DNA of 38,291 nucleotides from Rhodococcus sp. (in: high G+C Gram-positive bacteria) (GTDB lineage Bacteria; Actinomycetota; Actinomycetes; Mycobacteriales; Mycobacteriaceae): the NCBI GenBank assembly GCA_004211695.1, contig SEEV01000019.1, positions 1-38,291 of the forward strand. Reading direction: 5' to 3'. Shown here piece by piece: positions 1-38,291 of this stretch. The notes below the pieces were generated by a model. That model made no database searches, was not told the DNA's origin, and was given only the letters and a program-made list of their open reading frames with translations. Position 1 is the stretch's first letter; each line of letters opens with the position of its first letter. A program made the translations under genes and the position numbers.

Positions 1-602
1 CGGTGTACGCGATCTTCGTCCGCTGGGTCCGGGCAGGAGTGTGGCAGCGGATTCACGACGCGCTGCGCGATCGGGTGCGGGTCCAGGGCGGCCGACACCC
101 GCTGCCGTCCGCGGCGATCGTCGACTCCCAATCGGTGCAGGGCGCCGACACCGTGCCCCGGTCGAGTCGAGGATACGATGCGGGCAAGAAAACGAATGGG
201 CGCAAACGGCACATCGCTGTGGACTCGAGCGGGCTGTTGTTGGCGGTCGTGGTGACGATGGCCGGGATTCAGGACCGCGATGGCGCGTTCCGGCTGCTGG
301 CCGCGCTGCGCGCCCAGTTCTCGACGATCAGCCTGGTGTGGGCGGACGGCGGCTATGCCGGACGGCTGATCGACTGGTCGAAACGAGTTGTGTCACTGAT
401 GGTTCAGGTCGTCAAGCGCACCGACGATGTCAAAGGGTTCAGGGTTCTTCCCCGTCGGTGGGTGGTCGAGCGGACCTTCGCGTGGATCTGTAAACACCGG
501 CGTTGCGTCCGCGACTACGAGACGCGGCCCGACCATCACGAAGCGATGGTCTACATCGCCATGATCGCGACCATGTCACGCCGACTCGCCCGCACGGCGT
601 GA
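1..602 (+). CDS. IS5-family transposase, N-terminus outside the window
   Basis: DDE transposase that cuts and joins insertion-sequence ends. The frame is open at the left window edge. The first visible residues, VYAIFVRWVRAGVWQRIHD, match the middle of the N-terminal domain of IS5/IS1031-type transposases, so roughly 60-70 residues should lie outside. The catalytic triad is readable: first Asp in IVDSQSV, second Asp in WADGGYAG, Glu in VVERTFAW, followed by the basic CKHRRCVRDYE segment typical of the family. The gene ends in TGA at 600-602. About 20 bases later the sequence switches to NRPS coding sequence on the same strand, so the right end of the element lies near 610-625. The visible part contains no frameshift or stop, so the element looks recent. 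Confidence 0.9.
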   Translation, partial: VYAIFVRWVRAGVWQRIHDALRDRVRVQGGRHPLPSAAIVDSQSVQGADTVPRSSRGYDAGKKTNGRKRHIAVDSSGLLLAVVVTMAGIQDRDGAFRLLAALRAQFSTISLVWADGGYAGRLIDWSKRVVSLMVQVVKRTDDVKGFRVLPRRWVVERTFAWICKHRRCVRDYETRPDHHEAMVYIAMIATMSRRLARTA

Positions 603-625
603 CCCGAACCGGAGTTTTCAGATGC
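1..625 (+). mobile_element. IS5-family insertion sequence, right part
   Basis: This is the right-hand portion of an IS5-family element carrying the transposase. The outer limit is inferred from where NRPS homology resumes (LTDSGA at about 626). A candidate right terminal repeat is CGGAGTTTTCAG at 609-620, whose reverse complement CTGAAAACTCCG resembles ends seen in this family. The left end and target duplication lie outside the window and could not be compared. Confidence 0.6.
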
Positions 626-3415
626 ACTCTCACAGATTCCGGTGCAGCCCTCGGCCTTACGGTGTTGCACTCACAGCACCTTCTCCCCGAAACGGTGGAA
701 TGGCTGTCACTCGACGATGCGGCGACCGACGAACTCTGTCGTTCGCTGACATCGGGCCCCGTCGGTGCTGGTGAACGCGCAGCAGCGCTGCGGCCCGCGC
801 ACCCTGCGTACCTCATCTACACCTCCGGGTCGACCGGCACTCCGAAGGGCGTCGTCGTCACTCATGCCGGTCTCTCGAACCTCGCGCAGGAAGTTCGCGA
901 CAAGTACGGTGTCACCGCGACCTCCCGCGTCCTGCATCTGGCATCACCGACCTTCGACACCGCGCTCGTCGAGGTGCTGACGGCCGCCATCCACGGCGCC
1001 ACCCTGGTCATCGCCCCGGCCACCGCGTTCGGTGGGCGCGAACTCGCGGCATTTGTGCGGCGCCACCGTGTGACGCACCTGCTCGCGACACCGTCCGCGC
1101 TGGCCACCGTCGACCCGGACGGGCTCGACACGGTGGAGCTGGTGCTCGTCGGCGGCGAACCGTGCCCGCAGCCGCTCGTTCGCAGATGGGCTCGGGGACG
1201 ACTGATGCGCAACGCCTACGGCCCCACCGAAACGACGTGCAGTGTCACCCTCACCGACCCGCTGGAGCCGCAATCACCGATCACGCTGGGCACGCCCATG
1301 CGTGGTGTGCGCGCCGCGGTTCTCGACCGGAATCTGCGCCCACTGCCGTCGGGCGCATCGGGTGAGCTATACCTGGCCGGGCCCGCCTTGGCCCGCGGCT
1401 ATCACGGACGCCCAGCCCTGACCGCGACGAAATTCGTGGCCGATCCCCTCGGCGAACCCGGTTCCCGCATGTTCCGCAGCAGCGACCAGGTCCGCTGGAC
1501 GATCAATCATGAACTCGAATTCCTCGGCCGCGCGGATGATCAGGTGAAGATTCGTGGATTGCGGATCGAACTCGGCGAAATCGACTCGGTCCTGTGCGGA
1601 GACCCCGCGGTAGCGTTCGCTGCCACCGTCGTGCACCGATCACCCGCCGGTGATCCCGTACTTGTGACTTACGTCGCCGCAGCTGAGGCGGCCACCGTCG
1701 ACGTCGCCGCCTTGCGCGGACGAGCACGCCGATTCCTCCCGGACTATATGACTCCCGTCGCCATCACGCTCGTCGACTCGATACCGCTCACACCGACCGG
1801 GAAACTCGATCGCGCGGCGCTGCCGGAACCCGACCTCGGCGGCGGTCCCGTTCCCCACCGGAATCCCGACACCGCGGCGGAGCGCGGCGTCGCCGCCGTG
1901 TTCGCCGAGGTGCTCGGTGTGACCACCATCGGCGCGGACCACTCGTTCTTCGACCTCGGTGGCGATTCACTCTCCGCGACAAGGGTAGTCGCCCGGCTCA
2001 ATGACCGGCGGGGCACGCAACTCGGGGTCCGCGACGTCTTCGACGCCCCGACTGTTGCTGCACTGGCAGTACGGATCGGTGAGTCATCCCCTGCCGCGAC
2101 CCGACCCGTTCTCGGTGAGATCGAGCTGCCCGACCGAATCCCGCTCGCTCCAGCACAGGAATATATCGACAGAACCGCCACTGCACCAGCCCTGTACAAC
2201 ATTCCGTGCACGATCCGGATGCGTGGCGAATTCGACCACAGCGCATTACGGCAGGCGGTCGAGGACGTCGTGGAACGACACCGTGCGCTGCGGACCATCT
2301 ACCCCGACGGACCCACCGGCCCCTACCAACACCTACTAGACGTCGCCGACGTGCTCCCCGATCTCACTCCTATCCCTGTGGACGACACCGCCATCAGTGC
2401 CGTCCTTGCGGCTCCGTTCGATGTTCGAGCCCAACCTCCGCTGCGGATCCGGGTCTTTGAACACGGCCGAGACGAGCACGTGATCGCGTGCGTGTTCCAC
2501 CACATCAGTGTCGATGGATGGTCGTTTGCCACACTCGCCGGAGACCTCACGCTGGCCTACGCCGCACGAACGTCAGGTTCGGCGCCGCAGTGGCCCGACC
2601 TTCCGGTGGACTACACGGACTACACCCTGTGGCGGCATGCTAGGTTGGGGGACGAGCACGACACCTCCAGTCGCGCATCGACGCAGATCGACTTCTGGGA
2701 AACGGAGTTGGCAGGGTTGCGGGGCGATCTGCACCTCCCCAGTGACCGCCCGCGTCCGGAGCGCTGGTCCTATCAGGCTGCACGCCTGGCCTTCTCCGTC
2801 GACCCCACCGTGCATGCCGCACTACTTGCCTCGGCGCATACCTATCACGCCACCCTGTTCACGACGTTGCGGACGGCAGTGTCCGTACTGCTCGCCCGGA
2901 TGAGCGGTCACACCGACATCGCCATCGGAACACCGGTCGCGGGACGCGGACATCCCCACCTCGAGGGTGTGGTGGGAATGTTCGTCAATACCCTGGTCCT
3001 GCGCACCCGTGTCACACCGAACATGAACTTCGACGAGGTGGTCGCCGCGGCGCGCGAGTCCGAACTACGGGCCTTCGCGCACGCCGATGTGCAATTCGAG
3101 CGTCTGGTCGAGATCCTCGATCCCCCGCGGTCACCGTCCCTGCACCCGTTCTTCCAGGTCGCGCTGTCGCTGGAGAGCTTCACTGCCGCCGAATTCGATA
3201 TCGAGGGACTACGCGTCGAGATCACCCCACGCCCGCTCGACGTCGCCAAGTGCGATCTGCACTTCTACTTCACCGAACGCCACGACGACGCCGGCGCGCC
3301 GAGCGGCATCGACGCCGAAGTCGTGTACTCCACCGACCTCTTCGACGAATCGACGGTCGGCCTCCTCGTGAAAGGACTGCGCGACGTCCTCGCCCGGGCA
3401 CACCGCCGTACATAA
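620..3415 (+). pseudogene. NRPS missing its 5' end: A(partial)-T-C
   Basis: Multimodular peptide synthetase fragment. Homology begins inside an adenylation domain at LTDSGAALGL, about 100 residues into the domain, directly beside the IS5 element. The A domain keeps YTSGSTGTPKG (about 817-849), NAYGPTETT (about 1210-1236) and the GKLDR lysine. A carrier domain follows with its phosphopantetheine serine in LGGDS (about 1955-1969). A condensation domain follows with HHISVDG (2498-2518). The specificity code read against GrsA is DTVLLGACSK, which I cannot assign. The protein stops right after the C domain with no downstream A or TE, so it would need a partner protein or is truncated here too. An open frame runs back to 503 across the IS junction, but I see no reason to think it is a real start. 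Translation of the remainder is intact. Confidence 0.85.
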
Positions 3416-3444
3416 GTGCCCCTCGTGGCCGTCCGAGCGGAATC

Positions 3445-3460
3445 TTCAGTGGTTTCTCAG
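3445..3460 (+). promoter_or_regulatory. Possible response-regulator direct repeat
   Basis: TTCAG at 3445-3449 and CTCAG at 3456-3460 are repeated at an 11-base interval, one helical turn, 24 bases before the membrane-protein start. OmpR-type regulators typically bind tandem half-sites with this spacing, and an OmpR-type regulator is encoded nearby (5610-6284). The link is inference. Confidence 0.25.
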
Positions 3461-3483
3461 CAACGTCCCCGAATACTCGGACC

Positions 3484-3957
3484 ATGTCCACTGTCAGCGG
3501 GTTGCCCGCCCATGTTCTGTTCGTCCATTTCATCGTGGTCTTGGCACCGCTGACCGCAATTCTGCTCGTCCTGTGCAGCATGTGGCCCGCGGCCCGACGC
3601 CGACTGGCATGGCTCACCCTCGTGCTCGCCGCCGTGACCGCGGTCTTGACTCCGCTGACCACCGACGCCGGCGAGTGGCTCGAGAGACACGTCGCGAGGT
3701 CGGTTGCGGTGCACACCCACACCGAACTAGGCGACACCATGATCTACTTCTCCGTCGCGCTTCTCCTCGCCGCGTTGGCCGTCGGCGCGGTCCAGCTTCG
3801 GGAACGAAAATCGGATCCCTCACGGCCGCTCACACTGATCGTTGCGTTTCTCGCGATCGTGGTGGCAGTGGGAACCATTGTTCAGATCTACCGCATCGGC
3901 GAGTCCGGTTCGCGCGCCACCTGGGGCGACTCCGTCACCTCGAACTCAGCGCAGTGA
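3484..3957 (+). CDS. Small four-helix membrane protein, DUF2231-like
   Basis: A 157-residue integral membrane protein of unknown function. It begins MSTVSGLPAHVLFVHF, and the LPAHVLFVHFIVVLAPL opening resembles the DUF2231 family of predicted membrane proteins. Four hydrophobic segments are visible at roughly residues 10-30, 38-55, 82-102 and 115-133, with a basic stretch (RERKSDPSR) before the last. The ATG at 3484 is chosen because family-like sequence starts there; no strong ribosome site is visible. It lies between a decapitated NRPS and a fossil of another NRPS C domain that starts immediately after its stop codon. The neighbouring kinase/regulator genes make envelope-stress function possible, but nothing in the sequence proves it. 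Confidence 0.75.
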   Translation: MSTVSGLPAHVLFVHFIVVLAPLTAILLVLCSMWPAARRRLAWLTLVLAAVTAVLTPLTTDAGEWLERHVARSVAVHTHTELGDTMIYFSVALLLAALAVGAVQLRERKSDPSRPLTLIVAFLAIVVAVGTIVQIYRIGESGSRATWGDSVTSNSAQ

Positions 3958-4175
3958 CTCCAACTTCACCATCGTCACACTCGACTGCGACGGACTGGAG
4001 TTCGCGATCGCACCGCAACCACCCGCCATCGCGGAATGCGATCCGCATTTCCACTTCACCGATCACCGGCATCGACAGGTGAACTCGTGTAGGCGGCCGA
4101 TCTCTGCGACCACGACACGGTCACCGGATTCCTGTCTCTCTGCTCCGTCATCCTCGCCGAGACGCTCGCATGAGA
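3958..4175 (+). pseudogene. Fossil of an NRPS condensation-domain C-terminus
   Basis: Directly after the membrane-protein stop, one plus-strand frame reads LDCDGLEFAIAPQ and AECDPHFHFTD. This matches the end of the upstream C domain (IEGLRVEITPRP and AKCDLHFYFTE). The match continues in a different frame with GELV, an in-frame TAG, AADLCDHDTVTGFL and ILAETLA, matching VVYSTDLFDESTVGLL and DVLARA. At least one frameshift (near 4075) and one stop (4090-4092) interrupt it. It is therefore a decayed copy of about 70 residues of a C domain, not identical to the copy at 3200-3415. It shows that NRPS sequence once extended further right or was duplicated around the membrane-protein gene. Confidence 0.65.
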
Positions 4176-4237
4176 TCCGAGATCGCACCGACGGGCGGGG
4201 CGGGGCCGCGGCCGCGGTGTCGGTCAGACTGAACACC

Positions 4238-5634
4238 ATGGACCGGCGCAGCCTGAACCCCGAACACTGGAACGTGCGAGTGCGATCCGCTGCGGCGGCG
4301 GTCCTCGCCGTGACGGCGTGCCTGCTCCTGGCAGGTGGTGCGCTCCTGTTCGTGTTGTACCGCAACCTCGAACACTCCGCCCGCGACACTGCCGACTCAC
4401 GAGCCCACCAGATCATCGAGCAATTGCGCACTCAGCCACCCCAGGAACTCGACGAGTCGTTACTCGCCACCGACGGCGATATCGGAGCCATCCAAATCCT
4501 CGACAACCAGGGAAACGTGCTCGCCACCTCGGCCGGGATCCCGTCGGCACCGGTCCTCGCCTCCCCGCTGCTACCCGGCGAGTCCACCTACCTCGGCAAC
4601 ATCGACTTCGGGCACGAACGCGACTACTGGGTGGCCGCCCACGGAAGCATGTCCCCGAACGGGCCGGTCACCGTCGTCACCGGCGCGGACCGCGAACCGG
4701 TCGAAGGCGTCCTAGCCACCGTCGCAGCGCTCCTCGCGATCGGTGCCCCGATCGTCATCGGCTTCGTCGCCGCCGCCACCTACCGGCTCATCGGTGCAGC
4801 CCTGCGCCCGGTGGAGAGGATCCGTGCCCGCGTGGCGGCGATCTCCCCCGATCAACTCGACGAACGGGTCCCCGTGCCCGAAGCCCGAGACGAGATCGCC
4901 GATCTCGCTGTCACCATGAACAACATGCTCGCGCGGCTCGAGGCCGGGCACCTCGCCCAGCAACGCTTCGTCTCCGACGCCTCCCACGAACTGCGCAGCC
5001 CGCTGGCGACCATCACCGCTGCACTCGAACTCGCACATTCGCGCCCCGAATTGATCGACACGGCCCTGGTCGACGAATCCTTGCTTCCCGAAGCCCGACG
5101 AATGCATGCCTTGATCGAGGATCTCCTCCTGCTCGCGCGCGCCGACGAAGACTCACTGATCCACCTGCGCGTCGACGTCGATCTCGACGATCTGATCCTG
5201 GCCGAACGCGCCCGCCTCCGGGACCTTTCCGGCATCGCGGTCGCCGCCACCGTCGACCCTGTTCGGGTGGCCGGCGACCCACAGCAGCTGGCTCGGCTGG
5301 TCCGCAATCTCGTCGACAACGCCGTCCGCCACGCGCACACCCGAATCACCCTCGCCTGCCAACGGCGTGGGGAGAACGCCGTCATCGAGGTGGCCGACGA
5401 CGGGCCGGGTATTGCCCCGGCGGACCGCACCCGGATCTTCGAACGATTCGTCCGCCTCGACACCCCCGAACCCGCGCATCCGGTGGTTCCGGACTCGGTC
5501 TCGCCATCGCCGCCGAGATCGTCGCCGCACACCACGGGTCGATCGACGTACTCGACCGGGAGGGCGGGGGTGCGCACTTCGTCGTCACGCTCCCAGTCGG
5601 CGACGACCGCTACGTCTCCGACGGCATCGAATAA
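4238..5634 (+). pseudogene. OmpR-partner histidine kinase with one frameshift
   Basis: Membrane sensor kinase of a two-component system. From ATG 4238: transmembrane segment at about 18-42, an extracytoplasmic domain of about 120 residues, a second membrane segment at about 163-187 and a HAMP linker. The phosphoacceptor motif FVSDASHELRSP has His250. The N box is LVRNLVDNAVRHA and the G1 box is DDGPGIAP. At the run of five C's at 5463-5467 the frame shifts by one base. The G2 box GGSGLGLAIA and the C-terminus VVTLPVGDD continue in the next frame to TAA at 5632-5634. Adding one C restores RLDTPRTRASGGSG and a 465-residue protein. Without it the ATP-binding lid is lost. A GTG at 4217 is an alternative start. 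The 3' end overlaps the convergent regulator gene by 25 bases. Confidence 0.8.
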
Positions 5635-6284
5635 CCCACACCCCGGACCGTGTCGATGCTCGTCGTGCCGAACGGAGCATCGATCTTGCGCCGAAGATAG
5701 CCGATGTAGACCTCCACGATGTTGTCGTCACCCTCATAATTGGCGTCCCACACCGATTGCAGAATATCGTGTTTGGTGACCACCGAATCGGCGTGACGCA
5801 TCAGGAACTCGAGCACACTGTACTCGCGGGGCGTCAGCTGGATGCGGGTGTCACCGCGGGTGACCCGCCGCATGGCCGGGTCCAACGAGAGTCCGGCAGC
5901 ACTCAGAACCGGGGGCCGCGGCGGGGCGCCGCGCCGCACCAGCGCCCGCAACCTGGCCACCAGCACCACGAACGAGAACGGTTTGATCAGATAGTCGTCG
6001 GCACCGAGGTCGAACGCATCGGCGAGGTCGTACTCGCCGTCCTTGGCCGACAGCATCAGCACCGGCGTCCACACCTGCTGCTGACGCATCTCCCGCACCA
6101 CGTCGTACCCGTTTTTGCCGGGCAACATGATGTCGAGGACCACCACATCGAAGCCACCACCTGCCGCGGCCGCCAGCCCGGCGACGCCATCGTGTTCGAC
6201 CTGCACGGTGGCCCCGTCAGCCGTCAGACCGCGTCGTATCGTCTCGGCCAGGCGTGTCTCATCTTCGACCAGCAACACCCGCAC
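5610..6284 (-). CDS. OmpR/PhoB-family response regulator
   Basis: A 224-residue DNA-binding response regulator, the presumed partner of the adjacent kinase. The receiver domain (about 1-115) has the acidic pair in VEDE (7-9), phosphoacceptor Asp51 in VVVLDIMLPG, a switch Ser in LMLSAKD and Lys101 in YLIKPF. The winged-helix effector domain (about 130-224) contains LTPREYSVLEFLM, VYIGYLRRKID and the C-terminal TVRGVGY. The GTG at 6284 is preferred over an upstream ATG at 6311, because GGAGGAG (6291-6297) sits six bases before it and the receiver begins at once with VRVLLVEDE. The gene faces the kinase tail to tail and overlaps it by 25 bases. Kinase and regulator therefore have separate promoters, unlike the usual operon. 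Confidence 0.92.
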   Translation of the reverse strand: MRVLLVEDETRLAETIRRGLTADGATVQVEHDGVAGLAAAAGGGFDVVVLDIMLPGKNGYDVVREMRQQQVWTPVLMLSAKDGEYDLADAFDLGADDYLIKPFSFVVLVARLRALVRRGAPPRPPVLSAAGLSLDPAMRRVTRGDTRIQLTPREYSVLEFLMRHADSVVTKHDILQSVWDANYEGDDNIVEVYIGYLRRKIDAPFGTTSIDTVRGVGYSMPSET

Positions 6285-6290
6285 CGCAGC

Positions 6291-6297
6291 CTCCTCC
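6291..6297 (-). promoter_or_regulatory. Ribosome binding site fixing the regulator start
   Basis: GGAGGAG on the minus strand lies six bases upstream of GTG 6284. It decides the start of the response regulator against the in-frame ATG at 6311, which lies upstream of this site. Confidence 0.7.
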
Positions 6298-6659
6298 ACA
6301 CCATCACGCAACCCCGTGGTCCCACGGTACGACGACGCCGGTCGGCGCCGCCCGAACCCACCGGCGAAAGTGCCGCACCTGCAATTCCCGGACCAGCCCC
6401 AGCAACCTGAGTATTACGGGCAACGGCCAGCGCGTAGGCACCACCCCAAGTCTGCTGGTTCTGCGATGGTTCGCGCACAACAGAGGGATCATCGAGCAAG
6501 CGTTCTCGGATGAAGCCTGACGCGCCCCTCCGCCATCGACGGTTCATCAAAAATGTAAGTGCAGCAGTGACTCCCGTAGCATGAGCTCATCTCTCGACCG
6601 CGGCACCACCATCACCTGACCTCTCCAGTGCCGGCGTCTGCGCGGTCGCCCGGGTCGGC
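6298..6659 (-). other. Intergenic stretch with no recognisable gene
   Basis: This is 362 bases between the response regulator and the membrane-protein stop. Short open frames on both strands give low-complexity, Arg/Pro-rich translations without recognisable motifs. It presumably holds the regulator promoter, but no convincing hexamers were seen. Confidence 0.5.
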
Positions 6660-7196
6660 TCACGTCCGCACCCGGGATACGTCGACCCCCGGGTTCTGGG
6701 CGAGGTCGTCCCGGGCTGTGTCGGTTGTCATCCCCACTGTCGCCAAACCCAGCAGTACCCCCGCCAGTGCGAGCACCAGTGGTGCGGTCGCCGGGGTACC
6801 ACCGACAGCTCCGGTCGATGCCAGCCAGAGATGTTCCCAGCCAAGCAACTCCGACCATGCGTACTTGTGGTTGAGCACCCCGGTGTCGAGGTTCGCGCTC
6901 ACGTGCTCATACACCCCGAACAGAGCCGCCGGAGCGGCGCACAGAGCAACGAGCCGGGCCTGCGTAATCGCGATCCGTGAGCGGTCGACCACGACGATCA
7001 ACGCCGAGCAGACGAGCACACCCAGCACAATCCACGGCACGATCTGCTCGGCACTCTTCCAGTGCCGCAGCGATGCCAGTTCGATAGCGACGAACGCGCA
7101 TGAGAGCACAGACAGCGCGAGCAGTGCCGCCTGAAACCGCGCGACGAGCCGCGCGTGACGCGCTCCGCCGCGGCCTGGGGCAACCTCATCGTGCAT
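6660..7196 (-). CDS. Four-helix membrane protein, unknown function
   Basis: A 178-residue predicted membrane protein. After a charged N-terminus (MHDEVAPGRGGARHARL) there are hydrophobic segments at about residues 22-45, 52-72, 78-98 and 140-160. An extracytoplasmic loop between the third and fourth helices contains YEHVSANLDTGVLNHKYAW and a Trp-rich stretch, WSELLGWEHLW. The ATG at 7196 is preceded by GGAGAG nine bases upstream, and it lies 15 bases after the stop of the lipoprotein gene, so the two are almost certainly co-transcribed and may form one membrane complex. I do not recognise the family. Confidence 0.75.
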   Translation of the reverse strand: MHDEVAPGRGGARHARLVARFQAALLALSVLSCAFVAIELASLRHWKSAEQIVPWIVLGVLVCSALIVVVDRSRIAITQARLVALCAAPAALFGVYEHVSANLDTGVLNHKYAWSELLGWEHLWLASTGAVGGTPATAPLVLALAGVLLGLATVGMTTDTARDDLAQNPGVDVSRVRT

Positions 7197-7211
7197 GGCC
7201 GCTCACTCTCC

Positions 7212-7589
7212 CTACTGGGGGGCCAGAACACTCGAGATGGTGTCCAGCGTCTGTTGATCGATTCCGTATTTGCCCAATTCCTTGGTCAGGGTGTCGGATA
7301 TCGCGTCGGGACTGTAGGGGCCGTATTCCGTGACCTCCTTCGCCCACTTACCCGCGTTGCTGACTCCGGCTGCCTCGAACGCCGCCTGGATCTGACTCTG
7401 GCTTGCCGTGTTCGGATCGACCTGAGCGATTTCCGCGGCACTGCTGCCTGGGGCCGTGGTGGAGGACGCAACCACTGACGTCGTCGGACTCGCCGACTGC
7501 CCGGTGTCACTGTCGCTGGAGCCGCATGCTGTAAGCAGGCCGACAGAAAGCAGAAGCGGGATACCGAATTGGACGATCTTTTTCGTCAT
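7212..7589 (-). CDS. Small lipoprotein with helix-hairpin-helix-like tail
   Basis: A 125-residue exported lipoprotein. The N-terminus MTKKIVQFG, a hydrophobic core and the lipobox LLTACGSS (Cys22) mark signal-peptidase II processing. A Ser/Thr/Ala-rich linker follows to about residue 55. The folded part starts VDPNTASQSQIQAAFEAAGV and continues through KWAKEVTEYGPYSPDAI. The pattern VxxNTAS...GV...A..I.EY.PY resembles the helix-hairpin-helix repeat of ComEA-type proteins (family similarity seen by eye; role unknown). It heads a two-gene unit with the downstream membrane protein. AGGTTG five bases before ATG 7589 is a weak ribosome site. Confidence 0.8.
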   Translation of the reverse strand: MTKKIVQFGIPLLLSVGLLTACGSSDSDTGQSASPTTSVVASSTTAPGSSAAEIAQVDPNTASQSQIQAAFEAAGVSNAGKWAKEVTEYGPYSPDAISDTLTKELGKYGIDQQTLDTISSVLAPQ

Positions 7590-8412
7590 GATGTCAACCT
7601 ACTTTCGCTGTCTGGCAGCGCCCTTGCTGTCGGCTGGGAACAACCTGGCAGAGCGCATCGCAGGCCGCGACCGTCTTGATTGCGAGGGAGGTGCTCCCCG
7701 ATACTCGGTCGACATGATCGCCATGATTCGCGCTGGCCGCTGAAAGAAATGCTGAAAATAGCGTCTGGCGTTGACAGGCGTCACCGCCAGCCGAACCGCA
7801 TCGGGGCGAGATCGGCGTCCCAGCGCATGTCCGGCAGCGGTCGGAGCTCGGCCCGAAAGCGGACCCGACACCGGACGTGCGCTCAAATCACTGCTGCATT
7901 GGACGCCTGTCCGGTCGTAGGTCGACCAACACGCCGAGATCTACAACCATCGGTCTCCATCTGGATGGTGAATCCGCGGAGTTCTCTGTGTTTGGGAACG
8001 GGCAGTGTGGAGACGCATCAAATCGGTGCGGACCTCTTCGCCGAGCACCGGGTGACGGAATCGGCCCGCCCCGGTCAGGAAGCGGTGCACAGCGACGCGG
8101 ACGATCGCGCTCCGGTGCCAACTCCTCGAGGCGCTGTTCGTCTTCGGATCGAACCGCAGCGGGATCGGATCCCCCACCGGTACGCGGCCCATGCTGGACT
8201 CGCTCATCAGCGGCATTGTTCCGGTACGGTCGGGGACCTCGATGCGCGCCCCCGGGCTCCCACCGCCGCCACAATCGGTCACAGCGACCCGACGTGTGTG
8301 TTGCTGCGAAATATATTGCGCCCCAGAACTCGAGGGGTGGTGCTGATGCGCAGGCTGTGACCGGCTCAGGGGAGCTTGAGCGGTGTGTACGGCGGCGGGG
8401 CGGCAGGGTGTA
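7590..8412. other. 823-base stretch without a convincing gene
   Basis: Several overlapping open frames exist, but their translations are Arg/Pro/His-rich with no family signature. One minus-strand frame (about 8000-8190) contains GAGRFRHPVLGEEV, reminiscent of the RFRHPVVGE motif of MmyB-type regulator ligand-binding domains. The surrounding sequence does not support an intact gene; it may be a decayed fragment. The promoter of the 7589 lipoprotein gene should lie at the left end. Confidence 0.4.
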
Positions 8413-8586
8413 CTAGCTGATCGGGACGCCGCCGACCGTGCCGAACTGGTCGAGATCCATGTGGAACACGACACCATGCTCGGGGTCCCATTCGTAGGTG
8501 CCGGAGCCGTTCTCGGTGTGCTGCGGCCCCGCATTGTTTGTGGGCTCGGCCTGGTTGTCGGTGCTGCTCTGCGCACGTTCCGTCAT
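8413..8586 (-). CDS. 57-residue acidic protein at operon end
   Basis: A small hypothetical protein of 57 residues starting MTERAQSSTDNQAEPTNN. A disordered, polar N-terminal half is followed by a compact end, GTYEWDPEHGVVFHMDLDQF and then GTVGGVPIS. The contrast between the low-complexity half and this well-ordered half suggests a real product. Another in-frame ATG lies three codons upstream (8595). It follows the RsbW-type kinase gene by just over 100 bases on the same strand and may be the last gene of the polysaccharide/partner-switch operon. No family recognised. Confidence 0.5.
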   Translation of the reverse strand: MTERAQSSTDNQAEPTNNAGPQHTENGSGTYEWDPEHGVVFHMDLDQFGTVGGVPIS

Positions 8587-8700
8587 GGCGGGCAAGCGGC
8601 CACCGCCGAGAACTGCTGAGCATTCTCGCCCACTGAGCGAGTCCAGTGAGGATCGTGGTTCCCTCGGTGAAGGATTCGGCCGACCGTTGTCAAGCCTGCG

Positions 8701-9117
8701 TCAACCCGCCCGGTTGCGGGTCAGAATCCAGGTGTTCACCTTGCCGTCCCGCTGGTAGTCGAATCGGTCGAGAACCGAGCCGGCGATCGCAAGGCCGCGG
8801 CCGCGCTCGGCGAGTTCGTCTGGGAGTTCGGTGGCGGTGAGATCGACCGACACCGGATCGCCGTCGTCCTCGAACCGGGCCTCGATCCGGTCGGGCAGCG
8901 CCCGGACTTCGAGTGTCATGACCACGCTGTCGCCGGCGGTGTGCTCGATGATGTTGGCCGCGATTTCGGCGACAGCGGACTCGAACTCGATGCGCCGACG
9001 CACGTCCAGCGGGTCGTGCACCCACAGGTCGGCGAGGATTTCGTGGACCTCGTCCAGGCTTTCCGGACGGGCGGTCATGCGAAGCCGCCGGGAGAAGGAG
9101 CCGAGTTCAGCGGCCAT
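8701..9117 (-). CDS. RsbW-type anti-sigma serine kinase
   Basis: A 138-residue GHKL-fold ATPase acting as the kinase arm of a partner switch. In known systems it phosphorylates the STAS partner and binds either that partner or a sigma factor. The N box is AVAEIAANIIEHT with the conserved Asn55. The G1-like motif is FEDDGDPV and the G2-like loop is ELAERGRGLAIAGSVLD. The ATG at 9117 lies inside the end of the STAS gene (stop at 9107-9109), an 11-base overlap that implies translational coupling and 1:1 stoichiometry. No sigma factor gene is in the operon. The client is therefore either elsewhere in the genome or not a sigma factor; the adjacent glycosyltransferase is a tempting candidate (inference). 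Confidence 0.9.
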   Translation of the reverse strand: MAAELGSFSRRLRMTARPESLDEVHEILADLWVHDPLDVRRRIEFESAVAEIAANIIEHTAGDSVVMTLEVRALPDRIEARFEDDGDPVSVDLTATELPDELAERGRGLAIAGSVLDRFDYQRDGKVNTWILTRNRAG

Positions 9118-9445
9118 CGAATGCGGAATCGACCGAGTTGTGTGTTCGGAGTACACGGTTGAGGTTGGTCAGCGCGAGCACGGTCTCGACCTGCTCGGTG
9201 GGCTGCGCGATGCGGAGGTCGCCACCGGCCTGCCGGGCGGTCTTGAGACCGGAGATGAGTGCCCCGAGCCCCGAGGAGTCGATGAAGTCGGTGGCGCTGA
9301 GATCGACCACCACACGGGTCGTTCCGCCGTCGACGAGGTCGCGCAACAGGTCTCGCAGGCGGGGTGCGGCGACCATGTTCAGCCTGCCGGCCGGACGCAC
9401 CACGGCCACACCCTCTTCCGTGGTGTGGCTCTCGAACTCGATCAT
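9107..9445 (-). CDS. STAS-domain anti-anti-sigma factor
   Basis: A 112-residue SpoIIAA/RsbV-like protein. A single STAS domain spans the length: VAVVRPAGRLNMVAAPRLRD, then VVVDLSATDFIDSSGLGALI. The phosphorylatable serine is Ser58 in DSSGLG. In partner switching the dephosphorylated form captures the RsbW-type kinase; phosphorylation by the kinase and dephosphorylation by a SpoIIE phosphatase set the state. Both enzymes are encoded in this operon. The start ATG overlaps the glycosyltransferase stop as ATGA (9442-9445), and AGGAGG lies just upstream inside the glycosyltransferase gene, so its translation is coupled to polysaccharide synthase translation. Confidence 0.93.
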   Translation of the reverse strand: MIEFESHTTEEGVAVVRPAGRLNMVAAPRLRDLLRDLVDGGTTRVVVDLSATDFIDSSGLGALISGLKTARQAGGDLRIAQPTEQVETVLALTNLNRVLRTHNSVDSAFDGR

Positions 9446-11394
9446 TCGGTTTCCTCCTGCCCGAAGCCGCGGTATCGGACCGCGGGGATGACGACACTCA
9501 AGATGACCAGGTCGAAGGCGACCCAGAACAGGTTCACACCGACGCCGAGCACGGAGATGTTCCCGAGCGCCAGATGGATCACGCCGATCACCGACGCCAG
9601 GACGAGTGCCGCCATCGCGATCAGTTGGTACCGCACCACATGCCACGGGGTCGCGCCGTGTTCCTGCCGGGTCTTGGGCGTCACCGCGAAGCCCAGCGGC
9701 CGCCCTGCGTACACGTTGAGTACAGCGGTCCAGCACGCCTTGATCCAGACCGGGAAGAGGGCGAGGCTGTACTGCTGGCCGCGCCAGGTGGGAGTGCCGC
9801 GGCTGACCGCGAAGAATACCAGTTGGTTGAAGGCGAGGAACGGGATGAGACGGCCGAAGAACTCCCAGCTGTACGCCTGCACGGGCATGACGCCGAAGAC
9901 GAGATAGACCACGGGTGCGGCGATGTAGACGACGGCGGCGAAGCCGGAGAGATAGCTCCACATCGTCGCCCAGTACATCAGCCGCTGCGCGAGTGTGAGT
10001 CCACGCTGCAGCAGCGGGTTCTCCCGGAACATCACCTGGATGGTGCCCTGTGCCCACCGCAGTCGCTGGGTGAGCATCGTGCCGGCGTCTTCCGGTGCCA
10101 GACCGTGGGCAAGATTCTCGTGGTGGTACGCGGTGTGCCATCCCAGTTCGTGCAGTTTCATGCACGTCGCCATGTCTTCGGTGACCGAGATGGTGGCCAT
10201 CGGCAACACCGGCTGCGCCTCGTCGTCGCGGCCGACGTCGACCGCCCGGATCAGGGTGCGGACGGATTCGATCGCGCCGAGCGGCGACCATTCGCGTTCG
10301 GCTAGCCGCGTCAATGCGGCATCGTCGAGTACCGCGACGGGGGCGTCGGTGTCGTGCAGTTCCGCTTCGAGCGCGGCGATGGCTGCCAGGTCCTCGCGCA
10401 TCGACCCGACGTCTGCGTCGACAATCCGGCGTTCGGCGGCGTCGACCCGCTGTTGGAAGTTGTAGGTGACATCGGCGAGTGATCGGTTGCCGCGGAGGTC
10501 TTCCCGTGCCGTGTGCACGGCCTCGGTGACATCGTCGAGGGCGTCGGCGATCTCCTTCTGGTCCGCGTTCAGATCGGTACGTGCCTTCGTGACTACCTTC
10601 GCGGCCGTCCGCAGGGCCCGCTGCACGTCGCGTTCGACGGCTTCGACGTATCCGGCGATGCCGAGCTGCATCAGGGCGTCGCGGCGCAGAACGGCGTTGG
10701 AACCGCAGAAGAAGGCGGCGTTCCAGCCGTCTTTGCCCTGCTGGATGGGACCGTAGAACAGCGGTGCCTGGCTGCCGAGAGGGTCGCTCGCGGACACGTT
10801 CACGAAGTACTGCGGTGTCTGGACGATGGCCATCTTCTCGTCCGTGAAGTATCCGAGAGTGCGATCGAGGATAGCTGGATCGGGCACCTGGTCGGCGTCG
10901 AGGATGAGGATGTACTCGCCTTCGGTGAGCATCAGTGCGTTGTTCAGGTTGCCTGCCTTGGCGTGCCGGGGTTTGTTCGTCCAGGACGCCGCACGGGTCA
11001 TGTAGCGCACGCCGAGTTCGTCGGCGGCGCGGGACAGTTCGGGGCGGTCACCGTCGTCGAGAATCCAGGTGGTGTGTGGGTACCGGATCCGGTGTGCCGC
11101 GGCTGCGGTCGCGAGTACCAGGTCCTCGGGTTCATTGTAGGTGGTGATGAAGACGTCGACGGTGAGGTCGCGGGGCGGCGGTGGCGGCGTGGGCCGCTTC
11201 CGTAGTTGCCACATGGTCAGCCCGAACAGCAACGAGTCGATCAGACTGTAGGTTTCGGCGATCACCAGCGGCACAGCGATCCACCACGCCGGCCAGTTCA
11301 CCGAGAACAGCCATCGCCACACGATGTAGTTGAGACCGAGCAGTGCGGTGAGGACGATCAGTATCCGGAGACCGGCAAGCCGGAGGGGTGACAC
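9442..11394 (-). CDS. Cellulose-synthase-like GT2 with helical insertion
   Basis: A 650-residue processive family-2 glycosyltransferase in the membrane, which would polymerise and export a polysaccharide from a nucleotide sugar. N-terminal membrane helices lie at about 7-28 and 35-60. The catalytic motifs are complete: ILDDGD (113-115), ILDADQ (166-168), SVTED (405-407) and QRLRW (443-447). About five further helices follow from residue 460. Family members have only about 15 residues between CGSNAVLRRDAL and the TED motif. Here there are about 155 (247-402), rich in heptad-like charged/hydrophobic stretches (VERDVQRALRTAAKVV, QKEIADALDDVTEAV), probably a coiled-coil hairpin. GTG 11394 is chosen because GAGGAGG precedes it by six bases, right after the phosphatase stop. 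There is no PilZ domain, so it is not an obvious c-di-GMP target. The sugar substrate is unknown. Confidence 0.9.
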   Translation of the reverse strand: MSPLRLAGLRILIVLTALLGLNYIVWRWLFSVNWPAWWIAVPLVIAETYSLIDSLLFGLTMWQLRKRPTPPPPPRDLTVDVFITTYNEPEDLVLATAAAAHRIRYPHTTWILDDGDRPELSRAADELGVRYMTRAASWTNKPRHAKAGNLNNALMLTEGEYILILDADQVPDPAILDRTLGYFTDEKMAIVQTPQYFVNVSASDPLGSQAPLFYGPIQQGKDGWNAAFFCGSNAVLRRDALMQLGIAGYVEAVERDVQRALRTAAKVVTKARTDLNADQKEIADALDDVTEAVHTAREDLRGNRSLADVTYNFQQRVDAAERRIVDADVGSMREDLAAIAALEAELHDTDAPVAVLDDAALTRLAEREWSPLGAIESVRTLIRAVDVGRDDEAQPVLPMATISVTEDMATCMKLHELGWHTAYHHENLAHGLAPEDAGTMLTQRLRWAQGTIQVMFRENPLLQRGLTLAQRLMYWATMWSYLSGFAAVVYIAAPVVYLVFGVMPVQAYSWEFFGRLIPFLAFNQLVFFAVSRGTPTWRGQQYSLALFPVWIKACWTAVLNVYAGRPLGFAVTPKTRQEHGATPWHVVRYQLIAMAALVLASVIGVIHLALGNISVLGVGVNLFWVAFDLVILSVVIPAVRYRGFGQEETE

Positions 11395-11405
11395 AGGCGT
11401 CCTCC

Positions 11406-12629
11406 TCAACAGTCGCGACGTCGAAGGGCGACGACGGTGATGTCGTCGAGGGGCGGGGAGACATCGGCAAGGTCGTGAACCGCTGCCAGCAGCTGCTTCG
11501 GTGACGGGTGCGCAGCGGCGAACGCAGGCACCGACTCCCATTCGCAGTCGGCGTCGTCGAGGTGGTCGAGCAATCCGTCGGAACAGATCACGCGCATGTC
11601 GCCAGGGTTCAATGCGGTGCGTTGCGCCGCCCACGAGTCATTGTCGATCACTCCCAGCGGGAGCCCGGAACTCGACAGCGGTTCCACGGTGCCGTCCCGC
11701 CGGACAATCATCGCGAGACCGTGTCCGCCGTCGACATAGTCGAGTGCACCGGAGTCGACGTCGAGGGCGGCATGGAACAGGGTCACGAACGTGCCGGTAC
11801 GGTCGAAGTCCTCGGCGAGTTGGCCCGCCACAGCAGCCACCGTGCGTCCGAGGTCGGGGCGATCCTCGCCGTACCAGGCCAGGGCATGGGTGACGCCGCG
11901 CAACGCGGACCGGACCGAAGCCGTCAGGATCGCCGCCCGCAGGCCCTTGCCCATGACGTCCGCGAGGCTGAACAGCGCACTGGAACCGACCCGGTAATAG
12001 TCGTAGAAGTCGCCCCCGACCGCGAAGGCCTGCACGCACGACGACTCCAGTTCGTATCCCGGCAGATCGATCTCCTGTCGAGGGAGCAGTTCACGCTGAA
12101 TCGTGGCGGCGCGCTCGAGTTCGTCGGAGTGCTCGAGTTCCCGCTGCGCCCATTCGGCGAGTTCGACGAAAGCCGCCAACTGCGTCGAGTCGAGTCTGCG
12201 GGGTTCGGTGTCGTAGATGCAGAACGTCCCGACCGGGTGGCCGCCGGGCCCGTACAGCGGATAGCCGGCGTAGAACCGCACCCCACCGTCCGCGGCAACC
12301 CCGGGCAGATCCGCGAACGCCGTATCGCGACGTGCGTCCTCGAGGATCACCATCGGATCCTCCGGATGGTGATACGCCCGGGCGATCGTCGCCTGGCATA
12401 CGGTCTGCGATCGCGGAATGTTCTGCAGGTCGAGGCCCTGCGTCGACTTGATCCACTGCCGATCCCGATCGAGCAGCGACACCGCCGACATCGGAACTCC
12501 GAAGAGGTGACGCGCCATTCGGGTGATCTGGTCGAAACGCGCCTCGGGTGGCGTGTCCAGAATCGCCAGCTGTTCGAGCGAACGAAGCCGCGCAATTTCG
12601 GTGCCCTCGGCAATGATCGGGATGTCCAT
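11406..12629 (-). CDS. GAF-SpoIIE (PP2C) phosphatase
   Basis: A 407-residue cytosolic sensor phosphatase. The N-terminal GAF domain spans about 20-165 (RFDQITRMARHLFGVPMSAV, then YPLYGPGGHPVGTFCIYD). A short linker, LERAATIQRELLP, typical of SpoIIE/RsbU proteins, leads to the PP2C domain at about 190-405. Metal-site motifs are GGDFYD (205-210), DVMGKGLRA (224-232), DGGHG, CSDGLLDHLDD and DDITVVAL. In partner switching it dephosphorylates the STAS protein; that gene lies two genes downstream. Its ATG at 12629 follows the GH26 stop by a single base (TGACATG), and its stop is 11 bases before the glycosyltransferase start, so all are in one operon. The GAF input ligand cannot be told. Confidence 0.94.
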   Translation of the reverse strand: MDIPIIAEGTEIARLRSLEQLAILDTPPEARFDQITRMARHLFGVPMSAVSLLDRDRQWIKSTQGLDLQNIPRSQTVCQATIARAYHHPEDPMVILEDARRDTAFADLPGVAADGGVRFYAGYPLYGPGGHPVGTFCIYDTEPRRLDSTQLAAFVELAEWAQRELEHSDELERAATIQRELLPRQEIDLPGYELESSCVQAFAVGGDFYDYYRVGSSALFSLADVMGKGLRAAILTASVRSALRGVTHALAWYGEDRPDLGRTVAAVAGQLAEDFDRTGTFVTLFHAALDVDSGALDYVDGGHGLAMIVRRDGTVEPLSSSGLPLGVIDNDSWAAQRTALNPGDMRVICSDGLLDHLDDADCEWESVPAFAAAHPSPKQLLAAVHDLADVSPPLDDITVVALRRRDC

Positions 12630-12630
12630 G

Positions 12631-13465
12631 TCAGCGGTACTTCCTCCCCAATACGTCCGCCAGGGCGGCAGCCGATTCCGGTGTGCTCGTCAGCCGCCAG
12701 TCGGCTTCCTTGTCGTGATCGAACCATACGAAACCGGACACGTCGTCCTGCGCTGTAAGGAAGTCGACGAGCGCGCCGATCCACTCGGCCTTCGACCCAC
12801 CGGCGTCGGCGCTTTCCACCTCGGTAACCAAAATCGGCTTACGCGGCACCAAATTCCGCAGTTCGTCCAGACCCGGACCGAAGAGTTCGGCCGGTTCCAC
12901 CCACGTACTCCACGACTGCGTCGTGCCCCAGTTGTATCCGTCCACACCGAGAACGTCGACGTAATCATCCCCGGGATACAGGTCAGCCACCGGGCTGCTG
13001 CCTTCGAATTGGACGTTGGGCGCCCACACCCATTTCACGTTGTCGGCGCCCTTCGGTGCGAACAGGTCGTGGATGTGACGCCAGGCAGCGGCATAGCTGC
13101 TCGGCTGCGTCCCCTGGGTCACACTCCACGGATACCAGGTTCCATTGGGTTCGTGGGCGAAACGGAGATAGACCAGTGGCTCCCAGGCGATCAGTTCGTC
13201 CGCTCACCGGTACAGGTAGTCGTCGTGGACGCCCGCGGCAATGGACGACAACGAGAACTCACTCGACCCGTATCGCCTCTCGTCGAGCCACCGCCAGGGT
13301 TCCCAGGTGATCACCGGCATGGCGCCGAGGCCGCGCACGGCCCAAAGACCATCGACCGGGGAGGGCGAGGTGAAATCGGAATACGACAGAACGACGGTCG
13401 GTGGTTCGCCGTAGGTCCAGGTCGGCCACAGATGGCCGCGATTAACCGCACATCGTGCCCGAGAA
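12631..13465 (-). pseudogene. GH26 beta-mannanase-like glycosidase, in-frame TGA
   Basis: Glycoside hydrolase family 26-like protein. Frame-continuous homology runs from about HLWPTWTYGEPP through AMPVITWEPWRW and GVHDDYLYR. A TGA at 13204-13206 comes next, and the same frame continues ADELIAWEPLVYLRFAHEPN, then GTWYPW. The family has Trp at the TGA position (YxxRWA), so a single TGG to TGA change is the simple explanation. The acid/base Glu (FAHEPNG) and nucleophile Glu (ILVTEVESAD) both lie after the stop, with the C-terminus ending VLGRKYR. The N-terminus beyond about 13465 does not read as GH26 or as a clean signal peptide in this frame, so the start is undefined and possibly also damaged. 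It heads the operon; its stop is one base from the phosphatase ATG. Its likely role was trimming or releasing the polysaccharide made by the GT2. Confidence 0.8.
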
Positions 13466-13568
13466 CCCGAATCCAAATACCCGAAGCCCACAGCACAGCG
13501 CTGACCACCGAGCCCACCACAGCGGTATCCGATATCCCACCGCCTTCGGCGCCCCGGTGGTAGAGGGG

Positions 13569-13706
13569 ATGTTGGCCGCCGAGGCACTCACAGAGGAGGA
13601 GCTACAGGTGAAGATCGTGGCCCCCGACCCGGACCTGCTCACAGACGAGGAGGTCCTACGGCAGGTGACTAAGCGGATGGGTCGCAATCGCGAACTCGCA
13701 TGTTAG
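13569..13706 (+). CDS. Short unidentified open frame, 45 residues
   Basis: A plus-strand frame starting MLAAEALTEEELQVKIV and ending VTKRMGRNRELAC, predicted mostly helical and charged, with actinobacterial-looking codons. GTG at 13560 is an alternative start. It lies between the broken GH26 gene and an IS3 remnant, so it may be a residue of a larger accessory gene. I do not recognise it; it could be chance. Confidence 0.25.
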   Translation: MLAAEALTEEELQVKIVAPDPDLLTDEEVLRQVTKRMGRNRELAC

Positions 13707-13831
13707 TTGCGGATATCCGCGGAGTCGTCCGATGACGCTGCACACCACAACTCGGGCTCTGCACCGAGCTCGTTCGAGCGGAAACGGTGTCGCAGCAGCG
13801 TTGTCTGCGTCAGCATGCATCCATTAATTCA

Positions 13832-13855
13832 CTCACGCATTCCGATATGCGTGAG
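13832..13855. repeat. Perfect 9-base inverted repeat
   Basis: CTCACGCAT at 13832-13840 and ATGCGTGAG at 13847-13855 pair perfectly around six bases (TCCGAT). The repeat lies eight bases outside the inferred end of the IS3-family remnant, in a locally AT-richer patch. It could be an operator (TetR-type size), a hairpin or a former insertion hotspot. No T run follows, so a factor-independent terminator is unlikely. Confidence 0.5.
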
Positions 13856-13862
13856 ATGAGAA

Positions 13863-14651
13863 TGTCAGGGTAGGGCGACCTGAGCTTCGTGAGCTGGGTC
13901 CTCAAGGACCTCGTTCAGGCGACCTCGAGGGCCGAGGCTGTGATGGGGCGCTGTTCACGGTAGCGCGTCTCGTACTCGATGGGCGACAGGTAGTCGATCG
14001 ACGAATGCAACCGGTCCGCATCGAACCAGCGAACCCACTCGGCCGTTTCCTGCTCCACCTCGGCCCGCCCGGACCACGATCGGTCCCGGAGGATCAGCTC
14101 CTCTTGTAGAGACGTACGGTCGATTCCATCCGCGCGTATCGAGGGCGTCCCCGACGCTGCCGATCGAGCCGGCGATGCCCAATTCGGTCAGCGCGTCGAC
14201 GACTACCCGTGAGGAATATCGCGACCCTGCATCCGCAGTGAGGTACCAAACCTGTTGCAGTGAAACGTAAATCGGTCCTCTTGCGGGTGAACAACGCCTG
14301 CTCGGGCGCCGCGCCGACCAACGGTGTGGCCTTCGTGGTCATCACCGGCCAGCCCAGAATCCGGCGGGAGAAGACGTCGACGCAGCCCCGGGCGAGGCGG
14401 CCTCGTCCCGCTCGATCCAGTTCCGCAGCGTCGCCGGCGCGATGCCGAGCAACCCGCCGACATGGCGACGGTCGGCGACCTTCGAGCCGCCGTGCTCGTC
14501 GAGCCGGTCCCGATACATTCGTACGGCCCGTTCCTGGGTCTCGGCGTCGAACTACTTCGGTGCAGGCATACCAGCATTCTCCTTGTTGGATCAGCAGCCT
14601 CCACCTCATCCAGGACGGTTCACACCTCCACCCGATGTGATCCACCGGACA
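13863..14651 (-). mobile_element. Decayed IS3-family insertion sequence
   Basis: Limits are inferred from candidate ends: TGTCAGGGTAGGGCG at 13863 on the plus strand and TGTCCGGTGGATCAC at 14651 on the minus strand share TGTC-GG. No 3-base target duplication is apparent (GAA against GTT). Inside are only the two ends of the transposase genes, so the element is deleted internally and cannot transpose by itself. Confidence 0.55.
13915..14569 (-). pseudogene. IS3-family transposase remnant (orfA start, orfB end)
   Basis: On the minus strand, ATG 14569 (AAGGAGA nearby) begins MPAPK, then a TAG stop where the family has Lys. The frame continues FDAETQERAVRMYRDRLDEH and SKVADRRHVGGLLGIAPATL, the orfA helix-turn-helix. 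Near 14390 it jumps directly to the C-terminal half of orfB (DVFSRRILGWPVMTTKATPL). orfB then changes frame at least twice: GLVP; ADAGSRYSS and GIAGSIGSVGDALD; MESTVRLYK; and finally AEWVRWFDADRLHSSIDYLS with YRE QRPITASALEVA, stopping at 13915-13917. About 180 residues of the middle are missing, including part of the DDE core. Dead element. Confidence 0.8.
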
Positions 14652-14975
14652 GTTGAATATTAAGCTAGCTGTAGCGGGCCAGGGTGCACCCGGATACGCT
14701 CAGCGCACACTGGTCGTGACCCCAACCGAGCACTAGTGCAGTCGCCGATGTTCACCCAGGGTGGTCTCGGCGGGGTTCGACCCTGGACAGCCTCCCACCA
14801 CGAGCACCCCTCTGCTGCCCAGCTTTCGGGAAAGGACCCAGTGGGAGGCAAGGCCAGGTCCCCGAGCCCCTCGGCCCCCTCGTCGCTCCAAGCGAAATCT
14901 CGGGTCGACCTCGACCGTTACACCCACTTCCTGGGTAAACATTCATTCACCCAGGGCACCCGCAGGAGGTTCGAC
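14652..14975. other. Intergenic stretch with clustered dyads
   Basis: No gene is recognised in this 324-base stretch. It contains a palindrome GGGTGCACCC (14682-14691), CACCCAGGGTG (14753-14763), an 8-base inverted repeat CCTCCCAC/GTGGGAGG (14791-14798 with 14841-14848) and CCTGGGT/ACCCAGG (14930-14936 with 14949-14955). TTCACCCAGGG occurs twice (14751-14761, 14946-14956). It leads straight into the ribosome site of the 69-residue gene and is probably its regulatory region. Confidence 0.4.
14930..14955 (+). promoter_or_regulatory. Candidate operator upstream of small gene
   Basis: CCTGGGT and ACCCAGG form 7-base arms separated by 12 bases, eight bases before the AGGAGG of the gene at 14976. 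Related half-sites recur upstream (14751-14763), as expected for a cooperative regulator binding site. An mRNA leader hairpin is the alternative. Confidence 0.3.
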
Positions 14976-15185
14976 ATGGAGTCGTTTCGCGACCAGGTCT
15001 ACGACCTAGCGGCGCTGCTCAAACATGCCAACGCAACGGGCGACCTCATCGGCGTCATGCAGCTCGAAGCGCGGTTGAACGAGTTGCTCGCCAACTGCGG
15101 AGCAACGCCGGGGATAGTCGAGGTCGCCGACACCCCACCGCAATCTTCAGACCACTTGGCCGACGGGATGGACGGAAACGGTTGA
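14976..15185 (+). CDS. 69-residue hypothetical protein
   Basis: A small soluble protein starting MESFRDQVYDLAALLKHAN and then ATGDLIGVMQLEARLNELLA; residues 1-45 are predicted to be two amphipathic helices, followed by an acidic disordered tail with two His. A perfect AGGAGG (14964-14969) six bases before ATG 14976 strongly supports translation from here rather than from the longer upstream frame. It is alone on the plus strand between an IS3 remnant and the convergent mycolyltransferase gene. I do not recognise the family; a helical-pair regulator or chaperone-like adaptor would fit its size, but that is a guess. Confidence 0.6.
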   Translation: MESFRDQVYDLAALLKHANATGDLIGVMQLEARLNELLANCGATPGIVEVADTPPQSSDHLADGMDGNG

Positions 15186-15395
15186 CAACCTAGGTCATTC
15201 GTAGGATGTGCCGGAATGGGTTCGCAGAACGACGATCTGCGTATAGCGCTGCCGTTTGCCGCAATGTATCCAGTCCGCAGTGATAGCGGCCCCGTCTGCC
15301 AAGGTTCGCTCAGCGCCCAAACCGACATCGTCGGCTCTGGCAGCCAGAATTGGCCCTGGTCCCCATTTTCGTCCGAGGCTCCGGACCACCAGGAG

Positions 15396-16445
15396 TTACA
15401 CCGGCAAGCCGAGGGCGGTCGACAGCAGCGCCCAGGACTCGCGTAGGTCGTCCTGCCAGTATCCCCAGGAATGTGTCCCCGTGTTCCGGAAGTCGAACGT
15501 CGCCGGAATGTTCAGCTCGTGCAGGCGTTCCGAGAGGCGGTGCGCACAGACGTTGGTGGCGGCCTCGATGGCGCCGCCGATCACGATCTGATCCGGTAGC
15601 GGCGGCGCCTGCGGGGTACGGGGAAGGGCGGGGTTCTCGTGGGGTCCGGGCAGCCCGTTGCCGTTCGCGATGTAGAGGGAGAGCCCCCGCAACCTCTCGG
15701 CGTTGAGTAGCGGATCGTGCTCACGCCAGCCGGGGCCGTCGTAGGGGCCCCACATGTTCCGTGCGTCGGTTTCGCCCATCATCTCGACGACCGATCGGAC
15801 GTAGGCTTGACCGAGCGGGTCGCTGGTCTGCGCGCATCCGCTGTAGGAGGCCACACCCTGGTACAGACCCGGTGCCTCGATGGCCAGGTCGAGCACGGAG
15901 GTCGCCGCCATCGACAGGCCTGCGATCGCGTTGATCGCATCGGTGCCGAGTGCGGAGTCGATCACGGGAGGGAGTTCCCGGGTGAGGAACGTCGTCCACT
16001 TGTTCCGCCCGATCACCGGGTCGTCGTTCACCCAGTCGGTGTAGTAGCTGAACATTCCCGCGGCCGGGATCACCACATTGGCATTCTTGTCTGCGAGGAA
16101 ATCGAGGATGTCCGTCTGGTTCAACCAGTTCGCTCCGTCCTCGCCCCCGCCCGCGCCGTTGAGCAGATACAGGGTCGGCCGCGGAACACTGGGGTCGGCC
16201 GGCCGAATCACCTGCAGGGGAATCACCCGACCCATCGACGGGGAGTACACGGACATGTCCCATCGGCGGTCGTCGATCTTGTCGATATGGTCGACATACG
16301 CGGCCACCGCCGATCGCGTCGGCAGGGGATCGGCGTCGGCGGGGGCTGTCGCCGCCACACTGAGCGCGACCGTGACGGCGCTCAACACACCCGCAACCCA
16401 TCGCCGCCGCGCCCGTCGCCACAGCCGTGGTGCACGTCCTTGCAT
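15396..16445 (-). CDS. Mycolyltransferase, antigen 85 family
   Basis: A 349-residue secreted alpha/beta-hydrolase of the Ag85/FbpA esterase family, which transfers mycolic acids between trehalose esters and arabinogalactan or other acceptors outside the membrane. From ATG 16445 (GGCGG five bases upstream) there is a twin-basic signal peptide with cleavage likely after PADA (residue 38). The nucleophile elbow GLSMAATS has Ser178, and the C-terminal GTHSWGYW has His325, both matching antigen 85. LYLLNGAGGG supplies the oxyanion region. An in-frame ATG 33 bases upstream (16478) lacks a ribosome site and would put extra charge before the signal. It lies 265 bases downstream of the giant NRPS on the same strand, so it may share its transcript. 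Its presence implies a mycolic-acid envelope. Confidence 0.9.
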   Translation of the reverse strand: MQGRAPRLWRRARRRWVAGVLSAVTVALSVAATAPADADPLPTRSAVAAYVDHIDKIDDRRWDMSVYSPSMGRVIPLQVIRPADPSVPRPTLYLLNGAGGGEDGANWLNQTDILDFLADKNANVVIPAAGMFSYYTDWVNDDPVIGRNKWTTFLTRELPPVIDSALGTDAINAIAGLSMAATSVLDLAIEAPGLYQGVASYSGCAQTSDPLGQAYVRSVVEMMGETDARNMWGPYDGPGWREHDPLLNAERLRGLSLYIANGNGLPGPHENPALPRTPQAPPLPDQIVIGGAIEAATNVCAHRLSERLHELNIPATFDFRNTGTHSWGYWQDDLRESWALLSTALGLPV

Positions 16446-16501
16446 TAGTTCCGCCTTCGTTGAAGTCCGATAGGTCATTGGCCGCGGCCACCACGCTCAG
16501 A

Positions 16502-16521
16502 CGGTGCCGGGCCGGGCACCG
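16502..16521. repeat. GC-rich hairpin between NRPS and mycolyltransferase
   Basis: CGGTGCC (16502-16508) and GGCACCG (16515-16521) form a perfect 7-base stem with a six-base loop, about 55 bases before the mycolyltransferase start and 190 bases after the NRPS stop. There is no T run on either side, so an intrinsic terminator is not supported. It may be an mRNA stem or operator. Confidence 0.4.
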
Positions 16522-16710
16522 CGCTCCCCACAAATCGTCTCGAGCATTCCATCCACCCTGATGCGGGGTGCGGTTCCCGCCGACTGACCCGAGCGGTCCC
16601 GGATCGTTGCCGGATCCGTGCGATTGAACCGCGCCACCACACGTCCCGAAGGCCCCGAGACGCCCTGAGTATGGTTGCGCTACAAAGGCGCTCAGGGGGA
16701 CGCGTTCCAA

Positions 16711-17592
16711 TCATCGCATATCCGGCACTGGCCGGGACGGCGCCGTCATGGGCTGACCGGCCGCTCCGTCCGGTGGCGTTCCGGCGCCCACGATATCGCC
16801 CAAGATCGGGCAGGCGATGGCCAAGGCATCGGGGGACGTCATTCGCCAATGCGTGGCCGGCACCAGGTGCTCGTACACCGTTCCGGTCACCGCCCCACCC
16901 CATTCCCGCATCGCCCGTGTGCCGGTGGGATCGTCGGCGGCGGCGGTGAAGAAGACGAGGTCGCCGTCGAAGCGGTCGGGCCGGTACTCGGACATCAACC
17001 GGGCGTTGCGCTCCGCCGTCGACAGGAGCCGGTCCACGACCTGTTCGGCCCGTTCGAGGGAATGCCCACTGATCTCGGCCAACGCGACGGTGACGTTGTC
17101 GAGACCAGGATCAGAACCGACAGCCGTCCCGTCGACGCCGAACCCGCCCAATATCTCTCTCAACGAGATCTCCTCGGCCTGCTCATCGTCGACCAGGGTC
17201 GACCCGGCGAAGCTGTCCATCATGGCAAGCAACTCCACCTTTTCCCCCGCCGCCTGCAGCCGGACCGCCATCGCATGCGCTATGACGCCGCCAAGGGACC
17301 AGCCGAGCAGCCGGTACGGACCGGCCGGTTGTACGGTGCGGATCTCGCTTATGTAGCGGTCGGCGAGTTCCTCGAGTGACTCGGGCAGAAACCTCTCCTC
17401 GAGAATCGACGGACTCTGGATGCCATAGATCGGCATGTCGGAGTCGAGGTGCTGCGACAGACCCGAGTAGCACCAGGACAATCCGACGATCGGGTGGATG
17501 CAGAAGAGCGGCGTCCCCGCGCCGGACTCCCGAATGGGAAGGAGGGGGCCGAGGCCCTCCGCGGCCGCAGCCTCGGCGCCAACCTCGATCCG
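16711..17592 (-). other. NRPS thioesterase domain
   Basis: Residues about 5776-6068. Type I thioesterase: LFCIHPIVGLSWCYSGLSQH gives the oxyanion region, GWSLGGVIAHAMA holds Ser5874, LAMMDSF probably holds the Asp, and VPATHWRMTS holds the His. It follows T5 directly and should release the peptide by hydrolysis or cyclisation. A short Pro/Ala-rich tail ends in PVPDMR. Confidence 0.9.
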
Positions 17593-20500
17593 ACCGGCCA
17601 ATGCCTGCACCGTGGGATCGGAAAACAACCACTGGAGTGGGACGGTCGTGTCGAGTGCGCTGCGCAACCGGGCGACGATTCCGGTGGCGATCAGCGAGTT
17701 GCCGCCCAGGGCGAAGAAGTCGTCGTCGAGTCCGACCCGATCGAGGCCGAGGGCGTCTTCAAAGATGTCGGCGACGATCTGCTCGACCGTAGTTGTCGGT
17801 GCCCGGAACTCCCGCGCCGCCCACACCGGTGCCGGTAGCGCCTTTCGATCGAGCTTTCCGCTGGGGGTCAACGGCAACTCGTCGAGGACCATCAGCACAT
17901 CCGGAACCATGTATGCGGGGAGCGACCGCCCGGCAGCCTCGCGCACTGCCTCCGTGTCGACGGCCCGGCCGCTCTCCGGCACCACATACCCGACCAGTCG
18001 CTGACCGATGTCGCTTTCGTGCACCACAGTCACGGCCTGAGCGACCGCGTCCTGCACCGCCAGCGTCGATTCGATCTCGCCCAGCTCGATCCGCAGACCT
18101 CGCAGCTTGACCTGCAGGTCGGTTCGCCCCAGGAACTCCAACTGCCCCTGCGTGTTCCACCGTACGAGATCGCCCGTGCGATACATCAGCGCCCCCGGCT
18201 CGCCGAACGGGTGGGCCACGAACCGTTCTGCTGTCAGGGTGGCGCGACCATGGTAGCCGCGGGCCAACTGCACACCCGCGAGATACAACTCCCCGGCCAC
18301 TCCCACCGGCACCGGATGCAGACGTTGATCCAGCACCAGCGTCGTCGTATTCCACACCGGCTCACCGATCGGGACGGTCAGCACGTTTCGTTCATCGCAT
18401 CGGTAGTACGTCACCGTGACCGCCGCTTCGGTCGGACCATACATGTTGTCGAGGCGTGCAGCCGACTTCGTCGCGAGGCGGGCGGACATTTCCACCGGCA
18501 ATTCCTCGCCGCCGACATACACCAGCCGCAACGAATCGGGGATCCGCACATCGGGGTCCGCCAGGAGCGCCCCGAGCATCGAGGGCACGAACTCCGCCAC
18601 GGTGACGCCCGTGTCCTCGATCAGCGCCAGTAGATACTCCGGATCACGATGCCCGTCGGGCCGCGCGACAACCAACCGAGCCCCGACGGCCAACGGTAGA
18701 AACAGTTCCCACACCGACACATCGAACGTGATCGGCGCCTTCTGCACCACCACATCGAAGTCGGTGAACTCGTACTCCGAGACCATCCACAGCAGAAGGT
18801 TGACGATCGCGCGGTGACTGACCGCTACTCCCTTCGGCCGCCCGGTCGACCCCGAGGTGAAGATCACGTATGCGGTGTTCGCGGGGCGCACCGGCGCAAG
18901 GAGTTCGGATCCGCTTACCGCTGCCGAGGAGTACGCCGACAAATCCACCGTGTCGACGTTCACGACGCGATGCCCGGACGCGACGAAACCGTCTCCGGAA
19001 GTGGACAACACGCACACCGGGTCGGCGATGTCGAGCACATAGTCGTTGCGTTCCCGGGGCTGGTCCGGATCCACCGGTACGTACCCGCCGCCCGCCCGGA
19101 GCACCGCGTACATCCCGATCACCAGGTCCAGCGATCGGCGCATCCCCACCGCCACCAACGACTCGGGACCCACCCCGAACGAAATCAGATGCCGGGCCAA
19201 CCGGTTCACCCGAGCATCGAATTCGGCGTAGGTCAGCGACTCACCCTCGAACGCCAGCGCCGCAGCATCCGGCATGCGCGCCACCTGCGAGTCGAACCCG
19301 TCGAGCAGCAACAGATCCGGCACCTCGTGCTCGGTAGCGTTCCATTCCGCCAGTGTCCGATGCCGCTCGATTTCGTCGACGATTGAGATGTCCCCCACCG
19401 GCACCGATGGATTGTCGGCGACCGCCTCGAGGACGCGAACGAACCGTTCGGCGATCTGTTGCGCCGTCGCGGCATCGAAGATGTCCGTTGCGTATGCAAG
19501 CGTCCCCACGTACGCGCCGCCGGCGCCGGCGGGTTCGCCGAGGGTCATCGATAGGTCGAACTGCGCCGCTGCCCACTCCGCCGCCACCGGTGAGACCGTC
19601 AGCCCCGCGAGCTCCACCTCCGACTGGGTGTAGTTCTGGAACGCCAGCATCACCTGGAACAGAGGGGAGAACGACTGCGACCGTGTCGGGTTCAGCTTCT
19701 CCACCACCCGCTCGAACGGCACATCCGCCCGAGCGAACGCCTCGAGGTCGGTATCACGCACCTGCTCCACGAGTTCGGTGAACGACAGGTTCGGGTCGCA
19801 ATCGGCCCGCAACACCAGCGTGTTGACGAACATCCCGACCAGATCGTCCAACGCCGCCTCGCCGCGGCCGGCGATCGGCGAGCCCACCGCGATATCGGTG
19901 GTTCCGCTCAACTTCGCGAGTAGCACGGCCAGCGCCGCGTGCGCCACCATGAACGGCGTCGCGCCCTGCTCTCGAGCCAACGACTGCAACCGCTCCACGG
20001 TCGTCGCCGACACGGTGAACTCGACACCGGAACCGATCCCCGACCGGACCGCCGGACGTGGCCGATCGGTCGGCAGGGCCAATACGTCCGGCAGACCAGC
20101 CAGCGCATCGATCCAGTACTCGATCTGCTGCGAGAGCAACGATCCAGGATCATTCTCCGACCCGAGGACCTCCCGCTGCCAGAGGGTGTAGTCCGCGTAT
20201 TGCACCGGCAGTGGCGCCCACCCGGGCTCGTGGCCGCCGTGCCGGGCGGCGTACGCCACCATCACGTCCCGGGCCATCGGTCCCGTCGAGAAGCCGTCTG
20301 CGCAAATGTGGTGGACGACGACCGTCAGCACGTGCTCGGACTCCGCGAGCCGGAACAAGGCTCCACGGATCGGCACCGACTCGGTGACGTCGAAGCCTTG
20401 TGTCATCAAGGTGGCCGCACGATTGCGCAGCTCGTCCTCGCCTGTGACCGGTACCGGTGTGAGATCCACCGGAACCTCGGATGCGGGCACGATTTTCTGC

Positions 20501-23500
20501 GCTGGGCCGAGATCGGAGTCCGGGAATACCGTCCGCAGCGCCTCGTGCCGCGCGAATACGTCGCGCACCGCCGCCTGCAACGCCGCCACATCCAGCTCGC
20601 CCGACAAGCGGACCACGAACGGAATGTTGTAGGCCGTCGAATCCGGATCGAACTGGTTCAGGAACCACATCCGCTGCTGCGCCAGCGACAACGGAACATG
20701 CTCCGGCCGCTCTCGGCGAGTGAGTGCATGTCGACCGCCGGCACCGGCATGCTGCTCGGCGCGGACCGCGAGCGCGTGCACCGTCGACGCCTCGAAGATC
20801 ACCCGCACCGGCATTCGGGTGTCCAGTGCGGCACCGAGCCGGGAGATTACCTGGGTGGCGATCAGGGAGTTGCCGCCGAGTGCGAAAAAGTCGTCGTCGA
20901 GTCCGACCCGGTCGAGGCCGAGGACGTCGGCGAACACCGCGGCGACGGTTTCCTCGACAGGATTGGTCGGGGCCCGGAACTCCCGGGCGGCCGGCTGTGG
21001 GGCGGGCAGCGCCTTGCGGTCGAGTTTGCCGGAGCCGTTGAGCGGCAACACGTCGAGCACGGTCAGCACGTCGGGCACCATGTACCGGGGCAGGCTCTGC
21101 CCCACCGCGGTGCGGGCGGTGTCGATCTCGATGGTGTGTCCGGCGGCGGGGACGACGTACCCGACCAGTTGCTGACCGAAGTCGCCGTCGTGCACGATGA
21201 CCACGGCCTGCGCGATCGGTTCCTGCGCCACCAGCGCCGATTCGATCTCGCCGAGTTCGATCCGCAGGCCGCGGAGCTTGACCTGGAAGTCGGTGCGGCC
21301 CAGGTATTCGAGGTTCCCGTCCCGGTTCCACCGCACAAGGTCCCCGGTGCGGTAGAGACGTTGACCGACACCCGCCAAGGGGTGGGCCACGAACCGGTCC
21401 GCGGTCAGGTCCGGGCGGCCGAGGTAGCCGCGGGCGACCTGCACCCCGGCCAGATACAGCTCCCCCGGCACCCCGACCGGCACCGGCCGCAGTCGGTGGT
21501 CGAGGACGTGCGCTCGGGTGTTGCGGATCGGGGTGCCGATCGGGATCGGACCGGGTACCGGCTGCGGCGGGCAGCGGAACACCGTCGCCGTCACCGTCGT
21601 CTCGGTCGGCCCGTAGGTATTGTCGAGGATCGCGTCGGTGCGGTCGGCGAACCGGGCCGCCAGATCGGTCGACAGTGCCTCCCCGCCGACCGAGACGTAC
21701 CGCAGCGACACCGGCAGGGTCAGCGCCGAGTCCGCGGCGAGGAACAGCGCGAGCATCGAGGGCACGAACTCCAAGATAGTGACCTGCCACCGCTCCGCGG
21801 CGCGGACCAGGTATTCGGGGTCCCGATGCCCGCCGGGCACCGCGACCACCAGCCGGGCGCCCACCTGCAGCGGGTAGAACAGCTCCCATACCGAGGCGTC
21901 GAAGGTGATCGGGGTCTTCTGCAGCACAGTGTCGTTCGCGCCGAGCCGGTACCGCTCATCCATCCAGGCCATCTGATTGACCACCGACCGGTGGTCGACC
22001 GCGACGCCCTTGGGGCGTCCGGTGGATCCGGAGGTGAAGATGGCGTAGGCCAGGTTCTCCGGCCGCAGCGGCGCCCGCCGATCCGTATCGGTCACCGCCG
22101 CGGCCGAGTACCCGGACACATCCAGGGCGTCGACCGCGACCGCGTCCACCCCGGCCGGGAGGGCGCCGCGGTCGGCGGTACTGGTCAGCACCAGCACCGG
22201 AGCCGCGGTCGCCAACACGTAGGCGGTGCGGTCGGTGGGGTGCTCCGGGTCGATCGGCAGATACCCGCCGCCGGCCGCGAGCACCGCGTAGAGACCGACC
22301 ATCATCTCGACGGACCGGCTCATCGCCAGACCCACCACCGATTCCGGGCCGACCCCCTGCGCGATCAGGTACCGCGCCAGCCGGTGCACCCGCGTGGCGA
22401 ACTGCGCGTAGGTCAGCGCGGTGTCATCGAACACCACCGCCACCGCGTCCGGAGTCCGCGCCACCTGCGCCTCGAACACCTCCACCAGTGTGGCATCCGG
22501 GGCCGGGACCGCGGTCGCATTCCAGCCGTCCACCGCCCGGCGTTCGGCCTCGCTACGCAGCTCGATCGCCCCGACCGGCACGGCCGGCTCCGTGGTGGCG
22601 GCCTCGAGGATTGTGGTGAATATGGCACCGAACCCGGCCACGGTCGAGTCCTCGAACAGATCCAGTGCGTAAGTCAGCGCACCATCGATCCCGCTGCGCC
22701 GCCCGTCCGGGTCGAACCGCTCGCTGAGGTTCAGCTCCAGGTCCAGCTTCGCGCCCACCGTCCCGGTGTCGATCGGGTCGATCTGCAGATCGGGCAACGA
22801 CACCCGCGATTCGGCGTAGTTGTGCACCACCAACAACACCTGGAACAACGCCGAGTACGCAGTCGAGCGGGTCGGGTTCAAGATCTCGACCAACCGTTCC
22901 ACCGGCACGTCGGGGTGACCGAAACCGGCGAGATCGACCTCCCGGACCTGGGTGAGCACGTCCGCGAACGATGCCGCACCGTCGATCCGGGTTCGCAGCA
23001 CCAGGGTATTGCCGAACATGCCGACCAGGTCGTCGAGCGCCTGTTCGCCTCGCCCGGCGATCTGGGTGCCGATCGGGATGTCCTCGGTACCGCTGAGCCG
23101 GGCCAGCAGTACCGCCAGCGCCGTATGCGCCACCATGAAGAACGTCGCCTGGTGCTCGCGCGCCAGCCGGTCGATCCGCTCGGCGAGGTCGGCGGACAGG
23201 GTGAAGTTCACCGTCGCCCCGCGGGGGGACTGCACTGCCGGGCGCGGATGATCGGTCGGCAACTCCACGAGATCCGGCAGATCCGCCAATTCCTCGGTCC
23301 AGTAGGCCAGCTGCCGTGAGAGCACCGACTGCGGATCGTCCTCGGTGCCGAGGACCTGCTGCTGCCAGAGCGCGTAATCCGCGTATTGCACCGGCAGCGG
23401 CGCCCACCCGGGCTCGTGGCCGGCGCGGCGAGCGGCATAGGCCACCACCAGATCCCGGGCCAGCGGCGCCGTCGACCCGCCGTCCCCGGAAATGTGGTGC

Positions 23501-26500
23501 ACCACCATCACCAACACGAACTCGGCGGCGCCGAGTTGCAGCAGCTGCACCCGCACCGGGACCTCGACCGTGACATCGAACCCGCGGCCCGCCAGCTGCG
23601 CCACCTGGTCATACGCCTGCTGCGGTGTCACCGGCCGCGGATCCAGATCGACCGGCACCTGCGAGACCGGCACGATCACCTGTGCCGGACCGTGATCGAA
23701 GTTCGGGAACACCGTCCGCAACGCCTCGTGCCGGCTCAGCACGTCGACCACCGCCGCCCGCAGCGCCGCCACATTCAGCGCGCCCGTCAATCGGATCGCC
23801 ACCGGGATGTTGAACGCCGACGACTCCGGATCGAACTGATTGAAGAACCACATCCGCTGCTGGGCCAGCGACAACGGCACCCGCTCCGGCCGCTCCCCTG
23901 CCATCAACACCGGACGGGTGGGTCCGCGCTCGGCGGCGTCCAGGCGGGCGGCCAGCGCAGCGACTGTTGACGCTTCGAATAGTTCTCGGACGGCCAGTGC
24001 GGTGCCAGCGGTGGTGTTGAGGCGGGCGATGACCCGTGTCGCGGTCAGGGAGTTGCCGCCGAGGGCGAAGAAGTCGTCGTCGAGGCCGACCCGGTCCAGG
24101 CCCAGGATGTCGGCGAACACCTGCGCCACCCGGGATTCGGACACCGACCGCGGTGCGACGAATTCACGCACGGCGAAAGTCGGTTCGGGCAGTGCTCGGA
24201 CATCGACCTTGCCGGCGGGGGTCAGCGGCAACGCGACCAGGACGGTGATCGCGGACGGGACCATGTAGTCCGGCAGCAGCCTGGCCGCGTGCGTGATAAG
24301 CGTTGGCGGATCCACGGGCTGGCTGCCGCGTCCCACGACATACGACACGAGGGTGCCGGTGCCGGGATGCGTGACCGTGACGGCCGACTGCACGTTCACG
24401 TGCGCGGTCAGGGCGGCATCGATTTCGGCGAGTTCGATGCGGTGCCCGCGCACCTTCACCTGGGCGTCGGCGCGCCCGAGATATTCCAACGCATGAGACG
24501 CCGTCCGGCGCACCAGATCGCCCGTGCGGTACAGGCGTGTCCCGCTGCTCCCGAACGGGTCGGCAACAAATCGTTCCGCCGTCAGGCCTGGCCGGTCGTG
24601 GTATCCGCGCGCCAGTCCCTGACCGCGCAGGTACAACTCGCCGGCGACCCCGGTGGGGACGGGATGCAGCCGTGCATCGAGCACCAGCACTTCGGTGCCG
24701 TGAACCGGAGTGCCGATGAGCACCGGGTCACCGGCCGCCATGGGACCGTGATGGGTTGCCATGATCGTCGACTCGGTGGGTCCGTAGGCGTTGAACATCT
24801 TCCGCCCCGGTGCCCAGCGGTGTACCAGTGACGCCTCGCACGCCTCGCCGCCGACCACCACGACGCCGATGCGGTCCAATCCTTCGGGTTCGATGGTTGC
24901 GAGGGCGCCCGGGGTGAGGAACATGTGGGTCAGCTGTGCGTCCCGCAGGATCGCGGCCAGTTCCGTGCCGCCGTAGATATCGACGGGGACGATCACCATT
25001 GTCGCGGCGCCGCCCGAGGCCATCAGGAGCTCGAGGATCGAGGCGTCGAAGCTCGGTGATGCGAAGTGCAGTGTGCGCGCGCCCGGCCGAATCTGGTAGT
25101 GCCGTTGTTGCTCTGCGACGAAGGCGGCGAGTCCGCTGTGGGGTACGACGACACCCTTGGGGGTGCCGGTCGAACCCGAGGTGTAGATCAGGTAGGCGGG
25201 GTTCTCGGGACTCAGCGGCGCCAAGCGGTCCTCGTTGGTGAGGGTGCGGTCGGGCTGCCCTGCGATTGCGTCAAGGGTGCTCGGTGTGTCGAGGACTACC
25301 CAGGCGACCGTGTCGGGGAGATGGTCGCGGTGCGCGCTGGTGGTGATTCCGCTGGCCACGCCGGAGTCGCGGAGCATGTGCTCGATGCGCTCGGCTGGAT
25401 AGGTGGGATCTACCGGAACGAACGCGGCCCCGGTCTTGGCGACCGCCCAGAACGCGACGACGGACTCCACGGACCGCTGCACAGATACGGCGACAAATGT
25501 CTCGGGGCCGGCGCCGCGGGCGATCAGCAGCCGGGCGAGGGCGTTCGAGCGTCGGTCCAATTCGCCATAGGTCAGCTCGCGGTATCTGTCGCCGGCGTCG
25601 GCCAACGCAGCCGCGTCCCGATGGTGCGCTGCGTCGGTGAGTAGGTCCGGGAGTGTGCGGACGGCGACGGACGTGGGTTGGCGGACGAGATCCGCCCGTT
25701 CGGTGCGGTCGAGGATGTCGATGTCTCCGACCGGTGTCGTCGGCTCCGCGACCGCGGCCTGCAGGATGCGGGTGTACCGGTCCGCGAAGGTAACCGCGGT
25801 CGCATGGTCAAACAGGTCGCGGGCGTAGGTCAGCGTCGCCCGGGCCCCGGCGGTGCCATGTTCATCGACGCCCTCGGTGACGACCAGCTGCAGATCGAAA
25901 TTCGCGATCCCGAAATCGATTGACTGCTCGCTGATCTGCAGCCCCGGCAGGGCGATACTGTGCAGTGCAGTGGTGTCGAGGGCAAGCACGGTCTGGAAGA
26001 GCGGATGGTGCGCTGTCGATCGTGGTGTGTCGGTGACCTCCACGATGCGCTCGAAGGGGACGTCGGCGTGCGCGTAGGCGGACAGGTCGGTGGCGCGGGT
26101 GGATGCGAGCAACTCGCCGAACGTCACGTCGGGGTGGACAACGGTCCGCAAGACCAGGGTGTTGACGAACATGCCGACCACATCGTCGAGGGCGTGCTCG
26201 CCTCTGCCTGCGACGGGGGTGCCGATGGTGATGTCGTCGGTGCCGCTCAGCCTGGCGAGGAGCACGGCCAGGGCGGTGTGCAGCACCATGAACGGTGTCG
26301 CGTTGGTTGTGTGTGCGAGGTCGGAGACCGCGGCATACGTGCCGGACGCGATGTCGAAGTGGACGCTTCCGCCCTGGAAGCTGGGCATGGGCAGTCGCCG
26401 CCGGTCGGAGGGCAGATCCAGCACGGCGGGGCTTCCGGCCAATGCGGTCCGCCAGTAGTCGATCTGCCGGGAAGCGAGGGATGCGGGATCCTCCTCCTGG

Positions 26501-29500
26501 CCGAGGAGGGTCCGCTTCCACAGGGCGTAGTCCGCGTATTGGATCGGCAGGGGGGTCCACGCCGGCGCGTCCCCTCCTCGGCGGGCGGAATAGGACTGGA
26601 CCAGATCTCGGGCGAGGACTTGGATCGACCATCCATCGATGCTGATGTGGTGGACGACCATCACCAGCACGTGCTCGGCTGGGTCCTCACACGGCAATAA
26701 CGTGACGGCGACCGGGATCTGGGTGGTGACGTCGAATCCCTGGGCGACCACTGACCTGACGCGGGCGGCGAGTTCGGTGGCCGCGACCTTGTCGGACGCG
26801 ATGTCGATCAGGTCGTGGTCGATGGCGGCAAGGGGCAGAATCTGCTGGTGCGGGCCGTCGGGTGTGTCGGGGTACAGCGTGCGCAGCGTCTCGTGCCGCT
26901 CGACGATGTCGGCGACGGCGTGCCGCAGCGCGTCGACGTCGAGTGTGCCGGACAGGCGTAGGGCTGCGGCGACGTTGTATGCGCCGGATCCGGGGTCGAA
27001 GCGGTTGAGGAACCACATTCGGGCCTGGGCGGGTGAGAGCGGGAGACGCTGCGGCCGGGGTGCGGCTTCGAGGGTCGGGCGTGGTCCGTCCGTGTGGATT
27101 CGGTCGACGACGCCGGCCAGGGCGCCGACGGTGGGGTGCTCGAAGAGTTCTCGCACGCTCACTGCGACACCGAACTTGGTGTTGATGCGGGCCAGCACGC
27201 GGGTGGCCACCAACGAGTTGCCGCCGAGGTCGAAGAAGCTGTCGGACACGCCAACCCGTGAGGCACCGAGGATCTGGCCGTATATCTCGGCGAGGGTGTA
27301 TTCGGTGGGGGTGGTGGGCGGGACGAACTCCGCCGAACCGGCGAATTCGGGAATCGGCAGCGCCTTACGGTCGAGCTTGCCGTTGGTGTTCACCGGCAGT
27401 TCCGCGAGAACCACCACGGCCGACGGCACCATGTATCCGGGGAGCTGGGCCGCAGCGGTGTCGAGTACTGGCCGCTCGTCGGCGACCGTCCCCGGGAGGC
27501 ACACCACATAACCGGCGAGGTAGTCGCCGGTGGCCGCATCGTTGCGAACAACGGCCACCGCCTGCACCACACCCGGGTGGCTCAGCAGCGCGGCCTCGAT
27601 CTCGCCGAGCTCGATTCGCTGGCCGCGGAGTTTGACCTGGAAGTCGGTGCGGCCCAGATATTCGAGCTGGCCCGTGGGTAGCCACCTGACCCGGTCTCCC
27701 GTGCGGTACAACCGGGTTCCCGCGGCGGTATCCGCCCCCGCCTTATTGAACGGGTTCGCGACGAACCGCTCCGCGGTCAGGTCGGGCCGACCTTGGTAGC
27801 CGCGGGCGAGCTGGACGCCGCCGAGGTACAGCTCACCGACGACTCCGACCGGGACCGGGCGCAGGCGGGCGTCGAGCACGTATGTGGTGGTATTCCAGAT
27901 CGGTGCCCCGATCGGCACCACCGACTCACTCGGCCGGGTCTGATACGCGGTGACGTCGATCGATGCCTCGGTGGGGCCGTACAGGTTGTGCAATTCGACG
28001 CTGCTTGCATTGTGCAGCCGCGCCGCGGTGCCCGGCGAGAGTGCCTCGCCGCTGGTGAAGATGCGGCGCAGCGACGTGCATCCGCCGAGATCTGCCCCGG
28101 TCAGGAACACGTCGAGCATCGAGGGGACGAAGTGGATTGTGGTGACGGTCTCGTCACGAACGATCCGTTCGAGGTAGACGGGGTCGCGGTGGCCGTCTGG
28201 TTCGGCGATCACCAGCCGTGCGCCGGTGTGCAACGGCCAGAACAACTCCCACACCGAAACGTCGAAGGTGACTGGGGTCTTGTGCAGAACTACATCGCCG
28301 TGGTTGAGCGGGTACCGGTCTTGCATCCACAGCAGCCGGTTCACGATGCCCGCGTGCGGCACCGCCACGCCCTTGGGTCGGCCGGTGGAGCCGGACGTGA
28401 ACAGGAGGTACGCCGGGTTGTGAGGGTGCAGCGGCGCCAGTCGATCCCGATCCGTGACCGAGTCGGTGCTGTGGGAGGAGAGATCGAGGGTGTCGAGGGG
28501 GACGGTCCGAGCGGACGCAGGCAAGCCAGGATGGTTGACGGTGGTGGTGAGAATGAGAACCGGATTTGCTGTGGCCACCACGTGTTCGATGCGGTCGGCG
28601 GGCTGGTCGGGGTCGATCGGAACATAGGCGCCGCCGGCCTTGATCACCGCGTGGATGGCCAGCAGCAGGTCCACGGAGCGGCGCACCGCGATCCCGACCC
28701 GCGTTTCGGGGCCGACGCCGACGCCGATCAGGTGCCGGGCCAGCTGGTTCACCCGGGCATCGAAGGTGCCGTAGGAGAGTGTCTCACCGTCGAAGGTGAT
28801 CGCGGGGGCCTCGGGCGTGCGGGCCGTCTGAGCGTCCAGCAGGTCGGCGAGAGTGGTTCGCGGCACCGGGTGCGCTGTGGCGTTCCAGGTGTCGACGACC
28901 AGGTTCCGTTCGCCGACGGTGAGCAGTTCGTGGGCGCCCACCGGAGTGTCCGCCGCCTCTGCGATGGTCTCGAGGATTCTCGTCAGGCGCGCGGCCAGCA
29001 TGGTCACAGCCTCACGGTCGAAGGCGGCCGGCTGGTAGCGCAGGCTCAACCGCAGATCGGGTTCGACAATGGTGAGCAGGGTGAGCGGGTAGTGCGTTGC
29101 GTCGCGGGCGTCGAGTGCGGTTACCCGCATGCCCGCGAGGTCGGTGCTCTCGGCCAGGCCGGTCTTGTCGACGGGGTAGGACTCGAACACCGACAGGGTG
29201 TCGAATAGCGTGCCCAGACCGGTGCCGGACTGAATATCACTCAGTCCCACGTGGTGGTGGTCGAGCAGGGCTGCCTGTTCGCCCTGCAGGCGGGTGAGCA
29301 GCTGCGCGAAGGTTTCGTCCGGATCCACCTGCACTCGCACCGGTAGCGTGTTGATGAACAATCCCAGCATGTTTTCCACACCCGTCAGCTGTGGCGGACG
29401 GCCGGAAACGGTTGCACCGAACACGATGTCGTTGCGGGAAAGCAGCCGCGAGAGCAGGATGCCCCACGCCGCCTGCACCGTGGTGTTGATGGTGATCCCG

Positions 29501-32500
29501 CGCTGCCCGACCGCGGCCAGGGCCTCGACCAGGGTGGGCGGCAGTGCGATGTCGATTTCCTCGGGTACCCCGTGGGGCACCACCAACGTCTGGGGGGCCA
29601 GCAGTGTGGGCTCCTCGAGCCCGTCCAGTGCGGTCCGCCAGGCGCGCGCCGACTCGTCCTGGTCCTGACGGGCCATCCATTCCAGGTACGTCCGGTAGGA
29701 CGGTGGCTCCGGCAGATCGGCGGAGCCGCCGCCGATCGCATAGCGCGTCAACAGTTCCCGCACGAGGAGCGGCATCGACCACCCGTCGAGGATGATGTGG
29801 TGGTTGGTCAGCGCCAGCACGTGATGGTTCGGTGCGGTGCGGACGAGCAGCATCCGCATCAACGGCGGCCGGGCCAGGTCGAAGCGGGCGGTGCGATGCT
29901 CGGCGAGGACCAGGGCGAGCTCGGCGGGGGCTGATCCGGTGAGATCCACTTCCTCCCAGAGCATTTCCACGTCGTCGACAACCACCTGCGCGGCTGTTCC
30001 CTCACCGTCATAGACGAACGCCGTTCGAAGGCTCGGGTGATGGGAGAGCAGACCGTTCGCCGCAGCCCGAAGTCGAGCACTGTCCACCGCATCGGCGAGG
30101 TCGATCCGCAGCTGGGCGGTGTAGACGTCCAATGCGCCATCGGCGAGAGCAGCGTGGTGCAGCAGCCCGGACTGGAGCGGCGACAGCGACCAGATCTCAC
30201 GCAGCGTCGGGAACTGCCGCTCCCAGCGCTCGATCTGCTGCTGACTCACCGGCGTCAGAGGCACGTCGGACGGGGTCAGGCCACCGGCGCCGGGCAGTGC
30301 CGCATGGGCGGCGAGACCGTCGAGTGCGCGGCGCCACAGATCGGCCAAGCTTGCTACATCGGAGTCGCGAAGCACTCCCGTCGGATAGGCGAACGATGCC
30401 GTCAGGCGAGGTCCGTCCGCGGTCTCGACCACGACCGCGTTGATGTCGATCGCGGCGGCCGCTGTCATGCCAGACCCGCCGGCACTGCTCAGATCCGGAG
30501 CTTCGGGATCGGGCATCCAACCGAGTTCACGCACATCCGAGGACAGTCCCTGGCCACTGAGGCGACCGAGGTAATTGAACCCGATTTGAGGTGTCGGCAA
30601 CTTCGCCAGACTTGGTCCGGTCGCCGTGTCGAGGTATCGCAGCACCCCGTAGCCGACGCCGCGCGACGGTACCCGCGCGAGTTGCTCCTTGACCGCTTTG
30701 ATCAGATCGCCCGCGGCGTGCCCGCCGTCGAACACCTGCGGGAAGTCGACATCGGGTACCTGGAGCCGAACCGGGAAGGCACTGGTGAACCAACCCACGG
30801 TGCGGGCGAGATCGGCGCCCGGGACGGCATCGTCTTCGCGGCCGTGTCCCTCCAACGTCAACAGCACCGATCGGTGGTCGACCCCGTGTGCCCGCCGCCA
30901 TTCGACCGTCGCAATTGCCAGGGCCGCCAGCAGTCCGTCGTTGACGCCGCAGCCGAAGGCATCCGGGAGCTGTGAGAGGACCGCGCGGGTCACGGCGGGA
31001 CTGATTTCGATGTGTACCCGCTCGACCGTGTGCATCAGGTCGATCGCCGCGTCGAGTGGCCGAGTACCGAGCAGCGGGTCACGCCCATCGAGCACCTGCC
31101 GCCAGTGTTCGAGCTCGTCGGTGTAAGCGTGCCGTTTCGCCGCCTCGTGCATTCCGTGCGCCCAGCGGCGGAACGAGGTCCCGACTGCGGCCAGTGCCGG
31201 GGTGTCCCCCGCCGCGAGGTGCAACCAGGCCATCGCAAAGTCCGGTACCAGCACGCGCCAGGAGACACCGTCCACCACGAGGTGGTGGGCGACGATCAAC
31301 AATCGTCCACGTACTCCATGCGCGGTGGGAGCCAACCACACCAGCTGCAGCATGACGCCGTTCTCTGGATCCAGCCGATCGGCAGCGGCATTGGATTCTG
31401 CGGTAACCACGCGATTGAAGGCGGGGCTGCCGGGTACTGTGTCGGTCCGCACCTGGGAGATCAGTTGACCGGCTGGCACTGCGGCAGCGGAAGTCGTTTC
31501 GAAGACCCAGGTGTCACCGTCGGGGAAGAACCGCGAGCGCAACACGTCGTGCCGATCGAGCACCGCTTTCAGGGTCGCGGCCAATCGATCCGGGTCGACG
31601 TCCGTGGGCGCGGTCAGCAGCAGGGCCTGCGAGAAGTCGGCGAAACTACCCCGTTCGAGCATGGTGTGCATGATCGGGGTCAAGGGAATCGTGCCGATTC
31701 CACCACCGTCGAGCTCGGCGAGTGCGATCGGGGCTTGCGCCTCCACCCGGACTGCAGCGCGAGCGATGGCCGCGATGGTCTTGTGCTCGAACACCGTCCG
31801 CGCCGTGAACCCGAGGCCGTGGGCCTTCGCGCGGGCGGCGATCTGCATGGCGACGATGCTGTCGCCTCCGACGGCGAACAGTGAGTCGTCGACACTGACC
31901 CCGTCCAGGCCGAGTGCCTCGGCCACCAGAGTTGCGAGCAGCTCCTCAGCGGGTGTCGACGCCGCCCGAAATGCGTGGTCCAGGGAACCGAAAAGGGGCT
32001 GTGGCAATGCGCTGCGGTCGAGTTTGCCCGCGGCGGTCACCGGTACGTGTTCGAGCTGCATCACGACGGCGGGGACCATGTGGGACGGCACGCTGGCGGC
32101 GACGCCCTCGATGATCGCCGCGGCATCGAATGGGCGACTGACGTCCACGCGCACGTACGAGACCAGGGTCGCAGCACCGGACGGTGCCGAATGGACGACG
32201 GTGGCGGCGAAGTTGACACCGTCCTGGTCCTGCAGGGCGGCGTCGATCTCACCGAGCTCGATGCGGAACCCCCGGATTTTGACTTGGGAATCGGAGCGTC
32301 CGACGAACTCGAGGGCGTAGCCCTCGCCCGTCCCGGAGCGCACCCAGCGCACCTCGTCCCCGCTGCGGTAGAGCCGTGAACCCGGCTCGCCGAACGGATT
32401 TGCCACAAATCGTTCAGCGGTCAACGCTGACTGAGCATGGTAGCCGCGGGCCAGGCCCGGACCCGCGAGATACAACTCGCCCACCACTCCGACCGGAACC

Positions 32501-34917
32501 GCTCGAAGGCGACGATCGAGGACCACCACACTCGCACCCTGGATCGGTCGGCCGATGGTGATCGGCTCGCCGGGGATGAGTGGGTCACCGGCGGTGATGA
32601 CGATGGTCGACTCGGTCGGCCCATAGGTGTTGGTGAAGCGGCACACATGCCCGAATCGTTCGACGAGGTCGGGGGTGCACACGTCGCCACCGACCACGAC
32701 AGCCTCGAGATGATCGAGGCCACGTGGGTCGACGGTGTTCATGAGGGTGGAAGCCGAAATGACATGCGTGATCTGCTCGTCGCGCATCAAGTCGACCAGT
32801 TCAGTGCCGCCGTACACCCCGGGTGGGGCGACGACCATGGTGGCACCCGCACTGAACGCCTGAATCATCTCGAAGATGGACGCGTCGAAGCTCGCCGACG
32901 AGAACCGCAGCACCCGAGATGCCGAGGTGACGCCAAGTTCCGGACGGGCACCGGCGGCGAAGGCGGTCAATGCGCGGTGGGTAACCAGCACACCCTTCGG
33001 GGTACCGGTGGACCCCGAGGTGTAGATCATGTACGCGGTGGTGTCGATCTCGACGGGGGCGCGGCGTTCCGCGTCGGTGATCGCCGTACCGGGCAGGCGG
33101 TCACATCGTGCTCGCACCGATTCGTCGTCCAGGGCGATCCACTGAACACTTTCTGGCAGTGACCTTCCCAGATCGGCCGTGGTGACCCCCAACTTGGCAC
33201 CGGAATCGGTGAGCATGTGCGCGATCCGCTCGGCCGGGAGAGCCGGGTCGATCGGCACGAAGGCAGCACCGGTTTTCGTGATCGCCCAGAACGCGACGAG
33301 CGCCTCCGCCGACCGCGGCATAGTCAGCGCGACGAACGTCTCCGGCCCTGCACCGACCCCGATCAACAACCGCGCCAACCGGTTCGAGAGCACATCGAGG
33401 TCACGGTAATCGATCTGCGCACCGGAGGCACGGACAGCAGCACCATGCGGGGCAGCCGCCACTCCGTCCGCCAGCAGGTCCGGCAGGAGCCGGGCCGGTT
33501 CGGCGGCCGGGCCGTGGCACGGCACCAGTGATGCGCGCTCGTCCGCGTGAAGCACATCGAGGGCCGCGACCGGCTCGTGAGCGACGGACTGGGCGAGGGC
33601 GGAGAGGAACTCGAGGAACCTTGCGTGGTGGCCGCGCAGTTCCTCCCCGCTGTACAGGTGCGGATTGGCTTCGAAGTCGATGTGCGCCGGGGCCCCCGCG
33701 ACACCCGGGTAGATGTTGACCGTAAGGTCCTCCACCGGGCCGGTGGTCAACACGTTCAGCCGGCCGAGCGATCGGCCGAGCCGGATCTCGTCGTGGAACA
33801 TCATGATGTTGATCGACGGACCGAAGAACCCGCGATGCCCACCCCCGATACCGGCATCGCGTCGAATGTCCTCGTGCCGGTACCGCTGGTGGCGCAACGC
33901 GCCGGTCAATTCCAGCTGCACCATCCTGAGCAGGCCCGGAACCGTCGCTTCGGGCTGCACCAGCAGGCGGATCGGGACGACGTTCGAGACCATCCCGCCG
34001 GAGTTGCGCAGTTTCGCGGTGGTGCGGGCCGAGACCGGCAAGCTCAGGATGACGTCGGTCTCACCGGTCAGGCGGGCGAGGAACGCGGCCACGGCAGCCA
34101 CCACCACTGTGGCGAATGTCGCACCCGGCTGCAGTTCGGTCAGGCGCATCAACGCGGTCTCGGTGTCCGCAGGCAGTGGTGCGCCGACAACCCGCGCGGG
34201 GGTGCCCGGGGCGGCGGCGCGCCCGGCGAGGCTGATCGGATGCGGTATCTCCCGACTGCGTTCGGCCCAGTACGCGCGGTCCTTCTCGAACCGGGAGGAG
34301 GTGCGGTACCGGGCCTCATCCTCGACGACCTCGTGGAGCTCGGTGGCCTGGAATTTCGCGGGCGCGCGCCCCTCCTTCGCCGCGGTATACAGCTCGGCGG
34401 CGCGGTTCATGAAGGTCATCGCGCCGAACCCGTCCAGCGCAATGTGATGGATGCGGGTGTACCAATAGTAGTGGTCGTCGGCCAGCCGCAGCATCGCTGT
34501 GTGGATCAGCCGGTCGGCGGTCAGGTCGATCGGGGTGCTGTACTCGGCACGCATCCAGGCGTGTGCCGCTTCCGTCGGGTCGTCCTCATGTCGGAAATCG
34601 AGATGGGTCATCTCGAAGACGAGCGAGTCGTCGATCATCTGGAACGGCTCGCCTTCGTGCTCGACAATCCGTAGCAGTCCCGTACCGAGCTCCCGAAGCG
34701 CGACAGGCCCGATTTCGGCGAGAAGGTCGATATCGAGAGCGAGGTCGGAGAACTCCACGTACTGCGCGATAGTGATCGGCAGCTCGCCCAGAAGATGCTG
34801 GGCAAACCAAATTCCGCGTTGAGCAGCGGAAAGCGCGAAAAGGTCGCGCGGTCCCGGATGACCGTCCGACCGTGCTCCGGAGGCGATTTCGACATCGACA
34901 TTCTTCAGCGATAACAC
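16711..34917 (-). CDS. Five-module nonribosomal peptide synthetase
   Basis: A 6068-residue cytosolic assembly line that builds and releases a pentapeptide. Domain order by motif: C-A-T-E, C-A-T, C-A-T, C-A-T, C-A-T, TE. Phosphopantetheine serines are Ser1020 (GGDS), 2568, 3623, 4684 and 5741 (all GGNS). The thioesterase nucleophile is Ser5874 in GWSLGG. All C domains keep HHxxxDG, and E has HHLVVDG with EGHGRED. The start is GTG 34917; the protein enters C-domain motif 1 (LSAAQRGIWF) at about residue 30. The first module has an N-terminal C domain although no upstream synthetase is adjacent. It may be an acylating starter C, giving a lipopeptide, or accept from a separate protein. No MbtH, transporter, acyl-ligase or tailoring gene is in the window. 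No frameshifts or stops are seen across 18 kb, so it is under selection. Confidence 0.95.
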   Translation of the reverse strand: MLSLKNVDVEIASGARSDGHPGPRDLFALSAAQRGIWFAQHLLGELPITIAQYVEFSDLALDIDLLAEIGPVALRELGTGLLRIVEHEGEPFQMIDDSLVFEMTHLDFRHEDDPTEAAHAWMRAEYSTPIDLTADRLIHTAMLRLADDHYYWYTRIHHIALDGFGAMTFMNRAAELYTAAKEGRAPAKFQATELHEVVEDEARYRTSSRFEKDRAYWAERSREIPHPISLAGRAAAPGTPARVVGAPLPADTETALMRLTELQPGATFATVVVAAVAAFLARLTGETDVILSLPVSARTTAKLRNSGGMVSNVVPIRLLVQPEATVPGLLRMVQLELTGALRHQRYRHEDIRRDAGIGGGHRGFFGPSINIMMFHDEIRLGRSLGRLNVLTTGPVEDLTVNIYPGVAGAPAHIDFEANPHLYSGEELRGHHARFLEFLSALAQSVAHEPVAALDVLHADERASLVPCHGPAAEPARLLPDLLADGVAAAPHGAAVRASGAQIDYRDLDVLSNRLARLLIGVGAGPETFVALTMPRSAEALVAFWAITKTGAAFVPIDPALPAERIAHMLTDSGAKLGVTTADLGRSLPESVQWIALDDESVRARCDRLPGTAITDAERRAPVEIDTTAYMIYTSGSTGTPKGVLVTHRALTAFAAGARPELGVTSASRVLRFSSASFDASIFEMIQAFSAGATMVVAPPGVYGGTELVDLMRDEQITHVISASTLMNTVDPRGLDHLEAVVVGGDVCTPDLVERFGHVCRFTNTYGPTESTIVITAGDPLIPGEPITIGRPIQGASVVVLDRRLRAVPVGVVGELYLAGPGLARGYHAQSALTAERFVANPFGEPGSRLYRSGDEVRWVRSGTGEGYALEFVGRSDSQVKIRGFRIELGEIDAALQDQDGVNFAATVVHSAPSGAATLVSYVRVDVSRPFDAAAIIEGVAASVPSHMVPAVVMQLEHVPVTAAGKLDRSALPQPLFGSLDHAFRAASTPAEELLATLVAEALGLDGVSVDDSLFAVGGDSIVAMQIAARAKAHGLGFTARTVFEHKTIAAIARAAVRVEAQAPIALAELDGGGIGTIPLTPIMHTMLERGSFADFSQALLLTAPTDVDPDRLAATLKAVLDRHDVLRSRFFPDGDTWVFETTSAAAVPAGQLISQVRTDTVPGSPAFNRVVTAESNAAADRLDPENGVMLQLVWLAPTAHGVRGRLLIVAHHLVVDGVSWRVLVPDFAMAWLHLAAGDTPALAAVGTSFRRWAHGMHEAAKRHAYTDELEHWRQVLDGRDPLLGTRPLDAAIDLMHTVERVHIEISPAVTRAVLSQLPDAFGCGVNDGLLAALAIATVEWRRAHGVDHRSVLLTLEGHGREDDAVPGADLARTVGWFTSAFPVRLQVPDVDFPQVFDGGHAAGDLIKAVKEQLARVPSRGVGYGVLRYLDTATGPSLAKLPTPQIGFNYLGRLSGQGLSSDVRELGWMPDPEAPDLSSAGGSGMTAAAAIDINAVVVETADGPRLTASFAYPTGVLRDSDVASLADLWRRALDGLAAHAALPGAGGLTPSDVPLTPVSQQQIERWERQFPTLREIWSLSPLQSGLLHHAALADGALDVYTAQLRIDLADAVDSARLRAAANGLLSHHPSLRTAFVYDGEGTAAQVVVDDVEMLWEEVDLTGSAPAELALVLAEHRTARFDLARPPLMRMLLVRTAPNHHVLALTNHHIILDGWSMPLLVRELLTRYAIGGGSADLPEPPSYRTYLEWMARQDQDESARAWRTALDGLEEPTLLAPQTLVVPHGVPEEIDIALPPTLVEALAAVGQRGITINTTVQAAWGILLSRLLSRNDIVFGATVSGRPPQLTGVENMLGLFINTLPVRVQVDPDETFAQLLTRLQGEQAALLDHHHVGLSDIQSGTGLGTLFDTLSVFESYPVDKTGLAESTDLAGMRVTALDARDATHYPLTLLTIVEPDLRLSLRYQPAAFDREAVTMLAARLTRILETIAEAADTPVGAHELLTVGERNLVVDTWNATAHPVPRTTLADLLDAQTARTPEAPAITFDGETLSYGTFDARVNQLARHLIGVGVGPETRVGIAVRRSVDLLLAIHAVIKAGGAYVPIDPDQPADRIEHVVATANPVLILTTTVNHPGLPASARTVPLDTLDLSSHSTDSVTDRDRLAPLHPHNPAYLLFTSGSTGRPKGVAVPHAGIVNRLLWMQDRYPLNHGDVVLHKTPVTFDVSVWELFWPLHTGARLVIAEPDGHRDPVYLERIVRDETVTTIHFVPSMLDVFLTGADLGGCTSLRRIFTSGEALSPGTAARLHNASSVELHNLYGPTEASIDVTAYQTRPSESVVPIGAPIWNTTTYVLDARLRPVPVGVVGELYLGGVQLARGYQGRPDLTAERFVANPFNKAGADTAAGTRLYRTGDRVRWLPTGQLEYLGRTDFQVKLRGQRIELGEIEAALLSHPGVVQAVAVVRNDAATGDYLAGYVVCLPGTVADERPVLDTAAAQLPGYMVPSAVVVLAELPVNTNGKLDRKALPIPEFAGSAEFVPPTTPTEYTLAEIYGQILGASRVGVSDSFFDLGGNSLVATRVLARINTKFGVAVSVRELFEHPTVGALAGVVDRIHTDGPRPTLEAAPRPQRLPLSPAQARMWFLNRFDPGSGAYNVAAALRLSGTLDVDALRHAVADIVERHETLRTLYPDTPDGPHQQILPLAAIDHDLIDIASDKVAATELAARVRSVVAQGFDVTTQIPVAVTLLPCEDPAEHVLVMVVHHISIDGWSIQVLARDLVQSYSARRGGDAPAWTPLPIQYADYALWKRTLLGQEEDPASLASRQIDYWRTALAGSPAVLDLPSDRRRLPMPSFQGGSVHFDIASGTYAAVSDLAHTTNATPFMVLHTALAVLLARLSGTDDITIGTPVAGRGEHALDDVVGMFVNTLVLRTVVHPDVTFGELLASTRATDLSAYAHADVPFERIVEVTDTPRSTAHHPLFQTVLALDTTALHSIALPGLQISEQSIDFGIANFDLQLVVTEGVDEHGTAGARATLTYARDLFDHATAVTFADRYTRILQAAVAEPTTPVGDIDILDRTERADLVRQPTSVAVRTLPDLLTDAAHHRDAAALADAGDRYRELTYGELDRRSNALARLLIARGAGPETFVAVSVQRSVESVVAFWAVAKTGAAFVPVDPTYPAERIEHMLRDSGVASGITTSAHRDHLPDTVAWVVLDTPSTLDAIAGQPDRTLTNEDRLAPLSPENPAYLIYTSGSTGTPKGVVVPHSGLAAFVAEQQRHYQIRPGARTLHFASPSFDASILELLMASGGAATMVIVPVDIYGGTELAAILRDAQLTHMFLTPGALATIEPEGLDRIGVVVVGGEACEASLVHRWAPGRKMFNAYGPTESTIMATHHGPMAAGDPVLIGTPVHGTEVLVLDARLHPVPTGVAGELYLRGQGLARGYHDRPGLTAERFVADPFGSSGTRLYRTGDLVRRTASHALEYLGRADAQVKVRGHRIELAEIDAALTAHVNVQSAVTVTHPGTGTLVSYVVGRGSQPVDPPTLITHAARLLPDYMVPSAITVLVALPLTPAGKVDVRALPEPTFAVREFVAPRSVSESRVAQVFADILGLDRVGLDDDFFALGGNSLTATRVIARLNTTAGTALAVRELFEASTVAALAARLDAAERGPTRPVLMAGERPERVPLSLAQQRMWFFNQFDPESSAFNIPVAIRLTGALNVAALRAAVVDVLSRHEALRTVFPNFDHGPAQVIVPVSQVPVDLDPRPVTPQQAYDQVAQLAGRGFDVTVEVPVRVQLLQLGAAEFVLVMVVHHISGDGGSTAPLARDLVVAYAARRAGHEPGWAPLPVQYADYALWQQQVLGTEDDPQSVLSRQLAYWTEELADLPDLVELPTDHPRPAVQSPRGATVNFTLSADLAERIDRLAREHQATFFMVAHTALAVLLARLSGTEDIPIGTQIAGRGEQALDDLVGMFGNTLVLRTRIDGAASFADVLTQVREVDLAGFGHPDVPVERLVEILNPTRSTAYSALFQVLLVVHNYAESRVSLPDLQIDPIDTGTVGAKLDLELNLSERFDPDGRRSGIDGALTYALDLFEDSTVAGFGAIFTTILEAATTEPAVPVGAIELRSEAERRAVDGWNATAVPAPDATLVEVFEAQVARTPDAVAVVFDDTALTYAQFATRVHRLARYLIAQGVGPESVVGLAMSRSVEMMVGLYAVLAAGGGYLPIDPEHPTDRTAYVLATAAPVLVLTSTADRGALPAGVDAVAVDALDVSGYSAAAVTDTDRRAPLRPENLAYAIFTSGSTGRPKGVAVDHRSVVNQMAWMDERYRLGANDTVLQKTPITFDASVWELFYPLQVGARLVVAVPGGHRDPEYLVRAAERWQVTILEFVPSMLALFLAADSALTLPVSLRYVSVGGEALSTDLAARFADRTDAILDNTYGPTETTVTATVFRCPPQPVPGPIPIGTPIRNTRAHVLDHRLRPVPVGVPGELYLAGVQVARGYLGRPDLTADRFVAHPLAGVGQRLYRTGDLVRWNRDGNLEYLGRTDFQVKLRGLRIELGEIESALVAQEPIAQAVVIVHDGDFGQQLVGYVVPAAGHTIEIDTARTAVGQSLPRYMVPDVLTVLDVLPLNGSGKLDRKALPAPQPAAREFRAPTNPVEETVAAVFADVLGLDRVGLDDDFFALGGNSLIATQVISRLGAALDTRMPVRVIFEASTVHALAVRAEQHAGAGGRHALTRRERPEHVPLSLAQQRMWFLNQFDPDSTAYNIPFVVRLSGELDVAALQAAVRDVFARHEALRTVFPDSDLGPAQKIVPASEVPVDLTPVPVTGEDELRNRAATLMTQGFDVTESVPIRGALFRLAESEHVLTVVVHHICADGFSTGPMARDVMVAYAARHGGHEPGWAPLPVQYADYTLWQREVLGSENDPGSLLSQQIEYWIDALAGLPDVLALPTDRPRPAVRSGIGSGVEFTVSATTVERLQSLAREQGATPFMVAHAALAVLLAKLSGTTDIAVGSPIAGRGEAALDDLVGMFVNTLVLRADCDPNLSFTELVEQVRDTDLEAFARADVPFERVVEKLNPTRSQSFSPLFQVMLAFQNYTQSEVELAGLTVSPVAAEWAAAQFDLSMTLGEPAGAGGAYVGTLAYATDIFDAATAQQIAERFVRVLEAVADNPSVPVGDISIVDEIERHRTLAEWNATEHEVPDLLLLDGFDSQVARMPDAAALAFEGESLTYAEFDARVNRLARHLISFGVGPESLVAVGMRRSLDLVIGMYAVLRAGGGYVPVDPDQPRERNDYVLDIADPVCVLSTSGDGFVASGHRVVNVDTVDLSAYSSAAVSGSELLAPVRPANTAYVIFTSGSTGRPKGVAVSHRAIVNLLLWMVSEYEFTDFDVVVQKAPITFDVSVWELFLPLAVGARLVVARPDGHRDPEYLLALIEDTGVTVAEFVPSMLGALLADPDVRIPDSLRLVYVGGEELPVEMSARLATKSAARLDNMYGPTEAAVTVTYYRCDERNVLTVPIGEPVWNTTTLVLDQRLHPVPVGVAGELYLAGVQLARGYHGRATLTAERFVAHPFGEPGALMYRTGDLVRWNTQGQLEFLGRTDLQVKLRGLRIELGEIESTLAVQDAVAQAVTVVHESDIGQRLVGYVVPESGRAVDTEAVREAAGRSLPAYMVPDVLMVLDELPLTPSGKLDRKALPAPVWAAREFRAPTTTVEQIVADIFEDALGLDRVGLDDDFFALGGNSLIATGIVARLRSALDTTVPLQWLFSDPTVQALAGRIEVGAEAAAAEGLGPLLPIRESGAGTPLFCIHPIVGLSWCYSGLSQHLDSDMPIYGIQSPSILEERFLPESLEELADRYISEIRTVQPAGPYRLLGWSLGGVIAHAMAVRLQAAGEKVELLAMMDSFAGSTLVDDEQAEEISLREILGGFGVDGTAVGSDPGLDNVTVALAEISGHSLERAEQVVDRLLSTAERNARLMSEYRPDRFDGDLVFFTAAADDPTGTRAMREWGGAVTGTVYEHLVPATHWRMTSPDALAIACPILGDIVGAGTPPDGAAGQPMTAPSRPVPDMR
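17593..20757 (-). other. NRPS module 5: C-A-T, substrate unknown
   Basis: Approximate limits. C5 has HVPLSLAQQRMWFLNQF and HHICADG. A5 reads DVWEYGMVTK, sharing Glu at position four and VTK at the end with A4, so modules 4 and 5 may load related amino acids. T5 has Ser5741 and passes the pentapeptide to the thioesterase. Confidence 0.75.
20758..23937 (-). other. NRPS module 4: C-A-T, substrate unknown
   Basis: Approximate limits. C4 has RVPLSLAQQRMWFFNQF and HHISGDG. A4 reads DAWESGTVTK. T4 has Ser4684. Glu at the fourth code position often accompanies basic or amine-bearing substrates such as Orn, but no known code matches, so the substrate is left open. Confidence 0.75.
23938..27102 (-). 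other. NRPS module 3: C-A-T, hydrophobic residue
   Basis: Approximate limits. C3 has RLPLSPAQARMWFLNRF and HHISIDGWS. A3 reads DALFVGAIMK; codes ending AVMK or MVMK occur in leucine domains, so Leu-like is a weak prediction. T3 has Ser3623. A3 uses the FDASILEL/VYGG-type sequence seen in A1 and in the truncated left NRPS, unlike A2, A4 and A5, so A-domain ancestry alternates along the enzyme. Confidence 0.75.
27103..30297 (-). other. NRPS module 2: C-A-T, predicted serine
   Basis: Approximate limits. C2 opens LREIWSLSPLQSGLLHHA and has NHHIILDGWS. It follows the epimerase, so it should be of the D-L joining type. A2 reads DVWHFSLIDK at the ten specificity positions, practically the classical serine code (for example DVWHFSLVDK of EntF). 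T2 has Ser2568. This is the only module whose substrate can be named with confidence. Confidence 0.85.
30298..34917 (-). other. NRPS module 1: C-A-T-E (D-residue loading)
   Basis: Approximate limits. C1 is about residues 25-450 (HHIALDG near 157). A1 is about 480-950, with YTSGSTGTPKG near 632 and TNTYGPTES. T1 has Ser1020, with the GGDS form that usually precedes an epimerase. E is about 1065-1530 (HHLVVDGVSWR, then GWFTSAFPVRL). The specificity code by alignment to GrsA is DAFIVGTIVK, pointing to a hydrophobic side chain but matching no code I know. The incorporated residue should be epimerised to D. Confidence 0.8.
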
Positions 34918-35007
34918 GCTCTTGTACCAAGCTCTCTACACATCGAGCCCAGACATTGGGTCCAATTCCCCGCCGGACCCGGTACCACTGACCTGTCTCA
35001 GACGGAC

Positions 35008-35035
35008 AATCTACCCCGCTCACCACCTTAAGCAA
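35008..35035 (-). promoter_or_regulatory. Candidate NRPS promoter
   Basis: On the minus strand TTGCTT (35030-35035) is followed after 16 bases by TAGATT (35008-35013). This resembles housekeeping -35/-10 boxes and would give a leader of roughly 85 bases to GTG 34917. The match is imperfect. Confidence 0.3.
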
Positions 35036-35091
35036 CTCGGGAACCTACCCATGTCATACGGATGTCCGATTTTCCAGGGACTGGGTATGTG

Positions 35092-35104
35092 TTACTCCGA
35101 GTAA
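35092..35104. promoter_or_regulatory. Palindromic operator candidate TTACTCcGAGTAA
   Basis: Perfect 6-base arms around one base. It lies about 175 bases upstream of the NRPS start and 60 bases upstream of the candidate -35 box. Short palindromes with TTACTC/GAGTAA arms are typical of TetR-family sites in actinobacteria (family knowledge). No TetR gene is in the window. Such a dyad can occur by chance in a window this long. Confidence 0.3.
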
Positions 35105-35329
35105 GTCTGATATGCATTCGAGCGAACATGGGGCACATCATGCAGGCCCAGCGGAATGCGTTGCCAACACGGCGCGAGGAGGCTGATGAGTAGTCGTTCG
35201 CTCGTCGATACCTGAACCTCAGCAGACGATCAGCAAATCCGCGCTGTAGCGCCTGGGGTTCCGGCACTGCGCCGTGCGGATTCGCCGACGACCCGGTTGC
35301 GTCCATGACGATGGAAGCTTCTATTGCTG

Positions 35330-36425
35330 TCAAGCCGTGTCGGCCAGGGATAGGGAGCTGGACTGCTGCTCGCGGTCGGTGAGCCACCGCGAGTAGGTGG
35401 CGGCGAGATCGGGGTCGAGGCGTTGCCCGATCTCCAGACGTCGTACGCGCTGGTAGGGAACCGCGAGTGCAGTTGCCACCGTGGTGATCGGGATGGCCAG
35501 TGTTCGGCGAAGTTGGCCTGTGCCGCTATTCACTGGCAGCGGATTCCGGATGAGCTTGAAAACCTCGCGCGCGACGAAGCGTTTGAGGCAGCGGATGATC
35601 TCGCGCTCGGACTTGCCCTCCGCTGTGCGTCGCGCAATATAATCGACGGTGCGTATGTCACCGGCGGACATCCACACGAGCACGATGCGATGGGTCGCGG
35701 AGTTGGCGGTGCGGTCACCGTCCCGGGAGAGCCGGTGCCGCTTGATACTTACCCGACGAGGCGGGGATGGGTGCAGTTCCGCACAGTGCGGCGAACTGCT
35801 GCTCGCTGCTCAGTCGTTCGGGGTTGTCACCGCAGGCGACCAGAAGCTGGCTGGCGACGAGAGGGCCGACGCCGGGCAGCTGCAATAGGGCCGGGTTGAC
35901 CTGGGCGGCCAGCTCACCGAGCCGGGTGTCGATGTCATCGATGTCGGACGTGTGCTGCTGATGGCGCACGGCCAGTCGTTTCACAGAGCCGCGGAGGGTT
36001 TGCTCCGGGCCGTGACCGGGAGTCCGCCGTGATCGAGTTAGTGCGGCAAAGAGTTTCATGCTGCCGATATTTCGGTAGGTAGCGCGTATCTGTTCCGGTG
36101 CGGTCACCAGCAGAGCATGGGTCTGGTTCATCGCCGCGCCTCGCGCCTTGCGAGCCGAGGACCGTTCGGTGAGCAGGATCTGCATCGATTCGACAAGCCC
36201 GTCGCGGACTTTCGGGGTCGCCAGCCCGCGCCCGGACAGTGCAGTGACGGCCGCCTGGAACGCGCGACGGACTTGCCGTGCAGGCGGCGTGCACGGCGGT
36301 CGGGCCGGGCGCCCTCCAGAGGGGTCGTCCCGGCGCCATGAATGAAGCCAAGGCCACCGGAAGCGGATACGCCCTCGCCCCCTGAGTGCCGCCCGTGGGA
36401 TCCGGAACATCCACCCCCACGACAT
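35330..36425 (-). pseudogene. Decayed IS110-family transposase
   Basis: Minus-strand remnant of a DEDD transposase. The start region (about 36420) reads VVGVDV, the family's first Asp motif, then homology is lost until RPDRRARRLHGKS. After a frameshift it reads GLATPKVRDGLVESMQILL and NQTHALLVTAPEQIRATYR. The C-terminal Transposase_20 part is LPGVGPLVASQLLVACGDNP and FAALCGTAPIPASSGK. After another frameshift near 35740 it continues RHRLSRDGDRTANSATHRIV and DYIARRTAEGKSEREIIRCL, KRFVAREVF, ending at TGA 35330-35332. At least three disruptions and a deletion in the N-terminal half make it inactive. It ends about 30 bases from the RES gene stop, so insertion beside or into the toxin locus is likely. 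Confidence 0.8.
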
Positions 36426-36453
36426 CACCCGAACCGAACCACGCACAACACCG

Positions 36454-37088
36454 TCAGGTGATGGTGTGGCCGAGCTGGTGCGCGGCACTGTCGATCGGGC
36501 CGGACAAGCCGGGATGCGACAACGGCAGCGACAACGCCGGCAGCGTAGGGAAGGCGTCGGTGGCGCGTTCGGTGGCGGCGATGCAGACACTGCCGGCGAA
36601 CCGGCCGCGGTAGATGATCCCGTCCAGGTCGTCGTGGGCCCGGTGAATGGTGCGGGCCCAGTGCTGGGTTCGGCCGTGCACGGCGGAGCCGAGGGCATGG
36701 TTGCCACCGACCCGGGTCGCCCACGTACCCTCGCCGATCCCGGACACATCGAGCAGTCTCAGCGGCCGGGTGAAGCGCAGCCCGGTCAGATACGGGTCGC
36801 CGCGGCGGCGGTCGACCACGCGGGCACTCTGGAACGCCTCGGCCAAGGCGCCGCGGGACTGGTCGCGCCGTACCAGATGCCGTAGCCGGGATGCTCGGCC
36901 CGCGGGGGCGGGTGGTGGTCGAACCGCAGGATCGGCCCGAACGTGCGCATTCCATTCCACGGCAGCACATGGGTGCCGGTGGTGCGATGCAGCCGCCACA
37001 CCACCTCGGCCGGGTGCCAGTCGATCACTTCCTCGGGGCGCAGGCCCGCATCACGAAGGTCGGTGATGGTCGGCGGTGCGGGCAGCAT
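36454..37088 (-). pseudogene. RES-domain toxin, frameshifted
   Basis: RES-family protein. Characterised relatives (such as mycobacterial MbcT) destroy NAD+ and stop growth. The N-terminal part reads MLPAPPTITDLRDAGLRPEE, then VVWRLHRTTGTHVLPWNG with the conserved Arg, and GYGIWYGATSPA. Near 36850-36857 one base appears to be lost. The next frame carries GALAEAFQSARVVD with the conserved Glu, then LTGLRFTRPLRLLDVSG and GIIYRGRFAGSVCIAATER, to TGA 36454-36456. Restoring one G in the GCGG run joins the halves into a protein of about 210 residues. As it stands the product is cut before the second half of the active site. ATG 37088 follows the antitoxin stop by seven bases. Confidence 0.8.
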
Positions 37089-37095
37089 CGACCAT

Positions 37096-37722
37096 CTACG
37101 CCGATTCCCATTCGGCGGCGGTGACTACATCGGTGACCTGTTCGATGTCGGCGGCGGTTCCGGCGCTGCCGGTCAACCACGCCACGATCGACACCGGCCG
37201 GCCCTCCACGGTCAGAGACGGTTGCGGGAGGGTCAGCAACGCCTGCACGGTCAGCGGGTGCAGATCCTTCGCCAACAACGGCACCACCTGCTCGAGATGC
37301 GGCACCGCACCGGTGGCGGTGAACTGGGCGGGCGGCAGCAACCGGTTCCGGCCCGACTCGAACGCCCACAGGGTGCCCGCGCCGAGGCGTTGCCGGATCC
37401 GGGCCGCGGTCACCCCGAGACGGTCCGCGGCCTCCGCGATGGACAGGGAGCCGCGGACCAGTTCCTGCATGCGAATGTCGCGATCCACCCGTGCGGCCGT
37501 CGCCGCGGCCGGATCGCCCACGAACCCCGCCTGATCGAGCAGGGCTGCGTCATGCTCGGGCAGCGGCGGCGCTGCCGGGTTCCGGTCGGACAAGCTGTGC
37601 AGGATCTGCGCGAAGAACTGCCGGCCCACGTCGGCGCCGGTCACCTCCCGCAGCGCATCCTCGAAACCGAGATCCCCGCGCAGATAGCGGGCTTCCGTGC
37701 TGACATCCTCAGCCCCATTCAT
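37096..37722 (-). CDS. Antitoxin of a RES-type toxin-antitoxin pair
   Basis: A 208-residue DNA-binding protein upstream of and coupled to the RES gene. A helix-turn-helix is seen in LSIAEAADRLGVTAARIRQR (about residues 95-115). The C-terminal part, LEQVVPLLAKDLHPLTVQAL, then VSIVAWLTGSAGTAADIEQV, resembles the toxin-binding Xre/MbcA/ParS-type end. An N-terminal extension of about 80 residues (starting MNGAEDVSTEARYLRGDLG) is longer than in MbcA-like antitoxins. ATG 37722 is preferred; an in-frame GTG at 37731 is possible. The gene is open throughout while its toxin partner is frameshifted, as expected if toxin loss is tolerated. It probably represses its own promoter (37747-37775). Confidence 0.75.
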   Translation of the reverse strand: MNGAEDVSTEARYLRGDLGFEDALREVTGADVGRQFFAQILHSLSDRNPAAPPLPEHDAALLDQAGFVGDPAAATAARVDRDIRMQELVRGSLSIAEAADRLGVTAARIRQRLGAGTLWAFESGRNRLLPPAQFTATGAVPHLEQVVPLLAKDLHPLTVQALLTLPQPSLTVEGRPVSIVAWLTGSAGTAADIEQVTDVVTAAEWESA

Positions 37723-37746
37723 CACACCCACCCCAAACTTTCACCA

Positions 37747-37775
37747 ATTATCAGACACAAATTCATGATAGCCAA
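37747..37775 (-). promoter_or_regulatory. Candidate promoter/operator of the RES system
   Basis: On the minus strand TTGGCT (37770-37775), 17 bases, then GATAAT (37747-37752) form good -35/-10 boxes with a leader of under 20 bases to ATG 37722. TATCA/TGATA arms (37749-37753, 37766-37770) overlap the boxes and could be the antitoxin's autorepression site. Confidence 0.45.
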
Positions 37776-38207
37776 ACGGTGCGGCAGGACGCCACCACCA
37801 GCCCCTCCCATCAGACCCGGCCCCGCGATTGGATCAGTAGGCGACGGACGAAAACTTAACCACCTGGGGCCCCGAAGGTGGGGAACATCCACTACAACGA
37901 CCCCACATCACAAACCGGGGACATGTCATCACTCCAGGTAACAGCCCCATTACGCCCCGCGAGCCAACATCGCGTCGATCCCGGCGATTTCATTCCCCCT
38001 ACGCAGCGCAGGGGGGATGCAGAACAGCAGTTTCGCGGCAACGCCTGGGAAGGGTGCGTGCGAGAGGTTCTCCGCCCCGCCCGCCAAGTAGTCATCCCTC
38101 GCCGCCGACGCCCCGCCCGCACACCACCAGGCTTGCGGTCGAGCGATCGATGCACAAGTTCGGGTCGAGGGTCTTAGGGCGTGCAGATAAATAACACGCA
38201 ATACTGG
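37776..38207. other. Intergenic stretch with no recognised gene
   Basis: 432 bases. Open frames on both strands give motif-free translations. One minus-strand frame ends IAGIDAMLARGA (near 37950), but it has no known family. A hairpin at 37991-38019 is listed separately. Confidence 0.4.
37991..38019. repeat. Imperfect hairpin, 9 of 10 base pairs
   Basis: CATTCCCCCT (37991-38000) pairs with AGGGGGGATG (38010-38019), one G-T pair, around nine bases (ACGCAGCGC). No T run follows, so a classical terminator is not supported; the orientation and function are unknown. Confidence 0.35.
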
Positions 38208-38291
38208 CTAGATTGCGGCGTGTCGGCTTGCGCTGGCCGCGAATTCTCTTATGTCGGTTGCGGTGTCGAGTTTGATGCCTGTGGGTTCGGT
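38208..38291 (-). CDS. C-terminal end of an unidentified protein
   Basis: A minus-strand frame is open from the window edge to TAG at 38208-38210 and reads TEPTGIKLDTATDIREFAAS, then ASRHAAI. The composition is protein-like and less Arg/Pro-rich than the shadow frames around it, so it may be the tail of a gene beginning outside the window. Only 27 residues are visible and no family is recognised. Confidence 0.3.
   Translation of the reverse strand, partial: TEPTGIKLDTATDIREFAASASRHAAI

Follow-up and report, generated by a model that had tools for sequence, protein, structure and literature searches.

Partner switches are textbook controls of transcription. In Bacillus subtilis, RsbU-RsbV-RsbW and SpoIIE-SpoIIAA-SpoIIAB contain the same three elements as the switch described here. 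In Vibrio fischeri, SypE-SypA likewise consists of a STAS protein and a serine kinase that govern a polysaccharide biofilm, with the STAS protein downstream, and the target of SypA is described as still unknown in passages of PMC10120452. SiaABCD of Pseudomonas aeruginosa is a switch with a non-sigma target: as excerpted from PMC8457831, SiaC contacts the cyclase SiaD at its helical stalk, which is a precedent for the STAS-GT2 contact proposed below. Sections of PMC8256260 link the Nostoc partner switch HmpUVW to motility and polysaccharide, and present Anabaena all4160 as a glycosyltransferase fused to a STAS domain. On the enzyme side, the BcsA cellulose synthase is the nearest solved relative of the GT2 studied here, by sequence and by fold (9b8v, E 3.4e-25).

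We analysed a window of 38,291 nucleotides, the whole stretch of Rhodococcus sp. DNA under study. According to its ORFs and Pfam matches, a minus-strand operon encodes a GAF-SpoIIE (PPM-type) phosphatase, presumed to be both sensor and STAS phosphatase (11406..12629; SpoIIE 5.9e-31, GAF 5.9e-12), a cellulose-synthase-like processive GT2 of 650 aa with a GTG start (9442..11394; Cellulose_synt 2.4e-20), an RsbV/SpoIIAA-like STAS protein (9107..9445; STAS 9e-21), and a putative RsbW-type serine kinase (8701..9117; HATPase_c_2 8.2e-13). The gap from SpoIIE to GT2 is 11 bases, GT2 and STAS overlap by a 4-base ATGA, and STAS and RsbW overlap by 11 bases. The initial annotation had described a complete switch within a five-gene operon that included a GH26 glycosidase: the order, domains and junctions held, but the GH26 did not, and 'complete' is too strong for the window copy because this gene is broken. 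As also claimed there, no sigma factor was noticed among the window ORFs when read by eye.

Unlike the B. subtilis switches, this operon has no sigma factor and places a polysaccharide synthase between the phosphatase and the STAS protein. Compared with SypE-SypA, the candidate target is encoded beside the STAS gene, and it is a synthase where SiaD is a diguanylate cyclase. HmpUVW and all4160 differ in organism and arrangement, and are likened to this locus by description rather than by glycosyltransferase kinship. Unlike BcsA, the window GT2 has no PilZ domain and carries an insertion of about 150 residues; among the neighbours tracked, which did not extend to BcsB, it is accompanied by the switch and the GH26. 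No description of the operon was found by titles and abstracts in the open-access PubMed Central literature, among the matches listed. We consider it rather probable that the locus is a partner switch with the polysaccharide synthase, and not a sigma factor, as its output.

All three elements of a partner switch are present: a STAS protein with a conserved serine, an RsbW-type HATPase, and a PPM-type phosphatase with a GAF sensor domain. The STAS protein matches SpoIIAA and RsbV structures (1th8, 2.8e-8; 6m36, 1.1e-6), and its predicted phosphorylation site, Ser58, lies within the motif D56-S57-S58-G59 (DSSG), invariant in 23/23 aligned module STAS proteins. Kinase residues E51, N55, G106, R107, and G108 are invariant in 22/22 aligned RsbW; a search of RsbW alone against PDB by sequence gave no significant relative (best E 0.19). 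The sensor-phosphatase is GAF-SpoIIE in the window and receiver-SpoIIE in some relatives. It directly precedes the GT2 in 64 of 87 loci. At some loci the stretch examined showed no SpoIIE of the module type, which counts against the synthase reading; these include two from the six sigma-poor genomes described below, G119 (L064) and G124 (L071).

The neighbourhood of STAS, RsbW, SpoIIE, and GT2 genes, which the initial annotation had suggested looking for in other genomes, recurs across 87 distinct Actinomycetes loci. This count omits L024, L029, and L033, which duplicate L015, L017, and L018, and includes both L067 and L068, two contigs of one strain with an identical layout; a scan for loci of this kind returned 386. 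In 75 of the 87, the STAS gene comes directly after the GT2 gene in the same orientation, the two overlap by 4 or 1 bases in 67, and STAS and RsbW are adjacent in all 77 loci holding both. Chance is ruled out as the source of the gene order, since the same order recurs in relatives. At the level of whole genomes, module-type STAS occurred in 21 of 394 Actinomycetes genomes, always next to the GT2 and always within the 22 that have the module GT2, and among 101 relatives the same 10 carried both genes, counts that refer to genomes that are not phylogenetically independent and to a STAS profile built from such loci. In the 22nd genome, the GT2 ends 47 bases before the contig end. On this comparative evidence, many actinobacteria have a putative partner switch tied to a cellulose-synthase-like enzyme.

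Switch genes located away from the GT2 in relatives, which the initial annotation had named as evidence against its proposal, were seen in 10 of the 87 loci, all Arthrobacter. This unlinked arrangement is derived on the GT2 tree, from which two long outgroup rows (L166 and L173) were left out, and all eight searchable genomes with an unlinked GT2 still have module-type STAS.

The alternative that survives best is a conventional switch that targets a sigma factor encoded elsewhere, where RsbW would sequester a SigB/F/G-type factor and the GT2 would be merely co-transcribed or part of the regulon. The switch parts are all of the classical kind, matches above the SigBFG cut-off occur in 31 of 56 module genomes, and the window's own genome (G000) encodes a SigF-like factor on another contig (C796). 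We nevertheless judge it unlikely, since it leaves the tight GT2-STAS coupling without a reason and six of the 56 module genomes are without a SigB/F/G-type factor. In these six, the only full-length matches were of the RpoD/SigA/SigB(primary-like) kind, and ECF sigma factors may yet be partners; a seventh genome (G146) has FliA/WhiG-type factors in addition. One of the sigma-poor genomes, G030, is closed, in one contig and rated 100% complete: the module's STAS is its only STAS match at E up to 1e-5, and among its seven HATPase_c_2 matches the module's RsbW is the only one in a short frame. A cognate SigB/F/G-type sigma factor is thus not a general feature of module genomes, and the remote sigma factor offered by the initial annotation as a second possible target cannot be the general function. 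The search covered 56 genomes, some from beyond the locus set and with L102 outside, and scanned 10 of 12 located candidate sigma proteins (all but L105 and L107). By comparison, linkage, co-occurrence across genomes, and retention of the module where SigB/F/G-type sigma factors are missing lend strong support to the reading in which the switch would act on the synthase; this part of the initial proposal stands, with direct action as a putative step.

The window GT2 combines a processive core with the FxVTxK gate that is also found in BcsA, here in the form FAVTPK (residues 569-574). The motif is kept in the window and in 89 of 90 loci compared, and is missing in L022, where the module is present. 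No PilZ domain was detected in any of 49 members of the module GT2 family (E up to 0.01), whereas 13 of 19 insertion-free GT2 relatives have one. The insertion of the family (window residues 246-398; 10201..10659, minus strand) is mainly helical, lies beside the catalytic core and carries a near-invariant RxWSPLGA at residues 367-374; alone, it gave no sequence match in PDB, and it is a candidate docking site. STAS, RsbW, and SpoIIE genes were found near none of the 19 insertion-free GT2s (of 21 matches, leaving out G166 and G501, which are without wide flanks), in six of which the spacing escaped measurement with the motif pattern. An insertion confined to GT2s that adjoin the switch was considered and proved false: unlinked GT2s keep it too, and insertion and linkage can therefore come apart.

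In the mechanism that we propose, RsbW would phosphorylate STAS on Ser58 and the sensor-phosphatase would dephosphorylate it in response to its signal. Depending on its phosphorylation state, STAS would hold one partner or another and thereby govern how active the membrane GT2 is or how it assembles. Unphosphorylated STAS is the most likely effector, binding the GT2, perhaps via the helical insertion, and would take the role of c-di-GMP and PilZ in BcsA. We infer the enzyme activities, direct STAS-GT2 binding, the binding site, the sign of the effect, and the polymer. More tentatively, as a possibility we would not yet call probable, the GT2 family may have swapped c-di-GMP/PilZ control for protein phosphorylation, with unphosphorylated STAS docking on the helical insertion to open or close the gate and with mixed-linkage beta-glucan as the probable polymer. 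If true, a sigma-factor switch would have come to regulate a membrane-bound biosynthetic machine directly and allosterically, and a BcsA-like synthase would be regulated independently of c-di-GMP. The candidate target shares an operon and translational coupling with STAS and is retained with it in genomes that lack a SigB/F/G-type sigma factor; therefore, the question of the switch target is directly testable.

The kinase could instead be the effector, with RsbW binding or phosphorylating the GT2 and STAS only titrating the kinase, like RsbV in the sigma-B system. This is the canonical direction as outlined in parts of PMC8256260, and RsbW occurs as regularly as STAS (77 of 87 loci). We find it quite doubtful, given that, of the four proteins, RsbW shows the lowest conservation: its median pairwise identity is 40.7%, compared with 58.7% in STAS and 64.5% in GT2 (25 hand-picked loci out of 76 holding all four genes, window included). 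STAS was more conserved than RsbW in 300/300 pairs of these loci, a contrast that stands without a control because no clean, comparable sigma-linked RsbV/RsbW set was obtained. Least likely of the three is a third, unrecognised target serving the same polymer pathway (another enzyme, a c-di-GMP enzyme or a transcription factor), which would suit the six Arthrobacter genomes where the switch is a stand-alone operon apart from the GT2, but among the genes tracked only STAS and RsbW are so constantly linked, whereas GH26 is found in 67 of 87 loci, at varying positions.

Regarding the polymer, the GH26 frame of the window (12631 to about 13413, minus strand; Pfam Glyco_hydro_26 7.3e-9 on the 3' part) is interrupted by an in-frame TGA at 13204-13206. 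Its homology to same-genus relatives starts only near 13410, with a non-homologous 5' end upstream, and these relatives run on into a lipoprotein-like signal missing from the window copy. Either the gene is broken or the draft sequence is wrong there, the assembly being a draft, 74% complete and in 1043 contigs. Kinship was judged on an intact relative (locus L013), whose best PDB match is Endoglucanase H (7.8e-47), with a GH26 that we take to be a lichenase. Mannanase was rejected as the GH26 type, its best match being far weaker (2.8e-12). A lichenase-like GH26 would hint at mixed-linkage beta-glucan as the polymer.

At the other end of the operon, the small ORF at 8413-8584 was rejected as a sixth gene. 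It is probably outside the module, because similar DNA sits on Rhodococcus plasmids (83-89% identity), where a search with a 5,066-base query matched short stretches only, covering 3-4% of it. Regarding gene fusions, none of 90 loci had a natural GT2-STAS fusion, and one locus (L021) presented an RsbW-SpoIIE fusion.

On the minus strand, the window encodes a GAF-SpoIIE phosphatase (11406-12629), a GT2 synthase with a GTG start (9442-11394), a STAS protein (9107-9445) and an RsbW-type kinase (8701-9117), as read from the ORFs and from family scans. The family scans agreed with the gene identities given in the initial annotation, and the frame coordinates reproduced its junctions: 11 bases between SpoIIE and GT2, ATGA between GT2 and STAS, and an 11-base overlap between STAS and RsbW. 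The operon that it described was partly confirmed: the order and junctions of these four genes stood, but the GH26 frame upstream of SpoIIE, which it had included, is disrupted by an in-frame TGA (13204-13206). A small ORF on the minus strand (8413-8584), with DNA relatives at 83-89% on Rhodococcus megaplasmids, is probably separate from the module operon.

We consider that the switch controls the synthase, which is well supported but unproven. From one scan of GTDB species genomes with 386 GT2 relatives, the best 80 were taken and, with 10 further relatives and without 3 duplicates, gave 87 loci. The neighbourhood proposed for a conservation check recurred across genomes: STAS lies directly 3' of GT2 on the same strand in 75 of the 87 loci, overlapping it by 4 bases in 47 and by 1 base in 20. 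STAS and RsbW are both present in the examined stretch of 77 loci and adjacent in all of them, SpoIIE lies directly 5' of GT2 in 64, and GH26 occurs in 67, at shifting positions. At L020 and L090 the switch adjoins GT2 but is encoded on the opposite strand, and L021 carries an RsbW-SpoIIE fusion. The sensor part also differs: GAF in the window, a receiver-like N-terminus –judged by eye– in L020 and L202-L208. Three Arthrobacter loci (L064, L071, L074) encode a related protein of 208-235 aa 5' of GT2, replacing module-type SpoIIE. L039, labelled Kitasatospora arboriphila, has a module layout identical to that of the Williamsia loci L018 and L033, reflecting either a transfer or a mislabelled genome.

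Relatives with the switch genes away from the GT2, a finding that would speak against this linkage, were partly found: 10 of the 87 loci, all labelled Arthrobacter, have no STAS and RsbW within the stretch examined, but module-type STAS is retained in 8 of 8 genomes searched (L091 and L077 come from one strain, and L102 was left out). In the GT2 tree, the seven of these loci that were included are nested among linked ones, requiring three changes. Six of the eight genomes have a stand-alone SpoIIE-STAS-RsbW operon (L202-L207), G142 has additional GT2-STAS-RsbW sets (L208, L209), and G127 also has a linked locus (L074). At L209 (15645-17764), a SpoIIE-STAS-RsbW set encloses just a 51-aa GT2 remnant beside another GT2-STAS-RsbW set; here the synthase seems to have decayed and the switch to have stayed.

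In 394 Actinomycetes genomes, the best scores of a module-derived STAS profile formed two classes: 21 genomes reached 125 bits or more, and none of the others exceeded 97.2. At E up to 1e-100, the GT2 family was present in 22 of the same genomes, including all 21 with module-type STAS, where the genes are neighbours by coordinates in 21/21; in the remaining one (G624), the GT2 match lies on a contig of 3,299 bases and stops 47 bases short of its end. Among 101 relatives, GT2 and module-type STAS occurred in the same 10. These counts come from phylogenetically non-independent genomes and a STAS profile derived from some of the counted loci.

The closest solved relatives of the GT2, both by sequence and by fold (AF2 model, mean pLDDT 77.7), are BcsA cellulose synthases, and the gating motif FxVTxK is kept in the window and in 89 of 90 loci compared (L022 is the exception). 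Between FFCGSN and TISVTED sits an insertion, with a spacing of 173 residues in the window and 169-191 across 90 loci. It is modelled as mainly helical (238-273, 280-301, 306-339, 358-366, 371-385), with low-confidence stretches at 332-361 and 387-404. Its mean conservation is below that of the catalytic core (57% vs 83%), it contains a near-invariant RxWSPLGA, and its sequence had zero matches among PDB sequences.

A GT2 search at E up to 1e-30 matched 22 of 396 genomes of the phylum: the window's own genome and G357 at full length, and 20 genomes (21 matches) by the N-terminal part only. Nineteen of these 21 insertion-free matches were examined as 3-17 kb stretches; the comparable spacing to TED was 25 in the 13 that were measurable, and GH26 was present in four. 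G357 has both the insertion and the complete module. PilZ matched 0/49 GT2 family members vs 13/19 insertion-free GT2s, and module profiles detected no STAS, RsbW or SpoIIE in the 19 stretches; therefore, between families, insertion and switch co-occur where PilZ is absent. The insertion family falls on one side of a supported branch (100/98) in a GT2 tree that carries a long-branch warning.

Median pairwise identity was 64.5% for GT2, 58.7% for STAS, 44.0% for SpoIIE and 40.7% for RsbW (300 pairs from 25 hand-picked loci, without a clean sigma-linked RsbV/RsbW comparison set). Since STAS was more conserved than RsbW in 300/300 pairs, it would suit the role of the component meeting a conserved partner. 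It can be likened to SypA of Vibrio fischeri, a downstream STAS element considered to play such a role (excerpt of PMC10120452), and SiaC, which binds the stalk of SiaD, offers an analogue of the proposed contact (excerpt of PMC8457831). A glycosyltransferase fused to a STAS domain, Anabaena all4160, is cited in a passage of PMC8256260.

The initial annotation had left the target as either the synthase or a remote sigma factor. For the window strain considered alone, a remote sigma factor is a possible target, as its genome encodes a SigF-like factor; across relatives, this reading is weakened by six of 56 module genomes without a SigB/F/G-type sigma factor, though ECF factors could be partners there. 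All 56 genomes searched matched the SigB/F/G model, because RpoD-type factors match it weakly, and 31 exceeded its cut-off. The best match was below 140 bits in seven. For six of these (G030, G109, G115, G119, G124, G139), NCBIfam assigns the full-length sigma matches to RpoD/SigA or SigB(primary-like), except that L107 of G115 was placed there from its score and its N-terminal sequence alone. G146, the seventh, additionally encodes factors of the FliA/WhiG type. Module-type SpoIIE was not detected in the examined stretches of G119 and G124, and in G139 the switch adjoins GT2 on the opposite strand. In G030, assembled as one contig with a completeness rating of 100%, the module STAS is the sole STAS match at E up to 1e-5. 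Of its seven HATPase_c_2 matches, only the module's sits in a frame as short as 162 aa, the others lying in frames of histidine-kinase-like size (430-768 aa). In a genome like this, the switch is without a SigB/F/G-type sigma factor as target.

The individual parts of such a synthase control are already known, and the arrangement seems to be new. Its architecture had not been recognised as described, and this held: the titles and abstracts listed from open-access PubMed Central gave no description of a PilZ-less BcsA-like synthase within a switch persisting without SigB/F/G-type factors.

Regarding the polymer, GH26 is intact in relatives; for the copy of one of them (L013), the best PDB sequence match is Endoglucanase H (7.8e-47; best mannanase, 2.8e-12), whose GH26 we take to be a mixed-linkage glucanase. 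A reasonable guess is thus a (1,3;1,4)-beta-glucan, with cellulose as the alternative. In the window, similarity of GH26 to relatives starts only near 13410, and same-genus relatives extend further, into a lipoprotein-like signal. The break may be an assembly or base error, since this draft genome is in 1043 contigs and only 74% complete. Transposase-like fragments at about 13918-14645 (minus strand, by eye) adjoin the broken 5' end. A sensor histidine kinase on the plus strand (about 3842-5634) also seems split across two frames, by an apparent frameshift near 5430 (by eye), next to an intact response regulator on the minus strand (5610-6311, NCBIfam); taken with the GH26 break, this split may point to errors in the draft or to decay. 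Elsewhere in the window, a single 6068-aa frame on the minus strand (16711-34917) resembles, judged by eye, a non-ribosomal peptide synthetase of several modules that ends in a C-terminal thioesterase.
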